Source of the DNA: Kaistia hirudinis
GTDB taxonomy: Bacteria > Pseudomonadota > Alphaproteobacteria > Rhizobiales > Kaistiaceae
NCBI RefSeq assembly: GCF_014196455.1
Contig: NZ_JACIDS010000003.1
Coordinates: 806,001-870,000 of the forward strand
Reading direction: 5' to 3'
Length of the DNA stretch: 64,000 bases
The notes beneath the pieces were generated by a model, which ran no database searches, had not been told where the DNA came from, and saw nothing but the letters and a program-made list of their open reading frames with translations. Below, one piece after another: positions 1 to 64,000 of this stretch (position 1 is its first letter; each line of letters opens with the position of its first letter). The position numbers were made by a program, and so were the translations under genes.

Positions 1-171
1 CCCCCTGCACCCGCGATCGGGCGTCTCTTGGCTTCTCGTCCCGTCAAGCAATGGCGGCTATTCGATAATCCGGCGTAAATCTGCTCCCTTCATCGTGCCG
101 TCTTCCGATCTTAATCGAATTTCAGCATGATTCCGCCAAGAGCGAAGGTGGAAACGACAAAGGGGATGAGC

Positions 172-1707
172 ATGACTGAGGCCGCCAGCAAGCGCCCTGC
201 GCACGACGATCAAGGGCCGGCACCGGCTTCGACGCTGTTCATCTTCGGCGCTTCAGGCGACCTGACCAAGCGGCTCGTCATGCCGGCGCTCTATAATCTG
301 GCGCGCGAGGGCGCGCTCGATGCGCAGTTCCAGATCGTCGGCGTCGACATCGTCCAGCACGACGATGCCGATTATCGTGCCTTCCTGACCGATACCGCCC
401 ATCAGATGGCGGGTGCCGCCGGGCTGACGCTGAACGAAACGGCGTGGTCCTGGCTGATGGACCGCATCCACTACATCGTCGGCGATTTCGACAGCGCCGA
501 GACCTACAAGAAGGTCGGCGCCTGGCTCGATCAGCGCAAGAGCGAGACCGGCCAGGCCAATGCCGTGTTCTACATGGCGGTCACGCCGCGTTTCTTCGGC
601 TCGATCGCGGAGAAGCTCGGCGAGAACGGGCTCTTCGACGAGAGCGAGAACGCCTTCCGCCGCATCGTCGTCGAGAAGCCCTTCGGCACGGACCTCGCCT
701 CGGCCAAGGCGCTGAATGCGCATCTCCTGACGGCGGCCCAGGAGCATCAGATCTTCCGCATCGACCATTTCCTCGGCAAGGAGACGGTACAGAACGTGAT
801 GGCGATGCGCTTCGGCAACGGCATCTTCGAGCCGCTGTGGAACCGCAACTTCATCGACCACGTGCAGATCACCGCCGCCGAGACGGTCACGGTCGAGCAG
901 CGCGGCAAGTTCTACGACGCTACCGGCGCGCTGCGCGACATGGTGCCGAACCACATGTTCCAGCTCCTCGCCATGATCGCGATGGAGCCGCCGAATTCCT
1001 TCGACGCCGATGCGATCCGCACCGAAAAGGCGAAGGTCGTGCAGGCGATCGCGCCGATGACGCCCGAGGATGTGCTGCGCGATACGGTCCGCGCGCAATA
1101 TCTCGCCGGCAATATCGGCGGGCGGCATGTGAAGAACTATCAGTGGGAAGACAATGTCGCCCATGACAGCCACCGCGAGACCTATGTCGCGCTGAAGCTC
1201 TCGGTCGACAATTGGCGCTGGTCCGGCGTGCCGTTCTATATCCGCACCGGCAAGGCGCTCGCCGTGCGCCGCACCGAGATCGCGATCCAGTTCAAGCGCC
1301 CGCCGCATCGCCTGTTCGACGAGACGCCGACGGACGAATTGCTGCCGAACGCGCTGGTCATCCGCGTCCAGCCGGACGAGGGCATGTCGCTGCGCATCGC
1401 CGCGAAGATCCCCGGCCGCTCGGTCCGCCTCGCCGAGGTCGACATGGATTTCCGCTACTCCGACTACTTCAAGGCGGAGCCGTCGACCGGCTACGAGACG
1501 CTGATCTATGACTGCCTGACCGGCGATGCGACGTTGTTCCAGCGGGCCGACAATATCGAGGCCGGCTGGGCGGCGGTGCAGCCCATCCTCGATGCCTGGG
1601 AAGCGGGCGAGGGCGAGCTCCACCATTACAAGGCCGGCAGCGCCGGCCCGTCGGCGGCCGACCATCTGATCGAGCGCGACGGCTTCGCCTGGCAGCCATT
1701 GATCTAA
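172..1707 (+). CDS. zwf: Glucose-6-phosphate 1-dehydrogenase
   Basis: Oxidises glucose 6-phosphate to 6-phosphogluconolactone with NAD(P)+ in the cytoplasm, feeding the pentose phosphate and Entner-Doudoroff routes. The 511-residue protein has the N-terminal nucleotide-binding motif GASGDLTKR at residues 26-34 and the family active-site signature RIDHFLGKE at 196-204, and its length is normal for the family. I chose the ATG at 172 because AAGGGG (160-165) lies six bases upstream; an in-frame ATG at 127 has no such site. The usual partners pgl, edd and gnd are not beside it, so it stands alone here. The upstream 170 bases hold no gene. Identification is secure. Confidence 0.97.
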   Translation: MTEAASKRPAHDDQGPAPASTLFIFGASGDLTKRLVMPALYNLAREGALDAQFQIVGVDIVQHDDADYRAFLTDTAHQMAGAAGLTLNETAWSWLMDRIHYIVGDFDSAETYKKVGAWLDQRKSETGQANAVFYMAVTPRFFGSIAEKLGENGLFDESENAFRRIVVEKPFGTDLASAKALNAHLLTAAQEHQIFRIDHFLGKETVQNVMAMRFGNGIFEPLWNRNFIDHVQITAAETVTVEQRGKFYDATGALRDMVPNHMFQLLAMIAMEPPNSFDADAIRTEKAKVVQAIAPMTPEDVLRDTVRAQYLAGNIGGRHVKNYQWEDNVAHDSHRETYVALKLSVDNWRWSGVPFYIRTGKALAVRRTEIAIQFKRPPHRLFDETPTDELLPNALVIRVQPDEGMSLRIAAKIPGRSVRLAEVDMDFRYSDYFKAEPSTGYETLIYDCLTGDATLFQRADNIEAGWAAVQPILDAWEAGEGELHHYKAGSAGPSAADHLIERDGFAWQPLI

Positions 1708-1728
1708 AGGCGGCGCCGGTCGCCGCCT
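1708..1728. terminator. Hairpin between convergent zwf and ATPase gene
   Basis: A perfect 8-bp stem (AGGCGGCG / CGCCGCCT) with a 5-base loop sits exactly between two convergent stop codons. Read on the minus strand it is followed by TTT, so it may serve as a terminator for the minus-strand gene and possibly for zwf. Confidence 0.55.
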
Positions 1729-1729
1729 C

Positions 1730-2284
1730 TCACGCTTCGCCGAGCGCCTCCGCAATCTGCGCGACGCGCCCGGCGCGCGAGCCCGAGACTTCCAGGATGC
1801 GGGGGCCGTCCTGCAGCAGGCCGAGATCGTCCTGCCGCAGCATGGCCTTCAGGCGGCGGTCGACGCGGGCGCGCAGCTTCGGATACTCGATCGGCACCTC
1901 GATCTCGTCGCGCTGCAGCAGCGGCACGAAGACGACCAGATCCAGCGTCGCGAGGGCGCGAGCGATCCGGCCGAGAAGGCTGCCCTGCGGCAGCCACTCG
2001 AAGCCCTCGTCGGCGCTGACGACGTCGAGATAGGCGAGGAAGTCGAGCGGGCAGCGATCGAACACCACATCGCGCTCGCCTGCGTGCTCGAGGATCAGGC
2101 GGCAGCTCTGGTCGAGCTGCTGCTCGAGATCGGCCGCGGTGGGCCCGTCCGCGAACGGCATGTCGCGCTGGTCGAGCAGCCAATAGGGCTCGGGCACGCT
2201 CTCATAGCCCGGATGCGCCGCGACGAAGTCGCCGATCAGGGTCGTCTTGCCGGTGCCATGCGTACCGGTTACCGCGATGCGCAT
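1730..2284 (-). CDS. P-loop AAA-type ATPase/kinase-like protein
   Basis: A 184-residue soluble protein with an N-terminal Walker A motif GTHGTGKT at residues 7-14 directly after the first beta strand. An FDRCPLDFLAYLD stretch near residue 75 resembles the Walker B/DR region of nucleoside-kinase-like P-loop proteins. The layout matches the small AAA_28-type ATPases found as stand-alone genes in many proteobacteria. The substrate is unknown and the neighbours give no functional hint. It converges with zwf and is followed upstream by the VOC gene on the same strand (43-base gap), so the two could be co-transcribed. Confidence 0.75.
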   Translation of the reverse strand: MRIAVTGTHGTGKTTLIGDFVAAHPGYESVPEPYWLLDQRDMPFADGPTAADLEQQLDQSCRLILEHAGERDVVFDRCPLDFLAYLDVVSADEGFEWLPQGSLLGRIARALATLDLVVFVPLLQRDEIEVPIEYPKLRARVDRRLKAMLRQDDLGLLQDGPRILEVSGSRAGRVAQIAEALGEA

Positions 2285-2327
2285 GGCGCTCGGATCTCCT
2301 GTCTGTCTCTAAAGGCGTGTGAAGCCG

Positions 2328-2807
2328 TCAGCCGCGGCGCGCCGCCTCGATCGCGGCGACGTCGATCTTGCCCATTTCCATCATCGCCGCGAAGGCCCGC
2401 TTCGCCTCGTCGCCGCCGGCCGCCAGCGCCTGCATCAGCACGCGCGGCGTGATCTGCCAGGAGATGCCCCATTTGTCACGGCACCAGCCGCACATGCTCT
2501 CCTCGCCGCCATTGCCGACGATGGCGTTCCAGTAGCGATCGGTCTCCTCCTGATCGTCGGTGGCAATCTGGAACGAGAAGGCCTCGCTGTGCTTGAAGGC
2601 TGGCCCACCATTGAGGCCGAGGCAGGGGATACCGGCGACTGTGAACTCGACCGTCAGCACGTCGCCCGCCCTGCCGGAGGGATAGTCGCCCGGCGCGCGA
2701 TGGACGGCGCTCACGAAGCTGTCGGGGAAGACCTCCGCATAGAAGCGGGCTGCCGCCTCGGCGTCCTTGTCGTACCAGATGCAGATCGTATTCTTGGCGC
2801 TCGCCAT
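2328..2807 (-). CDS. VOC-family protein (PhnB/3-demethylubiquinone-methyltransferase-like)
   Basis: A 159-residue protein of the vicinal-oxygen-chelate superfamily. It starts with the typical first beta-alpha-beta unit (ICIWYDKDAEAAARFY) and ends with a CGWCRDKWGISWQITP region that is the hallmark of the PhnB-like subgroup. Members of this subgroup are often annotated as 3-demethylubiquinone-9 3-methyltransferase on weak grounds; no methyltransferase motif is visible. Function is unknown. It begins 189 bases upstream of a divergent DUF1801 gene, and VOC and DUF1801 proteins are often neighbours in such genomes. Confidence 0.85.
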   Translation of the reverse strand: MASAKNTICIWYDKDAEAAARFYAEVFPDSFVSAVHRAPGDYPSGRAGDVLTVEFTVAGIPCLGLNGGPAFKHSEAFSFQIATDDQEETDRYWNAIVGNGGEESMCGWCRDKWGISWQITPRVLMQALAAGGDEAKRAFAAMMEMGKIDVAAIEAARRG

Positions 2808-2996
2808 GGTTCGTCCCTCCCTCTAGCGTGTTCAGCCAGTCCTGGGCAGTCTTTCCGCGCTCATGCGGGCACGGCGGCGCGATGATCGCACCGAAGTCCG
2901 AACGCAGTCGTGACACAGGACGTTCCAGCGGAAAAGCGCGAAGCGTCGAGCGATGCGCAATGATCTCGTGGGCACGGATGAAGAGGAGGGCAGGTC

Positions 2997-3428
2997 ATGG
3001 ATAAGACTTCGGAGGACGAAGGGCTTTCTCCCGCGCAGCGGATCGATGCCCATATCGCAGAACGTGCCGATTGGCGCGGCGCCGTGCTGGCGCGGATTCG
3101 CACGCTCATCCACGAAGCCGATCCCGACGTGATCGAGGCGTGGAAATGGGACATCCCGGTCTGGGAGCATGGCGGCATCATCTGCACCGGCGAGACCTAC
3201 AAGAAGGCGGTCAAGCTCACCTTCCCAAAGGGCGCCGCGCTCGACGATGCGTCAGGCCTGTTCAATGCGAGTCTCGAAGGCAAGGTGCGCCGCGCGATCG
3301 ATATCCATGAAGGCGAGACGATCGACGCGACGGCGTTCAAGGCGCTGATCCGCGCCGCCGTGGCGTTGAATGGCGCGACGGCGGCAAATTCCGGAGCGAA
3401 CTCGACCAAAACGTCTAAGGGAGCCTGA
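2997..3428 (+). CDS. DUF1801 domain-containing protein
   Basis: A 143-residue cytoplasmic protein with the DUF1801 pattern: a charged N-terminus, the VIEAWKWDIPVWEHGGIICTG region (residues about 42-63) and YKKAVKLTFPKGA (residues about 65-77). The fold is related to YdhG-like domains; no enzymatic role is established. A plausible ribosome-binding site (AGGAGGGCAGGTC) lies just before the ATG. It converges with the glucarate-dehydratase-like gene, leaving only nine bases between the two stop codons. Confidence 0.85.
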   Translation: MDKTSEDEGLSPAQRIDAHIAERADWRGAVLARIRTLIHEADPDVIEAWKWDIPVWEHGGIICTGETYKKAVKLTFPKGAALDDASGLFNASLEGKVRRAIDIHEGETIDATAFKALIRAAVALNGATAANSGANSTKTSKGA

Positions 3429-3437
3429 GGCTCCGCC

Positions 3438-4661
3438 TCACCGCGCCTTCGGATCCGCCCAGCGTTGTTCCGGCAGGACCGAATACCAGCCCGGTCGTGT
3501 CGGGTCGCGGTCATAGGTGTAGCCGCCGACCTCGCGGTAATATTCGGCATATTGCGCGAGCTTGTCGCGGTCGATCTCGACGCCGAGGCCGGGGCCGGTC
3601 GGCACGGCGATCGCGCCGTTCTCATAGCGCATCTTGCCGCCGACAATGATGTCATCGACGACATGGTGGTAGTGGGCGTCGGCGGCGAAGGAGAGGTTCG
3701 GCAGCGCGGCGCCGAGATGCAGCATCGAGGCGAGCTGGATGCCGAGTTCGCCGGAGGAATGGACCGAGGCGCCATACTGGAAGGTCTCCAGCACCGTGCC
3801 GGCCTTATAGGCCTGGCGGAGGCCGCCCCAGAAGGTGGTGTCGAGCAGGATCACGTCGACGGCCTCCTGGCGGATATTGGTCGCCAGCTGCTCGAAATTG
3901 ACGACCACCGTGTTGGTCGCTGTCGGGATGCGCACGAACTGGCGCACGCGGCGCATGCCCTCGAGACCCCAGGTCGGGTCCTCGAAATAGTCGTTGTTCA
4001 GGTCCTCGATCGCATGGCCGACGCGGATCGCCTGCTCGACCGACCAGGCGGCGTTCGGATCGAGGCGGAGCCCGTCATCGGGGAAGGCGGCGCCGAGCGC
4101 GCGCGTGACCTCGACATCGTGGTCCGGCGGGAAGACGCCGCCCTTGAGCTTGTGCGCGCGGAAGCCATGGCGCTCGGCGAGGTCCTTCGCATGGGCGACG
4201 ATCTCGTCCGGCGACGTCTCGCCGCCCTTGCCGGTGACGGGGTCAGGAAGGCGATAGAATAGATAGCTGGCAAAGGGAACGCGCTCGCGCACGGCGCCGC
4301 CGAGGAGATCGCAGGCGCGGATGCCGAGTTTCTTGCCGGCCGCATCCATCGAGGCCATTTCGAGCGCGGCGTGGATCTGCAGGCGGTTATTGTAGAGCGA
4401 GGCGGTGGGGTTCATGATCTTCCAGCGCAATTGCTCGAGCTGGAGCGGGTCGTGACCTTTGAGATAGGGCAAGAGCCCGCGCACGGCGGCCTCGGCGGAT
4501 TCACCGCCGCCGCCCATTTCGCCGACGCCGATGATGCCCTCATCCGTCTCGATCTCGACGATCGTGCGGATGAAGCGGCCCCAATGCGCGCCGCTCGCAT
4601 GGCGAAGCGGCGCTTCGAGCGGCACGGCCACGGTGGTGGCGCGGATATCGACGATCTTCAA
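3438..4661 (-). CDS. Glucarate-dehydratase-like enolase superfamily enzyme
   Basis: Predicted to dehydrate an aldarate such as D-glucarate to 5-dehydro-4-deoxyglucarate using Mg2+. In the 407-residue product the GlucD-subgroup residues can be placed: the KLK motif with K171/K173 (general base), metal ligands D201, E227 and N250, and the D274-H301 dyad. The spacings D201-N250-D274-H301 are close to those of E. coli GudD. It is shorter than E. coli GudD (about 446), so substrate may differ within the aldarate group. The TTG start at 4661 is chosen because GAGGAAG lies just upstream and the product then begins with the family-typical [10 protein letters not shown]. It lies 52 bases downstream of a GntR gene on the same strand. 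A matching downstream enzyme, KdgD, is encoded at 61.9 kb. Confidence 0.85.
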
Positions 4662-4713
4662 CGGATGCTTCCTCTTGGCTGCGCCTGTTCGGCTGCTTGA
4701 TAGTGTCCGAGGC

Positions 4714-5376
4714 CTAGCCCGAGGCGGCCTGCGGCATGTCTTGCGAAAGGATGGCGAGCGGCGCGAGCACGGCGCGCAGATGCGCGCGCATGGCGGCGGC
4801 GGCCGCAGCGGCGTCACGTGCCGCCATGCCGGCAAGGATGGCGGTGTGCTCGCGCACGATGAACTCCGCCGGCCGCGGCCAGGCGACCGAGATGTAGCGT
4901 AGCCGGTCGAGATGGACGCGGAGGTCTTCAAGTTCCTCCGAGACCGAGAGGAAGCCGGCCGCCGCGAAGATCGCGCGATGAAACGCCTCGTCGAGCTCGA
5001 ACAGGCGGCGTATGTCGCCGCGCCCGGCCGCGATGCGCTGGTCGTCGACGAGCGTTTCCAGGCGCGCCAGGGTTTCCGCATCGGCGTCGAGCGCGGCGCG
5101 GCCGACGATCTCGACTTCCACCGCCTCGCGGATCAGCTGCGCGGCGCGCACTTTCTCAATGCGGATCGGCGCGACGCGCGTGCCGCTCTGCGGATAGATA
5201 TCGACAAGGCCGAGATCGGCGAGGCGGAGCAGCGCCTCGCGCACCGGCGTACGCGACACGCCGAGCCGCTCGGCGATCGCCGCTTCGCGGATCGTGTCCA
5301 TGGGCTTGAGGACATTCATCACGATCTCGCCGCGCAGCAGCTCATAGATGCCCTGCGCCGCCGAGCGCGTCTTCAT
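4714..5376 (-). CDS. GntR-family regulator, FadR subfamily
   Basis: A DNA-binding regulator with an N-terminal winged helix (motif [15 protein letters not shown]) followed by an all-helical FCD effector domain of about 140 residues containing the metal-ligand-type helix [10 protein letters not shown]. The stop is 52 bases from the downstream aldarate dehydratase gene, so it probably controls that gene. The 220-residue start at 5376 gives the usual length; in-frame ATGs at 5427 and 5460 would add 17 or 28 poorly conserved residues, and none has a strong ribosome-binding site. A perfect 16-bp palindrome 156 bases upstream (5532-5547) is its most likely operator. FCD domains generally bind small organic acids; which one here is unknown. 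Confidence 0.85.
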
Positions 5377-5531
5377 GGGGGACGCCGCTTCCACCTGATC
5401 GACCCTCGCCCTTCCTTCGCCCGCCATCCGTATCGCGTCGGGCCCATCCGTCCGATCCATGCCGCACGATCGCTGGGCGGCGCAACACGACGACTTCGGG
5501 ACGCAGCGTAACCCACTGGACGATGGCGGTC

Positions 5532-5547
5532 TACTAATATATTAGTA
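5532..5547. promoter_or_regulatory. Perfect palindrome TACTAATATATTAGTA, candidate operator
   Basis: A 16-bp perfect, AT-rich inverted repeat in an otherwise GC-rich window. It lies in the 316-base divergent region (5377-5692) between the GntR gene and the long plus-strand operon. Position and symmetry suggest a repressor site, for the adjacent GntR protein or less likely the IclR protein encoded at 6.9 kb. The rest of this intergenic stretch is AT-richer than its surroundings, as expected for promoters, but I cannot place a convincing -35/-10 pair. Confidence 0.6.
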
Positions 5548-5692
5548 CGGCAATCGGCCCCGCGAACGACCGGATTTCGATCGGATCGCGGATTAAGTCG
5601 GCACATAAGAAAACTGTTTGCACAAATAAAAATGGGAGTTATCGTCCCGGACAAGCCGATCAAGTTCGGCACTGACGGGAGGAGCGGGAGGA

Positions 5693-6862
5693 ATGACGGC
5701 GATGTTGCGTGGGCTCGCCTGGGATCACAGGCGCTGCTGGGGGCCGCTCGATGCGAGCGTCGAGTCCTGGCGCGCTGCCCATCCGGGCTTCGACATCGTG
5801 TGGGATCGGCAGAGCCTTCACGACTTCGGCGAGGGGCGGCTCGAAGAGGCCGTGCGGCGCTACGATCTCGTCGTCTTCGACCATCCCTATATCGGCGATA
5901 TCGCCGAGGCCGGGCTGACGGTTCCGTTCGACCCCTATCTCTCGGCTGCCGAGACGGCGCGGTTCGAGGCCGATTCCGTCGGCGGCTCGTGGCGCTCCTA
6001 TCAGGCCGGCGGCCGGCAATGGGCGCTGCCGATCGATGCGGCGGCGCAGGTCGCCTCCTATCGACCTGACCTGCTCGGTGCCTATGCCGACGGACCGCCG
6101 AAGAGCCATGCCGAGGTGCTGGCGCTCGGCGCGCGGCTGCGGAAGGATGGCCGCTACATCGCGCTGCCCTTCATCCCGACCGATGCGATGTGCCTCGTCA
6201 TGACCGTCGCCGCCGGTGCCGGCGCGACAATCGGGGAGGGCGGGCAGTTCCTGCCGCCCGAGGCGGTCGAGCAGGCGATCGACGCGTTGCGGGCGCTGGT
6301 CGCCTATGCGCATCCGCTGTCGGCGGAGTGGAACCCGATCCGCTGCTACGACCACATGATCGCGCATGACGACGTGGTCTATGTTCCCTATGCCTTCGGC
6401 TATGTGAACTATGCGGCCCGCGAGGCGGCGCCGCGCCTCGCCTTCACCGATGTGCCGGCGCCCGGCTCTCGTGGTGCGCTGCTCGGCGGCGCCGGCATCG
6501 GCGTCTCGGCTTTCTCCCAGCATCGCGAGGCGGCGATCGCCTATGCGCTGCATCTGTGCTCGGCCGAGTTTCAGCGCGGCGACTATGTCCGCTTCGGCGG
6601 CCAGCCCGGCTCGCTTGCCGCCTGGCGCGATCCGGCGGTCAATGCGCTGACGCGCAATTTCTTCGCCGACACGCTGACGACGCTGTCGCGTTCGCTGCTG
6701 CGTCCGACGCATCCCGGCTTCATCGGGTTCTTCCGCGACCTGACCCATCCCGCGGCCGATGCGATCGCCGGACGCCTGTCGGCCGCCGAACTCGCCGTCA
6801 TGCTGAACCGCCGCTATGCGCAGACGCTGACCGCGGCCGCACCCGAGCGGAGGGCCGTATGA
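5693..6862 (+). CDS. Extracellular-solute-binding-like protein without signal peptide
   Basis: A 389-residue protein with the fold features of family 1 sugar-binding proteins: an early ligand-lobe segment, a WALPIDAAAQVASYRPDLL stretch near residue 107, and a C-terminal helix-rich part. It begins MTAMLRGLAWDHRRCWGPL with no hydrophobic signal sequence, lipobox or twin-arginine motif, so it should stay in the cytoplasm. Two candidate ribosome-binding sites serve two ATGs: GGGAGGAG before 5693 and GGGAGGA before 5702; either start is possible. Its stop overlaps the IclR start (ATGA), so the two proteins are translationally coupled. It may sense a ligand inside the cell or bind a CoA-linked or acidic intermediate of the downstream pathway; both ideas are inference. 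Confidence 0.75.
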   Translation: MTAMLRGLAWDHRRCWGPLDASVESWRAAHPGFDIVWDRQSLHDFGEGRLEEAVRRYDLVVFDHPYIGDIAEAGLTVPFDPYLSAAETARFEADSVGGSWRSYQAGGRQWALPIDAAAQVASYRPDLLGAYADGPPKSHAEVLALGARLRKDGRYIALPFIPTDAMCLVMTVAAGAGATIGEGGQFLPPEAVEQAIDALRALVAYAHPLSAEWNPIRCYDHMIAHDDVVYVPYAFGYVNYAAREAAPRLAFTDVPAPGSRGALLGGAGIGVSAFSQHREAAIAYALHLCSAEFQRGDYVRFGGQPGSLAAWRDPAVNALTRNFFADTLTTLSRSLLRPTHPGFIGFFRDLTHPAADAIAGRLSAAELAVMLNRRYAQTLTAAAPERRAV

Positions 6863-7701
6863 GCCTTCCCGAGGTCGAGCGCGAGGATGAGGCGGGCGGC
6901 GGGGATGCGCGCCGCGACTACAAGGTGCCGGCTGCCGAGAAGGCGCTCGACATCCTCGAGTTCATGGCCGCGCGCAACGAGGACGTGACGCAGACCGAGA
7001 TCTCGGTCGGGCTCGGCCGCTCGATCCACGAGATCTACCGCGTCATCCAGCTGCTCGAAGGCCGCGGCTATCTGATCCGCACGCGGGCCGATCGCTATCG
7101 CCTGTCGCTGAAGCTGTTCGAACTCGCGCATATGCATCCACCGGTCAACCGGCTCGTCGATGCGGCGCTGCCCGTCATGCGCACGCTGGTCGGCGAGACC
7201 GATCAGAGTTGCCATCTGGTCGTGCTGCGCGGCTCGACGGTTCTGGTCGTGCTGCAGGTCGATTCGCCCCTGCCGATGCGCTACTCGGTGGCGCTCGGCT
7301 CGCATTTCCCGGTGCTCGAGACGAGCTCCGGCGCTGTCCTCTTGTCGGCGCTGCCGCCGGCAGAGCGCCAGGCGGTGATCGCCGCGGCGTTGGCTGAGGG
7401 CGAGGCGGGCGCTACGCCCGACGAGATCGCCGCGCGCCTCGCCGCGATCGGGGAGGCGGGCTACGAGATGCGCGCCTCGCTCGCCGTCGAGGGCTGCATC
7501 AACATTTCCGTGCCGATCCGCGACCATGTCGGATCGACCGTCGCGGCGCTCACCGTTCCCTATGTGGCGCAGAAGCGCGCGCGGTTCGACCGGGCGAGCG
7601 TGCTGGCGTCCGCGCGGGCCGCGGCAAACGACATTTCGCGCGCGCTCGGTGCGCCCGAAGGCGAGGGGCGCAATCGCGTGATCCGCGCGGAGAGCCCCTG
7701 A
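6859..7701 (+). CDS. IclR-family transcriptional regulator
   Basis: A 280-residue regulator. Residues about 20-80 form the IclR winged helix (VPAAEKALDILEFMA, then TQTEISVGLGRSIHEIYRVI), followed by the GAF-like effector domain ending in INISVPIRDH. The ATG overlaps the previous stop. It probably controls the transport and catabolic operon that starts 48 bases downstream; IclR proteins of such operons commonly respond to the pathway substrate or an aromatic or sugar-acid intermediate. No clear operator could be assigned. Confidence 0.92.
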   Translation: MSLPEVEREDEAGGGDARRDYKVPAAEKALDILEFMAARNEDVTQTEISVGLGRSIHEIYRVIQLLEGRGYLIRTRADRYRLSLKLFELAHMHPPVNRLVDAALPVMRTLVGETDQSCHLVVLRGSTVLVVLQVDSPLPMRYSVALGSHFPVLETSSGAVLLSALPPAERQAVIAAALAEGEAGATPDEIAARLAAIGEAGYEMRASLAVEGCINISVPIRDHVGSTVAALTVPYVAQKRARFDRASVLASARAAANDISRALGAPEGEGRNRVIRAESP

Positions 7702-7749
7702 ACGATACCTGCCGCCCGGGAAGGGCGGAATGAGAGGGAGGAAGAGAGC

Positions 7750-8781
7750 ATGAGGAAGCTTCTGATCGGCCTTTTGGCCACGTCCGCCGTCGCCGTGATG
7801 GTGACCGGCTCGGCCTTCGCCGAGAAAATGCCCAAGAAGGTGGGCTACGTCGTGAACTACGCGACGCATGAGTGGTACCAGAACGTCATCAAGGGCATGA
7901 AGGACCGCGCCGCCCAGCTCGGCTTCGAGGTCGAGGTCAAGGACGCCAATCTCGATGCGGCCAAGCAGATCGCCGCCGCCGAGGACTTCATGTCCCAGGG
8001 CGTCGACGTGCTGATCATCACCCCGGTCAACGAGGATGCCGTCGTTCCGCTGCTGCGCCGCGCGAAGCAGGAGAACATGCCGATCGTCCTCGAGGGCAAT
8101 CCGGTCAAGGGCATGACGACGCTGGTCGCGATCTGCGACTACGACACCGGCTATCACGCGGGCGTCGAGGCGGGCAAATATGCCAAGGAGCATCTCGGCG
8201 GCAAGGCGAAGGTGATGAATGTCGGCCTGCCGCTGCTCTCGGCGACGGTGCTGCGTTCCAACGGCTTCATGGACGGCATCAAGACCGAGGTGCCGGATGC
8301 GGTGATGGTCCATGACCTCGATGGCGGCGGCAATCCCGACCGCTCGTTCGAAGTCTCGGCCGCTGCCCTCGCCCAGAACGGCGACGTCAATGTGATCTAC
8401 GGCATCAACGACTCTTCGTCGCTCGGCGGCCTGCAGGCCTGGAAGGCGGCCGGCAAGTCCCAGGACGATCTGCTCGTGGTCGGCACCGGCGGCGAAGGTC
8501 TCGCCTTCATCAACGCCATCGAGAAGGAGCCGTCCTACAAGATCGAGGCGGCGATGTTCCCGGAGAAGGTCGGTTTCACGGCCATCGACGCGGCCGTGAA
8601 GCTCTACAACAAGGAAGAGGTCCCGAGCTGGATCGTCTCGCCGACCACGCCGATGCTCGGCGATGGCTGGAAGAAGTACTATTCGGTCGACGGCAATGTC
8701 CGCACCATCAACTGGGACGCGGTCAACGCCGTCAAGGCGCCGGACAAGTGCATGAAGACGGCAGCCGATCTCAAGAAATAA
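7750..8781 (+). CDS. Ribose-type sugar ABC transporter, substrate-binding protein
   Basis: Periplasmic receptor of a CUT2-type sugar importer. The 343-residue precursor has a Sec signal peptide (residues 1-24, cleavage likely after GSAFA) followed by a Peripla_BP_4 fold: KVGYVVNYATHEWYQN, an AAEDFMSQGVDVLIITPVN hinge-strand region and a late VVGTGGEG segment. A strong ribosome-binding site GGGAGGAAG precedes the ATG. The 48-base spacer after iclR contains a small hairpin (7712-7728). The permeases and ATPase follow after an unusually long spacer (8782-9038) holding a hairpin and a repeat. The ligand cannot be read from the sequence; the SDR, mutarotase and lactonase downstream suggest a cyclic polyol or sugar. 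Confidence 0.9.
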   Translation: MRKLLIGLLATSAVAVMVTGSAFAEKMPKKVGYVVNYATHEWYQNVIKGMKDRAAQLGFEVEVKDANLDAAKQIAAAEDFMSQGVDVLIITPVNEDAVVPLLRRAKQENMPIVLEGNPVKGMTTLVAICDYDTGYHAGVEAGKYAKEHLGGKAKVMNVGLPLLSATVLRSNGFMDGIKTEVPDAVMVHDLDGGGNPDRSFEVSAAALAQNGDVNVIYGINDSSSLGGLQAWKAAGKSQDDLLVVGTGGEGLAFINAIEKEPSYKIEAAMFPEKVGFTAIDAAVKLYNKEEVPSWIVSPTTPMLGDGWKKYYSVDGNVRTINWDAVNAVKAPDKCMKTAADLKK

Positions 8782-8796
8782 GCCGTCATCCAGACT

Positions 8797-8822
8797 GCCG
8801 GGGACGGTCCGCCGTCCCCGGC
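8797..8822 (+). terminator. Strong hairpin after the binding-protein gene
   Basis: An 11-bp perfect stem (GCCGGGGACGG / CCGTCCCCGGC) with the 4-base loop TCCG, followed by GATTTCTTCC. It lies 15 bases after the stop codon. It probably acts as a partial terminator or 3' stabiliser, giving more binding protein than permease. Confidence 0.6.
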
Positions 8823-8851
8823 GATTTCTTCCTGATGGCGAGCAGCCCTTT

Positions 8852-8980
8852 CTTCACCTCCCCCTGAGGGGGAGGTCGGCGGCCGAAGGCCGACGGGAGA
8901 GGGTTTAGGGACCCGTCCGGATAGGCCGTAAACCCTCACCCGGCGCTGCGCGCCGACCTCTCCCTCAGGGCGAGGTGAAG
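8852..8980. repeat. Long imperfect palindromic intergenic element
   Basis: Outer arms CTTCACCTC (8852-8860) and GAGGTGAAG (8972-8980) enclose further complementary blocks: GAGGTCGGCGGCC pairs with CGCGCCGACCTC, and AGGGTTTA pairs with TAAACCCT. The left edge carries its own small palindrome CCTCCCCCTGAGGGGGAGG. The pattern resembles the mosaic palindromic intergenic elements common in rhizobial genomes. A related element is at 16418-16587. The 257 bases from 8782 to 9038 otherwise contain no gene. Confidence 0.7.
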
Positions 8981-9038
8981 GGAAGGCTTTCGCTCCGTTG
9001 TGCCGAACCTTGCGAGTTCCAATGTTCCGAGCCGCCTC

Positions 9039-10022
9039 ATGACCACCGACACCCTTCCGGCGCGAAAGCGCGGCGTCTCCTTGAGTGCCCTCACCGACAA
9101 CAGCCAGATCGTGCTGATCGGCTTGCTGGCGGTGCTGTGCATTGGCATTTCGCTGGCGGCGCCGCAGTTCTATTCGCCCGACAACGCGATCGCGATCCTG
9201 CGCCAATGCGCGCTGGTGCTGATCGTCGCCGTCGGCATGACCATGCTGCTGGTGGCCGGCGAGGTGGATCTGTCCGTCGGTGCCTCGCTCGCCTTCACGG
9301 GCTGCGTCGCGATGGACGTGACCAACAGGACCCATTCGGTCGTGCTCGGCGCGCTCGCGGCACTCGCTTTTTCCGGCGCTGTCGGCCTCTTCAACGGTCT
9401 GGTCGTCACGCGGCTCAAGATCAATTCGCTGATCGCGACGATCGCGACGATGATGATCCTGCAGGGCGGCGTCTATCTCTATACCCGCGAGGCCGTGCAG
9501 AACCATCATCTGCTCGACGCCTTCACCGCGATCGGCGCCGGCTATGTCGGGCCCGTTCCGATCCCCGTCATCATCGCGGCCGTGATCTTCGCCGTCGGCT
9601 ATGTGACGCTGCGCTTCACCCTGTTCGGCCGCTATCTCTATGCGGTCGGTGCCAATCTGCGCGCCGCGCGCCTCTCGGGCCTCCGCGCCGAGCGGCTCAA
9701 GCTCCTTGCCTTCGTCATCACCGGCCTGCTCGTCGGCGTCGCCGGCCTGATCCTCGCCTCGCTGATGAATGCCGGCCAGCCCACGGCCGGCCGCGGCTTC
9801 GAGCTTACCGTCATCGCCGCGGTGATCCTCGGCGGTACCTCGCTCGCCGGCGGCCGCGGCACGCTATTCGGCACGCTGCTCGGCGTGCTCGTGCTGAAGA
9901 TCGTCGATAACGGCATCATAATCCTGCGCTGGAACCAGGACCTGCAGATGGTCGTGCCCGGCCTCGTCATCATCCTCGCCACCTGGCTCGATATCGTGCG
10001 GAGGCGGAACGATGCACGCTGA
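9039..10022 (+). CDS. Ribose-type sugar ABC transporter, permease 1
   Basis: A 327-residue inner-membrane protein of the RbsC/BPD_transp_2 family with about nine to ten hydrophobic segments. It carries family signatures GEVDLSVGA near residue 75, LKINSLIATIATMMILQGG, and TVIAAVILGGTSLAGGRGT near the C-terminus. The ATG at 9039 is used because it fits the family N-terminus; a GTG at 9000 would lie at the edge of the upstream repeat. Its 3' end overlaps the ATPase gene by 11 bases. A second, different permease follows the ATPase, so the membrane channel is probably a heterodimer. Confidence 0.93.
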   Translation: MTTDTLPARKRGVSLSALTDNSQIVLIGLLAVLCIGISLAAPQFYSPDNAIAILRQCALVLIVAVGMTMLLVAGEVDLSVGASLAFTGCVAMDVTNRTHSVVLGALAALAFSGAVGLFNGLVVTRLKINSLIATIATMMILQGGVYLYTREAVQNHHLLDAFTAIGAGYVGPVPIPVIIAAVIFAVGYVTLRFTLFGRYLYAVGANLRAARLSGLRAERLKLLAFVITGLLVGVAGLILASLMNAGQPTAGRGFELTVIAAVILGGTSLAGGRGTLFGTLLGVLVLKIVDNGIIILRWNQDLQMVVPGLVIILATWLDIVRRRNDAR

Positions 10023-11538
10023 GACGCTCACGCGGAACGAGGCTATTCCCCTTGACGTTCCCGCGCTCGCCATGCGCGGCATCGGCAAGCGCTTTCCCGG
10101 CGTCGTCGCGCTCGACGGCGTCGACCTGACGCTGATGCCCGGCAAAGTCCATGCGCTGATGGGCGAGAACGGCGCCGGCAAGTCGACGCTGATCAAGATC
10201 CTGGCCGGCGTCTATGGCAAGGATTCGGGTACGATCGCCATCGGCGGCGTCGAAACCGAGCTCAAGACGCCGCGCGACGCGCTGAAGAAGGGCATCAAGG
10301 TCGTCTTTCAGGAGATCGCGCTGATCTCCGAGTTCACCGTCGCGGAGAACATCTTCCTCGAGGAATATCCGAGGCGCGCCGACGGCTCGATTGCCTGGAA
10401 GACGATCCGCGCCGAGGCGAAGGCACTGTTCGATCGGATCGGCTTCGCCGTCGATCCGGCGGCCCGGACCGGCGATCTCCCCGTCAGCCAGCAGCAGATG
10501 GTCGAGATCGCCCGCGCGCTCGCCCATGAGGCGAAGATCGTCGTCATGGACGAGCCGACCTCGTCGCTGACGCCGAAGGAGGTCGAACTCCTCTTCGTCG
10601 TGATCCGCCGCCTGACCGCGCTCGGCATCGCCGTCGTCTATGTGAGCCACAAGCTCGACGAGGTGTTCGAGATCTCGGACACCGTGACGGTGCTGCGCGA
10701 TGGGCGTCACATCTCGACCAAGCCGATCGGCGAGCACACCCATGACAGCCTGATCCACGACATGATCGGCCGCCGGATCGAGAACCTCTTCCCCCGCTCG
10801 CGCACCGGCTCCGCCGGCAAGGTGGCGCTGTCCGTCGAGGGGCTTTCGACGGACACGAAGCTCAAGGACGTCTCCTTCGAGGCGCGGGCCGGCGAGGTGC
10901 TCGGCTTCTTCGGCCTGATGGGCGCCGGCCGCACGGAACTTGCCAAGGCGATCGTCGGCTATGACCCGATCCGTACCGGCCGCATCACCATCGACGGCAC
11001 GGCGCTGAAGCCGCACGACACGCGCACGGCGGTTTCGCTCGGCATCGGCCTGCTGACGGAGGATCGGAAGCTCGAAGGTCTGATGCTCGAATTGCCGGTG
11101 CAGCAGAATATGAGCCTCGCGGCGCTCTCTAGCTTCGCGAAGGCCGGCTTCGTCGATGAGGGCAGCGAGCGGAGCGCAGTGCAGTCCTTCGTGGATCGCT
11201 TCCGCGTCAAGACGCCGAGTCTCTTCCAGCCGATCAAGAATCTCTCCGGCGGCAACCAGCAGAAGGTGCTGCTCGCCCGCTGGCTGATGCGAGGCCTTAA
11301 GGTGATCGTCGTCGACGAGCCGACGCGTGGCATCGATGTCGGCGCCAAGTCCGAGATCTTCGCGCTGATCGACCGTCTCGCCGGCGAGGGCCTCGCCGTC
11401 ATCATGATGACCTCGGAAATGCCGGAGCTGCTCGGCCTCTCGGATCGCATCGCGGTCATGGCGGAGGGACGCCTCACCGCGACTTTCTCGCGCGAGGAAG
11501 CGACGCAGGAAAGGATCTTGAATGCCGCAATCGCCTAG
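10012..11538 (+). CDS. Ribose-type sugar ABC transporter, ATP-binding protein
   Basis: A 508-residue duplicated ATPase (RbsA type). The first half has Walker A GENGAGKST, signature SQQQMVEIARAL and Walker B IVVMDEPTSSL. The second half has a degenerate Walker A (GLMGAGRTE), signature LSGGNQQKVLLAR and VDEPTRGIDVGAKSE. The asymmetry is normal for this family. It energises import through the two flanking permeases and overlaps both genes, which indicates one translationally coupled unit. Confidence 0.95.
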   Translation: MHAETLTRNEAIPLDVPALAMRGIGKRFPGVVALDGVDLTLMPGKVHALMGENGAGKSTLIKILAGVYGKDSGTIAIGGVETELKTPRDALKKGIKVVFQEIALISEFTVAENIFLEEYPRRADGSIAWKTIRAEAKALFDRIGFAVDPAARTGDLPVSQQQMVEIARALAHEAKIVVMDEPTSSLTPKEVELLFVVIRRLTALGIAVVYVSHKLDEVFEISDTVTVLRDGRHISTKPIGEHTHDSLIHDMIGRRIENLFPRSRTGSAGKVALSVEGLSTDTKLKDVSFEARAGEVLGFFGLMGAGRTELAKAIVGYDPIRTGRITIDGTALKPHDTRTAVSLGIGLLTEDRKLEGLMLELPVQQNMSLAALSSFAKAGFVDEGSERSAVQSFVDRFRVKTPSLFQPIKNLSGGNQQKVLLARWLMRGLKVIVVDEPTRGIDVGAKSEIFALIDRLAGEGLAVIMMTSEMPELLGLSDRIAVMAEGRLTATFSREEATQERILNAAIA

Positions 11539-12514
11539 CCTTTCCGCCTCTGGGAGCGCATCGCCCGGCCTGGCGCGCATCCTGTTCCGCCGCAGCGAGA
11601 TCGGCCTCGTCGTCGCGCTTCTGGCGGTGATCCTGTTCTTCGCGCTCGCCTCCGACACCTTCCTGACGGTGCGCAACCTCACCAATGTGCTCGGCCAGGC
11701 GTCGCTTGCGATGATCGCCGGCGTCGGCGTCGCGATCGTCTTCATTTCCGGCGAAGTCGACGTCTCGGTCGGCTCGCTCGTCGCGGCGGTGGCGATCCCG
11801 CTGATCACGGTGATGAACGCCACGGAATCCCTCGCGCTCGGCATCGCGGCGGCGCTGGCGCTCGGCCTCTGCGTCGGGATCGTGAACGGCTTCCTCGCCG
11901 CCTATCTCGGCATCAACTCGCTGATCACCACGCTCGGCACGCTCTTCATCCTGCGGGGCGGCGTCTATCTCTATACCGGCCAGAAGGCGATCCCCGACGA
12001 TGTGATGCTGGAAAGCTTCTTCCAGCTCGGCAATGGCCGCCTGTTCGAAGTGGTGCCCTATCCGGCGCTGATCGCCTTCGCGCTGCTGCTCGTCTTTGCC
12101 TACGTCATGCGTCACCGCACCTTCGGGCGGAAGGTCTATGCCGTGGGCGGCAATCCCGAGGTCGCGCGCCTTGCCGGCTATGACGTGAAGCGGGTCAAGT
12201 TCACCTGCTTCATCATCTCCTCGCTGCTCGCCACCGTCTCCGGCATCCTGCTCGCCTCGCGCCTCGGCTCGGCCGTGCATGTCGCCGGTCTCGGCTTCGA
12301 GTTCCAGGTGGTCGCGGCCGTGGTGCTCGGCGGCGTCAGCCTCTCCGGCGGCGTCGGCTCGTTGTTCGGCGCCGCGCTCGGCGTGCTGATCCTCTCCTTC
12401 CTGTCGAACGGGCTCGGCATGCTCGACCTCGCGACGGAATGGCAGCTCGTCATCACCGGCTTCATCATCATCGCCGCCGTCGGCTTCGACGAGTGGAAGC
12501 GGCGCCAGCCATAG
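11522..12514 (+). CDS. Ribose-type sugar ABC transporter, permease 2
   Basis: A 330-residue RbsC-family membrane protein, clearly homologous to the permease at 9.0 kb: SGEVDVSVGSLVAA, LGINSLITTLGTLFILRGG and VVAAVVLGGVSLSGGVGS are all present. It overlaps the ATPase gene by 17 bases. The gene order binding protein, permease, ATPase, permease repeats the composition of the second CUT2 system at 53.6-58.3 kb. The following SDR gene starts 11 bases after its stop. Confidence 0.93.
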   Translation: MPQSPSLSASGSASPGLARILFRRSEIGLVVALLAVILFFALASDTFLTVRNLTNVLGQASLAMIAGVGVAIVFISGEVDVSVGSLVAAVAIPLITVMNATESLALGIAAALALGLCVGIVNGFLAAYLGINSLITTLGTLFILRGGVYLYTGQKAIPDDVMLESFFQLGNGRLFEVVPYPALIAFALLLVFAYVMRHRTFGRKVYAVGGNPEVARLAGYDVKRVKFTCFIISSLLATVSGILLASRLGSAVHVAGLGFEFQVVAAVVLGGVSLSGGVGSLFGAALGVLILSFLSNGLGMLDLATEWQLVITGFIIIAAVGFDEWKRRQP

Positions 12515-12525
12515 GGAGGCTCGTC

Positions 12526-13311
12526 ATGGGACGACTTCAGGGCAAGACGGCCGTCATCACCGGCGCCGCGGACGGCATCGGCCATGCGATCGCGAGCGGC
12601 ATGGCGCGTGAGGGCGCGAGCGTCTATCTCGCCGACATCGACGACGCGAAGGGCGAGGCCGCCGCGGCGTCGATCCGCAGCGAGGGCGGCAAGGCGCGCT
12701 ATGTCCATTGCGACGTCTCGGTCGAGGGCGACATCGCCGCGCTGATCGAGACGGCCGTCGAGGAGACGGGCCGCATCGACGTGCTCGTCAACAATGCGGC
12801 GATCGCGATCGGCGGCATGCCGGTGCATGAGATGACCGACGCGCAATGGCACCGCCTCATCGCGGTCAACCTCACCTCGGTCTTCCGCGGCTGCAAATTT
12901 GCCCTGCCACACATGATCCGCCAGAAATCCGGCTCGGTGATCAACATGGCCTCGGCGCAGGGCCATGTCGGCCTCGATGGCTGGACCGCCTATGCCGGTG
13001 CCAAGGGCGCCGTGCTGTCGATGACGCGGCAGATGGCGGTCGAGTTCGGGCCGGTCGGCGTGCGCTTCAATTCGATCTCGCCCGGCACGATCGCGACGCC
13101 GATGAACGAGAAGGTCATCGCCGATCTCGGCGAACATGTCGCGCGCGCCTGGGTCAAGATGCATCCCATCGGCCGCATCGGAAAGCCGGAGGAGGTCGCG
13201 GAGGCCGCGATTTACCTCGCCAGCGACGCCGCCGGCTTCACCACCGGCATCGATTTGAAGGTCGACGGCGGTCTCACCGCCGCCCCGCGCTTCGTGCCGG
13301 ACCTCGTCTGA
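12526..13311 (+). CDS. Short-chain dehydrogenase/reductase
   Basis: A classical SDR of 261 residues with cofactor motif TGAADGIG (residues 12-19), NNAA at 89-92, and the catalytic S143, Y156 and K160. D37-I-D after the second strand favours NAD(H) over NADP(H). The start has GGGAGG seven bases upstream. In this operon it most likely oxidises a hydroxyl of the imported compound, giving a ketone or lactone; the exact position cannot be inferred. It is co-directional with the transport genes and 27 bases before the CaiB gene. Confidence 0.92.
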   Translation: MGRLQGKTAVITGAADGIGHAIASGMAREGASVYLADIDDAKGEAAAASIRSEGGKARYVHCDVSVEGDIAALIETAVEETGRIDVLVNNAAIAIGGMPVHEMTDAQWHRLIAVNLTSVFRGCKFALPHMIRQKSGSVINMASAQGHVGLDGWTAYAGAKGAVLSMTRQMAVEFGPVGVRFNSISPGTIATPMNEKVIADLGEHVARAWVKMHPIGRIGKPEEVAEAAIYLASDAAGFTTGIDLKVDGGLTAAPRFVPDLV

Positions 13312-13338
13312 CGCCAGCCCAACGAAAGCACCACCATC

Positions 13339-14544
13339 ATGGAAAAGGCCCTCTCCGGCGTCACCATTCTCGATTTCAGCCATCTGCTGCAGGGGCCGTT
13401 CGCCACCCAGCTGCTGGCCGATATGGGCGCCGACGTGATCAAGATCGAGCGCGCCGGTCCCGGCGATCTCTTCCGCTCCATGACCTTCTTCGCCAAATGG
13501 GTCGGCGGATCGGAGAGCCCGAACTTCCTCGCCTGGAACCGCAACAAGCGGTCGATCGCGCTCAATCTCAAGAGCCGCAAGGTGCACGCCATCATCATGG
13601 AGATGGCGAAGAAGGCCGATGTCGTCGTGCAGAATTTCCGCCCCGGCGTGCTCGACCGGCTCGGCTATGGCTATGACGACTTCAAGGCCGTCAATCCGCG
13701 CATCGTCTATTGCTCGGGCTCGGGCTATGGCGAGGAGGGCCCCTATCTGGAGCGTCCCGGGCAGGACATGCTGATCCAGGGCCTTGTCGGCCTGCAGACC
13801 AATACCGGCCGAGGTGACGGCCCGCCCATTCCCGCCGGCTCCGGGCTCGCCGACCAGATCGGCGCGATGAACATGGTCTATGGCATCCTCTCCGCGCTCT
13901 ATTGGCGCGAAAAGAGCGGCAAGGGCCAGAAGGTCGAGGTCAATCTGATGGCCGGCATGCTGGCGCATCTCGGCCAGGAATATTGCGCCGTGATGAATCT
14001 CGGCGAGGATTTCGTCCGGCCCAATTCCGGCATCGGCCATCCCGGCATGCAGGCGCCGTTCGGCGTCTATGAGACGCGCGACGGCCGCTATGTCTCGATC
14101 GCCATGAGCCCGTTCAAGACGCTCTACACCGTGCTCGAGGCGCCGCACCTCGCCGTCTATGACGATCTCGAGACGCTGTTCAAGAAGCGCGACGAGGTCT
14201 GGGAGAAGGTCAACGCCGAGACGAGCAAGTTCGACAGCGACGAACTGCTCGAGCGGCTCTTCTCCGTCGATATCTGGGCGGCGCCCGTGCAGGATATCCG
14301 CGCGGCGACTGAAGATCCGCAGGTGGTGCACATGAAGATGATCACCAGCTACGAGCATCCCAAGGCCGGGACGGTCAAGGTCGTGGCCCCGGCGGTGGGC
14401 ATGAGCGAGACGCCGCCCTCGATCGACCGGCCGGCGCCGATGGTCGGCGAGCATGGCCGCGAGATCCTCGCCGAATTCGGCTTCGCCGCGGACGAGATCG
14501 ATGCGCTCGAAGCCTCCGGCGACATGACGATCGAGCGGGCCTGA
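13339..14544 (+). CDS. CaiB/BaiF-family (class III) CoA-transferase
   Basis: Transfers CoA between acyl donors and acceptors through an aspartyl-CoA anhydride. The 401-residue protein begins with the family pattern LSGVTILDFSHLLQGPF, has ADMGADVIKIE at residues 28-37 and NRNKRSIALNLKS near 68-79, and places the catalytic aspartate at D143 in RPGQDMLIQG. It lies four bases before a crotonase gene. Together they imply that a carboxylic acid intermediate is activated to a CoA thioester and then hydrated or isomerised. The substrate is unknown. Finding this class downstream of a sugar-type importer is unusual. Confidence 0.93.
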   Translation: MEKALSGVTILDFSHLLQGPFATQLLADMGADVIKIERAGPGDLFRSMTFFAKWVGGSESPNFLAWNRNKRSIALNLKSRKVHAIIMEMAKKADVVVQNFRPGVLDRLGYGYDDFKAVNPRIVYCSGSGYGEEGPYLERPGQDMLIQGLVGLQTNTGRGDGPPIPAGSGLADQIGAMNMVYGILSALYWREKSGKGQKVEVNLMAGMLAHLGQEYCAVMNLGEDFVRPNSGIGHPGMQAPFGVYETRDGRYVSIAMSPFKTLYTVLEAPHLAVYDDLETLFKKRDEVWEKVNAETSKFDSDELLERLFSVDIWAAPVQDIRAATEDPQVVHMKMITSYEHPKAGTVKVVAPAVGMSETPPSIDRPAPMVGEHGREILAEFGFAADEIDALEASGDMTIERA

Positions 14545-14548
14545 TGCG

Positions 14549-15358
14549 ATGAGCTGGAGCTTCGAGACGCTCACCGTCACCCGCGAGCACCGCGTCGCGC
14601 TCGTTACCTTCCGCCGCGCCGACCAGCTGAACGCGATGAACCGGCGCATGATGGCCGAGATCACCGAGGTGTTCGAGCGGCTCTCCGACGACCGCGAGGT
14701 CGGCGCGATCGTCGTGACGGGCGAGGGGCGCGGCTTCATGGCCGGCGCCGACATCAAGGAGTATGCTGCGCAGACGGGCGCCGAGTTCGACGCCTTCCAG
14801 AAGAACGGCGCCCGCATGTATGCCGCGATCGAGGACAATGCGAAGCCTGTGATCGCCGCGGTCAACGGCTTCGCGCTCGGCGGCGGCTTCGAACTGGTCC
14901 TCGTTTGCGACATGGTCGTCGCCTCGAATTTCGCCAAGTTCGGCCTGCCCGAGATCAAGCTCGGCCTGGTGCCCGGCGGCGGCGGGACACAGCGAAGCGT
15001 CGCCAAGCTCGGCCGCAACCGCGCCAACTTCCTTCTGATGACCGGCGCGATCCTACCGGCGTCCGAATTCGTCGCCTGCGGCCTCGTCAACGAGGTGGTC
15101 GAAGCCGAGCGGCTCGTGCCGCGCGCGCTGGAGATCGCGCGCGAGATCGCCGCCGAACCGGCTGAGGCGGTCGAGGGGCTGAAGCGGCTGACGGCGGTGG
15201 CGCGCGAGAGCGAGCTCGCCCTCGGCCTCGAACAGGAGCGCGAGCTCGTCTGCGCGCTCTATCGCAGTGAAATCGGCCAGGCGCGGGTGAAGGCCTTTGC
15301 GCAGAAGAGCGTGGCGAGAGCCGCCGAAAAGGCAGCGGAGAAAGCGGGGAGGGGATGA
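14549..15358 (+). CDS. Enoyl-CoA hydratase/isomerase (crotonase family)
   Basis: A 269-residue crotonase-fold enzyme. The oxyanion-hole segments are GFMAGADIKEY (residues 62-72) and NGFALGGGFEL (106-116). Both glutamates used by enoyl-CoA hydratases are in place, E115 and E135, 20 residues apart as in rat mitochondrial crotonase, so water addition or elimination on an acyl-CoA is likely. It follows the CaiB gene directly and overlaps the mutarotase-like gene by four bases. Confidence 0.92.
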   Translation: MSWSFETLTVTREHRVALVTFRRADQLNAMNRRMMAEITEVFERLSDDREVGAIVVTGEGRGFMAGADIKEYAAQTGAEFDAFQKNGARMYAAIEDNAKPVIAAVNGFALGGGFELVLVCDMVVASNFAKFGLPEIKLGLVPGGGGTQRSVAKLGRNRANFLLMTGAILPASEFVACGLVNEVVEAERLVPRALEIAREIAAEPAEAVEGLKRLTAVARESELALGLEQERELVCALYRSEIGQARVKAFAQKSVARAAEKAAEKAGRG

Positions 15359-16374
15359 GCGGCGAGACGGACGATTATCGCGGGCTCGGCTGGGCTCACG
15401 GCGCGCTGACGGTGCAGCGTCTCGGCGCGATGCTGGCGCCGATCACCTTCGTGGTGGCGGGCGGCCGGCAGGTCAGCCCGATGCATATCGCGCCCTGGGC
15501 CGGGACGCCTGAGGCCGACGGCCTGCCCGGCATCCTCAAGCGCCTTCGCGGCGACTGGTCCTGCGCGCCCTTCGGCTATGCAGTGCCCGTTCCGGACGCC
15601 GCGCCCGACTGGGCCCCGCTGCTCGGCACGCCCGAGGCCGGCGAGGAACTGCACGGCCATTCCTCCAATGCGGAATGGCAGTGGCTGGACGGCGCTCACG
15701 GGTCGCTCGCGCTGACGCTCGACTATCCGGACGCCAGCCCGATCGCGCGCGTCGAGCGGCGGATCACGCCCGACCCGCAGGCCGCCGCGGTCGATATCGA
15801 ATTCACGATCGAGACGCGCGCCGCCTGCCGCCTGCCGATCGGCCTGCATCCGACCTTCCGCCTGCCGAAGCTGGCGCAGGCGTGCCACCTCGAGCCGGCG
15901 CCCTTCACGGAAGGCCGCACCTATCCCGGTACCGTCGAGCCGGCCGGGCCGCTCTTCGCCATCGACCGTTCGTTCAAGGATCTGCGCGCCGTCCCGCTCC
16001 GGAATGGTGGCACGACCGACGCCTCGCGCATCCCGCTCGCCGACGATGCGGAGGAACTGGTGCAGCTGAACGGCATCGAGGGCAGCTGCGCACTCGCCAA
16101 TCGCGCCGAGGGCTACCGCGTCCGCCTGATCTGGCAGAAGGAGCATTTCCCCAGCCTGCTGCTGTGGTTCTCCAATCGTGGCCGCAAATTCGCGCCCTTC
16201 GACGGCACGCATGTCGCCATCGGCATCGAGCCGATCTGCTCGCCCTTCGGCCTCGGCCCCGCGACCGCGCGCGCCGACAATCCGATCGCGCGCTCCGGCA
16301 CGTCGACCGCGCGCGACTTTGCGGCCGGCGAGATCTTCACGACGCGCTACCGCATCGAGGCGGAGGCGCTGTGA
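15355..16374 (+). CDS. Aldose 1-epimerase (galactose mutarotase)-like protein
   Basis: A 339-residue protein of the mutarotase fold, cytoplasmic with no signal peptide. Recognisable segments are the histidine-bearing EELHGHSSNAEWQW near residues 98-111 and IGLHPTFRLP near 160-169, a conserved glutamate in GIEPICSPFG, and an LNGIEGSCALANR stretch. It may equilibrate anomers of the imported sugar or accept a related cyclic compound. It overlaps the crotonase gene by four bases, so a carbohydrate-specific fold is directly coupled to CoA-thioester enzymes. The N-terminal part is divergent from typical GalM, so I call it mutarotase-like. Confidence 0.75.
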   Translation: MSGETDDYRGLGWAHGALTVQRLGAMLAPITFVVAGGRQVSPMHIAPWAGTPEADGLPGILKRLRGDWSCAPFGYAVPVPDAAPDWAPLLGTPEAGEELHGHSSNAEWQWLDGAHGSLALTLDYPDASPIARVERRITPDPQAAAVDIEFTIETRAACRLPIGLHPTFRLPKLAQACHLEPAPFTEGRTYPGTVEPAGPLFAIDRSFKDLRAVPLRNGGTTDASRIPLADDAEELVQLNGIEGSCALANRAEGYRVRLIWQKEHFPSLLLWFSNRGRKFAPFDGTHVAIGIEPICSPFGLGPATARADNPIARSGTSTARDFAAGEIFTTRYRIEAEAL

Positions 16375-16417
16375 CGATGGCGGGGGACGAGGCGGGGGCG
16401 AGCGCGCCGTTTCTGAA

Positions 16418-16587
16418 CCCTCCCCTTGAGGGAGGGTCGAAGGCGCGAAGCGGCTTCGGGGAGGGGTTGCTTCGATGGCCCGCTCCGCAGCCTGGGCCGG
16501 CCCTTACAGCTGCCGGTGTTTCTCGATCGGCACCGCGACCCCTCCCCGAAAGTGCTGCGCACTTTCGGCCCTCCCTCAAGGGGAGGG
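16418..16587. repeat. Composite palindromic intergenic element
   Basis: Perfect 19-bp terminal arms: positions 16418-16436 are the exact reverse complement of 16569-16587. Each arm is itself nearly palindromic. Inner arms TTCGGGGAGGGGT and ACCCCTCCCCGAA pair as well. It resembles the element at 8852-8980 in base pattern and interrupts the operon between the mutarotase-like and CoA-transferase genes. The 250-base gap 16375-16624 holds nothing else apparent. Confidence 0.75.
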
Positions 16588-16624
16588 CTCAAGTGCAGCC
16601 GGGCCCGTCGGGCGGGGCTTCGTC

Positions 16625-18388
16625 GTGACCCGCCAGAGCCTCGTCAAATCCAACAGCCCAGCCTTCGTCGATCTCGCGACGCTGGCGGGCATGGTCGCGG
16701 ATGGTGATTGCTTCGGCGTCGGCGGGCATCATTTCGCGCGGCTGCCGATCGCTTTGCTGCGCAGCATTGCTGCGTTGCACAAAAGAAATCTCGCCTACAC
16801 CGCCTGGGCCGGCGGGCTCGCGCTCGAAATGCTGCTGGAGGCGGGCTGCGTCGGCTCGATCGATCTGTGCTTCTCCAGCCTCGACATTTTCGGCCTGCCG
16901 CCGCGCTTTCGCGCCAGCGCCGAGGCGGAGGCCGTTCCCCTTCGCGACTGGACGGCGCTCGCCATGATCGAGGCGCTGCGTGCCGCGCAGCGCAACATGC
17001 CGTCCGGCGCGTTCCAGCTTCCCATGGGCTCGTCCATGATGGAGCGGGTCCCCGGTGCCCGCACCGTCGCGGATCCGCTTGTCGGCGAGCCGATCGGCGC
17101 GATCCCGCCGCTCGCCCTCGATACGGTCGTGCTGCATGCGCCACGCGCCGATGCGAGCGGCAATGTCCAGATCATCGGCGCCCGCGCGCTGGATATCGCC
17201 ATGGTCGGCGCGGCCAAGAAGGTGCTGGTTACGGTGGAGGAGATCGTCCCCGTCGGCACGCTCGGTGCCGCCGGCCGCCAGACCGTGCTGACGCGCAACC
17301 AGATCTCGGCCATCGCCGTCGTGCCCGGCGGCGCCTGGCCGGCCTCGTGCCTGCCGTTCTATGCGACCGATTATGCCGCGCTCGCAGCGGCGTTCGAGAG
17401 CGAAGCGCCGCTCGCTGAAAGCCTCGCTTTGCCGGAGGCGGGTGTTCCGGCCCATCCGCGCCGTGCCGTCGCGATCCGCGCGGCCGATCTGCCGCAGCGC
17501 TTCCCGGCCATCCTCCCGGCGCCCGCGACGCCGACCATCGACGAGATCATGGCGGTCCGCCTCGCCGCCGAACTCGACGATGAGAGCTTCGCCTCGGCCG
17601 GCGCCGTGTCGCCGCTCGCCAATGTCGCCTACCGCCTCGCCAAGGCGACGCATGCCCCGCGCATGATGCTGGCGACGCTCTCCTGCGGCCATCTCGATAT
17701 CGCGCCTTCGCCGATGCTGCTTTCGGCGCTCGAAAACCTCGATGCGGAGACAGCCGCCGCCCATGCCGGCGGCGACGATACCTATTCGACCTATTACCAG
17801 GCCGGCGCGGTCACGCATGAGATCATCGGCGCTGCACAGGTCGATCGGCTCGGGCGGGTCAACAATCTGGCGCTCGTGAAGAAGAGCGGCGGCAAGCTCC
17901 GCCTGCCCGGGCAAGGCGGCATGGCGGATGTCTCCAACATGCATCGCGACTATGCGATCTACGTCACCCGCCATTCGCCGCTCTCGATCGTCGACGAGGT
18001 TGCTTTCGCCAGTTCCGGGCGCGGCTTGCTGGACGCGGCAGAGCGGTCCGCAGCGGGCTATCGGACCGGGCGCGCGCAGATCTTCACCGATCTCAGCGTC
18101 TTCCGCCTCGACGCGGAGACGCGCGAATTGGTCGTCGCCGAGATCATGCCCGGCGCAAGCCGCGCGGCGATCGGCGCGGCCACCGGATTCGCGCCGCGCT
18201 TCGCTGCCGATTGCCGGGAAATCGACCTGCCCGACGCGGACATACTGGATATCCTTCGCCGGCAAATCGATCCGCTCGGCCTTCGCCGACTCGAATTCGT
18301 CGGCGCACGCGAGCGCGGCGGCCTGATCGCGTCGATCCTGGCCGAGGACCGGCGCCTCGTCGAACACTATGCTGGAGGGATCGCATGA
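16625..18388 (+). CDS. Fused class I CoA-transferase (A and B subunits in one chain)
   Basis: A 587-residue protein in which an A-like domain (residues about 1-290; DGDCFGVGG, then KKVLVTVEEIVPVG) is followed by a B-like domain (about 303-587; LGRVNNLALVKK, then PGQGGMADVSNMHRD). This matches glutaconate-CoA-transferase-type subunits joined head to tail. At the position where B subunits usually carry the catalytic glutamate, the sequence reads ATLSCGHLD (residues 350-358), with no glutamate. Related proteins without it, such as the IpdAB type, act as CoA-thioester hydrolases rather than transferases. The GTG start at 16625 follows a GGCGGGG stretch. Its stop overlaps the SMP-30 start. Confidence 0.8.
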   Translation: MTRQSLVKSNSPAFVDLATLAGMVADGDCFGVGGHHFARLPIALLRSIAALHKRNLAYTAWAGGLALEMLLEAGCVGSIDLCFSSLDIFGLPPRFRASAEAEAVPLRDWTALAMIEALRAAQRNMPSGAFQLPMGSSMMERVPGARTVADPLVGEPIGAIPPLALDTVVLHAPRADASGNVQIIGARALDIAMVGAAKKVLVTVEEIVPVGTLGAAGRQTVLTRNQISAIAVVPGGAWPASCLPFYATDYAALAAAFESEAPLAESLALPEAGVPAHPRRAVAIRAADLPQRFPAILPAPATPTIDEIMAVRLAAELDDESFASAGAVSPLANVAYRLAKATHAPRMMLATLSCGHLDIAPSPMLLSALENLDAETAAAHAGGDDTYSTYYQAGAVTHEIIGAAQVDRLGRVNNLALVKKSGGKLRLPGQGGMADVSNMHRDYAIYVTRHSPLSIVDEVAFASSGRGLLDAAERSAAGYRTGRAQIFTDLSVFRLDAETRELVVAEIMPGASRAAIGAATGFAPRFAADCREIDLPDADILDILRRQIDPLGLRRLEFVGARERGGLIASILAEDRRLVEHYAGGIA

Positions 18389-19224
18389 AGCCGCTGCTCG
18401 ATATCGCCGCCGCAAGGGTCTTCTTCGACGGCGTGTTCTCGACCCCGCGCCTCGCTCATCCCGAGGGCGTCGCCATACATCCCGATGGCTCGGTCTGGTG
18501 CGGCACCGAGACGGGCGATTTGATCCGCATCGAGGCCGATGGCTCCGCGGCGCACCTCATGGCCTCGACCGGCGGCTTCCTGCTCGGCATCGCCTTCGAC
18601 AAGGCCGGCAATGTCTTCGCCTGCGACCTGAAGCATGCGGCGATCTTCCGCTATGAGGCGGCGACCGGTGCATTCGAGCGCTTCGCCGCCTCCGGCATCG
18701 GCGTTCCAAACTATCCCGTCGTGGATGAAGCGCGTGGCGTACTCTATGTCACCGACAGCCGCGGCAACAACAATATCGGACCCGGCGTCTTCCGTTACGA
18801 TCTCGCGAGCGGCGCCGGCGGCGTGTGGTGCGACGCGCCGATGGATTTCGCCAATGGCTGCCTGCTCGCCCCGGACGGCAGCGGCCTCTATGTCGTCGAG
18901 AGCGACGTGCCCTGCGTCTCCTTCGTCGCAATCCGCGCCGATGGTTCCGCCGGGGCCGTCCGTCGCATCGCGGAGCCGGTGCCGAACGTCCCGGACGGCC
19001 TTGCCTTCGGACCGGACGGCGCGCTCTACATTTCCTGCTACGAGCCGAGCCGCATCTATCGCAAGAAGGAGGGCGGACCGCTCGAACTGCTGATCGAGGA
19101 CCCGAAGGCCACCGTGATGGCCCATCCGACCAACATCGCCTTCAAGGGTTCGAAGCTCTACACCGCCAATCTCGGTCGTTGGCACATTACAGAGATCGAC
19201 CTTTCCGGGCTCGACGCCATCTGA
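18385..19224 (+). CDS. SMP-30/gluconolactonase/LRE family protein
   Basis: A 279-residue six-bladed beta-propeller of the SMP-30 family. Recognisable segments are HPEGVAIHPDGSVWCGTETG (about residues 27-46) and the metal-site-type stretches ANGCLLAPDGSGLYVVES and VPDGLAFGPDGALYISCYEPS. Members hydrolyse sugar lactones with a divalent metal. No export signal is present. The ATG overlaps the preceding stop (ATGA). It would open a lactone produced by the operon's dehydrogenase; the substrate is inferred only from the context. Confidence 0.88.
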   Translation: MKPLLDIAAARVFFDGVFSTPRLAHPEGVAIHPDGSVWCGTETGDLIRIEADGSAAHLMASTGGFLLGIAFDKAGNVFACDLKHAAIFRYEAATGAFERFAASGIGVPNYPVVDEARGVLYVTDSRGNNNIGPGVFRYDLASGAGGVWCDAPMDFANGCLLAPDGSGLYVVESDVPCVSFVAIRADGSAGAVRRIAEPVPNVPDGLAFGPDGALYISCYEPSRIYRKKEGGPLELLIEDPKATVMAHPTNIAFKGSKLYTANLGRWHITEIDLSGLDAI

Positions 19225-19232
19225 GGAACGCC

Positions 19233-19907
19233 ATGCAGGATGCCGAACTCTTCGCGATCGTTCGCGAGAAACTCTTCACCGCCGTGATCGGCGACGTCAT
19301 GGACGTGGCCGGGCTGACGCGGCAGTTCCTGCCGCCGGAGATCCGCGCGCTGGTGGGCGAGCATGTCCTCGTCGGCCGCGCCATGCCGGTGCTCGAGGCC
19401 GATTGCGCCAGCGAGTCGCTTGGCCATAACGGCTCGAACGAGGCCTTCGGACTGATGTTCAAGGCGCTCGACCAGCTGTCGGCCGGCGAGATCTATATCT
19501 GCACCGGTTCCTCGCCGCGGTATGCGCTCTGGGGCGGCCTCATGAGCACGCGCGCGGCGAAGCTCGGCGCGGTCGGCGCGGTGCTTGACGGCTATCATCG
19601 CGACACGCGCGAGATCCTGAAGCTCGATTTCCCGGTCTTCTCGATGGGCTCCTATGCGCAGGACCAGCGTGTGCGTGGCCGCGTCATCGACTATCGCTGT
19701 CCGATCGAGTTCAAGAATGGCTGCCGCGTCGAGCCGGGCGACCTGATCGTCGGCGATATCGACGGCGTCCTGACCGTGCCGAAGGCCCATGTCGGCGACA
19801 TCGTCGCGGCGGCGCTGAAGAAGGTCGCCGGCGAGGACGTCGTCCGCGACATGATCCTCGCAGGCCGCGACACGAGCGGCATCTTCGCCGAAACAGGCAT
19901 CATGTAG
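19233..19907 (+). CDS. RraA-like aldolase (HMG/CHA aldolase family)
   Basis: A 224-residue protein of the RraA/4-hydroxy-4-methyl-2-oxoglutarate aldolase family. The metal- and substrate-binding pair R123-D124 sits in VLDGYHRD after GGLMSTRAAKLGAVGA, matching the catalytic class II pyruvate aldolases. It is therefore probably a true aldolase or decarboxylase and not only an RNase E regulator-like fold. It starts eight bases after the SMP-30 gene with TGAGGAA upstream. As the last gene of the operon it could cleave a C-C bond to release pyruvate or an equivalent. Confidence 0.85.
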   Translation: MQDAELFAIVREKLFTAVIGDVMDVAGLTRQFLPPEIRALVGEHVLVGRAMPVLEADCASESLGHNGSNEAFGLMFKALDQLSAGEIYICTGSSPRYALWGGLMSTRAAKLGAVGAVLDGYHRDTREILKLDFPVFSMGSYAQDQRVRGRVIDYRCPIEFKNGCRVEPGDLIVGDIDGVLTVPKAHVGDIVAAALKKVAGEDVVRDMILAGRDTSGIFAETGIM

Positions 19908-20005
19908 GCCTGGGGGCTTGAATGGGCCTTCCTCCCCCTTGCGGACGCCGCCGTAAGAGGGTGACGTCACATTGGGGATAGACACCCAGCCGCCGTCCAA
20001 CGTGC

Positions 20006-20100
20006 CGTCATCCCGGCGGAAGCCGGGATCCATTCAGCCTGAGACTCGCTGTCGTCTTGCGCCTCGGCTGCATGGATCCCGTGTCGAGCACGGGATGACG
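20006..20100. repeat. 95-bp palindromic intergenic repeat
   Basis: Begins CGTCATCCCGG and ends with the complementary CGGGATGACG; inside, GGATCCAT pairs with ATGGATCC. This is the form of a widespread dispersed palindrome in alphaproteobacterial genomes. It fills part of the 352-base gap 19908-20259 after the long operon. The remainder of the gap holds a shorter remnant rich in CCTCCCCCTTG (about 19929-19970) and no credible gene. Confidence 0.7.
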
Positions 20101-20259
20101 GCGGAGACTGAGGCGATGGCGGAGAATCAACGTTTTGCAGCGGAATCTCCTTGGTGAGCGGCGCTGCGCGATTGACTGACCCAAGCGCCCCTCCCGCCTT
20201 GAGCACGGCTCAAAACGCGGCTACCAGAGCGCACCGCCTCTCTCGCCGCGAGGATCGCC

Positions 20260-20967
20260 GTGAAGCACGTCGTCGCCATTCGCCATGTCCATTTCGAGGA
20301 TCTCGGCACGCTCGAACCGGTCCTCGAACAGCGCGGCTATGCGGTCCGCTATCACGATGTCGGTCTCGACGATTTCGCGGCGCTCGATCCGCTGGAGCCG
20401 GATCTCCTTGTCGTCCTCGGCGGACCGATCGGCGTCTACGAGACCGAGGCCTATCCTTTTCTGATCGACGAGACGGCGCTGATCGCGCGCCGGCTTGCGA
20501 GCGGTCGTCCGATCCTCGGCATTTGTCTCGGCGCGCAACTCGTCGCCGCGGCGCTGGGTGCCAAGGTCGCGCCGACCGGCGTCAAGGAGATCGGCTTCGC
20601 GCCGCTGACGCTGACCGAAGCCGGCCGCGCCGGCCCGCTGCGCCATCTGGACGGCGTCGCGGTGCTGCACTGGCATGGCGACGCCTTCGCCATCCCGGAG
20701 GGCGCCGAGCATCTCGCCGCGACGCCGGTCTGCGCGACGCAGGCCTTCGCGGTCGGACGCACTGTGCTCGGCCTGCAGTTTCATCCCGAGGCGGATACGC
20801 AGCACGGCTTCGAGCGCTGGCTGGTCGGCCATGCCGCTGAGATCGCCGGCGCGGGCATCGACCCGCGCGTGCTGCGCGCCGACGCCAGGCGCCTCGGGCC
20901 ACCGCTCGCGCTGGCCGCGGCGGCGATGTTCGGCGCATGGCTGGATGGTCTTGCGCCGGCCGGCTGA
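20260..20967 (+). CDS. Class I glutamine amidotransferase-like protein
   Basis: A 235-residue protein with a complete class I amidotransferase triad: C89 in GICLGAQ, and H175 and E177 in FHPEAD. The glycine-rich LGGPIGVYE near residue 53 is the oxyanion region. Such stand-alone GATases include gamma-glutamyl hydrolases of polyamine or amine catabolism and GMP-synthase-like domains; the partner is not identifiable here. The start is GTG. It converges with the RidA gene with five bases between the stops. Confidence 0.88.
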   Translation: MKHVVAIRHVHFEDLGTLEPVLEQRGYAVRYHDVGLDDFAALDPLEPDLLVVLGGPIGVYETEAYPFLIDETALIARRLASGRPILGICLGAQLVAAALGAKVAPTGVKEIGFAPLTLTEAGRAGPLRHLDGVAVLHWHGDAFAIPEGAEHLAATPVCATQAFAVGRTVLGLQFHPEADTQHGFERWLVGHAAEIAGAGIDPRVLRADARRLGPPLALAAAAMFGAWLDGLAPAG

Positions 20968-20972
20968 GCCGT

Positions 20973-21320
20973 TCAGGGCAGCGCGGCGACCACCATGATC
21001 TCGACGCGATAGATCGGCTTGGCGAGCCGCGACTCGCCGGTCGCGCGGGCGGGCGGGTTGGCGGGATCGACCCAGGCGTCCCAGACCGCGTTCATCGCAG
21101 CGAAATCGGCGATGTCGGCGAGCCAGATCGTTGCCGAGAGGATCCGCGATTTGTCGGTGCCGGCCAGCGCCAGCAGGCGGTCGATCTCGGCGAGCGCGGC
21201 ACGCGTCTGTGGCCCGACCTCGGTGCCGTCGCGGCCGACCTGGCCGGAGACATGGACGAGACCGCCATGGACGACGACCTGGCTCATGCGGGAGCCGCTC
21301 TCGTGGCGGACGATGCTCAT
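20973..21320 (-). CDS. RidA-family protein
   Basis: A 115-residue RidA/YjgF-type protein with the HVSGQVGRDG segment (residues about 23-32) and the C-terminal KPIYRVEIMVVAALP strand. The conserved arginine of imine-hydrolysing members is plausibly R105. It would hydrolyse reactive enamine/imine intermediates or an acyl-type substrate. It lies 41 bases downstream of the FGGY kinase gene on the same strand and is probably the last gene of the LacI-controlled operon. Confidence 0.88.
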   Translation of the reverse strand: MSIVRHESGSRMSQVVVHGGLVHVSGQVGRDGTEVGPQTRAALAEIDRLLALAGTDKSRILSATIWLADIADFAAMNAVWDAWVDPANPPARATGESRLAKPIYRVEIMVVAALP

Positions 21321-21361
21321 GCGGAAACCTCGGCTTGATCGATGAAAAGGGGAGGGCGATG

Positions 21362-22858
21362 TCAGGCGTCGGCGGCGCGCGAAAGCTCGGCGTCGGCGAG
21401 GCGGCGATAGCGCTCATAGGCGGCGCGGGAGGCTGCGATCCGCTCAGGGCGGGGATCGAAGCGGCGGCTGGTCGCGACCGTCCGCCGCACCACGGCGTCG
21501 AGCGAGCCGGCGCCGATCGCGACCTGGGCCATCAGCGCGGCGCCGACGCTGGAGGCGTCGAGTTCCTCGATCCGTGTGACCGGGCGTTCCAGCACGTCGG
21601 CGATGATCGCGCACCAGGCATCGACCCGGGCGCCGCCCTCGGCGACGCGCACCTCGGCGATGTGGCCGCCGAGCCGTTCGAACAGGCGCGTGCAGTCCTT
21701 CACATTGAAGGCGACGCCCTCCATGACGGCCTGCACCATTTCGCCCGCGCCATGCGACGAGGCGAGGCCGTGAAAGGCGCCGCGCGCGCCGGCCCGTGGC
21801 ACGGGCGTCGCGGAGCCTTCGAGGAAGGGCAGAAAGGTCACGCCGCGCGCGCCGGCCGGCACGTCGTCGGCGAGTGCCGTCATCGCCTCGAAAGCGAGCG
21901 GCAGGCGGCCGTTCAGCGACAGCGTCCGATGCAGCCAGGCAAGGCTGAGCCCGCCGCTCATCACGAGGCCGAGCCAGATCGAGCGCGCGGGATCGGCATG
22001 CGGCAGCAGCCAGAAACCGGGCTCCATACCCGAGCGCGGCAGTCCGTCCTCGGCCAGCACGACATGGCCGGCCGTGCCGAGCGTGACGCCGAGCACGCCG
22101 GGTTCGACCACGCCGCAGCCGACCGCGAGCGCCGCGACATCGCCGCCGCCCGGCGCAACCGGCAGGCCGGACGGCAGCCCGGTCGCGGCGGCGGCTTCCG
22201 CGCCCAGATGGCCGGCGACGGCGAGCGAGGGCGCGATCGGCGGCAGCAGGCCGGCATCGAAGCCCGCGGCGTCGGCGAGTTCGCCGATCCATGCATGCGT
22301 GCGCGCATCCATCATCCCCGTCGCCGAGGCGTCGGAAGGATCGGTGGCAATCGCGCCGGTCAGGCGATGGAGGATATAGTCCTTGACCAGCAGGATCCGC
22401 CGGGTCGCGGCGAGGTGCTCGGGTTCGGCTTTCGCGAGCCAGGCGAGCTTGGCCAGCACCGCAATGCCGGTCAGATCCGTCGCGGCGCGCTCGCGCAGCA
22501 GCGCGCCATGCCGCGCGGCGAGTTCGGTTGCCTGTGCCGCGCCGCGCGTGTCGAGCCAGATGATCGCCGGCCGCAGCACGCGGTTGTCGCCATCGAGCAG
22601 AACGACGCCGTTGAGCTGGCCGGACAGGCCGATGCCCGCGATCCGCTCCGCGCCGATCGCCGCCACGATCTCGCGGATGGCGGCGAGGGTCCCGCGCCAC
22701 CAATCCTCGGGATCCTGCTCGACGAAGCCCGGCGCCGGGCTCGTCATCGGATAGGGCCGGCTCGCCCGCGCCAGCACGCGGCCGTCGCCGCCGACGGCGA
22801 CGACCTTGACCGCCGACGTGCCGACATCGATGCCGAGCGTCGCCCCGTCCTTGCGCAT
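21362..22858 (-). CDS. FGGY-family carbohydrate kinase (xylulokinase-like)
   Basis: A 498-residue sugar kinase. The N-terminal ATPase-fold phosphate loop is GIDVGTSAVKVV (residues about 9-20), SGQLNGVVLLD and IIWLDTRG follow, and the catalytic aspartate is in GGGDVAALAVG near the middle; the overall layout is that of XylB. The ATG overlaps the previous gene's stop by one base (TGATG), showing coupling. It would phosphorylate a ketose or sugar acid made by the upstream hydrolases. The exact sugar is not readable. Confidence 0.9.
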   Translation of the reverse strand: MRKDGATLGIDVGTSAVKVVAVGGDGRVLARASRPYPMTSPAPGFVEQDPEDWWRGTLAAIREIVAAIGAERIAGIGLSGQLNGVVLLDGDNRVLRPAIIWLDTRGAAQATELAARHGALLRERAATDLTGIAVLAKLAWLAKAEPEHLAATRRILLVKDYILHRLTGAIATDPSDASATGMMDARTHAWIGELADAAGFDAGLLPPIAPSLAVAGHLGAEAAAATGLPSGLPVAPGGGDVAALAVGCGVVEPGVLGVTLGTAGHVVLAEDGLPRSGMEPGFWLLPHADPARSIWLGLVMSGGLSLAWLHRTLSLNGRLPLAFEAMTALADDVPAGARGVTFLPFLEGSATPVPRAGARGAFHGLASSHGAGEMVQAVMEGVAFNVKDCTRLFERLGGHIAEVRVAEGGARVDAWCAIIADVLERPVTRIEELDASSVGAALMAQVAIGAGSLDAVVRRTVATSRRFDPRPERIAASRAAYERYRRLADAELSRAADA

Positions 22859-23784
22859 CAGGCCTCGCCGGCGAAGAAGCGGCGGGGATTGTCGACCAGC
22901 AGCATGGTGAGTTCGGCCTCGGTGAAGCCCTCGGCCATCAGGCGGTCGCGGAACTGCGTCAGCACATAATCGAGGCCCGGTCCGCCGCCATACGAACGCC
23001 AATAGCTGGGACGGCCGAGATCATTGCCGATCAGCACGCGCTGGCCGTGGCCGCTGTCGAGCATGTCGCGCAGCGCCGTGACGCGCCGGCTCTCGGGGCC
23101 GTATTTCGACTTGCCGAAGCAGTCATAGCCGACATAGACGCCGAGCGCGGTGATGCGCTTGTGGTCCGGCAGATCGAGATTGCGGTCCATATGCGAGAGC
23201 GCGATCCGGTGCGGCGCGACGCCCTTCTCGATCAGTAGCCCCGCCTGCTCATAGCCCATGGTGCCGGCGGTGGTATGCGTGATGACCGGCCGGTCGGTTT
23301 CCAGATGCGCGGCCGCGGCGACGCGCACCAGCTTCTGCGCCGTGTCGTTGAAATTGTTGTACTCGGTGCCGCACTTGATGATGCCGGCCTTGATGGTCGT
23401 GCCGTCCATGCCGATGAGGCAGTCGCGCACCGTGTCGCGGATCATGTCGGCCTCGGAGACCGAATGCGCCCAGCGGCCCATATAATGCGGCCGGTTGTAG
23501 CCGGCCGTCATGATGACGTTCACCTCGGGCACCAAGTCGGCGATCGCCTTGATCTTCGCCGTGTTGCGGCCGAAGTCGACGGCGGTGAGCTCGCACAGCG
23601 TCCGCCCGCCCGCCTTCGCGAAGCTCTTCAGCTCCTCGGCGGATTTCTCGACCGAATCGAGCGCGAAATCGGGATCGCGCGCATGCAGCCAGGTCGGCGG
23701 CTCGACATAGAGATGCTCGTGATAGTCGGTGATGCCGAGCTGGTCCGCGGTGATCGGACCATTGACGGTCATGATCTCGCTCAT
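22858..23784 (-). CDS. Phosphotriesterase-family metal-dependent hydrolase (probable lactonase)
   Basis: A 308-residue amidohydrolase-superfamily TIM barrel with a full binuclear metal site: H22 and H24 in the HEHLY motif, K137 (IIKCG, the lysine normally carbamylated), H170 (ITHTT), H198 (LSHMDRN) and D255 (GNDLG). Family members near this type hydrolyse sugar lactones, some of them phosphorylated pentonolactones, rather than phosphotriesters. Lying between an FGGY kinase and a creatininase-family enzyme, it is probably a lactonase for a sugar acid pathway. It overlaps both neighbours by one to four bases. Confidence 0.9.
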   Translation of the reverse strand: MSEIMTVNGPITADQLGITDYHEHLYVEPPTWLHARDPDFALDSVEKSAEELKSFAKAGGRTLCELTAVDFGRNTAKIKAIADLVPEVNVIMTAGYNRPHYMGRWAHSVSEADMIRDTVRDCLIGMDGTTIKAGIIKCGTEYNNFNDTAQKLVRVAAAAHLETDRPVITHTTAGTMGYEQAGLLIEKGVAPHRIALSHMDRNLDLPDHKRITALGVYVGYDCFGKSKYGPESRRVTALRDMLDSGHGQRVLIGNDLGRPSYWRSYGGGPGLDYVLTQFRDRLMAEGFTEAELTMLLVDNPRRFFAGEA

Positions 23785-24554
23785 TGCTGCTCTCCTTGGT
23801 CTTCTTGAGAAATCAGTCCGTGCCGGGCGAGGAAGCCCGTCCAGAGCGCGGCCGAGCGGGCGGCGCCGAGGCCGATCCAGCGCCGGCCCTTCTCGGCCGT
23901 CGCCGGCGTCGGATCGCCGAACACGCCGCTGCGCATGATGTGGCCCATGGACAGCTCCGACTTGCCATAGTCGGGCGGCACCGGCGGATAGTCGGGCGCG
24001 GCGAGGTCCATCCGAACGAGGTCTGGCGCGATGGCGAGCATCAGCGAGGTCTCGATCTCCTCGGCATGGAAGTCGTCGGCCCAGGGCTTGCTGTCCGCCT
24101 CCGCCGTCATCTCCTTGAGCCCGCCATACATGCCGTAGAGCATGTGGATGCCGTAGCGATCGTGGATCAGCTCGCGCAGCGCATGCTTCAGCGGCTGCGG
24201 ATTGGAGCCGTGGCCGGAGATGACGTAGAGCGCCTTGATGCCCCAGCGGTCGAGGCTTTCGGCGACGTCGCGGATCACCTGCATATAGGTGTCGAAGCGT
24301 AGCGTCAGCGTGCCCGGCACGTCACGCCAGACCCAGGCATAGCCGAGCGGCAGCGCGGGGAGGACGAGACCGCGGCTCAGCTTCGCCGTCTCGAGCGCCA
24401 TCGTCTCGGCGATCATCGTGTCCGTGCCGGTCGGCAGATGCGGGCCGTGCTGCTCGGTCGAGCCGACGGGCAGGATGGCGAAGGGTTCGCGCGCCACGAA
24501 ATCGCGGATCTCGGGCAGGCGGGCCCTTACAGCTTCCAGATAGCGGTCGGTCAT
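23781..24554 (-). CDS. Creatininase-family amidohydrolase
   Basis: A 257-residue protein with the creatininase signature STEQHGPHLPTGTD at residues 32-45, giving metal ligands E34, H36 and D45, then ISGHGSNPQ and AEEIETS with a further ligand. Members open cyclic amides or lactone-like rings (creatininase, formamide hydrolases of cofactor pathways, mycofactocin protein MftE). Start at 24554 gives the family-typical N-terminus; both ends overlap neighbours by four bases. Next to a PTE lactonase and sugar kinase it probably acts on a lactam or lactone derived from the imported compound. Confidence 0.88.
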   Translation of the reverse strand: MTDRYLEAVRARLPEIRDFVAREPFAILPVGSTEQHGPHLPTGTDTMIAETMALETAKLSRGLVLPALPLGYAWVWRDVPGTLTLRFDTYMQVIRDVAESLDRWGIKALYVISGHGSNPQPLKHALRELIHDRYGIHMLYGMYGGLKEMTAEADSKPWADDFHAEEIETSLMLAIAPDLVRMDLAAPDYPPVPPDYGKSELSMGHIMRSGVFGDPTPATAEKGRRWIGLGAARSAALWTGFLARHGLISQEDQGEQQ

Positions 24555-25399
24555 TTCACGGCTCCCGATGCGAGGCCCGCCACGATATGGCGCTGCGCGA
24601 AGCCGACAAAGATCAGCGCCGGGATCATCGAGCAGATCGAGACGGCGGCGATCAGCGGCCAGTCGAACGACATGGTGCCGGCGAGCGAGGCGACGGCCAC
24701 GGGAACGGTCTGCGCACCGCGCGCCGTCAGCACGAAGGCGAGCAGGAACTCGTTCCAGGAGAAGATGAACACGACGATCGCGACGGAGGCGAGCATCGGC
24801 CGCGCGATCGGCACGATGATATAGAGCAGGATCTGCAGCGGGCCTGCGCCATCCAGCATCGCCGCCTGGTCGAGCTCCTCGGGGATCGAGCGGAAATAGG
24901 TGAGCAGCATCCACACCGCGAGCGGCAGCGTCAGCGTCAGATGGGCGAGCGAGACGGCGACCCGCGTGTCGAGCAGGCCGAGCGCCTTGAACAGCACGTA
25001 AAGCGGCAGGATCACCGCGAAGACGGGCGCCATGCGGACCGAGATCACCCAGAAGGAGAGATTGTCCTGCGCCTTGCCGGTCATGCGCGCCAGCGCATAG
25101 GCGGCGGGCGTGCCGAGCAGCAGCGTCAGCACGACATTGGACAGCGCGATGATCAGGCTGTTCTGGAACGCGCCAAGGAAGCCCTTGGCGACGATCGCCG
25201 AATAGGCGTCGAAGCTCGGCGTGAAGATCAGCTGCGGCGGCAAGGCGAGCGCCTGGTTGCGCGTCTTCAGCGAGCCGAGGGCCAGCCAGGCGATCGGCAG
25301 CAGCACGAAGGCCAGCGCGAAGATCGTGAAGGCAAGCCGGGCGATGCGCACGCTCGCCGGCACGGGCGGCCCGTCGTCATGGATGCGTCGGCGGATCAT
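24551..25399 (-). CDS. Sugar ABC transporter permease (MalG-like, CUT1)
   Basis: A 282-residue inner-membrane permease with six hydrophobic segments. The cytoplasmic EAA loop is recognisable as PEELDQAAMLDGAGPLQI, the contact site for the ATPase. It pairs with the MalF-like permease encoded immediately upstream, and the genes overlap by four bases. No ATP-binding protein gene occurs in this operon, so the pair must borrow one, as known for MsmX- or UgpC-type shared ATPases. Confidence 0.92.
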   Translation of the reverse strand: MIRRRIHDDGPPVPASVRIARLAFTIFALAFVLLPIAWLALGSLKTRNQALALPPQLIFTPSFDAYSAIVAKGFLGAFQNSLIIALSNVVLTLLLGTPAAYALARMTGKAQDNLSFWVISVRMAPVFAVILPLYVLFKALGLLDTRVAVSLAHLTLTLPLAVWMLLTYFRSIPEELDQAAMLDGAGPLQILLYIIVPIARPMLASVAIVVFIFSWNEFLLAFVLTARGAQTVPVAVASLAGTMSFDWPLIAAVSICSMIPALIFVGFAQRHIVAGLASGAVK

Positions 25400-26256
25400 G
25401 TCGCGGGCCTCAGGAAGCGGCGATAGGCGATGGAGGCGCAGACCGTCGTCACGACCACCATGACGACGCCGAGCGCCGCGGCGAGGCCGAAATCGAAGCG
25501 CTGGAACGCCGACTTCCAGCCGAACAGGGCGAGCGTCTGCGTCGCGCGGCCGGGCCCGCCCTTGGTCATGACATAGATGAGCTCGAAGGTGTTGATCGCG
25601 TCGATGACGCGGAAGAGCAGCGCGACGACGACGGCCGGGCGGATCATCGGCAGAGTGACGTGCAGGAATTCCTGGAAGACATTCGCGCCGTCGAGCCGGA
25701 TCGCCTCGTAATAGTCGCGCGGGATGCTCTGCATCGCGGCGAGGAAGATCAGGAACATGAACGGGGCGCGGCTCCACACATCCGCGATCACGACCGAGAT
25801 CATCGCGCCCGTCGGATCGGCGAGCATATTCATCTTGAGCCCGAGCCCCGGCAGCAGGAAGGCGCCGAGGAAGCCCATCTCGCCATTCATCAGGAAGCGC
25901 CAGGTGAAGCCCGCCACCACCGGCGGGATCACCAGCGGCATGATGACGATGGAGCGCAGCGCCGAGGGCGTGCGCGGCGCCGAGAGGGCCAGCGCCAGCC
26001 CCATGGCGAAGGCGACCATCAGCGCGGTCGAGGCGACGAGATAGACCAGCGTCACCCAGACGGCGGAGGTGAAGTCGGCCGAGCGGAACAGGACGCGGAA
26101 ATTGCCGACGCCGTCGAAATAGCGCTCGGGATCGGTGACGATCCAGTGCGTCAGGCTCATCCAGACCAGATAGCCGGAGGGGAAGAGCACGACGGTTCCG
26201 AGCGCCAGCACCATGGGCACCACGAACCAGAAGCGCCAGTCGTTGAAGATCGCCAT
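25396..26256 (-). CDS. Sugar ABC transporter permease (MalF-like, CUT1)
   Basis: A 286-residue permease with six predicted membrane helices and the EAA-type loop IPRDYYEAIRLDGANVFQEF. It starts at an ATG 73 bases after the binding-protein gene; that spacer contains a hairpin. Together with the MalG-like partner it forms the channel for the sugar bound by the upstream receptor. Confidence 0.92.
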   Translation of the reverse strand: MAIFNDWRFWFVVPMVLALGTVVLFPSGYLVWMSLTHWIVTDPERYFDGVGNFRVLFRSADFTSAVWVTLVYLVASTALMVAFAMGLALALSAPRTPSALRSIVIMPLVIPPVVAGFTWRFLMNGEMGFLGAFLLPGLGLKMNMLADPTGAMISVVIADVWSRAPFMFLIFLAAMQSIPRDYYEAIRLDGANVFQEFLHVTLPMIRPAVVVALLFRVIDAINTFELIYVMTKGGPGRATQTLALFGWKSAFQRFDFGLAAALGVVMVVVTTVCASIAYRRFLRPAT

Positions 26257-26283
26257 GCCGTCCGCAATTCGCGAGGAAGAGGC

Positions 26284-26310
26284 GGCGCCCGGTCCGGTGG
26301 AGCGGGCGCC
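26284..26310 (-). terminator. Hairpin between binding-protein and permease genes
   Basis: A 7-bp GC stem (GGCGCCC / GGGCGCC) with a 13-base loop in the 73-base gap. No T-run follows, so it is more likely an mRNA-processing or attenuating structure than a full terminator. It would favour the receptor over the permeases. Confidence 0.4.
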
Positions 26311-26329
26311 CTGTTGGTTCAGCAGCGGT

Positions 26330-27718
26330 CTACTTGTAGTAACCCGCGCGCTCCATGCGCTCCTCGGCCCAGCTCTGCAGCTCGGCGAGCGCTTCGTCGG
26401 TGGTCTTCGTGCCGGCGATGGCCTCGGACGCCGCCGTGCCGATCTTGTCCATGAACTCGTTCAGCTCGGGGATATAGGGGAAGTAGTGCGGATCGGCGCT
26501 GATGAAGGCCGCCTCGACGCCGTCCAGCGTCTCCTTCGGCCATTTCGCGGTCAGCACCGGGCCATGCATGATCGAGGGATAGGTCGTGTAGGGCCAGCCG
26601 ATCTGCGTCGCGAAGTCCTCCATCACCGGCTCCGAGGTCATGAAGGCGAGCACCTTGTAGGCGGCGTCCTTGTCCTTGGAGAAGTTGGAGACGCCGACGG
26701 AGAAGGTCCAGAAGCTCTCGATCGGCTTGCCTGACGGTCCGATCGGGCTCGGGCCATAGGCGCTGAACTGCTTGACGGCGGGAACCTCGGAGCCGGGAAT
26801 GCCGGCGAAGCCGTTGATTGCGGAGGGCAGCAGCACGACCGCCTTGCCCTGGCCGTAGAGGTTCATCATGTCGACCCAGGTGTGGGTCGCGATGCCGGGC
26901 GGGCCATAGTCCTTGGCCCAGTTCACGAAGGTCTCGAAGCCCTTCTTGAAATCGCCCGTGAAGATGGGCTTCGCCTTCTTGGCCTTGATCTCCGCCGGGG
27001 TCGTGGCGCCGCCCTCGAACCAGGCCGGATAGCCGGCGAAGGCGAAGACGAAGCCGGCGAGGTCGAGCGAGGGCTCCTCGCCCGGGGCGCCGCGCATAGT
27101 CAGCGGATAGACGTCGGTGATGCCGTCCTTGGCGAGGCCGGCCTTGATCGTCTTCAGCGCGGCTTCCATCTCCTCGGTCGTCTTCGGGAAGGTGGTGATG
27201 CCGTATTTGTCGAAGATGTCCTTGCGATAGACGACGCCCGGACCGAACGAATAATAGGGCAGGGCCCAGAGCTTGCCGTCGACCGTGTTGGCCTCGAGGA
27301 AGGGCTTGTAGACCTTCGCGGCGTCGAAATAGTCCTTCGCCTTGTCGAGATGCCCGTCGAGCGGCTCCAGATATCCGGCCGCCGAGAAGGTCTGCACGGC
27401 GCCGTCGCTGCCGAGCATGACGAGGTCGTAATTGCCGGTGCCGTTGACGAGGTCGAGCAGCACCTTCTGCCGGGCGACCTCCTCGTCCGCATATTCCATG
27501 TTGACGGTGATGCCCTCCTTCTTCTCGAAGTCGAGCAGCTTCTGCGTCTTCTCCGTGCCCGACGGCCCGAACAGGTCGGCCCAGGCGAAGCCGGCGCCGA
27601 AGCCGACGATGTTCACCGTCGTCTCGGCCCGCGCCGGGGCCGTCGCGGCCATCAGCCCCGCCGTGAGGCCGGCCGTCAGCGTCGCGGCGAGCGCGGCGCG
27701 GTTCAGCATCTTCAACAT
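26330..27718 (-). CDS. Sugar ABC transporter, extracellular substrate-binding protein (CUT1)
   Basis: A 462-residue precursor with a Sec signal peptide of about 31 residues (hydrophobic stretch AALAATLTAGLTAGLMA, cleavage near APARA) and a family 1 solute-binding fold; typical segments are LVMLGSDGAVQTF, KLWALPYYSFGPGVVYRKD and the tryptophan-rich ESFWTFSVGV. The ATG at 27718 has GGGAGAC upstream. It is the first structural gene after lacI, with a perfect 20-bp LacI-type operator 80 bases upstream. The ligand is unknown. Confidence 0.92.
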   Translation of the reverse strand: MLKMLNRAALAATLTAGLTAGLMAATAPARAETTVNIVGFGAGFAWADLFGPSGTEKTQKLLDFEKKEGITVNMEYADEEVARQKVLLDLVNGTGNYDLVMLGSDGAVQTFSAAGYLEPLDGHLDKAKDYFDAAKVYKPFLEANTVDGKLWALPYYSFGPGVVYRKDIFDKYGITTFPKTTEEMEAALKTIKAGLAKDGITDVYPLTMRGAPGEEPSLDLAGFVFAFAGYPAWFEGGATTPAEIKAKKAKPIFTGDFKKGFETFVNWAKDYGPPGIATHTWVDMMNLYGQGKAVVLLPSAINGFAGIPGSEVPAVKQFSAYGPSPIGPSGKPIESFWTFSVGVSNFSKDKDAAYKVLAFMTSEPVMEDFATQIGWPYTTYPSIMHGPVLTAKWPKETLDGVEAAFISADPHYFPYIPELNEFMDKIGTAASEAIAGTKTTDEALAELQSWAEERMERAGYYK

Positions 27719-27797
27719 GGAAGTCTCCCGAAATGAGCCCCTCGCGGAGCCTGCGGTTGTTCCCTTTGGCAGCGCCCGGATCGCCTGAAACGACGTT

Positions 27798-27817
27798 TTA
27801 TTGGAGCGCTCCAATAA
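27798..27817. promoter_or_regulatory. Perfect 20-bp LacI-type operator palindrome
   Basis: TTATTGGAGCGCTCCAATAA is a perfect inverted repeat centred on CG, the central step expected for LacI-family sites. It lies between the LacI gene and the binding-protein gene it precedes. A TTGACA-like -35 on the minus strand (complement of 27845-27850) is nearby, but its -10 is weak. Confidence 0.75.
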
Positions 27818-27870
27818 CGCCAGCGAACGCTCTTAGGCCCGACTTGTCAAGCGGCTTCGGAGGGCTTTCG

Positions 27871-28905
27871 TCAGGCGGCGGCCGTGGCGCTGAACGGTGC
27901 TGAACTGCGGCGCGTCATGAGGCGGGGCGGAACCAGGATCTTCGAGACCGCGGCATCAGGCTCGGCGAGGCGCGCCATCATGGCGGCGATGCCCGCGCTG
28001 GCGAGATCGCCGGCGGACTGGTGGATGGTCGAGAGCGACAGCGTCTCGGTGCCGGCCAGCGTCACGTCGTCATAGCCGACGACGGAAAGGTCGCCCGGCA
28101 CGGAGAGCCCTATCCGCATCGCCTCGTTGATGAGGCCGATCGCCGTCATGTCGTTGGAGGCGAAGACCGCCGAGGGGCGCCAGTCCGGTTCGGCGAGAAG
28201 CGCCCGCGCCGCTCGTGCGCCGGCATCGATCGTATAGGCGCCCTCGATGATGCGGATCTGCCGTTCGAGCCCGTGCCGCTCCATGGCGCGGCGATAGCCG
28301 TCCCGGCGCCGCTCGGCGCCCGGCGAGGCGCCGCCATCGACATGGGCGATCCGCCGGTGGCCGAGCGCGACGAGATGATCGACGGCCAGAATGCCGCCGG
28401 TGACGTCGTCTGTCGTGACGCTATCGACGGCGACGACCTTCAAGAGGCGGCCGACATAGACCATCGGGATCCAGCTGGCGACACGCGCGATTGCCGGCTT
28501 CTCGAACGGCGCCCCGATCGCCAGCACGCCGGAAACGCGGTGCGCGATCAGCGTCCGGATCGCTTCCTCGGCCTTCTCGTCCGTGTCCGCATCGATCGAG
28601 ACCAGCGCGCTGTAGCCCTCGGCGCGGGCGAGGCCGCTCGCGAGCTTGGCGATCTCGGCCTGCAGCGGGTTCTCGATTTCACCGACGACGATGCCGAGAT
28701 AGCCGGCCTCCGCCGAGGCCAGCGAGCGGGCGACGAGGTTCGGCCGGTAATCGAGCGCGGCGGCCGCTTCCATGATGCGCTTGCGCGTCTCCGGGCTGAC
28801 GGCGCCCTCGCCGCGGATCGCGAGCGAGGCGAGGCTCCGCGACACGCCCGCATGGCGGGCGATATCGGCGAGCGTCGCGGGGCGCTGGGGCGGCTTCTTC
28901 GTCAT
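27871..28905 (-). CDS. LacI-family transcriptional regulator
   Basis: A 344-residue repressor. The N-terminal helix-turn-helix ATLADIARHAGVSRSLASLA and hinge region LDYRPNLVARSLAS are followed by a periplasmic-binding-like effector domain containing YLGIVVGEIENPLQAEI and the late SVVGYDDV segment. The ATG at 28905 has GAGGACGAGGG directly upstream. It precedes and probably represses the CUT1 and hydrolase operon through the palindrome at 27798-27817; the inducer is presumably the imported sugar or a derivative. Confidence 0.93.
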   Translation of the reverse strand: MTKKPPQRPATLADIARHAGVSRSLASLAIRGEGAVSPETRKRIMEAAAALDYRPNLVARSLASAEAGYLGIVVGEIENPLQAEIAKLASGLARAEGYSALVSIDADTDEKAEEAIRTLIAHRVSGVLAIGAPFEKPAIARVASWIPMVYVGRLLKVVAVDSVTTDDVTGGILAVDHLVALGHRRIAHVDGGASPGAERRRDGYRRAMERHGLERQIRIIEGAYTIDAGARAARALLAEPDWRPSAVFASNDMTAIGLINEAMRIGLSVPGDLSVVGYDDVTLAGTETLSLSTIHQSAGDLASAGIAAMMARLAEPDAAVSKILVPPRLMTRRSSAPFSATAAA

Positions 28906-29135
28906 TCCCTCGTCCTCAGAGCGACGACTGTCATCCGGCCGGCCGCAACTGGTCAAGGGAGGGCGCACGCCCGCGGCCCATGCCGGCCGGCCTTTGGTGC
29001 GTCGGGGAATATTGTACCGCCAACATGCCGAACTTCGGAATGGACTTGCTCGCCGCGCGGATTCCGGCACCTTACGAAATGGAGGGGTTCCCTCATGTGC
29101 TGCGGGACTAGGCCCTGGACTTCGAGACTGCCACC

Positions 29136-30245
29136 ATGCCGCGTAACCTGACCTCGGACACCCCGACAAGTGCGGTGTCGCTCGAGGGCGTCAGCAAGAG
29201 CTATGACGGGCGCCGCGTCCTTGCCGATCTCTCGCTTGAGGTCGCCGCGGGGGAGTTCCTGGCGATCGTCGGCCCGAGCGGCAGCGGCAAGACCACCGTC
29301 ATGCGCATTATCGGCGGCTTCGAGGCGCCCGATGCCGGGACGGTGCGGATCGCCGGCGAGGACGTGACCGAGCTGCCGGCCGAGCGGCGCAGCGTCAACA
29401 CCGTGTTCCAGAGCTATGCGCTGTTCCCGCATATGAGCGTGATCGAGAACGTCGCCTATGGCCCGCGCATGCGCGGCCTGTCGCGGCGGGACCGGCGGAA
29501 GAAGGCGGCCGAATTCCTCGATCTGGTGCGCCTTTCCGATTTCGCCGAGCGTCGGCCGCACGAGCTCTCCGGCGGCATGCAGCAGCGCGTGGCGCTTGCC
29601 CGCGCGCTCGCCAACGAGCCGACCGTGCTGCTGCTCGACGAACCGCTCGGCGCGCTCGACCGCAAGCTGCGCGACGAGATGCAGCGCGAGCTTCGCCGCG
29701 TGCAGGCCGAGCTCAAGGCCACCTTCATCTATGTGACGCATGACCAGGACGAGGCCTTCGGCATGGCCGACCGGCTCGCCGTCATGCGCGAGGGCCGCTT
29801 CGAGCAGATCGGCCCGCCCGCCGAGATCTATGACCGTCCAGTGAATGGCTGGGTCTCGCTCTTCGTCGGTTCGGCGAACACGATCGCTGCGCGCGTCGAG
29901 CGGGCCGGCGTCCTTCAGGCCGATATCGGAACCATCGAGGCGGATTATCTGGCGCCCGGCCTGGCCGCCGGCGACCGCGCGCTCGTCGCGATCCGGCCCG
30001 AGGCGACGCGCTTCGTGCCGCAGGCGGGCGCGAGCGGCGCGAACCGCATCCCGGCCGTGCTCGCCGATGTCGTCGCGATCGGCCCGTCGCTCAGGCTGCG
30101 CGCCGCGACCGCCGGTGGCCTCGCCTTCGAATCCGTCGTGCAGCGCCATGCCGGCGATACGAGCGAGCCTCTGCCCGGAACGCCCGTCTTCGTGACCTTC
30201 GACGCAACTGCCGCCCGCGCCTATCGCGACGAGCGGCCCAACTGA
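29136..30245 (+). CDS. Polyamine-type ABC transporter, ATP-binding protein
   Basis: A 369-residue PotA/PotG-like ATPase with Walker A GPSGSGKTT, signature ELSGGMQQRVALARAL, Walker B LLLDEPLGALD and a C-terminal TOBE domain (about residues 280-365). It begins a plus-strand operon (29.1-37.0 kb) divergent from lacI; the 230-base gap 28906-29135 holds no gene and no clear operator. The start codon has only a weak ribosome-binding site, so a slightly later start is possible. Confidence 0.93.
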   Translation: MPRNLTSDTPTSAVSLEGVSKSYDGRRVLADLSLEVAAGEFLAIVGPSGSGKTTVMRIIGGFEAPDAGTVRIAGEDVTELPAERRSVNTVFQSYALFPHMSVIENVAYGPRMRGLSRRDRRKKAAEFLDLVRLSDFAERRPHELSGGMQQRVALARALANEPTVLLLDEPLGALDRKLRDEMQRELRRVQAELKATFIYVTHDQDEAFGMADRLAVMREGRFEQIGPPAEIYDRPVNGWVSLFVGSANTIAARVERAGVLQADIGTIEADYLAPGLAAGDRALVAIRPEATRFVPQAGASGANRIPAVLADVVAIGPSLRLRAATAGGLAFESVVQRHAGDTSEPLPGTPVFVTFDATAARAYRDERPN

Positions 30246-30278
30246 ACCCACCTCTTCTTCGCAACCGCGGGACCGACC

Positions 30279-31394
30279 ATGACGATCTTCAGGACTGCTC
30301 CTTCCGCCCGCTCCGGCCTCAGCCGGCGCACGCTCTTGACGCTGCTCGGCGCCGCGCCCGCGACGGCGGCGCTCTCCGCCGCACTGCCGGGCGGCTTCCG
30401 CGCCCGCGCGGCGGACGCCCAGCTCAACATCTATTCCTGGCCGGATTATTTCTCGGCCGACAATCTCGCCGCCTACGCCAAGAAGACCGGCGTGACGCCG
30501 AACATCTCGACCTATGATTCGAACGAGACGCTGTTCGCCAAGCTGAACAGCCCGGCCGGCGCCGGCTTCGACCTGATCATCCCCTCGTCGAGCTGGATCC
30601 AGCAATTCGCCGCCAAGGGCCTGCTTCAGGAGCTCGACCACAGCCGGCTGAACCTCGCCTCGTTCGACCAGGACCTGCTCAACCGCGACTATGATCCCGG
30701 CAACAAATATTCGATCCCGAAGGACTGGGGCGTCCTCGGCGTCGTCTATGATCCGGAAGCCGTCGGCGGCGAGATCAAGACCTGGGAGGATTTCTTCAAG
30801 GCCTTCGAGAAGCCCGAGGTCTCCGGCAAGATCCGCCTGTCGGATTCCGGCTGGGAGACGATCGGCCCGCAGCTGTGGATCGAGGGCAAGGACTGGAACA
30901 CCGCGACGTCTGACGAGATCCGCGCCGCCGGCGAGAAGGTCAAGGCGCTGGCGAAGCACGTGAAGTCGTTCTCGGGCCTCGATCCGAATGCGGTCGCCAA
31001 TGGCTCGATCGTGCTGGCGCAGACCAACCAGGGCACCGGCCGCGCGATCATCGGCCTCAATCCGAAGCTGAAATGGGTGGTGCCGGGCCCGTTCAGCGAG
31101 CTCTGGGTCGACAATTACGCGATCCCGAAGAACGCGCCGAACCTCGACCAGGCCTATGATTTCCTCGCCTATCAGCTGCAGCCCGACGTCCAGCTGGCCG
31201 AGACGCAATATATCGGCTTCCCCGCCGCGCTGGCCGGCCTCGAGGAGAAGCTGCCCAAGGACACCAAGAACGCGGACCTGATCTTCGGCGGCAAGGACCT
31301 CGACTTCTCCAAGCTGACCTCCTTCGTCGTCAATCCCGACACGATCGGCACCTATCTCCAGGTGCAGACGGAGATCCAGGCGGCTGCGGGCTGA
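30279..31394 (+). CDS. Polyamine-type ABC transporter, substrate-binding protein
   Basis: A 371-residue PotD/PotF-like receptor. The leader carries a twin-arginine-like motif (SRRTLL at residues 15-20) before an alanine-rich hydrophobic stretch, so export may be through Tat; the mature part starts about AADAQLNIYSWPDYFSADNL, the typical first strand of this family. Transport of linear amines or other small cations/amino compounds is known for the family, but specificity is not predictable. The next gene is 214 bases away across a strong hairpin. Confidence 0.9.
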   Translation: MTIFRTAPSARSGLSRRTLLTLLGAAPATAALSAALPGGFRARAADAQLNIYSWPDYFSADNLAAYAKKTGVTPNISTYDSNETLFAKLNSPAGAGFDLIIPSSSWIQQFAAKGLLQELDHSRLNLASFDQDLLNRDYDPGNKYSIPKDWGVLGVVYDPEAVGGEIKTWEDFFKAFEKPEVSGKIRLSDSGWETIGPQLWIEGKDWNTATSDEIRAAGEKVKALAKHVKSFSGLDPNAVANGSIVLAQTNQGTGRAIIGLNPKLKWVVPGPFSELWVDNYAIPKNAPNLDQAYDFLAYQLQPDVQLAETQYIGFPAALAGLEEKLPKDTKNADLIFGGKDLDFSKLTSFVVNPDTIGTYLQVQTEIQAAAG

Positions 31395-31421
31395 GGCGGC
31401 GGGATCATCGCTTTCCGGATG

Positions 31422-31453
31422 GGTCGGCCGTGAACAGGCGTTCACGGCCGACC
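31422..31453 (+). terminator. Perfect 14-bp hairpin inside the polyamine-type operon
   Basis: Arms GGTCGGCCGTGAAC (31422-31435) and GTTCACGGCCGACC (31440-31453) are exact complements around the loop AGGC. No T-run follows. It lies 28 bases after the binding-protein stop in the 214-base gap (31395-31608), where no credible gene is present. Probably an mRNA stabiliser or partial terminator that sets a high receptor to permease ratio; as an exact inverted repeat it could also bind a regulator. Confidence 0.6.
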
Positions 31454-31608
31454 GCATTTCACCTCCGGGGTGAAGGCGCCATTGCCGTCTGCCTCGGCGG
31501 CAGATTCATCGTCGTCGACGCTCTGGCGACCAGATTGCCAAAGCGGACTATCATGACCGCTCCGGCGAATTCCCGATCGCCGGCGTCCGGAAGCGCGTTC
31601 GTCATCCT

Positions 31609-32478
31609 ATGACCACCCCATCCCGCTCCAGCCTCTCAGCCCGCAGCGCCGACCATGTCGTCGCCGCCATACCGGCTGCCTGGCTGGCGGTGTTCTTCCT
31701 CGCGCCGCTCGGCTTCACCGTGGTGTTCTCGTTCGCGCGCAGCGTCTTCGGCGGCGTCGAGCTCGCCTTCACCTTCGAGAACTACCGGACCGCGCTCACC
31801 GGCTTCAACGGCGCGACCTTCCTGCGAACGATCATCTTCGCAGTCTCCGCCTCGGCGCTCTGCCTCGCGGCGGCCTATCCGGTCGCCTATTTCCTCGCCC
31901 GCCACACAGGCCGCCGGCGCGCGATCGCGGTCGTGCTGATCCTGGTGCCGTATTTCTCCAGCTTCCTCATCCGCATCATGGCGCTGCACATGCTGATGTC
32001 GCGCGGCGGCTTCGCGGAGACCGTGCTGAACGCGCTCTATCTGCATGGCGGGCCGCTCGACGTGCTGGATACGCAGACCGCGGTCTTCATCGGCATGGTC
32101 TATGCCTATCTGCCGATCGCCATCGTGCCGCTCTTCGTGGTGCTCGACCGCATCCCGAAGCCGCTGCTGGAAGCGAGCCGCGACCTCGGCGCCTCGCCGC
32201 TCAAGACCTTCGTCTTCGTCACGCTGCCGCTGTCGCGCCCCGGCGTCGCGACCGCCGTGCTGCTGACCGTGGTGCCCATGCTCGGCGAGATGGTGATTCC
32301 GCGCCTGCTCGGCGGCTCGAAGGGCGTGCTGATGGGGCAGGCAATCTCGTCGCAATTCCTGCAATCGCAGAATTATGCCCTCGGCGCGGCCATGGCTGTG
32401 CTCGTCCTCCTCGCCGTCGGCGTCATGGTCGTGCTGCTCGCCCGCCTCACCAAGGGCTTCGCGGAGATCGGCCAATGA
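31609..32478 (+). CDS. Polyamine-type ABC transporter permease (PotB-like)
   Basis: A 289-residue permease with six hydrophobic segments, first at about residues 20-40. The EAA loop is IPKPLLEASRDLGASPLKTF. Its C-terminal end overlaps the PotC-like gene by four bases. It starts after the 214-base hairpin-containing gap, which suggests separate expression control from the receptor. Confidence 0.93.
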   Translation: MTTPSRSSLSARSADHVVAAIPAAWLAVFFLAPLGFTVVFSFARSVFGGVELAFTFENYRTALTGFNGATFLRTIIFAVSASALCLAAAYPVAYFLARHTGRRRAIAVVLILVPYFSSFLIRIMALHMLMSRGGFAETVLNALYLHGGPLDVLDTQTAVFIGMVYAYLPIAIVPLFVVLDRIPKPLLEASRDLGASPLKTFVFVTLPLSRPGVATAVLLTVVPMLGEMVIPRLLGGSKGVLMGQAISSQFLQSQNYALGAAMAVLVLLAVGVMVVLLARLTKGFAEIGQ

Positions 32479-33314
32479 GTGCGCGCGGCGTGATGGGCGC
32501 CCGCTGGGGCGCGCGGGGAACGCATGCGGCGCTGGCCATCTGGTACGCCGCTGCCGTCCTCTTCCTGTTCGCGCCGATCTTCGCGGCGATCGTCTACTCC
32601 TTCAATCTCGGCGTCGTGAACAAGCAGACCGCGACCATCACCGGCTGGACGCTCCAATGGTATCCGGCCGCGTGGAACGACCTGTCGCTGCGCCGTTCCG
32701 TCGAATCGAGCCTCATCGTCGCGTTCTGGTCGGCGCTGATTTCCGTGCTCGTCGGCGCGGCGCTCGGCTACGCGATCGTGCGCCATCCGCTGGCCCGCGC
32801 GCGCGCCGTGCTGGCCGCGCTGACCTATATCCTGCTGATCGTCCCGGAATCCGTCATCGGTGTCTCGCTGCTGCTGTTCTATGCCGAGACGGGCATTCCG
32901 CTCTCGACGGCGACGCTGGTTGCCGGCATCACGCCGATGGCGATCGCGGTCGTCGCGCTGATCGTGCGCGCCCGCGTGCTGACGCTCGAGCGCCGCGTCG
33001 AGGAGGCGGCGGCCGATCTCGGCAGCAGCCGCGCCAAGACGCTGTGGTTCATCGTGCTGCCGCAGCTCGCGCCCGCGCTCGCGGCCGGCGTGATCATGGC
33101 CTACACCTTCTCCTTCGATAATCTCGTTGTCTCGGCGTTTCTCACCACGCCCCAGATCAACACGCTGCCGGTCTATCTCTATGGCAGCCTGCAATACGGA
33201 CCATCGCCCGCCGTCTATGCGGCCGCGTCCGTCGTCTTCGTCTTCACCCTCTCCATGCTGGGCGTCGCCGCCTTGATCTACCGGCTCGCCCGCCGCCCGC
33301 AGTCCGCCGACTGA
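32475..33314 (+). CDS. Polyamine-type ABC transporter permease (PotC-like)
   Basis: A 279-residue permease with six membrane segments and an EAA-type loop LERRVEEAAADLGSSRAKTL. It forms the channel with the preceding PotB-like protein. The aminotransferase gene begins 12 bases after its stop, tying transport to catabolism of an amino compound. Confidence 0.93.
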   Translation: MSARGVMGARWGARGTHAALAIWYAAAVLFLFAPIFAAIVYSFNLGVVNKQTATITGWTLQWYPAAWNDLSLRRSVESSLIVAFWSALISVLVGAALGYAIVRHPLARARAVLAALTYILLIVPESVIGVSLLLFYAETGIPLSTATLVAGITPMAIAVVALIVRARVLTLERRVEEAAADLGSSRAKTLWFIVLPQLAPALAAGVIMAYTFSFDNLVVSAFLTTPQINTLPVYLYGSLQYGPSPAVYAAASVVFVFTLSMLGVAALIYRLARRPQSAD

Positions 33315-33326
33315 ACGGAACCCGCC

Positions 33327-34436
33327 ATGCCCGCGCCCGCCTACAATTCCCTGCTCGACACGCCGACCTATCCCGCCGAGCGCTATGCTCCGCTCGCCGA
33401 CCGGCTGAAGCGCCTGCTCGCCACCGAGTCGGACCTCCTCTTCATCCAGGCGGAGGCGATCCTGTCGCTGGAGGCGATCGCGACCTCGATCGCCCGGCCG
33501 GGCCTTTCCGCGATCAATGTCATCACCAGCCCCTACGGCGCCTATTTCGGCGCCTGGCTGCGCCGTGGCGGCGTCGCGGTCACGGATGTCGTCGCGGAAC
33601 CGGGCCAGCCGATCGCGGCCTCGGCGGTCAAGGCGGCCATCGCGGCGCTGCCTTCGGTCGACATCGTCGCCGTTGTGCACGGCGAGGCGGCGAACGGCGC
33701 CCTCAACCCGATCGCGACGATCGCCGCGGATGCGCGCGCAGCCGGCGCCCTCGTCGTCGTCGATGCCGTCGCCTCCTTCGGCGGTCATCCGCTCGCGATC
33801 GATGCGCTCGGCATCGACATCGCGGCGATCGGGCCGCAAAAGGCGCTGGGCGGTCCGGTCGGGCTCTCTGCCGTGACCGTGAGCGCGCGCGGCTGGGCGG
33901 CGATCGGCAAGGTGCCGTCCTTCTCGCCCTCGATCCTGTCGCTGCAGGAGCTGAAGGAAAACTGGCTCGATCGCGGCCGCGGCGTCCTGCCCGGCACGCC
34001 GTCGCCGCTCGAATTCTGGGCGCTGGAAGCTGCGATCGACCGGATCGAGGCGGAGGGGCTCGAGACCCTCGTCGCCCGCCACCAGCTGGCGGCGAGGGCC
34101 AGCCGCGCTGGCCTGCGCGCGCTTGGGCTGGAACCATGGATCCGCGATGACGATGCGGCGTCCGCGCTCGTCACGGCGGCGCCGGTGCCGGCGGGCGTCG
34201 ATGCGGAAGCGCTGATCGCGGCGGCCGGGCGCTTCGGTGTCGCGCTCGGCCGGGGCTTCGGCGACATCAAGGACCGCCTCGTACGCTTCGATCATACCGG
34301 CGCACGCGCGGCCTTCCCGTCCGTGGTCGCGGCCGTCGTCGCCTATGGCGCCGCGCTCGAAGGGTTCGGCATCGCCGTCGATGTCGGTGCGGCGGCCGAG
34401 GCCGTGGCGCGCAGCTATGCGAAGGCCGCGGCCTGA
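33327..34436 (+). CDS. Class V aminotransferase (PLP-dependent)
   Basis: A 369-residue fold-type I PLP enzyme related to alanine-glyoxylate/serine-glyoxylate aminotransferases. D146 in VVVDAVASFGG is placed to contact the pyridine nitrogen and K172 in IGPQKALGGPVG is the Schiff-base lysine. No signal peptide. It lies within the polyamine-type transport operon, so it probably deaminates the imported compound or a product of the adjacent monooxygenase. Substrate unknown. Confidence 0.87.
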   Translation: MPAPAYNSLLDTPTYPAERYAPLADRLKRLLATESDLLFIQAEAILSLEAIATSIARPGLSAINVITSPYGAYFGAWLRRGGVAVTDVVAEPGQPIAASAVKAAIAALPSVDIVAVVHGEAANGALNPIATIAADARAAGALVVVDAVASFGGHPLAIDALGIDIAAIGPQKALGGPVGLSAVTVSARGWAAIGKVPSFSPSILSLQELKENWLDRGRGVLPGTPSPLEFWALEAAIDRIEAEGLETLVARHQLAARASRAGLRALGLEPWIRDDDAASALVTAAPVPAGVDAEALIAAAGRFGVALGRGFGDIKDRLVRFDHTGARAAFPSVVAAVVAYGAALEGFGIAVDVGAAAEAVARSYAKAAA

Positions 34437-34462
34437 TCGGCGCCCAAGAGGAGCAATCCGCA

Positions 34463-35833
34463 ATGGCCGAGCGGCTTATCCACCTGAACGCGTTCGAGAA
34501 CGCCTCGCCCGTCAACATTTCCTCGGGCCTCTGGCGGCACCCGGAAGACCAGTCGCACCGCTACAAGGACATTCGCTACTGGACCGAGCTCGCCATCATG
34601 CTGGAAGGCGCGGGCTTCGATTCGATGTTCCTCGCCGATATCCTCGGCATCTTCGATCTCTACCAGGGCAAGACCGACGCGACGCTCAGGACCGCGACGC
34701 AGGTCCCGATCAACGATCCGCTGTTGATCATCTCCGCCATGGCGGCGGCGACGCGGCATATCGGCTTCGCGGCAACCGTCTCGCTCACCTATGAGCACCC
34801 CTATTCCTTCGCCCGGCGCATGACGAGCCTCGATCATGCCAGCGACGGGCGTATCGGCTGGAACATCGTCACCTCCTATCTCGAAAGCGCCGCGCGCAAT
34901 CTCGGCCTCGACAGCCAGATCCCCCACGACCAACGCTATGACCGCGGTGACGAGTTCCTCGAAGTCGCCTACAAGCTGTGGGAAGGCTCCTGGGAGGATG
35001 ATGCGGTGGTGATCGACAAGGCGCGCGGCGTCTATGTCGATCCGGCCAAGGTGCACAAGATCGCCCATCACGGCAGGCACTTCTCCGTGCCCGACGCCTT
35101 CCTCGCCGAGCCCTCGCCGCAGCGCACGCCCGTGCTGTTCCAGGCCGGTTCCTCCGCGCGCGGCCAGCAATTTGCGGCCACCCATGCCGAGGGCGTCTTC
35201 GTGCATGGCACGCGGCCGGAAGTGATTGCGCCGGTCGTCGCCAATATCCGCGCCCGCGCCGCCGCGCTCGGCCGCGACCCGCGCTCGATCAAGGCTTTCG
35301 CGGTCACGACGATCGTCGCGGCCGAGACGGACGAGGAGGCGCAGGCGAAATACCGGGACCTGCAGAGCTATGCCGACTATGAGGGCGCCATGGTCCAGTT
35401 CTCCGGACCGCTCGGCCTCGACGTGTCGAAATTCGATCCCGACCAGCCACTCACCGAAATCAATCCCAACGCCGCCCATTTCACGGCGCAGCTCTTCTCG
35501 GCCGCCGATCCCGACCGCGTCTGGACATTGCGCCAGATCGCCGAATATCTCGGCGTCGGCGGCATGGGTCCGAAATTCGTCGGCTCGGGCAAGACGATCG
35601 CCGACGAGATGCAGCGCTGGGTCGACATTGCCGATCTCGACGGCTTCAACGTGACCTATGCGATCCGGCCGGGCACCTTCGTCGATACGGTCAAACATGT
35701 CGTACCGGAACTGCGCCGCCGCGGCCTGATGCGCACGGCCTATCCCGGCACGACGCTGCGCGAGACCCTCTACGGCGCCGGCCAGAAGCGGCTGCGCGAC
35801 GACCATCCCGGCAAGCGGTACTGGCGCGGCTGA
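34463..35833 (+). CDS. LLM-class flavin-dependent monooxygenase (NtaA/SnaA/DszA type)
   Basis: A 456-residue TIM-barrel oxygenase using reduced FMN from a separate reductase. Motifs of the NtaA-SnaA-DszA branch include FDSMFLADILGI, GRIGWNIVTSYL and VLFQAGSSARGQQFA. Enzymes of this branch cleave C-N or C-S bonds in chelators, sulfones and similar compounds. No flavin reductase gene is nearby, so reduced flavin must come from elsewhere. With the aminotransferase and the M24 protein it suggests breakdown of an N-substituted compound. Confidence 0.9.
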   Translation: MAERLIHLNAFENASPVNISSGLWRHPEDQSHRYKDIRYWTELAIMLEGAGFDSMFLADILGIFDLYQGKTDATLRTATQVPINDPLLIISAMAAATRHIGFAATVSLTYEHPYSFARRMTSLDHASDGRIGWNIVTSYLESAARNLGLDSQIPHDQRYDRGDEFLEVAYKLWEGSWEDDAVVIDKARGVYVDPAKVHKIAHHGRHFSVPDAFLAEPSPQRTPVLFQAGSSARGQQFAATHAEGVFVHGTRPEVIAPVVANIRARAAALGRDPRSIKAFAVTTIVAAETDEEAQAKYRDLQSYADYEGAMVQFSGPLGLDVSKFDPDQPLTEINPNAAHFTAQLFSAADPDRVWTLRQIAEYLGVGGMGPKFVGSGKTIADEMQRWVDIADLDGFNVTYAIRPGTFVDTVKHVVPELRRRGLMRTAYPGTTLRETLYGAGQKRLRDDHPGKRYWRG

Positions 35834-35852
35834 CGCGCGGCAAGGAGCAGCC

Positions 35853-37031
35853 ATGTTCGACCTTTCCGCCGCCCAAAGCTTCATGCGCGCCAACGCCATC
35901 GACGCCTGGCTGCTCTATGATTATCGCGGCAGCAATCTGTTCTTCTGGAGCGTGCTCGGCGAGAGCAAGACGCCGACGCGGCGGGCCTTCCTCGTCATCC
36001 GTACTGAAGGCGCACCGGTTCTGGTGCTGCACACGGTCGACCAGATGTTCTTCATCGATATCGCGGTCGAGAAGCGGGTCTATCGCGGCTGGGAGGAGAT
36101 GCGCGCTTTGGTGCGCGACCTGCTCGGCCCCGCACAGCGTCTCGCCGTCGAATATTCGCCGGACGGCGCCGTGCCGACGGCGTCGTTCCTCGATGCGGGC
36201 ACCGCGGAGTGGCTGCGCGATGTCGGCTATGACCTCGTCTCCTCGGCCGATCTCTTCCAGGTTTCGGCTTCGGCCTGGGACGACTATGCGATCGACTCGC
36301 ACAAGCGCGCCTGCGTCGTCGTCGCCGGCATCAAGGATGCGGCCTTCGACCTCGTGCGGCAGGCGATCCGTCGCGGCGAGAGCGTCGGCGAATATGAGCT
36401 GCAGCAGTTCATCGTCTCGGAGTTCGATCGGCTCGGCCTCGAAAGCGAGGGCTCGCCCGTCGTGCAGGTCAACGAACATTCCGGGCAGGTGTTCTACGAG
36501 CCGCGCCCTGGCGCCTCGTCGCCGATCGGCAGGGGTGACTGGCTGCTGATCGATTTCTGGGCCCGCTTTTCCGGCGAGCGCAATGTCTATTCCGATATCG
36601 CCTGGGGCGCCTATGCCGGCGAGGAGATCCCCGCGCGGCTGCAATCGGTCTTCGATCTGGTCAAAGAGGCGCGCGACGCGGCGCTCGCCGCGATCCGCAA
36701 TGCCTGGGCCCGAGGCGAGACGCTGGCCGGATACGAAGTCGATGACGTGGCACGCGGGATTATCGCCAATGGCGGCTTCCGGGCGAACTTCCACCACCGC
36801 ACCGGCCACTCCATGGGACCGGGCAAGCGCCTGCACGCGCTCGGCGTCAATCTCGACAATCTCGAAACCCACGATACGCGGCTGATCCTGCCGCGCACCG
36901 GCTTCTCGATCGAGCCGGCGATCTACCTGCCCGAATTCGGCGTTCGCCTGGAGATCAACGTCTTCCTCGATCCCGTCGCGGGCCCAAGCGTAACGACGCC
37001 GATCCAAGACGAGATCGTCCGGCTCGTCTGA
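35853..37031 (+). CDS. M24-family (pita-bread) metallohydrolase, Xaa-Pro peptidase-like
   Basis: A 392-residue protein with an N-terminal creatinase-type domain and a C-terminal pita-bread domain. All five dinuclear metal ligands are present: D234, D248, H319, E354 and E368. It could therefore be a Xaa-Pro-type aminopeptidase or another C-N hydrolase; creatinase-like members lack these ligands. AAGGAG precedes the ATG. Last gene of the polyamine-type operon, convergent with the aldo/keto reductase gene (14 bases between stops). Confidence 0.88.
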   Translation: MFDLSAAQSFMRANAIDAWLLYDYRGSNLFFWSVLGESKTPTRRAFLVIRTEGAPVLVLHTVDQMFFIDIAVEKRVYRGWEEMRALVRDLLGPAQRLAVEYSPDGAVPTASFLDAGTAEWLRDVGYDLVSSADLFQVSASAWDDYAIDSHKRACVVVAGIKDAAFDLVRQAIRRGESVGEYELQQFIVSEFDRLGLESEGSPVVQVNEHSGQVFYEPRPGASSPIGRGDWLLIDFWARFSGERNVYSDIAWGAYAGEEIPARLQSVFDLVKEARDAALAAIRNAWARGETLAGYEVDDVARGIIANGGFRANFHHRTGHSMGPGKRLHALGVNLDNLETHDTRLILPRTGFSIEPAIYLPEFGVRLEINVFLDPVAGPSVTTPIQDEIVRLV

Positions 37032-37045
37032 ACTGCCGCGCCCGA

Positions 37046-38026
37046 TCAAGGCGAGACGCGGTCCTCCTCCAGCGCCTGCCAGAACGACGGCGGAATGGGG
37101 TGGCGCGACCAGGCAAGGTTCTCGCCGACCCGCTCCGGCCGGCTCATTCCCAGAACGGCAGCGCTAACCTGCGGGTGTCGCAGGGGAAATTGGATCGCTG
37201 CCGCCTGCAGCGGAACGTCATGGGCGGCGCAAATGGAGGCAATCCGCCGCGCTCGCGCGACCACCTCTGGCGGCGGCGCGCCATAGTCATAGGTCGTGCC
37301 GGCCGCTTCCGGCCCCGCCGCCAAGATGCCCGAGTTAAACACGCCGGCCACCACGATCTCGGTGCCCTGCCGCGTCGCTTCCGGCATGAGGTCCGCTTCA
37401 GCCTGCCGGTCGAGCAGCGTATAGCGCCCCGCCATCATGATGGCATCGAACCGTCCGGCCTTGAGGAAGCGCGTCGCGACATCGCTTTCGTTCACGCCGA
37501 CGCCGATCGCCCGGATATGCCCGGCCTTGCGCAGATCGTCGAGCGCGCGATAGCAGCCCTCTATCGCCTCGTCGAACCGCCGCTCATAGGCGTCGCCATG
37601 CGTGAAGCGGTCGACGTCATGGATATAGATCAGGTCGAAGTCGTTGATTCCAAGGCGGTTTGCAGATTGCTCAAGCGCGCGCAGCGTGCCCGCATAACTG
37701 TAGTCGAACACTGGCTTCAGCGGCAGCGGCTTTGCCCATAGCCCGTAATCGACCGCTTCGCCATAAGGCGGAACCATATAGCGGCCGACTTTGGTCGAGA
37801 CCGTCACCGTGTCGCGTGCCACCGTTCTCAGAAAGCTGCCGAGGCGCAGTTCGCTGAGGCCATGCCCGTAGAGCGGCGCGGTATCGAAATAGCGCAGGCC
37901 CGCCTCATAGGCGGTCGCCAGTGTTTCCGCCGCTCGCCCCTCCGGCACATCGCGGTAAAGCGTGCCGAGGCCGCTGGCGCCGAAGCCGAGGCGCGAGCGA
38001 AAGCCGATCCTGCTGCGCTCAGTCAT
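37046..38026 (-). CDS. Aldo/keto reductase, D-threo-aldose 1-dehydrogenase type
   Basis: A 326-residue AKR barrel. The catalytic tetrad is visible: D and Y in YFDTAPLYGHG, K in VSTKVGR and H in LIYIHDVDR. The subgroup oxidises L-fucose, L-galactose or related D-threo-aldoses to lactones. It overlaps the fuconolactonase-like gene by eight bases, which supports this. A paralogue starts at 63.1 kb. Confidence 0.88.
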   Translation of the reverse strand: MTERSRIGFRSRLGFGASGLGTLYRDVPEGRAAETLATAYEAGLRYFDTAPLYGHGLSELRLGSFLRTVARDTVTVSTKVGRYMVPPYGEAVDYGLWAKPLPLKPVFDYSYAGTLRALEQSANRLGINDFDLIYIHDVDRFTHGDAYERRFDEAIEGCYRALDDLRKAGHIRAIGVGVNESDVATRFLKAGRFDAIMMAGRYTLLDRQAEADLMPEATRQGTEIVVAGVFNSGILAAGPEAAGTTYDYGAPPPEVVARARRIASICAAHDVPLQAAAIQFPLRHPQVSAAVLGMSRPERVGENLAWSRHPIPPSFWQALEEDRVSP

Positions 38027-38897
38027 GGCCGGCGCCGCCATAGCCGGGCAAGCGGTAAGCTTCGACCGCGGATCGGCCGAAGATCTGGGCCCGTTCGTCC
38101 GCAGAGAGGTCGACGAGGCATTCCTCGAGGGCCTCGACGACGCGGGGATAGCTCGCGGCGACCAGACAGACGGGCCAGTCCGTGCCGAACATGCAGCGAT
38201 CCACGCCAAAGATGTCAAGCACCTCAAGCACATAGGGCTTGAGGTCCTGCGGCGTCCAGCTCTGCCAATTTGCCTCCGTCACCATGCCGGACAGCTTGCA
38301 CCACACGTGACTGCGCTCGGCGCGGAAGCCGCGCATCAGCGCCGCCCATTCCTTGAAGCCGCCATTGCGGATCTCGGGCTTGGCGATGTGGTCGAGCACG
38401 AAACGCTGATCCGGCAGCGCCGCAGCCGTCGCCACGCATGAGGAAAGCTGCGGCAGGTTGGGCACGAGATCATAGACGAGCCCGGCCGCGCCGACGGCCA
38501 GAAGCCCGCGCCGGACATCGGCGCGCAGCAACCAGTTCGGATCGGCCTCGGTCTGGATCAGATGCCGCACACCGACGAGCCACTTGCCCTCCGGGGCGGA
38601 TTTGAGGCTCGCGATCGTCGCCGCGACGTCGGGGTCCGTCAGGTCGATCCAGCCGACGACGCCGGCGACGAAGTCCGTCGCCGCCGCCGTGCGGATAAAA
38701 TCCCATGTCTCGCCGAGATCGTTCCAGGTCTGGACGAGCACCGTGCCGTCTATGCCGCATGCCTCGAGCGCCGGCCGCAGATCGGCTGGGGCGAAAGGCC
38801 TGTTGATCGGCGCGAACGGGCCGCTCAGCCAGGCATAGTCGCCGCCGGCGGCTGGGTTCCAGAAATGGTGATGGGCGTCGATCCTCGGCGAAGACAT
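38019..38897 (-). CDS. Amidohydrolase-2 family lactonase (L-fuconolactonase-like)
   Basis: A 292-residue TIM-barrel hydrolase with N-terminal metal-binding motif DAHHHFWNP, QRFVLDHIAKP in the middle and FGTDWPVC near the C-terminus, the pattern of L-fuconolactonases and related sugar-lactone hydrolases. It would hydrolyse the lactone made by the flanking aldo/keto reductases. Overlap with the downstream gene and a 12-base gap to the upstream one indicate a single operon. Confidence 0.88.
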   Translation of the reverse strand: MSSPRIDAHHHFWNPAAGGDYAWLSGPFAPINRPFAPADLRPALEACGIDGTVLVQTWNDLGETWDFIRTAAATDFVAGVVGWIDLTDPDVAATIASLKSAPEGKWLVGVRHLIQTEADPNWLLRADVRRGLLAVGAAGLVYDLVPNLPQLSSCVATAAALPDQRFVLDHIAKPEIRNGGFKEWAALMRGFRAERSHVWCKLSGMVTEANWQSWTPQDLKPYVLEVLDIFGVDRCMFGTDWPVCLVAASYPRVVEALEECLVDLSADERAQIFGRSAVEAYRLPGYGGAGHD

Positions 38898-38909
38898 GGG
38901 ATTTCCTGC

Positions 38910-39896
38910 TTACCAGCGCTGGTGCACGTAGGGCTTGATCGTGGTGTCGTAGATCTCGCGGATCGCCCGCATCGTCGCATCGTCCAGCGGCGACAGCTCC
39001 GCCGCCTCGGCATTGGAGCGGGCCTGGGCCGGGTTGCGTGCACCGGGGATCGCGACCGTCACCGCGTCGAACATGAGGATCCAGCGGAGCGCGAACTTCG
39101 CCATCGTGGTGCCGCCGGGGACCAGCGGACGCACGCGCTCGACCGCCTCGAGGCCGACCTCATAGGGCACGCCCGAGAAGGTCTCGCCGACATCGAAGGC
39201 CTCGCCGTTCCGGTTGAACAGGCGATGATCGGACTCGGCGAACTTGGTGTCCTTGGTGAACTTGCCGGAGAGCAGCCCGCTCGCCAGCGGCACGCGGGCG
39301 ATGATGGCGACGTTCTTCTCGCGCGCCTGCCTAAAGAACTGCTCGATCGGACGCTGGCGGAAGGCATTGAAGATGATCTGGACGCTGACGACGCCCGGAT
39401 ATTCCATCGCCTTCAAGGCTTCCTCGACGCGCTCGACGCTGACGCCATAGTCCTTGATCTTGCCCTGGCCCTTGAGCTTGTCCAGGCGCTCGAACACTTC
39501 CGGATGATAGTAGAGGTCCGTCGGCGGGCAGTGCAGCTGGACCAGATCGAGTGTGTCCATCTCGAGATTGGCGCGGCTGCGGTCGATATAGGCCGTGAGG
39601 TTCTCGAGCGAGTAGCCTTCAACGGTCTGCGCGGGCAGGCGGCGCCCGGCCTTGGTCGCGATATACGGCCGCTCGCCGCCGCGCTCGCGGACGACCTTGG
39701 CAATCAGCTTCTCGGAATGGCCATCGCCATAGACGTCGGCGGTATCGATGAAGGTGACGCCGGTGTCGAGCGCGGCATGCAGCGCGGCAAGGGCCTCGTC
39801 GTCGTTCACCTCGCCCCAGGAGGCGCCGATGGCCCAGGCGCCGAAGCCGATTTCGCTCACTTTGCGGCCGGTTCGGCCGAATTCCCTCGATCTCAT
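38910..39896 (-). CDS. Aldo/keto reductase
   Basis: A 328-residue AKR. The catalytic D and Y lie in FIDTADVYGDG, the lysine in YIATKAGRR and the histidine in LVQLHCPPTD. The ATG at 39896 has an ideal AAAGGAG six bases upstream. First gene of the three-gene minus-strand operon, divergent from the branched-chain-type importer. The 151-base divergent region holds the promoter and operator of that importer. Confidence 0.88.
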   Translation of the reverse strand: MRSREFGRTGRKVSEIGFGAWAIGASWGEVNDDEALAALHAALDTGVTFIDTADVYGDGHSEKLIAKVVRERGGERPYIATKAGRRLPAQTVEGYSLENLTAYIDRSRANLEMDTLDLVQLHCPPTDLYYHPEVFERLDKLKGQGKIKDYGVSVERVEEALKAMEYPGVVSVQIIFNAFRQRPIEQFFRQAREKNVAIIARVPLASGLLSGKFTKDTKFAESDHRLFNRNGEAFDVGETFSGVPYEVGLEAVERVRPLVPGGTTMAKFALRWILMFDAVTVAIPGARNPAQARSNAEAAELSPLDDATMRAIREIYDTTIKPYVHQRW

Positions 39897-39958
39897 CAGG
39901 ATCTCCTTTGCGTCGGCCGCCCGGTCGCTCGGCCTGCCAGGGCTGTCTTTGCCCTTGC

Positions 39959-40009
39959 TTGACATCCCCCGTCAATGCCATTAACAGGAAACATGGTTGT
40001 ACGACAACC
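39959..40009 (+). promoter_or_regulatory. Putative promoter with GntR-type operator TTGT-ACG-ACAA
   Basis: A consensus -35 TTGACA at 39959-39964 is followed after 16-17 bases by a weak -10 (TTAACA/TAACAG). Immediately downstream, GGTTGT-ACG-ACAACC at 39995-40009 is a perfect 6+3+6 inverted repeat that would lie over the start of transcription. FadR-type GntR repressors bind sites of the form TNGT-N3-ACNA. A near-identical copy lies at 58407-58419. Confidence 0.65.
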
Positions 40010-40047
40010 CGGTAAGACTGCAAAATTTGTCCTGGGAGGAACAAACC

Positions 40048-41262
40048 TTGCGCTCACTTCTTTTGAGAAGCGCGTCGGCAGCGCTTTGCCTTGCCGCATC
40101 GGCCTATTCGGCGTCCGCCCAGGACGCCGACACGATCAAGATCGGCGTCGTTGCCGCCGAGTCGGGCGCGTTCGTTTCCGCCGGCCACACGCTGCCGGCC
40201 GGCGTGGGCCTGGCGGTCAAGGAGATCAACGATGCGGGCGGGGTGAAGATCGGCGACAAGACCTACAAGATCGAGCTCCTGAAGCGCGACGACCGTACCG
40301 ACATCGCGACGGCGATCGCCGCGACGCAGGAACTGGTGCGCGACGACAAGGTCGCGGCGATCTTCGGTTCGGAGTCGCACGACTTCACGCTTGCGATGGC
40401 CAAGATCACGCAGCCCGCCAAGGTGATCCACTTCGCCGGTAACAGCACGCTGGCCAAGGTGCTCAATCCCCAGTCCGTCGCGCCCGGCGGCGAGGATCAC
40501 TACCTCTTCCAGTCCGAGCCGCAGGAATTCCAGCGCTCGGGTTCGACGGCCCGCGGCGTGCTCAGCCTGTTGACCCCGCTCGTCGGCCATCCGCTGAAGA
40601 AGTCGGTCGTCATCGTCGGCAATGACGCGACCGGCCAGTTCCTCACCTCCTATTACGTGAAGGCGCTGAAGGCGGAGGGCCAGGAGGTTCCGGAAGTCAT
40701 CGCCTATCCGCCGGATACGACGGACTTTTCGCCCTTCCTGACCCGCGCGAAGAGCCTCAATCCGGACGTCGTGCACTTCTGGTACAATGGTGACTCGACG
40801 CTGACGGCGCTGCCGCAGGCGCTTGAGCTCGGCGTGGCGCCCAGCTATTTCCTGTTCGGCGTCGATCCCGGCATCTGGAAGGAACGCGGTCTCTCGGCAG
40901 ATGTGCCCGTGGCCATGAGCTGCGTGCCGATCTGCTGGGGCGAGTCCTCCAACGCCAATGCGAAAACCTATTTCAGCAATTACTTCGCAGCCGGCGCGCC
41001 GAAGGGTGTGACCTCGTCGGTCTCGCTCCTCTACTACGACTATGTCCACTTCCTCGCCGATGCCTGGGAGAAGGCCGGCACGCTCGATCCCGACGCGACG
41101 GTCGCCGCGCTGGAGAGCATGCATCACAAGGGCGTCGTCTCGGACGATCTGTCGTTCAACGCCTCGCACCAGGTCACCCACGCCACCGAAGTCTGCGCCG
41201 CGGCGCCGGGCGGGGCGATCACCTGCGCCATGCAGCAGCCGCCTGCCGAAGCGCCGAACTAG
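40048..41262 (+). CDS. Branched-chain-type ABC transporter, substrate-binding protein
   Basis: A 404-residue LivJ-type precursor. The TTG start at 40048 is supported by GGAGGA seven bases upstream and by the resulting signal peptide MRSLLLRSASAALCLAASAY, cleaved about residue 24. The mature part starts TIKIGVVAAESGAFVSAG and contains KIELLKRDDRTDIATAIAAT, typical of Peripla_BP_6. Many such receptors bind small carboxylates and not only branched-chain amino acids. The operon also encodes a LarA homologue, so a 2-hydroxyacid is the likely ligand. The 173-base gap that follows holds a weak 7-bp stem (41278-41284 / 41301-41307) and no gene. Confidence 0.9.
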   Translation: MRSLLLRSASAALCLAASAYSASAQDADTIKIGVVAAESGAFVSAGHTLPAGVGLAVKEINDAGGVKIGDKTYKIELLKRDDRTDIATAIAATQELVRDDKVAAIFGSESHDFTLAMAKITQPAKVIHFAGNSTLAKVLNPQSVAPGGEDHYLFQSEPQEFQRSGSTARGVLSLLTPLVGHPLKKSVVIVGNDATGQFLTSYYVKALKAEGQEVPEVIAYPPDTTDFSPFLTRAKSLNPDVVHFWYNGDSTLTALPQALELGVAPSYFLFGVDPGIWKERGLSADVPVAMSCVPICWGESSNANAKTYFSNYFAAGAPKGVTSSVSLLYYDYVHFLADAWEKAGTLDPDATVAALESMHHKGVVSDDLSFNASHQVTHATEVCAAAPGGAITCAMQQPPAEAPN

Positions 41263-41435
41263 ACGAGCGAGGGGGATATCGGTCCGCGTGAAGAAAGCGA
41301 GACCGATCAAAGCGATGGGGCCGTTCTGCTCTTTGCGGAGACGCTGAACGGCTCCTGGCCCTCAATCCTTGCGGACGGCGCCATGCGTGCCATGCCGTCG
41401 GCAACTCCGGCTCATACATTCGGAAGCGGACACCG

Positions 41436-42308
41436 ATGTTGCCTATCCTTATCCAGCAGCTGCTGAACGGCCTGTCGATCGCGAGCGTCATCACGCTGAT
41501 CGCCGTCGGCGTCACGCTCATCTTCGGGCTGACCGGAATCATCAATTTCGCCCATGGCGAATTCCTGATGATCGGCAGCTTCGTCACCTGGCTCGCCGTG
41601 CAGGCCGGAACAGGCTTCGTGCCGGCGCTGGTGATCGCGATCCTGGCCGTCGCCCTGATGGGCCTCGTCCTCGAGCGCGGCCTGTTCCGGTTCACGCTGA
41701 CGCGACCAACGAACGGGTTCATCGTCTCGCTCGGCCTCATCGTCGTGCTGCAGCACGTGGTCATTCTCTTCTTCGGTCCCAACCAGAAGAGCATCCCCCG
41801 TCCGCTGGCCGGGGTCTGGGACGTGGGCGGCGTGCGCATCGCCTCGGTGCGCGTCATGGTCATCCTCGTCACGATCGCCGTCGTCGCCATGACATTCGTG
41901 ATGATCACGCGAAGCCGCTATGGCCGCGCCCTCCGCGCGGCCGTGGAGGATCGCGATACGGCGGCGCTGATGGGCATCCCGGTCCGCCGCTACATCACCG
42001 GCGTCTTCGTTCTCGGCAGCGCGCTCGCCGGTCTCGGCGGCGCCCTCCTGATCGCGCTCTTCCCCGTGACTCCCTTCACCGGCGGAACGATGGTCATGAA
42101 AGGTTTCGCCGTCGCACTGATGGGCGGCCTCGGCAATCTTACAGGCGCCGTGGTCGCCGGCCTGATCCTCGGCATCGTCGAAGGGTTCAGCGCGGGCTAC
42201 GGCTTCTCGGAATGGACCGACGCCTATTCGTTCGGCCTGATGATCCTCGTCCTGCTCGTGCGGCCCAACGGCCTATTCGGCGGCACGAGCGGACCCAAGA
42301 TGGCCTGA
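41436..42308 (+). CDS. Branched-chain-type ABC transporter permease (LivH-like)
   Basis: A 290-residue inner-membrane permease with about eight hydrophobic segments. Signatures are GLTGIINFAHGEFLMIGSF near residues 34-52 and VALMGGLGNLTGAVVAGLILG near the C-terminus. It pairs with the LivM-like protein encoded 12 bases downstream. No unusual features. Confidence 0.93.
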   Translation: MLPILIQQLLNGLSIASVITLIAVGVTLIFGLTGIINFAHGEFLMIGSFVTWLAVQAGTGFVPALVIAILAVALMGLVLERGLFRFTLTRPTNGFIVSLGLIVVLQHVVILFFGPNQKSIPRPLAGVWDVGGVRIASVRVMVILVTIAVVAMTFVMITRSRYGRALRAAVEDRDTAALMGIPVRRYITGVFVLGSALAGLGGALLIALFPVTPFTGGTMVMKGFAVALMGGLGNLTGAVVAGLILGIVEGFSAGYGFSEWTDAYSFGLMILVLLVRPNGLFGGTSGPKMA

Positions 42309-42320
42309 TCCGGGCGCAGC

Positions 42321-43340
42321 ATGATCATGAAAAGCAGTTCCTCGCCTCTCGCCTCCCTGCTGCCGGCGCTCGCGGTGCTCGTCGTCCTGGCACTGGTTCC
42401 CGCGCTCGGTCCCAGCAACCGCATCCTGTCGCTCGCCATATCCGCGGGGATCAACATCGTCGCGCTTTATGGCCTGGCAGTGCTGTTCGGCCAGACCGGC
42501 ATTCTCTCCATGGGCCATGCCGCGCTTGTCGGCGTCGGGGCGTATACGGCGGCCATCCTGGCGCGCGACCTCGGCATCGGCTTCTGGGTCGCGCTTCCGC
42601 TCGGCAGCCTGCTGGCCGCGGCGGTCGCGGCCATTGTCGGCGTGCCGTCGCTCCGGGTTTCCGGGCACCATTTCGTCATCATGACCTTCGCCTTCGGCCA
42701 GTTGCTCAGCATCGTGCTGACCAATGGCGGCGCCTTCACGGGCGCGGCGACGGGGCTCGACCTGCAACTGCCCGTCACCTGGTTCGGCCGACCCGCCGGC
42801 GATCTCGTGCCATACTATTTCATTGTCATTGCCTTCGTCGCCATCAGCGCCGTCGCGAGCTGGCTCATCATCAACTCCTCCTATGGCCGCACGCTGCGCG
42901 CGATCCGCGAGAACGAGAAGCTGGCGGCGTCGCTCGGCATCAATGTCGGCCGGCACAAGATCGGCGCCTTCGTCGTCAGCGGCCTGTTCGCCGGCGTTTC
43001 CGGCGTGCTGCTCGCCTATTTCTTCCGCCACATCTCGCCCAACCAGTTCTCGGCCTTCCCCTCGATCTATCTCGCGCTGATGGTCATGATCGGCGGCGCG
43101 CGGCTGCTGCTCGGGCCGATTGCCGGCGGCATCCTCGTCTCGTTCCTGCCCGAGATGCTCAATCTCGATCCGGTTGAATCGCGCATCCTCTACGGAATCT
43201 GCCTGATCGCGGTGATCCTGCTGCTGCCGAACGGCCTCATCGCCGGCCTGTTCGACGGGCTGCGCGCGCTTGGAAGGCGGCTCGTCGGTTCCGCCCCGCG
43301 CCCCAACGTCCCGACCGACGGCACGTCGGAGACCGCATGA
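42321..43340 (+). CDS. Branched-chain-type ABC transporter permease (LivM-like)
   Basis: A 339-residue permease with about nine to ten hydrophobic segments and the LivM patterns GQTGILSMGHAALVGVGAYT and YGRTLRAIRENEKLAASLGI. Its 3' end overlaps the LivG-like gene by four bases. Partner of the LivH-like permease. Confidence 0.93.
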   Translation: MIMKSSSSPLASLLPALAVLVVLALVPALGPSNRILSLAISAGINIVALYGLAVLFGQTGILSMGHAALVGVGAYTAAILARDLGIGFWVALPLGSLLAAAVAAIVGVPSLRVSGHHFVIMTFAFGQLLSIVLTNGGAFTGAATGLDLQLPVTWFGRPAGDLVPYYFIVIAFVAISAVASWLIINSSYGRTLRAIRENEKLAASLGINVGRHKIGAFVVSGLFAGVSGVLLAYFFRHISPNQFSAFPSIYLALMVMIGGARLLLGPIAGGILVSFLPEMLNLDPVESRILYGICLIAVILLLPNGLIAGLFDGLRALGRRLVGSAPRPNVPTDGTSETA

Positions 43341-44062
43341 TGAGCGCCATTCTGCAAATCGAAGGTTTGCGCAAGCAGTTCGGCGGCGTGACGGCACTGG
43401 CCGGCGTCGACCTCGCGATACAGGAGGGCGAGATCCTCGGTGTGGTCGGGCCGAACGGCTCCGGTAAGACGACACTCTTCAATGTCGTGACGGGCGTTCA
43501 CAAGCCGAGCGGCGGGCGCGTGCTCTGGCATGGGCGCGACATAACGGGTCTGGCAGCGCACCAGATCTCGGGTGTCGGCATCGGCCATACGTTCCAGCAG
43601 GCCATGGCCTTTCCGGGGCTGCCGGTCATCGAGAATGTGCGCATCGCCTGCGAGCATGCGCGCCGATCGTCCCGTGCCTATCCCTGGACCACGCCGGAGG
43701 CGCTCCTGCGCTTCGTCGGCCTTTCCGATCTCGCCGGGGAGCGCGCGGGCGTCCTGCCCTTCGGCAATCTCCGCCTGCTCGGTATCGCGCTGGCGCTGGC
43801 GACACGGCCCTCGCTGATCCTGCTCGACGAACCGGCAGCCGGGCTCAACGACAAGGAGACGCTGGCGCTTGTCGGGCTGGTCAAGCAGTTGCCCGAGCAT
43901 GGCATCAGCGTCTGCGTCATCGACCACGACATGAAGCTGATGCAGATGCTTTGCCGGCGGCTGGTGGTTCTCGACTTCGGATCGAAGATCGCCGACGGGC
44001 CGATCCGCGATGTGTTGAACGATCCCAAGGTTCTGGAAGTCTATCTCGGGGGCGTGCTGTGA
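43337..44062 (+). CDS. Branched-chain-type ABC transporter ATPase (LivG-like)
   Basis: A 241-residue ATPase with Walker A GPNGSGKTT and Walker B LILLDEPAAGLN, plus the LivG C-terminal VLNDPKVLEVYLG. The usual LSGG signature is altered here: the region before Walker B reads VLPFGNLRLLGIALALAT, as in a minority of LivG proteins. It is coupled to LivM and LivF by short overlaps. Confidence 0.92.
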   Translation: MMSAILQIEGLRKQFGGVTALAGVDLAIQEGEILGVVGPNGSGKTTLFNVVTGVHKPSGGRVLWHGRDITGLAAHQISGVGIGHTFQQAMAFPGLPVIENVRIACEHARRSSRAYPWTTPEALLRFVGLSDLAGERAGVLPFGNLRLLGIALALATRPSLILLDEPAAGLNDKETLALVGLVKQLPEHGISVCVIDHDMKLMQMLCRRLVVLDFGSKIADGPIRDVLNDPKVLEVYLGGVL

Positions 44063-44790
44063 CGCTTCTTTCGGTTCGCGGCATCACGACCGGCTATGGC
44101 CCCTCCATCGTCAACCGCGATGTCTCCCTGACGCTCGGCGAAAACGAGATCATCACGATTCTCGGTCCGAACGGCGCCGGCAAGTCCACGCTGCTGCGCA
44201 CCATTGTCGGTCTCGTCCGTCCGCGCGCCGGCAGCGTCGTGATGGACGGGGAGGATCTGACGGGTCGTACGCCGGACGTCATGGCAAAGCGCGGCCTCGT
44301 TCTGGTGCCGGAGGGGCGGCGCATCTTCGCCGACATGACGGTGGCGGAAAATCTGCGCCTCGGCGCCTATGCGCGGCGCGATGCCGACGGCATCGAGGCC
44401 GACGTCGAGGTCATGGAGGGGTTCTTCCCGATCCTGGCGGCAAAGCGCCAGCAGAAGGGTGGCTCGCTCAGCGGCGGCCAGCAGCAGATGCTGGCGATCG
44501 CGCGCGGCCTGATGGCTCGCCCGCGGGTTCTGCTGCTCGACGAGCCCTCGCTCGGCCTGTCGCCGCTGCTGGTGAAGGAAATTCAGGCGATCATTCTCGG
44601 CATCGGCGCGCGCTTCGGCGCTTCCGTTCTGCTCGTGGAGCAGAACGCCGGTCTGGCGCTCTCGGTGGCATCGCGCGGCTACCTCATGCAGAACGGCCGC
44701 ATCGTCACCTGCGGCCCGATCTCCGAGCTGAAGGACATGGCGCTGATGCGCGAGCTCTATCTCGGCGGGGCGACGGAGCCAGCGTCATGA
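44059..44790 (+). CDS. Branched-chain-type ABC transporter ATPase (LivF-like)
   Basis: A 243-residue ATPase with GPNGAGKST, GLVLVPEGRRIFADMTVAEN, LSGGQQQMLAIARGL and LLLDEPSLGLSP. The start is a GTG at 44059 overlapping the LivG stop. Its own last codons overlap the larA start by four bases, so transport and racemase synthesis are directly coupled. Confidence 0.93.
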   Translation: MTLLSVRGITTGYGPSIVNRDVSLTLGENEIITILGPNGAGKSTLLRTIVGLVRPRAGSVVMDGEDLTGRTPDVMAKRGLVLVPEGRRIFADMTVAENLRLGAYARRDADGIEADVEVMEGFFPILAAKRQQKGGSLSGGQQQMLAIARGLMARPRVLLLDEPSLGLSPLLVKEIQAIILGIGARFGASVLLVEQNAGLALSVASRGYLMQNGRIVTCGPISELKDMALMRELYLGGATEPAS

Positions 44791-46079
44791 GCCCGGAACC
44801 GATCGCGCTATCCTATGGGCGCGGCCATCTGCCCGTGCGGCTGCCGCCGGGGTCGGTCGGCCATGTCATCCGCAAGCAGCCGCTGCCCAAGCTCGCCGAT
44901 CCCGCGGCGGCCCTTGCGGCGGTGCTGGCCGATCCGATCGGGTCGCGGCCGCTCGCCGAACTCGCGCGGGACCGGAAGAGCGCCTGCATCCTCGTCTGCG
45001 ACATTACGCGGCCCGTGCCGAACCGGCTTTTCCTGCGGCCGATGATCGAGGTGATGATCGCATCCGGCATTCCGCTCGCGGAGATCTCGATCCTCGTCGC
45101 GACCGGTCTGCACCGGCCCAATCTCGGCGACGAACTCGCAGAGCTGATCGGCGATCCCTGGGTGCTTGAGCATGTGCGGATCGTCAATCACGACGCACGG
45201 GATGATGCCGCCCATGTCGATCTCGGCTATACGCCGGTCCGCCGGACCCCGGTGAAGATCGATCGCCTGTTCGCTGAGGCGGATCTGAGGATCGCGACCG
45301 GGCTGGTCGAACCGCATTTCATGGCTGGCTGGTCCGGAGGCCGCAAGGTGATCGCGCCCGGCGTGGCCCATCACGAGACGATCAGGACGTTTCATTCCGC
45401 CCGCTTCATGGAGGACCCGCTCGCGGTCCAGTGCAACCTCATCGGCAATCCGCTGCATGAGGAGCAACTGGAAATCGTCCGTATGCTCGGCGAGGTCTAT
45501 GCGGTGAACACGGTGCTCGACGAGGACCGCGATCTCGTCTGCATCACCTTCGGCGAGATCATCGCCAGCCATCAGTCCGCGGTCGATTTCGTTAGCGCGG
45601 CGACGCAGGTGCCGCTCGACCGGCGCTTCTCAACCGTCGTGACCTCCTCCGCCGGCTATCCGCTGGACAAGACCTACTACCAGACGATCAAGGGCATGGT
45701 GACGCCGCTGGACATCCTTGCGCCGGGGGGAACGCTCATCATCGCTTCGGAATGCTCGGAAGGCTTCGGCTCGCCCGAATTCCGGGACGCCCAGGCACGC
45801 CTGGTCGCTCTCGGTCCCGACCGGTTCCTGGCGACTCTGACGGCCAGGCGTCTCGCCGAGATCGACGAGTGGCAGACGGAGATGCAGCTGAAGCCCATGC
45901 GCCTCGGCGAGGTCGCGTTGTTCACGACGGGCCTTGCGGGCGAAAGCCGCCGGCTGACGGGCGTCACATTGATCGATGATGTCGATGCCGCAATCGCAAG
46001 GAGCGTCGCGCGCTCGGGTGATCCCCACGTCGCGGTGATTCCGGAGGGGCCCTATGTCGTGCCGCGCTTCGCACCATAG
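44787..46079 (+). CDS. larA: LarA-family nickel-pincer-dependent racemase/epimerase
   Basis: A 430-residue homologue of lactate racemase, which interconverts 2-hydroxyacid stereoisomers using the nickel-pincer nucleotide cofactor. The residues known from Lactiplantibacillus LarA can all be aligned: R75 in DITRPVP, H109 in ATGLHRP, H177 in EPHFMAG, the cofactor-attaching lysine K187 in SGGRK, nickel ligand H203 in FHS and K302 in YQTIKGM. The enzyme should therefore be active. LarA homologues accept various 2-hydroxyacids, so lactate itself is not certain. It is coupled to a branched-chain-type importer by a four-base overlap; larC, larE and larB follow at 48-50.8 kb. Confidence 0.93.
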   Translation: MSPEPIALSYGRGHLPVRLPPGSVGHVIRKQPLPKLADPAAALAAVLADPIGSRPLAELARDRKSACILVCDITRPVPNRLFLRPMIEVMIASGIPLAEISILVATGLHRPNLGDELAELIGDPWVLEHVRIVNHDARDDAAHVDLGYTPVRRTPVKIDRLFAEADLRIATGLVEPHFMAGWSGGRKVIAPGVAHHETIRTFHSARFMEDPLAVQCNLIGNPLHEEQLEIVRMLGEVYAVNTVLDEDRDLVCITFGEIIASHQSAVDFVSAATQVPLDRRFSTVVTSSAGYPLDKTYYQTIKGMVTPLDILAPGGTLIIASECSEGFGSPEFRDAQARLVALGPDRFLATLTARRLAEIDEWQTEMQLKPMRLGEVALFTTGLAGESRRLTGVTLIDDVDAAIARSVARSGDPHVAVIPEGPYVVPRFAP

Positions 46080-46086
46080 CGTCAGG

Positions 46087-46130
46087 CGGCATCCCGGCGC
46101 TTCACTGGCTACCTTTGCGGTGGGATGCCG
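46087..46130. terminator. Stem-loop between convergent larA and gntR
   Basis: A 9-bp stem (CGGCATCCC / GGGATGCCG) with a 26-base loop in the 103-base gap between two convergent genes. No clear T-run follows on either strand, so the terminator assignment is tentative. Confidence 0.4.
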
Positions 46131-46182
46131 TTCTGCGGTCGTCGTGCGATCAGGCGGGGCCCGCGCGTCGCTCACGCACGCG

Positions 46183-46929
46183 TCACGAGGAGAGTTTCGC
46201 GTCCCGCATCTCTCCGAAGCGCGCCATACTCTTGGTGAGATGGCTCCGGATGGTTCGCCGCGCCGCCGCCTCGTTGCCGTCGCGGATGGCGGTCAGGATC
46301 GCCTGATGCTCGCGCCGCATGCGTGCCGCATGCTGTTTGCGTTCCGCGGGCGTCATGCGATCGAGGCGCGCCCACTGGCGCGGGACCATGCTCGTTCCGA
46401 ACGTATCGAACAGCCGCGCATAATAGGGATTCTGGGTCGCCCGGAGAATCGCGCGGTGGAAGGCGTAGTCCTCCTCCGCGCCATAGCCCCCGCTTTCGAT
46501 CGCCTCGTCGAGCGCGGCAAGGCACGCCTGCATCTGCTCGATGTCGTGTTCGGTACGACGAAGCGCTGCGAGACCCGCGGCCTCGCATTCGATGCCCAGC
46601 CTGAGCTCGAGCACGCGGCGGACCTCGTCGATCGATTCGAGATCGTCGGGCAGGATCGTGAAGGAGGTCGGCTTGGGATTCGCGAGGACAAAGGCGCCGA
46701 GCCCCTGGCGGGTCGCAATGAGGCCCTTGGCCCGCAACGTCGCGAGCGCCTCGCGGACGATAGTGCGGCTGACGCCCGTCGCCCGGACGATCTCCTGTTC
46801 GGTCGGCAGGCGCTGGCCGGGCTTGAGGGCGCCAGACTCGATCTGGGCGATGAGCGTGTCGGCGAGGCCGCTACGCAGATTGGGGCCCTGGTGGATGGCG
46901 CCGAATACGACGTCGTCCTTGTCGGTCAT
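46183..46929 (-). CDS. GntR-family regulator, FadR subfamily (first in lar region)
   Basis: A 248-residue regulator with winged-helix motif LPTEQEIVRATGVSRTIVREAL and an FCD effector domain with EEDYAFHRAIL. Close resemblance of the HTH to those of the GntR genes at 50.8 and 61.1 kb suggests related binding sites. It is divergent from the hydroxyacid dehydrogenase and larCEB genes; the 127-base region between them holds a degenerate copy of the TTGT-ACG-ACAA element. Likely controls the lar genes in response to a hydroxyacid or oxoacid (inference). Confidence 0.9.
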   Translation of the reverse strand: MTDKDDVVFGAIHQGPNLRSGLADTLIAQIESGALKPGQRLPTEQEIVRATGVSRTIVREALATLRAKGLIATRQGLGAFVLANPKPTSFTILPDDLESIDEVRRVLELRLGIECEAAGLAALRRTEHDIEQMQACLAALDEAIESGGYGAEEDYAFHRAILRATQNPYYARLFDTFGTSMVPRQWARLDRMTPAERKQHAARMRREHQAILTAIRDGNEAAARRTIRSHLTKSMARFGEMRDAKLSS

Positions 46930-47015
46930 CTGGCTGTGAAATCCCGCAATGAACTGTTGCGCTTGCGCACCTTGCCTGTTGCTAGCGTAATCGCGCGCGA
47001 AAAGCAAAACCGATC

Positions 47016-47040
47016 GTTGTCGTAAGCTGGTACGAAACAA
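47016..47040. promoter_or_regulatory. Degenerate operator pair upstream of the larCEB group
   Basis: GTTGTCGTA at 47016-47024 equals nine bases of the reverse-oriented operator found at 39996-40008. TCGTA (47020-47024) and TACGA (47031-47035) form an inverted repeat with a six-base spacer, followed by AACAA. The site lies 17 bases before the start codon of the hydroxyacid dehydrogenase gene. The spacing differs from the perfect copies, so this is a candidate only. Confidence 0.35.
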
Positions 47041-47056
47041 AAAGGAAAGTAACGGC

Positions 47057-47968
47057 ATGAAGGAACGGATCGGATTCGTCGGTGTCGGCGCCATGGGTTC
47101 GGGTATGGCAGGTAATCTGCTTGCCAAGGGCTGGCCGATTACCGTCCTCGCGCATCGTCGACGTGAGGCGATCGATCGCCTTGTCCAGTCAGGCGCAGAG
47201 GAGGCCGCCAACGCGCGTGATCTCGCTGTTGCAAGCGATGTCGTTATTCTCTGCGTCACTGGCTCCGACCAGGTCCAGCAGCTTCTGGCCGGGCCGGACG
47301 GCATCGTGGCGGCCGGCAAGCCGCTCCTGCTCATCGATTGTTCGACATCCAACCCGTCCGTGACGACACGGCTCGCCGCGGATCTCGCGCCGCGCGGCAT
47401 AACCCTGATCGATGCCCCGCTGGCTCGTACGCCCAAGGAGGCGGCCGAGGGGAAGCTCGACGTCATGATCGGCGGGCCGGAGGAGGCCGTGGCGCGTGCC
47501 CGGCCCATTCTCGAGGCTTTCGCAGCGCGCATCGTCCCGACGGGGCCGGTCGGGACCGGTCACACCATGAAGCTGCTGAACAATTTCGTGTCGATGAGCT
47601 ATGCGGCGGTCTATTCCGAGGCCCTGATGCTGGGCGCCAAGGCGGGCCTGACGCCGCAGGTCTTCGACAGCGTTCTGCGCGGCAGTCGCATGGATTGCGG
47701 CTTCTATCGCGCGTTCTTCGAATTCGTGCTGGAACGCGACGAGAATGCGCAGCGCTTTGCGATGGTCAACGCGTTGAAGGACATGTCCTATCTCGCATCG
47801 TTCGCGCTGGCCTCCGGCGCGGTCAATCCGATCAACGCCGCCGTGCGCAATTCCTTCGCGACGGCCGTCGCCGCGGGGCAGGGCGAAGCGTTCGTGCCGG
47901 CGCTCTCCGACGTGATCGCGGCGGCCAATGGCCTATCGCTCGTCGGTCCGGTCGATCGGGCCGAATGA
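47057..47968 (+). CDS. 3-Hydroxyisobutyrate-dehydrogenase-family oxidoreductase
   Basis: A 303-residue NAD(P)-dependent beta-hydroxyacid dehydrogenase. The Rossmann motif GFVGVGAMGSGM spans residues 6-17, the substrate segment DAPLARTPKEA 119-129, and catalytic K172 with N176 in GHTMKLLNN. The family includes tartronate semialdehyde and 3-hydroxyisobutyrate dehydrogenases. The usual G-G after the DAP motif is replaced by A-R, so the substrate is probably not one of the standard ones. AAGGAAAG precedes the ATG. It overlaps or abuts larC. Confidence 0.9.
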   Translation: MKERIGFVGVGAMGSGMAGNLLAKGWPITVLAHRRREAIDRLVQSGAEEAANARDLAVASDVVILCVTGSDQVQQLLAGPDGIVAAGKPLLLIDCSTSNPSVTTRLAADLAPRGITLIDAPLARTPKEAAEGKLDVMIGGPEEAVARARPILEAFAARIVPTGPVGTGHTMKLLNNFVSMSYAAVYSEALMLGAKAGLTPQVFDSVLRGSRMDCGFYRAFFEFVLERDENAQRFAMVNALKDMSYLASFALASGAVNPINAAVRNSFATAVAAGQGEAFVPALSDVIAAANGLSLVGPVDRAE

Positions 47969-47979
47969 GGGCCGGACGG

Positions 47980-49290
47980 ATGCTCCAGCTGCACCTTGAT
48001 CCGCTCGGGGGTGTCGCAGGCGACATGTTCGTCGCCGCGCTGCTGGACCTCCGCCCCGATCTGGCTCCGGGCCTCCAGGCGGCACTTTCGCATTGTCCCC
48101 TGATCGCGGACGTGGATTGCACGGTCCTCGCACATGACGACGGGATATTGACCGGCAAGCGGTTCGTGGTGAGCAAGCCGGCCGCGACGGACATCGTATC
48201 AAGGCCGCATCGCCACGAGCCCTCCGATCTCCACCGGCATCCCCATGCTCCTGCGCCGGGACACACCCATGGAGACCCGCATGAGGATCAGGGCCATGGC
48301 TCGCCGAGCCACGGCCACATCCATTGGCGCGATATCCGCGCGGCCATGGCGCGGTCGCCGCTCGACGAGGTCACCCGCGCGCATGCGATCGGGATCTTCT
48401 CGCTTCTAGCCGGTGCCGAGGCGCGCATCCATGGCCAGGCGGTCGATGACGTGGCGTTCCACGAGGTGGGGGCCTGGGATTCCATTGCCGACATCGTCGC
48501 CGCGTCCTGGCTGATCGGCCGGCTCGACGTGCAGCGTTGGACGATCGGCGCAATACCGATCGGTAGCGGCCGCGTCCGGACGGCCCACGGTCCGCTCCCG
48601 GTCCCCGCGCCGGCCGCCGCCCGGCTGCTGGAGGGCTTCGAGGTGATGGATGACGGCATTGCCGGCGAGCGGGTTACGCCGACCGGCGCCGCGATCGTCG
48701 CCTATCTCTGCGGCAATCGCGATACGCCCGTCGCCGCGCGGGTGCTTCGCGCGTCAGGCTACGGCTTTGGTGCCCGCCGCCTGCCGGGCATCAGCAATTG
48801 CCTCCGCGTGCTCGCATTTGAAGCGCGGGCCGCCCATGCGCCCGCTACCGATGCTGTGGCGGTGCTCGAATGCGAGATCGACGATCAGAGCGGCGAGGAT
48901 CTCGCGACGGCGCTGGCGCATCTGCGGGCCGCGCCCGGCGTGATCGACGCCTTGCAGGCCCCTGTCTATGGAAAGAAGGGCCGGCTGATGACGCACCTGC
49001 GGATTCTGGCGGAGCCCGCCCATCGTTCGGCGGTCGAAGAGGCGATCTTCCACGAGACGACCACGCTTGGCATTCGCCATGCCATTGTCGCGCGGACCAT
49101 CCTGCGCCGCGAGATGAGGGAGATCGAACGGGACGGGCGCGCATTTCGCGCCAAGATCGCGGATCGGCCCGCGGGCCGGACCGTGAAGATAGAGGCGGAT
49201 GACCTCGCCGGGATTGGTGGCGCCGCGGATCGCTCGCGGCTGCGCGCCGGTCTGGAGGCAAAGCTGTTGCGGGAGGGGGAGGGGCCATGA
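47980..49290 (+). CDS. larC: LarC, nickel insertion protein for the pincer cofactor
   Basis: Inserts nickel into the dithiolated pyridinium nucleotide in a CTP-dependent step to complete the LarA cofactor. The 436-residue protein starts with LHLDPLGGVAGDMFVAALL, the LarC N-terminal signature, and contains GAIPIGSGRVRTAHGPLPVP and ECEIDDQSGEDLA. Between residues about 76 and 116 lies a histidine-rich insert with more than ten histidines, a likely nickel store. Its length matches a one-chain LarC; the ribosomal frameshift that splits LarC in Lactiplantibacillus is not needed here. An ATG at 47965 overlapping the previous stop is an alternative start; 47980 fits the family and has GAGGG upstream. 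Confidence 0.93.
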   Translation: MLQLHLDPLGGVAGDMFVAALLDLRPDLAPGLQAALSHCPLIADVDCTVLAHDDGILTGKRFVVSKPAATDIVSRPHRHEPSDLHRHPHAPAPGHTHGDPHEDQGHGSPSHGHIHWRDIRAAMARSPLDEVTRAHAIGIFSLLAGAEARIHGQAVDDVAFHEVGAWDSIADIVAASWLIGRLDVQRWTIGAIPIGSGRVRTAHGPLPVPAPAAARLLEGFEVMDDGIAGERVTPTGAAIVAYLCGNRDTPVAARVLRASGYGFGARRLPGISNCLRVLAFEARAAHAPATDAVAVLECEIDDQSGEDLATALAHLRAAPGVIDALQAPVYGKKGRLMTHLRILAEPAHRSAVEEAIFHETTTLGIRHAIVARTILRREMREIERDGRAFRAKIADRPAGRTVKIEADDLAGIGGAADRSRLRAGLEAKLLREGEGP

Positions 49291-50081
49291 CGCGGCAGCG
49301 GCTCGAGGCGGTGCTGTCCTCGCTCCCCCCGGTGGCCGTTGCGGTCAGCGGCGGCGTCGATTCCATGACGCTCGCCGTGCTGGCGCATCGCTTCCTCGGA
49401 CCCGCGGCGGTCGAAATCTTCCACGCCGTTTCGCCGGCCGTGCCCGTCGACGGGACCCGGCGGGTGCAACTTTGGGCGGAGCGCGAGGGCTGGAACCTCG
49501 TCGCGCTCGATGCGGGCGAGTTCGCCGACGGGCGCTATCGCGACAATCCCGTCAACCGCTGCTTCTTCTGCAAGGGCCATCTTTATGGCGCGATTGCTGC
49601 GGTTTCGCGCCGTCAGATCGTGTCCGGGACCAATATCGACGATCTCGGAGACTATCGGCCGGGCCTCGACGCCGCCCGTAGCGCGGGCGTGCGCCATCCC
49701 TATGTCGAGGCCGGGATCGACAAGGCGGGTCTGCGCGATCTCGCGCGCCAGCTGGGGCTCGGCGCGGTGGCGGAGCTGCCGGCCTCACCCTGTCTGGCGA
49801 GCCGGGTGGAGACCGCGATCCCTATCGATCCGGAGGCGCTGCTGGCCGTCGATGCCGTCGAGAAGCTCGTGATCGAACGCCTCGGCGTGCAGACCGTCCG
49901 CTGCCGCATTCGCCGCGCCGGCGTTGTGGTCGAGCTGGACGCGCCCGAATTGGCCGCGCTGCACGGCGATGGCGAGCTCGTGGCGGCGATCACGGCTCTT
50001 CTGCCATCGGATCTCGCGGGCCGGTCGATCGCGTTCGAGCCCTATCGACGGGGCAGCGCATTCTTGGGAGCCGGCGCATGA
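49287..50081 (+). CDS. larE: LarE, ATP-dependent sulfur transferase for the pincer cofactor
   Basis: A 264-residue PP-loop enzyme that adenylates the biscarboxylated pyridinium nucleotide and adds sulfur. The PP-loop is SGGVDS (residues 21-26). Cysteines C92 and C95 in RCFFCK and C169 in SPCLASR are present. LarE proteins with three such cysteines are thought to hold an iron-sulfur cluster, whereas the Lactiplantibacillus enzyme has only the sacrificial cysteine in the CLASR region. The gene overlaps both larC and larB by four bases. Confidence 0.92.
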   Translation: MTRQRLEAVLSSLPPVAVAVSGGVDSMTLAVLAHRFLGPAAVEIFHAVSPAVPVDGTRRVQLWAEREGWNLVALDAGEFADGRYRDNPVNRCFFCKGHLYGAIAAVSRRQIVSGTNIDDLGDYRPGLDAARSAGVRHPYVEAGIDKAGLRDLARQLGLGAVAELPASPCLASRVETAIPIDPEALLAVDAVEKLVIERLGVQTVRCRIRRAGVVVELDAPELAALHGDGELVAAITALLPSDLAGRSIAFEPYRRGSAFLGAGA

Positions 50082-50767
50082 CCTCCCCCGACATCGTCTT
50101 CGACTATGAGCGGGGCGAGCGCATCGGGCTGGATGAAGCGGTGTTCTGTGCCGGCAAAGGCCCGGCCCAGATCAGCGCGATCCTGTCCCTGGCGGCGGAG
50201 CGGGGCAGGGGCCTTCTGCTGACGCGCCTCGACGCCGATGGTCTCGCGCAGCTTCCTCCCGACCAGGCGCGCGCGCTCGACTATTGCGTGATGTCGCGGA
50301 CGGCATTCTTCGGTCCGCTGCGGCCGGTCACGAGCCGGGGCCGGGTCGCGATCGTGGCGGCCGGGACGTCGGATGCCGTCGTCGCGCGCGAGGCCGAGCG
50401 CACGCTCCGCCATGCCGGCATCGAGGCGTCGCTCATCCTCGATGTCGGGGTCGCCGGGCTCTGGCGCCTGCTGGAGCGGATCGACGAGATTCTCCGATTC
50501 CCGGTCGTGATCGCGGTCGCCGGCATGGATGCGGCAATCGCCAGCGTCCTCGGCGGGCTGTTGCGCGGCACGATCATCTGCGTGCCGACATCGGTCGGCT
50601 ATGGCGCCGCCGAGGCGGGGAGGACGGCGCTGAACGCCATGCTATCGAGCTGCGCTCCCGGCCTTCTGACCTGCAATATCGACAGCGGCTATGGCGCCGC
50701 CTGCGCGGCGATCCGCATCCTGAACAGCTTTCCCGACGCGCAACAGGATCCGTCGCGCGGCTCTTGA
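50078..50767 (+). CDS. larB: LarB, pyridinium-3,5-biscarboxylate nucleotide synthase
   Basis: First enzyme of pincer-cofactor synthesis: carboxylates nicotinic acid adenine dinucleotide and hydrolyses it. The 229-residue protein has an N-terminal region ending near residue 85 and a PurE-like domain with AGTSDAVVAREA, VPTSVGYGAA and NIDSGYGAACA. The catalytic cysteine is C192 in SCAPG, the position equivalent to the active-site cysteine of LarB. It is the last gene of the dehydrogenase-larC-larE-larB unit and converges with the next gntR; a bulged hairpin occupies about 50769-50802 between them. Confidence 0.92.
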   Translation: MTSPDIVFDYERGERIGLDEAVFCAGKGPAQISAILSLAAERGRGLLLTRLDADGLAQLPPDQARALDYCVMSRTAFFGPLRPVTSRGRVAIVAAGTSDAVVAREAERTLRHAGIEASLILDVGVAGLWRLLERIDEILRFPVVIAVAGMDAAIASVLGGLLRGTIICVPTSVGYGAAEAGRTALNAMLSSCAPGLLTCNIDSGYGAACAAIRILNSFPDAQQDPSRGS

Positions 50768-50809
50768 TCCGATCGCGTTGCTGCTTCCCGCAGCGGATCG
50801 GGTGTCCGT

Positions 50810-51529
50810 CTAGGGGGCCGGCTCAGCGGGCAGCCCGACGCGGCTGGCGGCGCCGGAGAGATGGGCGAGCATCGCCAGGCGTGCTGCATCCGGATCGCGG
50901 GCCTCGATCGCGTCCAGGATGCGCTGGTGCTCCCCGATCGTGACGCGGGCGAGTTCCTCGGACTTCTTCTGGTTGCCCGACGCCAGAATACTGTCGCGCA
51001 CACGTTCCGAAACGAACATCAGGAACTGGACCATATAGGCGTTGCCGGTGGCAGCGGCGACGGTCTTGTGGAAATTGAGGTCGTTGGTGAGCCAGGTGAC
51101 GCTGCCATAGGGAACGTTGTTCATCGTCTCCAGCGCGTCGCGCATGGCGGCCACATCCGCGTCCGTGCGCCGCTGCGCGGCAAGCGCGGCAGCCTGCACC
51201 TCGAGGATGCCGCGCAGCTCGAACAGGCTCCGGAAGGCTGTGGCCTGCTGCAGCGCGTCATAGTCGATCGTGAGCACGGTGGCGTTCGGCTCGTCCGAGA
51301 CGAAGGCGCCGCGCCCCTGCTGCGACCAGATGCGCCCTTCCGAGCGAAGCCGAGCGATGGCTTCGCGGATGACGTTGCGGCTGACGCCGAAGGTCACGGC
51401 GAGCTTCTGTTCCGTGGGCAACTGGTCGCCGGGCTTGAGCCGGCCTTGCGCGATTTCGCGTGAGATCGAACTCGCCACCAGCGTCGACAGATTGGGGCCG
51501 CGGCTTACCTTGTCGAGCTTCAATGTCAC
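50810..51529 (-). CDS. GntR-family regulator, FadR subfamily (second in lar region)
   Basis: A 239-residue regulator with HTH LPTEQKLAVTFGVSRNVIREAI and an FCD domain with NDLNFHKTVAAATGN. The GTG start at 51529 has GGAGAC seven bases upstream and avoids overlap with the oxidase gene that ends at 51543; a longer frame to 51622 would overlap it. It is co-directional with and 13 bases downstream of the FAD-linked oxidase gene, so they form an operon that probably is self-regulated through the operator at 53030-53042. Confidence 0.88.
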   Translation of the reverse strand: MTLKLDKVSRGPNLSTLVASSISREIAQGRLKPGDQLPTEQKLAVTFGVSRNVIREAIARLRSEGRIWSQQGRGAFVSDEPNATVLTIDYDALQQATAFRSLFELRGILEVQAAALAAQRRTDADVAAMRDALETMNNVPYGSVTWLTNDLNFHKTVAAATGNAYMVQFLMFVSERVRDSILASGNQKKSEELARVTIGEHQRILDAIEARDPDAARLAMLAHLSGAASRVGLPAEPAP

Positions 51530-51542
51530 GCCGCTGTCTCCA

Positions 51543-52976
51543 TCAAACGTCGCGAAGGGGGAGAATACGCCCTTCGCTGAGAAGGTGCCGAGGATCGAAC
51601 GCGTCCTTGATCCGGCTGGCAAGCTCCAGCGTCAAGGCGTCGGCGCGCTTCAGATAGGCCTTCTGCTTCACGCGGCCGATTCCATGCTCGGCGCTGATCG
51701 AGCCGCCATGCCGGTCGATCACGTCGAAGATGATGTCTTCCGCCGCATGGAAGAGGTCATCCATGGTCTCGGGCGGCATGCCAAGAGGCGGGACCACGTT
51801 CATGTGGATATTGCCGTCGCCCACATGGCCATAGGTCACGACGCGCGCTTCGGGGTGAGCTTGTGCCAAAGCGGCGAGGCTCTGCGCGACGAAGGACGCG
51901 ATGCTGGAGATCGGCACCGATACATCCGTCCGCAGATATCGTCCGCCGCGCCCCTGCGTCTCCACCATCACCTCGCGCAACCGCCACAGCCGAGCGGCCT
52001 GGGCCCTGTTCGATGCGATCACGCCGTCCAGCACCAGTCCGTCCGTATGGCCGAGAAAGTCCTCGACCAGCGCCCTCAGATCGACGCGCCCGCCAGCCGC
52101 CGTCTCCAGAAGCACATAGACCGGATAGGGCTGCGAAAGCGGATCCTCGAGACCGACCTGCGCGTCGATCGCGATTTCGATGCAGCCGCGCAGCAGCAAT
52201 TCGAACGCCGAGAGGAGATCGCTGCACTCGCGGCGCGCGCGCGCATAGAGCGCCATCGCATCCTCGACGGAGGCGAGGCCCACCAGCGCGGTCTCGACCT
52301 GCGTCGGGCGCGGAAAGAGCTTGAGCGCGACGGCCGTCACGATGCCGAGCGTGCCCTCGCTGCCGATGAACAACTGCTTCAGGTCGTAGCCGCGATTGTC
52401 CTTGCGCAGCGTCCGCAACCCGTTCCAGACCCTTCCATCCGCCAGGACCACCTCGAGCCCCAGCACGAGGTCGCGCGTCATGCCGTAGCGCAGCACGTTG
52501 AAGCCGCCGGCATTCGTCGCGACATTTCCGCCGAGCCGGCAACTGCCCTGCGCGCCGAAGGTGATGGGGAGAAGGCAATCCAGCTCTTCCGCCGCGCGCT
52601 TGGCCTCTTCGAGGATGCAGCCCGCCTCGACGACCATGGTGAAGTCAATCGGATTCACGGAGCGCACGGTGTTCATCCGTTCCAGCGAAACGACGACCTC
52701 GCCGCCGGGAAAGCTCGGCACCGCGGCGCCCACCAGCCCGGTCAGCCCGCCCTGCGGGACCACATGGATGCGGTGCTCGTGGCAGCAGCGCATCAGGAGG
52801 CTGACCTCTTCGACGGAACGGGGGCGCACAACGGCCAGCGGGCGGGCGTAATGGTCGCCCGTTCCGTCCCGGCTGTAGCGTTCGATCTCGGTATCGTCCT
52901 GCGTCAGGATCTCGGCCAGGAGCGTGGCACCGAGGGCCGTGAGCGCCAATTCCTGAGGGGAAAGAACAGCATGCAT
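51543..52976 (-). CDS. FAD-linked 2-hydroxyacid dehydrogenase (GlcD/D-lactate dehydrogenase type)
   Basis: A 477-residue flavoprotein that oxidises 2-hydroxyacids such as D-lactate or glycolate to the 2-oxoacid. The FAD_binding_4 domain has VVPQGGLTGLVGAAVP near residues 72-87, and the C-terminal FAD-oxidase domain has TYGHVGDGNIHMN and SAEHGIGRVKQ. No iron-sulfur partner (GlcF) is encoded nearby, so it is probably a single-subunit D-lactate-dehydrogenase-like enzyme passing electrons to quinone or cytochrome. Given the racemase in the neighbouring operon, it would consume the stereoisomer the racemase supplies. Confidence 0.92.
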   Translation of the reverse strand: MHAVLSPQELALTALGATLLAEILTQDDTEIERYSRDGTGDHYARPLAVVRPRSVEEVSLLMRCCHEHRIHVVPQGGLTGLVGAAVPSFPGGEVVVSLERMNTVRSVNPIDFTMVVEAGCILEEAKRAAEELDCLLPITFGAQGSCRLGGNVATNAGGFNVLRYGMTRDLVLGLEVVLADGRVWNGLRTLRKDNRGYDLKQLFIGSEGTLGIVTAVALKLFPRPTQVETALVGLASVEDAMALYARARRECSDLLSAFELLLRGCIEIAIDAQVGLEDPLSQPYPVYVLLETAAGGRVDLRALVEDFLGHTDGLVLDGVIASNRAQAARLWRLREVMVETQGRGGRYLRTDVSVPISSIASFVAQSLAALAQAHPEARVVTYGHVGDGNIHMNVVPPLGMPPETMDDLFHAAEDIIFDVIDRHGGSISAEHGIGRVKQKAYLKRADALTLELASRIKDAFDPRHLLSEGRILPLRDV

Positions 52977-53029
52977 GGCGTCAATCCAATGGCGATCCGA
53001 AACGGCTGGACAATGAAGTATCTTGCATG

Positions 53030-53060
53030 GTTATCATACAACGCTGGTTTTGAACATCAA
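53030..53060 (-). promoter_or_regulatory. Promoter of the oxidase-gntR operon with overlapping operator
   Basis: On the minus strand, TTGATG (complement of 53055-53060), a 16-base spacer and TATGAT (complement of 53033-53038) form a good sigma-70-type promoter. GTTGTATGATAAC (complement of 53030-53042) lies across the -10 and fits GTTNT-N3-ANAAC, like the perfect operator upstream of the importer. Binding there would block RNA polymerase. The divergent gloA gene could share the site. Confidence 0.6.
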
Positions 53061-53136
53061 GGGCGACGACGCTTGCGACGACTGTTCCATTCGAAAATCA
53101 GCCCAAAGACGATAGCTTGCAGGAGGACACCCGAAC

Positions 53137-53553
53137 ATGAGCGACAAGCCCGAAACGTTCAGAATGATGCACACGATGATTCGCGTGCTCGATCTCGACA
53201 AATCGATCAAGTTCTATACTGAGCTTCTCGGCATGACCTTGCTTCGCCGCGACGATTATCCGGATGGGAAGTTCACCAACGCTTTCGTCGGCTATGGTCC
53301 GGAAGATTCGAATACCGTGGTTGAGCTCACGCTGAACTGGGGCCGGGAAGAGCCCTATGAGCTCGGCACCGCCTTCGGTCATCTCGCGCTCGGCGTCCAC
53401 GACATCTACGCCGTCTGCGCCGCGCTCGAGGCGCAGGGTGCGCGCATTCCCCGGCCGCCGGGCCCGATGAAGCACGGCACGACGCATATCGCCTTCATCG
53501 AGGATCCCGATGGGTACAAGATCGAGCTCATCGACCTTGCGACCATGTCGTAA
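53137..53553 (+). CDS. gloA: Glyoxalase I (lactoylglutathione lyase)
   Basis: Converts the methylglyoxal-glutathione adduct to S-lactoylglutathione. The 138-residue protein is a close match to short bacterial GloA: metal ligands H12 (MMHTMIRV), E63 (VVELTLNW), H82 (AFGHLAL) and E130 (DGYKIEL) correspond to those of the nickel-activated E. coli enzyme. AGGAGG precedes the ATG. It is divergent from the FAD-linked hydroxyacid dehydrogenase and may share its operator. In this context it joins methylglyoxal detoxification to lactate metabolism. Confidence 0.95.
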   Translation: MSDKPETFRMMHTMIRVLDLDKSIKFYTELLGMTLLRRDDYPDGKFTNAFVGYGPEDSNTVVELTLNWGREEPYELGTAFGHLALGVHDIYAVCAALEAQGARIPRPPGPMKHGTTHIAFIEDPDGYKIELIDLATMS

Positions 53554-53568
53554 CCAAGATCCGGCGCC

Positions 53569-53596
53569 GGAGGCCGCACCGCACGGTGCGGTCTCC
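53569..53596 (+). terminator. Terminator-like hairpin after gloA
   Basis: GGAGGCCGCACC and GGTGCGGTCTCC pair over 12 positions with one G-T pair around the loop GCAC, 16 bases after the gloA stop and before the convergent permease gene. Only a short GTTT follows. Confidence 0.6.
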
Positions 53597-53633
53597 GAAC
53601 CCAGGTTTCCTGCGACGCAGCTCTGCTCCCGCG

Positions 53634-54602
53634 TCATTTGATGATGGCGATCTTGCTGCGGTCGATCGTGATCGCGACCGCCGTGATCAGTACGGCGCCG
53701 AAGACGACGTTCTCCGCGAAGATATTGATGCCGATGAACGTCATGCCGATCCGAACGATCGAGATGATGAGGGCGCCCACGGCCGTTCGCGCGACGCCGC
53801 CGAGGCCGCCGGTGATCGCGGTCCCGCCGACAATGACCGCGGCGATAGCCGGCAGCAGCAATTGATTGGCGAGATTGGGTGAGCCGCTCGAAAGGCGCGC
53901 CGCGAGGATCGTGCCGGCGATCGCCGCGAGCGTTCCCGAAACGGCGAAGGCGATGATCTTGGTGCGCGGAACATTGATGCCCGCCGCCAGCGCGGCCGGT
54001 TCGCCCGCCCCCACCGCGAGGCTATGGCGCCCGAAGGGCGTATAGCGAAGCGCGAAGAAGGCGACGAGCCCGATGACCGCCGCAATGAGGGCGACAGCGG
54101 GCACGCCGGCGACGGTCCCGTTGATCCAGGCGGTGTTCTCGCGCCCGGCTTCTTCGATTGTGATCGCGCGACCATCGGCCAGCCACAGCGCGATGCCGGC
54201 CACCACGCCGCCCGTCGCCAGCGTTGCGACGAAGGAGGGCACCTTGAGCCGCACATGCACATATCCCGACAGAATCCCGAACAGCAGCCCGCCCAGGATC
54301 GCGACGGGGAAGGCGGCCATGCCGATGCCCGGCAGAAGCTGCGCCAGGATCACGCTGGCGAGCGACGCCACCGCCTGGATCGAGAGATCGATCCCGCCGA
54401 TCAGAATGACGAAGGTCACGCCGGCGGCGAGAATGAAGAGCACCGCCGTGTTGGCTAGCAGGAGCATCAGCGTCTCGCCGGAGAGGAAGCCGGGCGCGGC
54501 GAGCTCGATGATGAGAATGAGGGCGACGAGAAGAATCGGCGGGATCGCACCCTGCAGCCAGCCTGCCGTCAGGAGTGATCGGATGTTGGAAGTGCTGTTC
54601 AT
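53634..54602 (-). CDS. Ribose-type sugar ABC transporter permease (second system, distal)
   Basis: A 322-residue RbsC-family inner-membrane protein with IGGIDLSIQAVASLASV near residue 67, LKVPSFVATLATGGVVAG and IVGGTAITGGLGGVARTA. Last gene of a four-gene importer operon read on the minus strand; seven bases separate it from the ATPase gene. Convergent with gloA. Confidence 0.92.
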   Translation of the reverse strand: MNSTSNIRSLLTAGWLQGAIPPILLVALILIIELAAPGFLSGETLMLLLANTAVLFILAAGVTFVILIGGIDLSIQAVASLASVILAQLLPGIGMAAFPVAILGGLLFGILSGYVHVRLKVPSFVATLATGGVVAGIALWLADGRAITIEEAGRENTAWINGTVAGVPAVALIAAVIGLVAFFALRYTPFGRHSLAVGAGEPAALAAGINVPRTKIIAFAVSGTLAAIAGTILAARLSSGSPNLANQLLLPAIAAVIVGGTAITGGLGGVARTAVGALIISIVRIGMTFIGINIFAENVVFGAVLITAVAITIDRSKIAIIK

Positions 54603-54609
54603 CGGGTCC

Positions 54610-56121
54610 TCACACCATCGCCTTGACGACGTCGACCTGGTCCGGTTTTTTCCCCGGCTCCGCGTCGAAACGGGCGGTCACGGCGCCGTCGCGCATCACG
54701 ATGACGCGGTGGGACAGCCCGATCGTTTCTTCCAGCGTGTCAGAGATCAGCAGGATCGCGACCCCCTGGCTGGAGAGCTCGCGCACGAGCTCGTAGACCT
54801 CCTCCTTGGCGCCGACATCGAGGCCGCGGGTCGGGTGGTCGAGGATGAGGATGCGGGAACCCGCCGTCATCCAGCGTGCGAGCACAACTTTCTGCTGATT
54901 GCCGCCGGAAAGCTTGCGACAGGCGATGTCGGGCCCCGGCGCCTTGATGTGCAGCCGGCGGATCCAGACGGTCGCGAGGCTCCGCTCCCGGCGGTAGCTG
55001 ATCAGCCCGTTCTTCACGACTGCGGAAAGGTCGGCGAGGGTTATGTTCTCCGCGATCGAGAGAAACATCACGAGCCCCTCGACCCGTCGCTCGCGCGGTA
55101 TGTAGCCGACGCTCCGGCGCACCGCCTGTTCAGGCGAGCGGAAATGCACCTCTTCGCCGAGGATGGTGAGCCGGCCATCGGTATGGGGCATGAAGCCACC
55201 GATCGTGCGCGTCACCTCCTCGCGACCCGATCCGACGACGCCGGCAATGCCGACGATCTCGCCGGCGCGGATCTGCAGGTCGACATCGGAAAAGGCGCCG
55301 GCCGCGCCGAGCTTGGACGCATCGACGAGGATCTCGCTGCGGGGCGGGAGCTGCCGGTCTTCCTTGTAGTAGGCCGTCTGCAACCCGCGGCCGACCATGA
55401 TCTTGTGCAGCTCCGGCGCCGTGATGTCGCCGGCGCGGTGCTCGGCCACGACTTCGCCGTCCTTCATCGTGTAGACGCGATCGGAGATGCGAAGCACCTC
55501 GTCCAGGCGGTGCGAGACGAAGACGAAGCTCGCGCGGGATTTCAGCGAGCGCACCCGATTGAAGAGAACCTCGATATCGGCGCCGCTGAGGACCGATGTC
55601 GGCTCGTCGAGCAGGATGACGATCTGCCGCGAGACCGTCTCCTCGAGCGTCAGCGCCTTGGCAAGTTCCACCATCTGGCGCGCGGCGAAGGTCAGCTCAG
55701 ATGTGCGCGCGGTCACGTCGATATCGACGCCGATCTTGTCGAGCTGGCGCCGCGCGGCGGTGCGCATGGCCTTCCAGTCGACGATGCCGAACCGGACGAA
55801 CTGGCTCTCCTGGCCGAGATAGATGTTCTCCGCGACGGAGAGGTTGAGGAGCAGAGACTGCTCCTGGAAAACCATGCCGATGCCGTTTGCGGCGCCGTCG
55901 CGGGCATTGCGCAGCCGCACCGGTTGACCGTCCCGCATAAGCGTGCCGCCGTCAGGCTGGTGCGTGCCGGCGAAGATGCGCATGAGCGTCGATTTGCCTG
56001 CACCGTTTTCGCCGATGAGGCCGACCACCTCGTTCGGACGGATCTCGAGCGAGACGCCCTTGAGGGCCGGTACGCCGGCAAAGGATTTGGTGATCGCGTT
56101 GGCTGTCAGCATGGCCGTCAC
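54610..56121 (-). CDS. Ribose-type sugar ABC transporter ATPase (second system)
   Basis: A 503-residue duplicated ATPase. First half: GENGAGKST, FAARQMVELAKAL and VILLDEPTSVLSG. Second half: degenerate Walker A GVVGSGREE, LSGGNQQKVVLARW and LDHPTRGLDVGAKEE. In the second Walker B the usual E of DEP is H (ILDHPTRG), a substitution seen in some members whose second site is inactive. It overlaps the upstream permease gene by four bases. Confidence 0.94.
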   Translation of the reverse strand: MTAMLTANAITKSFAGVPALKGVSLEIRPNEVVGLIGENGAGKSTLMRIFAGTHQPDGGTLMRDGQPVRLRNARDGAANGIGMVFQEQSLLLNLSVAENIYLGQESQFVRFGIVDWKAMRTAARRQLDKIGVDIDVTARTSELTFAARQMVELAKALTLEETVSRQIVILLDEPTSVLSGADIEVLFNRVRSLKSRASFVFVSHRLDEVLRISDRVYTMKDGEVVAEHRAGDITAPELHKIMVGRGLQTAYYKEDRQLPPRSEILVDASKLGAAGAFSDVDLQIRAGEIVGIAGVVGSGREEVTRTIGGFMPHTDGRLTILGEEVHFRSPEQAVRRSVGYIPRERRVEGLVMFLSIAENITLADLSAVVKNGLISYRRERSLATVWIRRLHIKAPGPDIACRKLSGGNQQKVVLARWMTAGSRILILDHPTRGLDVGAKEEVYELVRELSSQGVAILLISDTLEETIGLSHRVIVMRDGAVTARFDAEPGKKPDQVDVVKAMV

Positions 56122-57134
56122 TTCACGATCTGGAGGCGCTGGCGATCCAGCGAAAGGGCAACCGCGGCGATGATCATCAGGCCCTGGACGGTCTGCTGGA
56201 CGTAGGGCGATACGCCGAGCAGGATCATGCCATTGCCGAGCACCGTCACGATGAGCACGCCGATCAGCGTGTTGATCACCCCGCCTTCGCCGCCGGTGAG
56301 CGCGGTGCCGCCGACCACGACGGCGGTGACCGCGGCGAACAGGCGCCCATCGGCGATGACCGCGTCGGAGCGGCCGAGCTGCGCGGCCGCGAGCACGCCG
56401 GCAATGCCGAAGAAGAAGCCCGCTAGGCCGAAAGCGAGAATGCGGACGCGTCGCACATTGACCCCGGAAAGCTCCGCGAGGTCCTCGGCGCCGCCGACCG
56501 CCACGATGTGCCGGCCGAGGCGCGTATAATACTGAATGGTGCAGGCGAGCCCGAACGCGCCGAGCGCGACCCAGACGCCGAGCGGCAGTCCGAGGAACCG
56601 CGCCAGCGCAAGATCGCGGATCGAAGGATCCATCAGCCGAACCGCGGAGCCGCCGAGCATATAGACGGATATGCCGAGGCCGATGAACCAGACGCCGAGC
56701 GTCGCCATGAAGGAGGGAATGCGCAGCATCGTCTGGACGAGGCCGCTGGCAAAGCCCATCGCCGTGCTCGCCGCAATCGCGGCGACGACCGCGAACCAGC
56801 CGAAATGATTGCTGTTGGCGTCATTGGTCGCGAGGAGCACCACGACCATCGCCGCGATCGACAGCGAGCCCTCGACCGAAAGGTCGATGCTGCCGAGCAG
56901 GATGATGAAGGTCAGCCCCATCGCGAGCGTGAGCGGAACGGCCGACGAATTGGCGATGCGGATCAGGTTGCGCGGCTCGATGAAGCTTGGATTGGCGATC
57001 GTGATGAGCACGCACAGCGCAATGAGGACGAGCAGCGGCGCGGCGCGTCCGCTCGTCAGCCGGCGTGCGGCGCCGATCAAGGACGGTCGGGCGGCGCCCC
57101 GGACGGATTTGAGATTGTCGATATCTGCGGTCAA
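56118..57134 (-). CDS. Ribose-type sugar ABC transporter permease (second system, proximal)
   Basis: A 338-residue RbsC-family permease with LLGSIDLSVEGSLSIAAM, LRIPSFMATLGVWFIGLG and VVVGGTALTGGEGGV. It differs clearly from the distal permease, so the channel is probably a heterodimer. The binding-protein gene ends 108 bases upstream; that spacer contains a GC-rich CCGGCA/TGCCGGC hairpin-like stretch. Confidence 0.92.
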   Translation of the reverse strand: MTADIDNLKSVRGAARPSLIGAARRLTSGRAAPLLVLIALCVLITIANPSFIEPRNLIRIANSSAVPLTLAMGLTFIILLGSIDLSVEGSLSIAAMVVVLLATNDANSNHFGWFAVVAAIAASTAMGFASGLVQTMLRIPSFMATLGVWFIGLGISVYMLGGSAVRLMDPSIRDLALARFLGLPLGVWVALGAFGLACTIQYYTRLGRHIVAVGGAEDLAELSGVNVRRVRILAFGLAGFFFGIAGVLAAAQLGRSDAVIADGRLFAAVTAVVVGGTALTGGEGGVINTLIGVLIVTVLGNGMILLGVSPYVQQTVQGLMIIAAVALSLDRQRLQIVK

Positions 57135-57242
57135 CAGACTGGATCCCGCTCACGGCCGGCAGGGCCGGCAACTACCGAAAAGCGCGCCGGCAGCATGTGC
57201 CGGCGCGGACGGAACAATGCGTCCTGCGGAAACGAGGACGTA

Positions 57243-58322
57243 TCAGGTCCGGATCGGGCCGGTCACGCGACCCCAGATGTCGTTCCAGTCGACGACCGGC
57301 TGGGATTCGATGTTGTTCTTGTAATAGGCCTGCACATTGTCCTTATCGATGAGGACGGCCTTGCCATAGAACTCGCGATGATCCGGCGGCTGCGTGGCGG
57401 GGTCGAACTTCTTCTGCAGCGCCTGCAGCGCGATCGAAAGGCCCATGCCGCCCTGCCAGAACGGGTCGGAGGTGACCGTCGCGGCGAACTCGCCATTGCG
57501 CACCGCATCCACGGCCGCCTTGATGCCGTCGACGCCGACGACCGGAACCTTGCCGGCGAGGCCTTCGGCGCGCAGCGCCTCGAGCGCGCCGGTGCCCATG
57601 TCGTCATTGGCGGCCCAGACGCCCTTCACCTGGTCGCCGAACCGCGTGAGCAGATTGGCCGTGAGGTCGTAGGCTTCGGAGGATTTCCAGTTGGCGACCT
57701 GGAAGTCGAGCAGCTTGATATCGGGATTGGCGGCGAGCGCCTCTTCCAGTCCCTTCTTCCGCTCGATTGCGGCGGTGTTCGAGATCTGACCGCCCAGCGC
57801 GATGATGCCGCCGGATCCGCCGATCGACTTGAACAGGATCTCCGCGATCTGCTTGCCGCTGGCGACGCCGTCGAACTCGATGTGGCATACGTAATAGGGG
57901 TTGAAGTCCTGGGGATGCAGGTCTTTCGGCTTGTTCCACTGCGTGACGACATAGGCGCCGGCCTTGGCGCAGGCCTCGACGATCGGGCGCGCGTCCGGCG
58001 TGTCGTTCGGATCGGAGTTCAGCACCATGTTGCCGCCCGTCTTGGCGAGCATGGCCTTGATGTCCGCGATGCCCTTCTCGCTGTTGCCTTCGGAGACCAG
58101 CGTGACGTGATCGATGCCGACCGACTTGGCGAAGGCTTCGGCGCCCGACTTCCAGACCGCGTGATAGGGGTTGGAAAGCGAGCGGATGGACGTCACCAGC
58201 GTCGGCTTGTCTGCGGCGAACGACATTTTCGGCAGCGCGGCGACGCCGACGCCCGCCGCGACCGTTCCGAGGAACGACCTGCGATTCATCGCGCCGAAGC
58301 GCGCATTGCTCCTGTCAGCCAT
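57243..58322 (-). CDS. Ribose-type sugar ABC transporter, substrate-binding protein (second system)
   Basis: A 359-residue Peripla_BP_4 receptor with a twin-arginine leader: NRRSFLG at residues 13-19 followed by TVAAGVGVAALP and a cleavage site near SFAAD. The mature part has TSIRSLSNPYHAVWKSGAEAF, NSDPNDTPDARPIVEACAKA and VWAANDDMGTGALEALRAEG. GGGAGGAATACGC precedes the ATG. An operator-like TTGTACGACAA is 85 bases upstream. Nearby uronate dehydrogenase and KdgD suggest a uronic acid or related sugar as ligand (inference). Confidence 0.92.
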   Translation of the reverse strand: MADRSNARFGAMNRRSFLGTVAAGVGVAALPKMSFAADKPTLVTSIRSLSNPYHAVWKSGAEAFAKSVGIDHVTLVSEGNSEKGIADIKAMLAKTGGNMVLNSDPNDTPDARPIVEACAKAGAYVVTQWNKPKDLHPQDFNPYYVCHIEFDGVASGKQIAEILFKSIGGSGGIIALGGQISNTAAIERKKGLEEALAANPDIKLLDFQVANWKSSEAYDLTANLLTRFGDQVKGVWAANDDMGTGALEALRAEGLAGKVPVVGVDGIKAAVDAVRNGEFAATVTSDPFWQGGMGLSIALQALQKKFDPATQPPDHREFYGKAVLIDKDNVQAYYKNNIESQPVVDWNDIWGRVTGPIRT

Positions 58323-58406
58323 GCGTATTCCTCCCGTTGAATAGGCCGAGTCGAGACGCCGCCTCTTCTCCCGGCGTCTCAGATTCGAAGGGGTCGAGCG
58401 TGTTTA

Positions 58407-58419
58407 ATTGTACGACAAC
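58407..58419. promoter_or_regulatory. GntR-type operator ATTGTACGACAAC
   Basis: Identical in 12 of 13 bases to the element at 39996-40008 upstream of the branched-chain-type importer. It lies in the 216-base divergent region (58323-58538) between the binding-protein gene and the GMC oxidoreductase gene. On the minus strand TACAAT (complement of 58407-58412) could be a -10 box within the site. The shared sequence suggests one GntR repressor acts at both places. Confidence 0.65.
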
Positions 58420-58538
58420 CCTTCAAGGAGATCACCATATGCATTGTCTTGACCTTGAGCAAGTGCCTTGCGAATGTGCTGCCGAAAGAGCGGCGCTGGC
58501 CGCCGGATTTCGTGCCGTTGCGCGATCGGGGAGGTGAG

Positions 58539-60134
58539 ATGTCGGATTATGTCGTGGTCGGCGGCGGGTCGGCCGGATGCGTGCTGGCTGCGCGCCTGAG
58601 CGAGGATCCCGACGTCACGGTCACGCTGCTCGAGGCCGGCCCGCGCGACACGAACATGTACATCCATCTGCCGGTCGGCTTCTTCAAGATGACTGCCGGC
58701 CCCCTGATCTGGGGCTATGAGACCGAGCCCGGCCGCGAGATTTCCGGCCGCAAAATGGTCTATCCGCAGGCACGGGTCCTCGGCGGGGGCTCATCGATCA
58801 ATGCGCAGGTCTTCACGCGGGGGTGTCCGGAGGATTACGACGCCTGGCGCGACGCCGAAGGCTGCTCTGACTGGGGCTATCGCGATGTGCTGCCCTATTT
58901 CCGCAAGTCCGAGGGCAACGATACCTTTGTCGGCGAACATCACGGCAATGATGGCCCGCTCGGCGTGTCGTCGACCGTGCCGCATCCCCTGACGCGTGTC
59001 TTCGTGCGCGCGGCGCAGGAGGCCGGCCTGCCCTTCAATGCGGATTTCAACGGCGGCAAGCAGGCCGGTGCGGGCTTCTATCAGGCCACGACGCGTGGGG
59101 GGCGGCGAAGCAGCACGGCCGTCGGCTATCTGCGGCCCGCGCTGCGCCGCCCGAATCTGACGGTTCGCACGGGTGTGCTCGTCAATCGCATCGTCATCGA
59201 GGGCGATCGCGCCGTCGGCGTCGAGATCATCGAGAACGGCCGTCCCGTCACGCTACGTGCGGAACGCGAGGTCGTGGTGGCGTCCGGCGCCATCGGCTCG
59301 CCGAAACTCTTGATGCTGTCGGGAATTGGACCTGCCGATCAGCTTGCCGCGCTCGGCATTGCGGTCGTGCGCGACGCGGCGGCCGTTGGGCAGAATCTGC
59401 AGGATCATATGGATGTCGACGTCCTGGCCCAGCTTTCGGGCTCACACGGCATCGACCGCTACAAGAAGCGGCGCTGGCAGGCCGTCGCCGGGCTCGAATA
59501 TGTCCTGTTCGGCAAAGGTCCCGTCGCGTCGAATATCGTGGAGGCCGGCGGGTTCTGGTGGAGCGACCGCAGCGAGGCGACGCCCGACATGCAGTTCCAT
59601 TTCCTCCCCGGCGCGGGCCTGGAGGAGGGTATTGGCGGGGTGCCGGGCGGCCATGGCTGCACGCTGAATTCCTACCATGTGCGGCCTCGCTCGCGCGGAT
59701 CGGTCACGCTGCGGTCGGCGGATCCCCGGGTCGCGCCGGCGATCGATCCCAACGCCTTCGCCGAGCCCTATGACCTCGATCGGGCGGTGGACGGCATCCA
59801 AATGAGCCGCGAAATCCTGTCCCAGCCCGCCTTCAGGCCGTTAGTCAGCGCCATCCATCTGCCCGGACCCGGGATACGCAGCCGGGCGGAGCTGATGGCG
59901 TTCGCGCGCGAGCATGCGCGCTCGGCCTATCATCCTGTCGGGACCTGCCGCATGGGCGGCGGCGAGGATTCGGTCGTGGACCCTCAGCTTCGCGTGCGCG
60001 GCATCGGCGCGCTGCGCGTCTGCGACAGCTCGATCATGCCGAGGCTCATTTCGTCGAACACGAATGCAGCGACGGTCATGATCGCCGAGAAGGCGGCCGA
60101 CCTGATCAAGAGCGCCGCCGCCGGTCACTCCTGA
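58539..60134 (+). CDS. GMC-family FAD oxidoreductase (choline dehydrogenase-like)
   Basis: A 531-residue flavoprotein dehydrogenase. The dinucleotide-binding motif VVVGGGSAGCVLAARLSE is at residues 5-22, followed by LEAGPRDTN, the GMC signature VLGGGSSINAQVFTRG and the active-site histidine in SAYHPVGTCRMGG. No signal peptide. The ATG at 58539 has GGGGAGGTGAG upstream. Members oxidise primary or secondary alcohols, including sugar alcohols. It converges with udh (15 bases between stops) and is divergent from the sugar importer, so it probably oxidises the imported sugar or polyol. Confidence 0.92.
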   Translation: MSDYVVVGGGSAGCVLAARLSEDPDVTVTLLEAGPRDTNMYIHLPVGFFKMTAGPLIWGYETEPGREISGRKMVYPQARVLGGGSSINAQVFTRGCPEDYDAWRDAEGCSDWGYRDVLPYFRKSEGNDTFVGEHHGNDGPLGVSSTVPHPLTRVFVRAAQEAGLPFNADFNGGKQAGAGFYQATTRGGRRSSTAVGYLRPALRRPNLTVRTGVLVNRIVIEGDRAVGVEIIENGRPVTLRAEREVVVASGAIGSPKLLMLSGIGPADQLAALGIAVVRDAAAVGQNLQDHMDVDVLAQLSGSHGIDRYKKRRWQAVAGLEYVLFGKGPVASNIVEAGGFWWSDRSEATPDMQFHFLPGAGLEEGIGGVPGGHGCTLNSYHVRPRSRGSVTLRSADPRVAPAIDPNAFAEPYDLDRAVDGIQMSREILSQPAFRPLVSAIHLPGPGIRSRAELMAFAREHARSAYHPVGTCRMGGGEDSVVDPQLRVRGIGALRVCDSSIMPRLISSNTNAATVMIAEKAADLIKSAAAGHS

Positions 60135-60149
60135 TGCGGCGGGCGCCGC

Positions 60150-60980
60150 TCAATCGTCCTCGAACATCGCGCGGGGCGGGAAGTCCGGGCGGCTATAGTC
60201 GACCACGACGAACTTGCCGCCCTGGTAGCGCTCGATCACCGGATCGTCGGTCACGAGGCCGCGAACCCGCTCGGCATGGCTGTCGGAACTGTCCAGCGGC
60301 GTCCAGCCGATCGTGTCGCGCGCGTCGCGACGCCAGAAGCTGCGCGCATTGTCCGAGGCGCCCCAGATCACGGAGCAGCCGGTTCGTTCGGCCGCCGCGC
60401 AGCGTTCCATCAGGCGGACGAAGTCGTCATGCGAGATCCAGGTCGAGAGGCTGCGCTCGTCGATCGGCTCGGTCAGGACGGAGCCGATGCGGATCAGCAC
60501 GCTCTCGACCGCATGCTTGTCCCAATAGAGCCGCGCCAGCATCTCGCCATACGCCTTGGAGAGACCGTAATAGCCGTCAGGCCGGAGCGGGCAGTCCTGG
60601 TCGAGGATGTCCGTGCGGTCATAAAGGCCGACGGCATGGACGGAGGAGGGGAAGACGACACGGGCGCGCTCGCGCCGGGCCGACTCATAGATGTGGTAGA
60701 GGCCGCGCAGATTGGGCCCGAGCACGGTCTCGAAAGGCTGCTCCGTCGAGATGCCGCCGAAATGCAGGATCAGGCCGCAACCCTCGGCGAGCCGGCCTAT
60801 AGCGGCGGCGTCCTCGAGATCGGCGCGCTCGAAGCACGCGCCGCGCGGCAGGGGGATGGGAAGATCGATCAGGTCGGTGAGGCGCAATTGCCAGCCCAGA
60901 GCAGAGAGACGCTCGGCAAGCATGCGCCCGATCGTGCCGCAGGCGCCCGTCAGCAGGACGGGTCGGTCGGAGAGGGACAA
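60150..60980 (-). CDS. udh: Uronate dehydrogenase
   Basis: Oxidises glucuronate and galacturonate to aldaro-lactones with NAD+. The 276-residue SDR-type protein has TGACGTIG at residues 11-18, HFGGISTEQPFE near 73-84, the Y138-x3-K142 catalytic pair in YYGLSK, and the Udh-typical STWISHDDFVRLME, VIWGASDN and YQGGKFV. The match to characterised Udh proteins extends over the whole length. The TTG start at 60980 has AGGAAGG upstream. It is divergent from a GntR gene and near kdgD, consistent with the oxidative uronate pathway. Confidence 0.93.
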   Translation of the reverse strand: MSLSDRPVLLTGACGTIGRMLAERLSALGWQLRLTDLIDLPIPLPRGACFERADLEDAAAIGRLAEGCGLILHFGGISTEQPFETVLGPNLRGLYHIYESARRERARVVFPSSVHAVGLYDRTDILDQDCPLRPDGYYGLSKAYGEMLARLYWDKHAVESVLIRIGSVLTEPIDERSLSTWISHDDFVRLMERCAAAERTGCSVIWGASDNARSFWRRDARDTIGWTPLDSSDSHAERVRGLVTDDPVIERYQGGKFVVVDYSRPDFPPRAMFEDD

Positions 60981-61121
60981 TTCAGCACCTTCCTAATGCG
61001 AGGGGATTGCGCGCTGTGGCACTGGCGGAGTCCCGTCAGCGACGACGGGAGCCATTTTCATCGTATCACCCGATGATTCGCAGGTTGCGAACAGCGATGT
61101 TTGAGTTATGCCTTGGGCGTG

Positions 61122-61856
61122 ATGAAACGACCCCTCGGCACATTGCCGCCCCAACTCAGCCGCACGGCGCAGGTCGCGGACTGGTTCGCCCGCGAGATTC
61201 GTGCCGGCCATCTCACGAGCGGCGAGAAGCTGCCGACCGAGCAGGAACTGATCGCGCAGTTCGGCGTCAGCCGCACCGTGATCCGGGAGGCCATGGCGTC
61301 GCTGCGTTCCGAGGGCCTGGTCGTCAGCCGTCAGGGCTCGGGCGTCTTCGTCGCGGATCATGAGGCCAGCGCCTCGTTCCGGATCATCTCCGACGAATTG
61401 CGCACGCTGGCCGAGGTCCAGCATGTGCTCCAGCTCCGTCTCGCGGTGGAAGTCGAGGCAGCGGGGCTGGCGGCCGAGCGGCGAACCGATGACGATCTCG
61501 CCCGCATGCGCGACAGCCTCGCGGCGATCGACGCGTCCATCGCGGCGGAGGACAGCGCCGTGGAGCCCGATTTCGCCTTTCACCGCGCCATCGCCTCGGC
61601 GACGGGCAATCCCTATTTCGAACGGTTCATGCACTTTCTGGGTCCGGTGATCATCCCGCGGCAATCGGTTCGCCCGCGCGGCGAAACCGCCGACCAGCGG
61701 CGGCGTTATCTGGAGCAGGTCCAGATCGAGCACCGCCGAATCCTGGCGGCGATCGAGCGGCAGAACCCGGAGGCTGCCCGCTTCACCTTGCGCGAGCATC
61801 TCGAGGCCGGTCGCGAGCGCTACCGCCGCATGGTGGGCGTCGGGGAGGGTGCCTAG
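61122..61856 (+). CDS. GntR-family regulator, FadR subfamily (uronate/aldarate region)
   Basis: A 244-residue regulator with HTH LPTEQELIAQFGVSRTVIREAM, a wing RQGSGVFVADHE and an FCD domain containing EPDFAFHRAIASATGN. It lies between udh and kdgD, both on the opposite strand, and probably controls them. The HTH is very similar to those of the two lar-region GntR proteins. The ATG at 61122 is preferred; a TTG at 61101 is possible. No strong ribosome-binding site is visible at either. Confidence 0.9.
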   Translation: MKRPLGTLPPQLSRTAQVADWFAREIRAGHLTSGEKLPTEQELIAQFGVSRTVIREAMASLRSEGLVVSRQGSGVFVADHEASASFRIISDELRTLAEVQHVLQLRLAVEVEAAGLAAERRTDDDLARMRDSLAAIDASIAAEDSAVEPDFAFHRAIASATGNPYFERFMHFLGPVIIPRQSVRPRGETADQRRRYLEQVQIEHRRILAAIERQNPEAARFTLREHLEAGRERYRRMVGVGEGA

Positions 61857-61892
61857 CATCGCGTCCTGTCCGCTCAACCGGTGCTCCCGGCC

Positions 61893-62825
61893 TCAAGCCG
61901 GCGCCGCAACGGGCATGCCGTTGGCCTGCATGAGGGATGCGAGCTGGTGCTCCTCGTCCGTCGTCAGGTCGAGAAGCGGCAGGCGCACGGGGCCGCAGTC
62001 GAGCCCCGCGATCCGGGCACCGGCCTTCACGATCGAGACGGCATAGCCCGCCCGCCGGTTGCGTATGGCGAGATAGGGCAGGAAGAAGCTGCGGAGGAGT
62101 TGCCCCGTTTCCTCCGATCGCCCGGCACGCAGCGCCGCGAAGAAGCGCAGCGCGAACTCGGGCGCGAAATTGTAGATCGCAGAGGAATAGGTGGTCATGC
62201 CGATCGCGGCGGCCGCGCTGGCGTGCACCTCGGCGGTCGGCATGCCGCCGATGAAGATCAGCCGGTCGCCCATGCGCTGGCGCAGCGCCGTCAATAGCTC
62301 GATATCGCCGACGCCGTCCTTGAGGCCGATCAGGTTCGGGCAGTCATCCGCGAGGGCGGCCAGCGTCTCGGGGGCGAGGACCGCATTGTCGCGATTATAG
62401 GCGATCACCCCGATACCGACCGAACGGCAGATCGCCGTCAGGTGCCGGCGCAGCCCTTCCTGCTCGGATCTGACCAGATAGGGCGGTAGCACCAACAATC
62501 CCTCGGCACCATTGGCCTCGGCGGCCTTGGCGAATTCGATCGCCATTTCCGTGCCATAGCCGACGCCGGCCAGGAGCGGCAGGTCGGCAGGCGTCTCCTG
62601 TGCGGCGGCCCGCACCACGCGTCCGAATTCGCCGAGCGTGAGCGAGAAGAACTCCCCCGTACCGCCGGCCGCGAACAGGCCGGAAACGCCGCCCCGCGCC
62701 TGCGCCGCGACATGGGCGCGATAGCCGTCCTCGTTGAAGGCGCCGTCAGCGCCAAAGAACGTGAGCGGAAAGGACAGCAGGCCCTGGGCGAGTGTGGTCG
62801 CGAGTTCGGTGGGCGAGAAGCTCAA
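61893..62825 (-). CDS. kdgD: 5-Dehydro-4-deoxyglucarate dehydratase
   Basis: Dehydrates and decarboxylates 5-keto-4-deoxyglucarate to 2,5-dioxopentanoate. The 310-residue protein is a DapA-fold enzyme with Schiff-base lysine K169 in LIGLKDGVGD, Y143 in IAYNRD and the KdgD-specific GLFAAGGTGEFFSLT, FIGGMPTAEVHASAAAA and IRNRRAGYAVSIVKAG. The TTG start at 62825 has GGAG eight bases upstream and gives the family-typical N-terminus; an ATG at 62843 would add six residues but has no ribosome-binding site. It is the step after the glucarate-dehydratase-like enzyme of 3.4 kb. The next enzyme, a dioxopentanoate dehydrogenase, is not in the window. Confidence 0.94.
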   Translation of the reverse strand: MSFSPTELATTLAQGLLSFPLTFFGADGAFNEDGYRAHVAAQARGGVSGLFAAGGTGEFFSLTLGEFGRVVRAAAQETPADLPLLAGVGYGTEMAIEFAKAAEANGAEGLLVLPPYLVRSEQEGLRRHLTAICRSVGIGVIAYNRDNAVLAPETLAALADDCPNLIGLKDGVGDIELLTALRQRMGDRLIFIGGMPTAEVHASAAAAIGMTTYSSAIYNFAPEFALRFFAALRAGRSEETGQLLRSFFLPYLAIRNRRAGYAVSIVKAGARIAGLDCGPVRLPLLDLTTDEEHQLASLMQANGMPVAAPA

Positions 62826-62946
62826 GGCGAAGACTCCGTGCATGGGCCCGGTCGGCGCGCGGGCGGGCGATATTGGCTGTGCGGCGGCGATCGATGCGGA
62901 TCGCCGGCGTGGTTCGTCGCGTGGCCGGATGGAGGGGCCTTTCGCG

Positions 62947-63007
62947 CACCGGACGGTAGCGGATGGTCGGCCGTCCGGTGCCATCGAGTTATGCGGTTAC
63001 ATTGTAA
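62947..63007. promoter_or_regulatory. Hairpin and AT-rich palindrome between kdgD and the reductase gene
   Basis: A 10-bp inverted repeat (CACCGGACGG 62947-62956 / CCGTCCGGTG 62971-62980) and the palindrome TTACA-T-TGTAA (62997-63007) lie in the divergent region 62844-63107. The palindrome overlaps TTGT-N6-ACAA (63002-63015). The AT-rich part could be the promoter and operator of kdgD and the aldo/keto reductase gene; the repeat would then lie in the kdgD 5' leader. Confidence 0.45.
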
Positions 63008-63107
63008 TATGACAACTTATGTGTCAATGCTGCCCGGGATGCGGGATCGGCCGGAGGTGACGCGCGATCCTGTCCCGTCAGGATGATCTTTGGGCGGAGA
63101 GGGATGG

Positions 63108-64000
63108 ATGGCGCAGATCGAAACGAGGCCGGTCGCGAAGGGCGGGCTGTCGGTGACGACCATGGGGCTCGGCGGTACGGGGCTCGGCAATATGTACCGC
63201 GCGGTCGATACGGATGTGGCGATCCAGACCGTGCACGCGGCCTATGCGAGCGGGATCCGCTATTTCGATACGGCGCCCGTCTATGGTTTCGGCGTCAGCG
63301 AGACGCGCCTGGGGCTGGGGATCCGCGACCTGCCGCGGTCCGAAATCGTGATCTCCTCCAAGGTGGGATATGATCTCGTACCGATTTCCCCGGACGAGAT
63401 GCAGCCCGCGCTCTGGGCGCAGCCGGGGGCGTTCCGCGCCGAGTTCGACTATTCGCGCGATGCCGCCATGCGCTCGCTCGAGGGGACCTTGGAGCGCCTC
63501 GGTACCGACTATGTCGACATGGTCTCGATCCATGATCCGGACGAAGCGATTCATTTCGGGCCCGGCGAAGATCCCTATGCAAGCAGCCGCTTTCGCGAGG
63601 CCATGGACGGGGCCTATCCCGTTCTGGACGATCTGCGCACGCAGGGCGTGATCAAGGCGATCGGCGTCGGCATCAACCAGTGGCAGATGCTGTCCGACTT
63701 CGTCGTGGCCGGCGATTTCGATTATTTCCTGCTCGCCGGACGCTACACGCTGCTGGAGCAGGAGCCGCTGGCAACGCTGTTTCCGCTCTGCGAGCAGCGC
63801 GGCACGCGGATCGTCATCGGCGGTCCCTATAATTCCGGCATTCTCGCCAGCGGCGCCGTCCCGGGTGCGACCTTCAACACGCGGCCGGCGCCCGAGGCGG
63901 TCCTCGCACGCGTCCGCCGCATCGAGGGGATCTGCGCGGCGCATGGCGTGTCGCTGGCGGCGGCGGCGCTGCAATTCCCGCTCGGCCATCCCCTCGTCGC
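63108..64000 (+). CDS. Aldo/keto reductase, D-threo-aldose 1-dehydrogenase type (cut by window end)
   Basis: At least 297 residues, running off the right edge. AKR tetrad: D and Y in YFDTAPVYGFG, K in ISSKVGYD, H in VSIHDPDE. It resembles the reductase at 37.0 kb throughout, including AGRYTLLEQEPLATLFPLCE, and likewise fits L-fucose/L-galactose-type aldose dehydrogenases. The ATG at 63108 follows GGCGGAGAGGG; an ATG four bases earlier is out of frame. It starts the next operon, divergent from kdgD. Confidence 0.88.
   Translation, partial: MAQIETRPVAKGGLSVTTMGLGGTGLGNMYRAVDTDVAIQTVHAAYASGIRYFDTAPVYGFGVSETRLGLGIRDLPRSEIVISSKVGYDLVPISPDEMQPALWAQPGAFRAEFDYSRDAAMRSLEGTLERLGTDYVDMVSIHDPDEAIHFGPGEDPYASSRFREAMDGAYPVLDDLRTQGVIKAIGVGINQWQMLSDFVVAGDFDYFLLAGRYTLLEQEPLATLFPLCEQRGTRIVIGGPYNSGILASGAVPGATFNTRPAPEAVLARVRRIEGICAAHGVSLAAAALQFPLGHPLV

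Follow-up and report, generated by a model that had tools for sequence, protein, structure and literature searches.

The lar genes of Kaistia hirudinis appear to be embedded in a larger set of sugar and sugar-acid oxidation genes, of which they seem to be an optional part; this gene set is patchily distributed among relatives. Judged from its proteins, the nickel-pincer (NPN) 2-hydroxyacid racemase system (LarA with LarB, LarC and LarE) is complete in the window, i.e., the whole 64,000-nt stretch analyzed (contig NZ_JACIDS010000003.1, positions 806,001–870,000, forward strand). Its most likely use is to make both enantiomers of a small acid, e.g., lactate, available to the cell. More specifically, LarA may act as a stereochemical adaptor that feeds a D-2-hydroxyacid dehydrogenase inside a sugar-acid regulon, a role to which we assign close to an even chance.

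Gene organization

The order of genes is SBP-livHMGF-larA, then hadh-larC-larE-larB, plus two FCD/GntR regulators. For comparison, 80 LarA relatives were kept; the 18 with a livF sequence directly 5' of larA are referred to as cassette loci, while in the other 62 larA lies in other surroundings. The features of the region are as follows (coordinates of the window):

37046..38041, minus strand: AKR1, aldo/keto reductase (PF00248; at least 50% identity in 12/18 cassette loci)
38019..38897, minus strand: lactonase-like amidohydrolase (PF04909; present in 13/18 cassette loci)
38910..39860, minus strand: AKR2, aldo/keto reductase, candidate aldose dehydrogenase (PF00248; 13/18 cassette loci)
39996..40008, unstranded: FadR-type operator GTTGTACGACAAC between AKR2 and SBP, exact match
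40048..41262, plus strand: Liv-type (HAAT) solute-binding protein, SBP (PF13458, Peripla_BP_6)
41436..42308, plus strand: livH-type permease (PF02653)
42321..43340, plus strand: livM-type permease (PF02653)
43337..44062, plus strand: livG-type ATPase (PF00005, PF12399)
44059..44790, plus strand: livF-type ATPase (PF00005)
44787..46079, plus strand: larA, predicted NPN-dependent 2-hydroxyacid racemase (PF09861, PF21113)
46183..~46929, minus strand: gntR1, GntR-family regulator of LldR/GlcC/NanR type
47057..47968, plus strand: hadh, beta-hydroxyacid dehydrogenase family (PF03446, PF14833)
47980..49290, plus strand: larC, ATG at 47980 (PF01969; TIGR00299, NF052512)
49287..50081, plus strand: larE, CXXC-C type (TIGR00268; C92, C95, C169)
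50078..50767, plus strand: larB (NF033503)
50810..~51529, minus strand: gntR2, FCD-type GntR regulator (PF00392, PF07729)
51543..52949, minus strand: fad, FAD-linked 2-hydroxyacid dehydrogenase of the GlcD/D2HGDH/D-LDH family (PF01565, PF02913)
53030..53042, unstranded: FadR-type operator between fad and the glyoxalase gene, one mismatch
53137..53553, plus strand: glyoxalase/VOC-family gene (its homologue in locus L019 is PF00903)
53634..58289, minus strand: ribose-type sugar ABC importer, namely permease, RbsA-type ATPase, permease and binding protein (PF02653, PF00005 twice, PF02653, PF13407)
58407..58419, unstranded: FadR-type operator 5' of the sugar importer, one mismatch

As reported in a preliminary description of this DNA, livF and larA do overlap by four bases; the same holds for larC/larE and larE/larB, and hadh lies just 5' of larC. 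The GntR regulators named in that description are two FCD-type genes. Yet, the interval it delimited (40048..50767) is too narrow, as the unit sharing one operator extends from ~37046 to 58419. It had missed the operator, the sugar importer, the AKR/lactonase genes, the FAD dehydrogenase, and the pair formed in relatives by a 2-keto-3-deoxyfuconate (KDF)-dehydrogenase-like protein and a hydrolase.

LarB (236 bits, cut-off 175, NF033503), LarC (177 against 90 for TIGR00299 and 112 against 50 for NF052512) and LarE (249 against 150, TIGR00268) all exceed their thresholds. LarE has the CXXC-C arrangement of cysteines also present in Thermotoga maritima (PMC9283937), in contrast to the single-cysteine type of Lactiplantibacillus plantarum. 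Because livF precedes larA in 18/80 relatives, their linkage is not a matter of chance. The proposed coupling of a complete NPN system to an importer of Liv type holds. The importer has the five components and folds of the branched-chain amino acid transporter LivKHMGF (HAAT), yet differs from it in sharing an operator with sugar genes and in falling below the NCBIfam Liv cut-offs throughout (SBP 44/477, LivH 153/379, LivM 115/366, LivG 196/362 and LivF 193/441 bits); all five proteins are also below the Urt cut-offs shown. The structure model of SBP (mean pLDDT 87.5) has among its nearest solved folds binders of 4-hydroxybenzoate, leucine and urea, which makes a carboxylic acid ligand plausible.

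LarA residues and predicted substrate class

With its Lar_N and LarA_C domains, the protein belongs to the LarA superfamily of NPN racemases/epimerases. As had been claimed, all catalytic and cofactor residues are present: the alignment reveals equivalents of R75, H108, H174, K184, H200, Y294, Q295 and K298 of LarA1 from L. plantarum, with which the window protein shares 33–34% identity and from which it differs by M in place of F at position 176. The pocket residues, numbered by counting from the alignment, are F178, M179, W362 and Q363, and the same F-M-W-Q combination is found in 80/81 LarA sequences, regardless of neighboring genes. Lactate racemases (LAR group) usually carry F, F, W and E/Q at positions 175, 176, 358 and 359 (PMC11770544), a pattern from which the window LarA departs. 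Malate racemases possess H/Q and K at 358 and 359, as opposed to W and Q here, and their NCBIfam models score 278/500 and 253/462 bits. In turn, the loop and pocket agree with the short-chain aliphatic racemase group 2 (SAR), characterized by L-M or F-M in the loop and a bulky hydrophobic pocket (PMC7583248). The closest solved relative is LarA_Ip (LarAH2/SAR) of Isosphaera pallida (PDB 9EIA, 9EID, 9EIF; 319 bits, 41% identity), a member of the same NPN family which shares pocket residues M, W and Q and differs at the first position (L-M-W-Q); unlike it, the window LarA sits in a gene set with a Liv importer and sugar genes.

The suggestion that the substrate is not lactate stands in part. At 333 bits, below the curated cut-off of 460 (NF033504), LarA is no plain lactate-racemase equivalog, and in our tree it branches with LarA_Ip, apart from LarA1 and an over-cut-off lactate racemase, with support of 1.0 that is nevertheless weak evidence, as only three non-family sequences were included. 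However, "not lactate" does not follow, since the pocket, the lutABC-type genes adjoining larCEBA in L033 and the substrates of LarA_Ip all fit lactate-sized acids. LarA_Ip prefers L-lactate and 2-hydroxybutyrate, then glycerate, so that an exotic substrate is not indicated. Taken together, the pocket residues and the lutABC neighbors of some relatives point to lactate-sized substrates. Glycerate kinase and KdgT-type genes also occur beside LarAs of the same pocket and suggest glycerate, which would fit hadh better than the lactate route, where a beta-hydroxyacid type dehydrogenase has no role; hadh itself reaches no NCBIfam equivalog cut-off.

A common FadR-type operator

We found three copies of the operator GTTGTnnnACAAC in the window, where 0.20 would be expected, and none of 100 shuffles reached three. 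The sites precede the SBP/AKR genes, the FAD-dehydrogenase/glyoxalase genes and the ribose-type sugar importer. Allowing one mismatch, we detected it upstream of SBP in 18/19 cases, of AKR2 in 14/16, of the glyoxalase gene in 15/15, of fad in 10/18 and of the sugar SBP in 3/4, but in none of 18 hadh and 20 larA upstream regions. A looser search (15-mer, three mismatches) revealed no enrichment in the window (7 found, 7.2 expected). The FadR-subfamily consensus is of the TNGTNNNACNA type (PMC2230225); the operator is of this type, and gntR2 carries an FCD domain, which together are characteristic of FadR-subfamily GntR proteins. The gntR1 homologue in L127 has both GntR and FCD domains. The gntR1 and gntR2 products are candidate binders of this operator.

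Sugar and putative deoxysugar genes

The lactonase-like protein scores 204 bits with the L-fucono-1,5-lactonase model NF052480 (cut-off 400), and at 1e-15 the PDB yields a single match to it, 4dlf (143 bits). AKR2 is nearest to IolS (1pyf, 121 bits). The fad product reaches 255 of 568 bits with the glcD model and matches 3pm9 (383 bits) and 6lpn (318 bits).

A KDF-dehydrogenase-like SDR is encoded in 15/18 cassette loci and a diketo-acid hydrolase in 11/18; among the 62 non-cassette loci, only L022 has either (at least 50% identity) near larA. The SDRs are 55–63% identical to L-KDF 4-dehydrogenase, and its three carboxylate-binding arginines are kept in 16/16; yet, human BDH2 (311 bits) ranks first among PDB entries, above L-KDF dehydrogenase (287), and no NCBIfam equivalog cut-off is reached. 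In the PDB, the hydrolase best matches L-2,4-diketo-3-deoxyrhamnonate hydrolase (314 bits). These enzymes recall the non-phosphorylating L-fucose/L-rhamnose route 3 (FucA-FucG, LRA5/LRA6), in which KDF dehydrogenase and diketo-acid hydrolase yield pyruvate and L-lactate (PMC11199699). Compared with the full set of that route (lactonase, dehydratase, KDF dehydrogenase, diketo-acid hydrolase), the window locus holds the lactonase-like gene but neither a dehydratase nor the last two enzymes, and has a racemase and a FAD enzyme in addition. Homologues of the hydrolase (70% identity) and SDR (55%) are encoded elsewhere in the same genome, both devoid of the FadR-type operator, and a hydrolase operon there includes genes for a membrane D-lactate dehydrogenase and an Ldh_2 protein. 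Dehydratases were sought as MR_MLE genes, by position, in nine genomes: none was detected in the unit itself, the closest one in the genome of the window lies at a distance of ~33 kb, and no such gene was reported for the cassette contig of the L002 genome. Three FMN_dh genes over cut-off, candidate L-lactate dehydrogenases, are present in the genome of the window; thus, a racemase is not obviously needed for L-lactate.

Proposed role and alternatives

We propose, tentatively and with somewhat less than even probability, that the Lar system is a removable adaptor in a two-importer sugar-acid regulon, through which a D-specific FAD dehydrogenase consumes the L-2-hydroxyacid of a non-phosphorylating deoxysugar route. 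One FadR-type operator would govern the Liv-larA, AKR/lactonase and FAD dehydrogenase-gntR2 operons, the glyoxalase gene and the sugar importer. An AKR would oxidize the sugar and the lactonase open the lactone; by homology, the KDF-dehydrogenase-like enzyme of most cassette relatives and the diketo-acid hydrolase of many would cleave the sugar acid, yielding pyruvate plus an L-2-hydroxyacid, presumably lactate if a 6-deoxy-L-sugar is the start. In the genome of the window, the homologues of these two enzymes are encoded elsewhere. Activated by NPN from LarB, LarE and LarC, LarA would then turn the L- into the D-hydroxyacid, as its pocket and family suggest, and the FAD dehydrogenase, from a D-specific family, would yield the 2-oxo acid. 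Against this role speak the coupling of larA to livF rather than to sugar genes, hadh, which it leaves idle, and an SDR, hydrolase and dehydratase not found at the window locus.

Alternatively, the Liv-type system may import a small 2-hydroxyacid (lactate, 2-hydroxybutyrate, 2-hydroxyisovalerate or glycerate), whose enantiomer, made by LarA, would be oxidized by the FAD dehydrogenase or hadh, with the sugar genes answering the same signal. We consider this less likely, even though larA is part of the liv operon and, in 11/18 cassette relatives (L030 included), has a usable start that gives the 4-nt overlap, the folds nearest to SBP allow for a carboxylic acid, and related LarAs are found next to different ABC importers (Opp type in L004, Rbs type in L007/L008). 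Genome G476 retains liv along with the sugar importer, glyoxalase, fad, both gntR genes, AKR2 and lactonase, but lacks LarA (at 1e-60) as well as any LarB over cut-off. Conversely, lar is kept in the MAG L030, one of the 18, where liv is cut down to a 118-aa livF remnant at the locus, and in L022, where hydrolase, SDR, hadh and larA persist and the 10-kb flanks contain no homologue of liv or fad. The gene contents of G476 and L022 also speak for the adaptor role. Moreover, close relatives of SBP with a known ligand are lacking among its 50 best folds (14–22% identity).

It is improbable that the genes are just an ordinary lactate racemase cassette of broad range, spread together with unrelated neighbors and linked by descent only. 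The cassette is indeed patchy: the five further genomes sampled from this genus have neither SBP (at 1e-20) nor LarA (at 1e-60), so that whole blocks seem to move together, and cassette LarAs do not form their own clade, 7/27 members of the smallest one enclosing them coming from non-cassette loci. Yet, the common operator links separate operons, and the gene set holds together despite a shuffled order (L017, L006, G440). More improbable still, in our view, is that LarA epimerizes C2 of the aldonate produced by AKR and lactonase and that the FAD enzyme then oxidizes this epimer, giving a 2-keto sugar acid. A single operator is indeed common to the genes of AKR, lactonase, LarA and a 2-hydroxyacid dehydrogenase, and LarAH10, with a hydrophobic pocket, epimerizes D-gluconate (PMC11770544); however, E, V, A and H usually occupy the four pocket positions of known gluconate epimerases (PMC11770544), unlike the F, M, W and Q of the window LarA, and the latter pocket also occurs in larA beside lutABC-type genes.

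The in vivo roles of LarA homologues are named as an important remaining question in the field (PMC7583248), and the surveyed portions of the literature mention no catabolic role of NPN enzymes of the adaptor kind. Gain and loss of the lar genes constitute a natural experiment, in which much the same regulon exists with and without the nickel racemase; hence, a specific role of LarA becomes testable. If true, the function as a stereochemical adaptor would be a catabolic role for NPN enzymes and would place a so far unassigned Liv-type receptor and a conserved operator in a defined pathway.

Gene content of the cassette

We found that the gene list of the preliminary description was right: SBP-livH-livM-livG-livF-larA and hadh-larC-larE-larB both lie on the plus strand, with gntR1 between them on the minus strand, and gntR2 and a FAD dehydrogenase gene (fad), also on the minus strand, follow. 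The overlap claimed between livF and larA was also borne out, the larA start lying within the final four bases of livF. The minus-strand FAD dehydrogenase is of the GlcD/D2HGDH type, and we take it to belong to COG0277. LarB, LarC (both domains) and LarE all score above curated cut-offs, and LarE possesses the CXXC-C cysteine set, described in an excerpt of PMC9283937 for the [4Fe-4S] LarE of Thermotoga maritima. The dehydrogenase encoded by hadh received no NCBIfam assignment, its best model being sulfolactaldehyde reductase (177 of 348 bits). The host genome (5.26 Mb, the window lying on its contig C3) contains one Lar_N match, and the nearest named relative among those found is Kaistia dalseonensis (SBP 96%, LarA 84%). 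An open reading frame at 46054-47025 on the plus strand, antisense to gntR1 and with neither a Pfam nor an NCBIfam match, was rejected as a gene, and ORFs overlapping annotated genes in other frames were taken as shadows. The window also encodes, at 61893-62843, a 5-dehydro-4-deoxyglucarate dehydratase (KdgD) above its curated cut-off.

LarA pocket and family

All cofactor and catalytic residues of LarA are present, as had been stated. Among solved structures, LarA matches best that of Isosphaera pallida LarA (LarA_Ip; 9eid, 319 bits), followed by Lactiplantibacillus plantarum LarA (198-199 bits) and a malate racemase (185). Naming the protein a plain lactate racemase was rejected as a firm claim, as the NCBIfam model gives 333 bits vs a cut-off of 460; LarA is likewise below cut-off on the NCBIfam malate, LarAH10 and other models. 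A firm assignment as malate racemase or as gluconate epimerase was rejected on the pocket residues, which are F, M, W and Q at the positions of F175, F176, W358 and T359 of LarA1, the L. plantarum lactate racemase. According to a passage of PMC7583248, an L-M or F-M loop marks the short-chain aliphatic group 2, and an excerpt of PMC11770544 states that lactate racemases usually have F, F, W and E/Q. The quartet F, M, W, Q recurs in 80/81 LarAs (window plus 80 relatives) irrespective of their neighbours, the exception being L065 (F, V, W, Q), and in 23/23 LarAs of further genomes with loci, which may overlap the 80. LarA_Ip acts best on L-lactate and 2-hydroxybutyrate, then on L-glycerate and others (excerpt of PMC11851776). 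A phylogeny of 107 sequences places the LarA family with LarA_Ip (support 1.0), apart from LarA1 and an over-cut-off lactate racemase, a weak test in that only three of the sequences are from outside the family. The tree lacks L131, which likewise scores over the lactate-racemase cut-off, because extracted stretches containing a stop codon were excluded.

Relatives of the cassette

The relatives are 80 loci kept of 382 in the GTDB collection, selected by peptide patterns and biased to close ones; records very near the window's genome are possibly missing from the search, and genes were called by a simple codon-usage script. A livF sequence directly precedes larA in 18/80. At 50% identity or more, these 18 cassette loci carry livH, livM, livG and hadh in 17 each; SBP, gntR1, gntR2, larC, larE and larB in 16 each; fad, the sugar permease gene and SDR, a 2-keto-3-deoxyfuconate(KDF)-dehydrogenase-like gene, in 15 each; the glyoxalase gene in 14; the lactonase gene and the aldo/keto reductase gene AKR2 in 13 each; its counterpart AKR1 in 12; and a diketo-acid hydrolase gene in 11, absences being partly unread sequence since several loci stop at contig ends. 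The space between larB and gntR2 holds the hydrolase gene in 10/11 of its loci and SDR in 13/15; in the window it holds neither. Of the remaining 62 loci, L022 alone carries SDR or the hydrolase gene at 50% identity or more, so that the link is a property of the cassette lineage and L022 rather than of the whole LarA family.

The SDR proteins are 55-63% identical to the L-2-keto-3-deoxyfuconate 4-dehydrogenase of Herbaspirillum huttiense, and its Arg148/192/214 cluster is kept in 16/16, L022 included. The SDR of L023, the only one searched against the PDB, scores higher with human BDH2 (311 bits) than with L-KDF dehydrogenase (287) and reaches no NCBIfam equivalog cut-off. The L031 hydrolase matches L-2,4-diketo-3-deoxyrhamnonate hydrolase in the PDB (8gsr, 314 bits) and remains under its NCBIfam cut-off (421 of 500). 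In the known route, as outlined in a part of PMC11199699, the SDR and hydrolase steps yield pyruvate and L-lactate. At three further loci, a same-family LarA gene adjoins oligopeptide-type ABC importer genes (L004, by family test; L037 and L044, by cluster).

Gain, loss and distribution

SBP at 64% identity or more was found in 3 of 279 genomes of the order (the host genome, G440 and G476). Five have LarA at 1e-60, and two of these, the host genome and G440, also carry this SBP. At class level (385 genomes), LarA occurs in 23 and SBP (1e-60) in one, the host genome; three of the class-level LarA matches had no locus and are left out of the locus comparison. Five other genomes of the genus have neither protein at the cut-offs used. 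In G476, the sugar importer, glyoxalase, fad, gntR2, gntR1, AKR2, lactonase and liv-SBP genes are contiguous, with the shared operator (see below) at three places; no larA, larCEB or hadh was found in the 33 kb read, no LarA at 1e-60 in the genome and no LarB above cut-off genome-wide. The G440 locus possesses sugar importer, lactonase, AKR2, SBP-liv, larA (about 260 bases beyond livF), gntR1, hadh, larCEB, hydrolase, gntR2 and fad genes, and no SDR, AKR1 or glyoxalase gene was called there. In turn, the metagenome-assembled L030 keeps larA-gntR1-hadh-larCEB-gntR2-fad with a livF of only 118 residues, and L022 combines larA with hadh, SDR and the hydrolase gene, its LarB being encoded elsewhere and its 10-kb flanks having no liv or fad homologue. 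These gains and losses indicate that Lar and Liv are separable, and the block is patchily distributed, as lateral transfer would give.

Shared operator and promoters

A palindrome search of cassette upstream regions gave the pattern GGTTGTnnnACAACC, and the operator so found as conserved in the cassette loci was afterwards counted in the window. As GTTGTnnnACAAC, with at most one mismatch, it occurs there three times vs 0.20 expected, and 0/100 shuffles reach three; a 15-letter pattern with three mismatches is not enriched in the window (7 vs 7.2 expected).

Shared operator sites in the window
39996, between AKR2 and SBP
53030, between fad and the glyoxalase gene
58407, before the sugar importer genes

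Within one mismatch, and across the window, the cassette loci, G440 and G476, the operator lies upstream of SBP (18/19), AKR2 (14/16), the glyoxalase gene (15/15), fad (10/18) and the sugar-binding protein gene (3/4), counts that are not independent because SBP/AKR2 and fad/glyoxalase have common intergenic regions. It is absent upstream of hadh (0/18), gntR1 (0/16), larA (0/20), larC (0/14), hydrolase (0/12), SDR (0/16) and gntR2 (0/16). It matches the FadR-subfamily consensus TNGTNNNACNA, as quoted in a passage of PMC2230225. Judged from these sites, liv-larA is probably under common control with sugar-type import, the AKR/lactonase pair and the FAD dehydrogenase. The promoter between gntR1 and hadh (46929-47057) has its own conserved element, GCTA...AAAGCAAA, which differs from the shared operator and is found in 14/16 aligned rows (L005 and L041 left out), being missing in L031, whose start is probably miscalled, and L129.

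Proposed role of the Lar system

Of the readings considered, a sugar-acid route fits this regulon best; the gene set, the operator sequence, the LarA pocket and the patterns of presence and absence are observed, and the steps of the route are proposed. The sugar would be imported and then oxidised by AKR and lactonase, the product would be cleaved to pyruvate and an L-2-hydroxyacid (at the locus in relatives, by homologues elsewhere in the window's genome), LarA would convert the L- to the D-hydroxyacid, and the FAD enzyme would oxidise the D-acid. Lactate is the first substrate candidate because of the LarA_Ip preference, lutABC-type neighbours, and the D-lactate dehydrogenase and Ldh_2 genes beside the host's own hydrolase operon. 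The lutABC-type genes of L033 (2913-11290) lie about 2 kb from larC-larE-larB-larA, and LutB-cluster homologues occur near larA also in L025, L034 and L036 (together 4/80 loci). The hydrolase operon, L088 (G000:C4:22000-41000, 4306-15135), encodes on one strand a hydrolase homologue (70% to the cassette one), an SDR that shares only 30-33% identity with its cassette counterpart, a sugar-binding protein, a GntR regulator, the membrane D-lactate dehydrogenase (PF09330) and the Ldh_2 protein. Glycerate comes second, because of glycerate kinase/KdgT-type neighbours and hadh, which lactate leaves unexplained. Genes for glycerate kinase or a KdgT-type permease stand beside larA in six relatives; at L067, L077 and L052 a same-pocket LarA gene adjoins a KdgT-type permease gene, with a glycerate kinase gene also in the first two, which suggests a glycerate racemase role for these three LarAs.

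Two further loci of the host genome were noted. L141 (G000:C4:291000-310900, 9305-16699) encodes an MR_MLE enzyme and a KDF-dehydrogenase-like SDR (56%) along with importer-like proteins, a 109-aa protein without family assignment and a lactonase-like protein (32% to the window's), and lacks the shared operator. L142 (G000:C2:1-16000, 2098-6738) has a second paralogue of hadh (52%), with a gene for a KDF-dehydrogenase-like SDR (51%) some 3 kb away.

Several points speak against the sugar-acid route: SDR and hydrolase genes are missing at the window locus, no dehydratase was found in the unit by a search with MR_MLE (nearest about 33 kb away), three FMN_dh genes of the host genome, above cut-off, encode potential direct L-lactate oxidisers, and the coupling of larA is with liv rather than with the sugar genes. 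Because of them, the import model of the preliminary description, in which the Liv importer brings in the LarA substrate, keeps some standing, and we regard it as possible, if rather doubtful. The predicted SBP model is good (mean pLDDT 87.5) and has the Liv/HAAT-type fold; a firm claim on its ligand from structure was rejected, the 50 best solved folds being 14-22% identical with unrelated ligands, and its nearest solved structures bind 4-hydroxybenzoate, leucine, urea and others.

Literature searches returned nothing on lactate racemase with L-fucose and lactonase, and nothing that looked relevant, by titles and abstract beginnings, on lactate racemase with L-rhamnose or with Rhizobium. The link of LarA to a COG0277-type dehydrogenase is not new as such, since a 2020 survey notes, in a passage of PMC7583248, such dehydrogenases near several LarA groups. 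The Lar enzyme and its cofactor system are of known kinds; what is new, as far as our searches go, is that a Lar system forms an optional component of a sugar-acid regulon which also has an importer of the Liv type.
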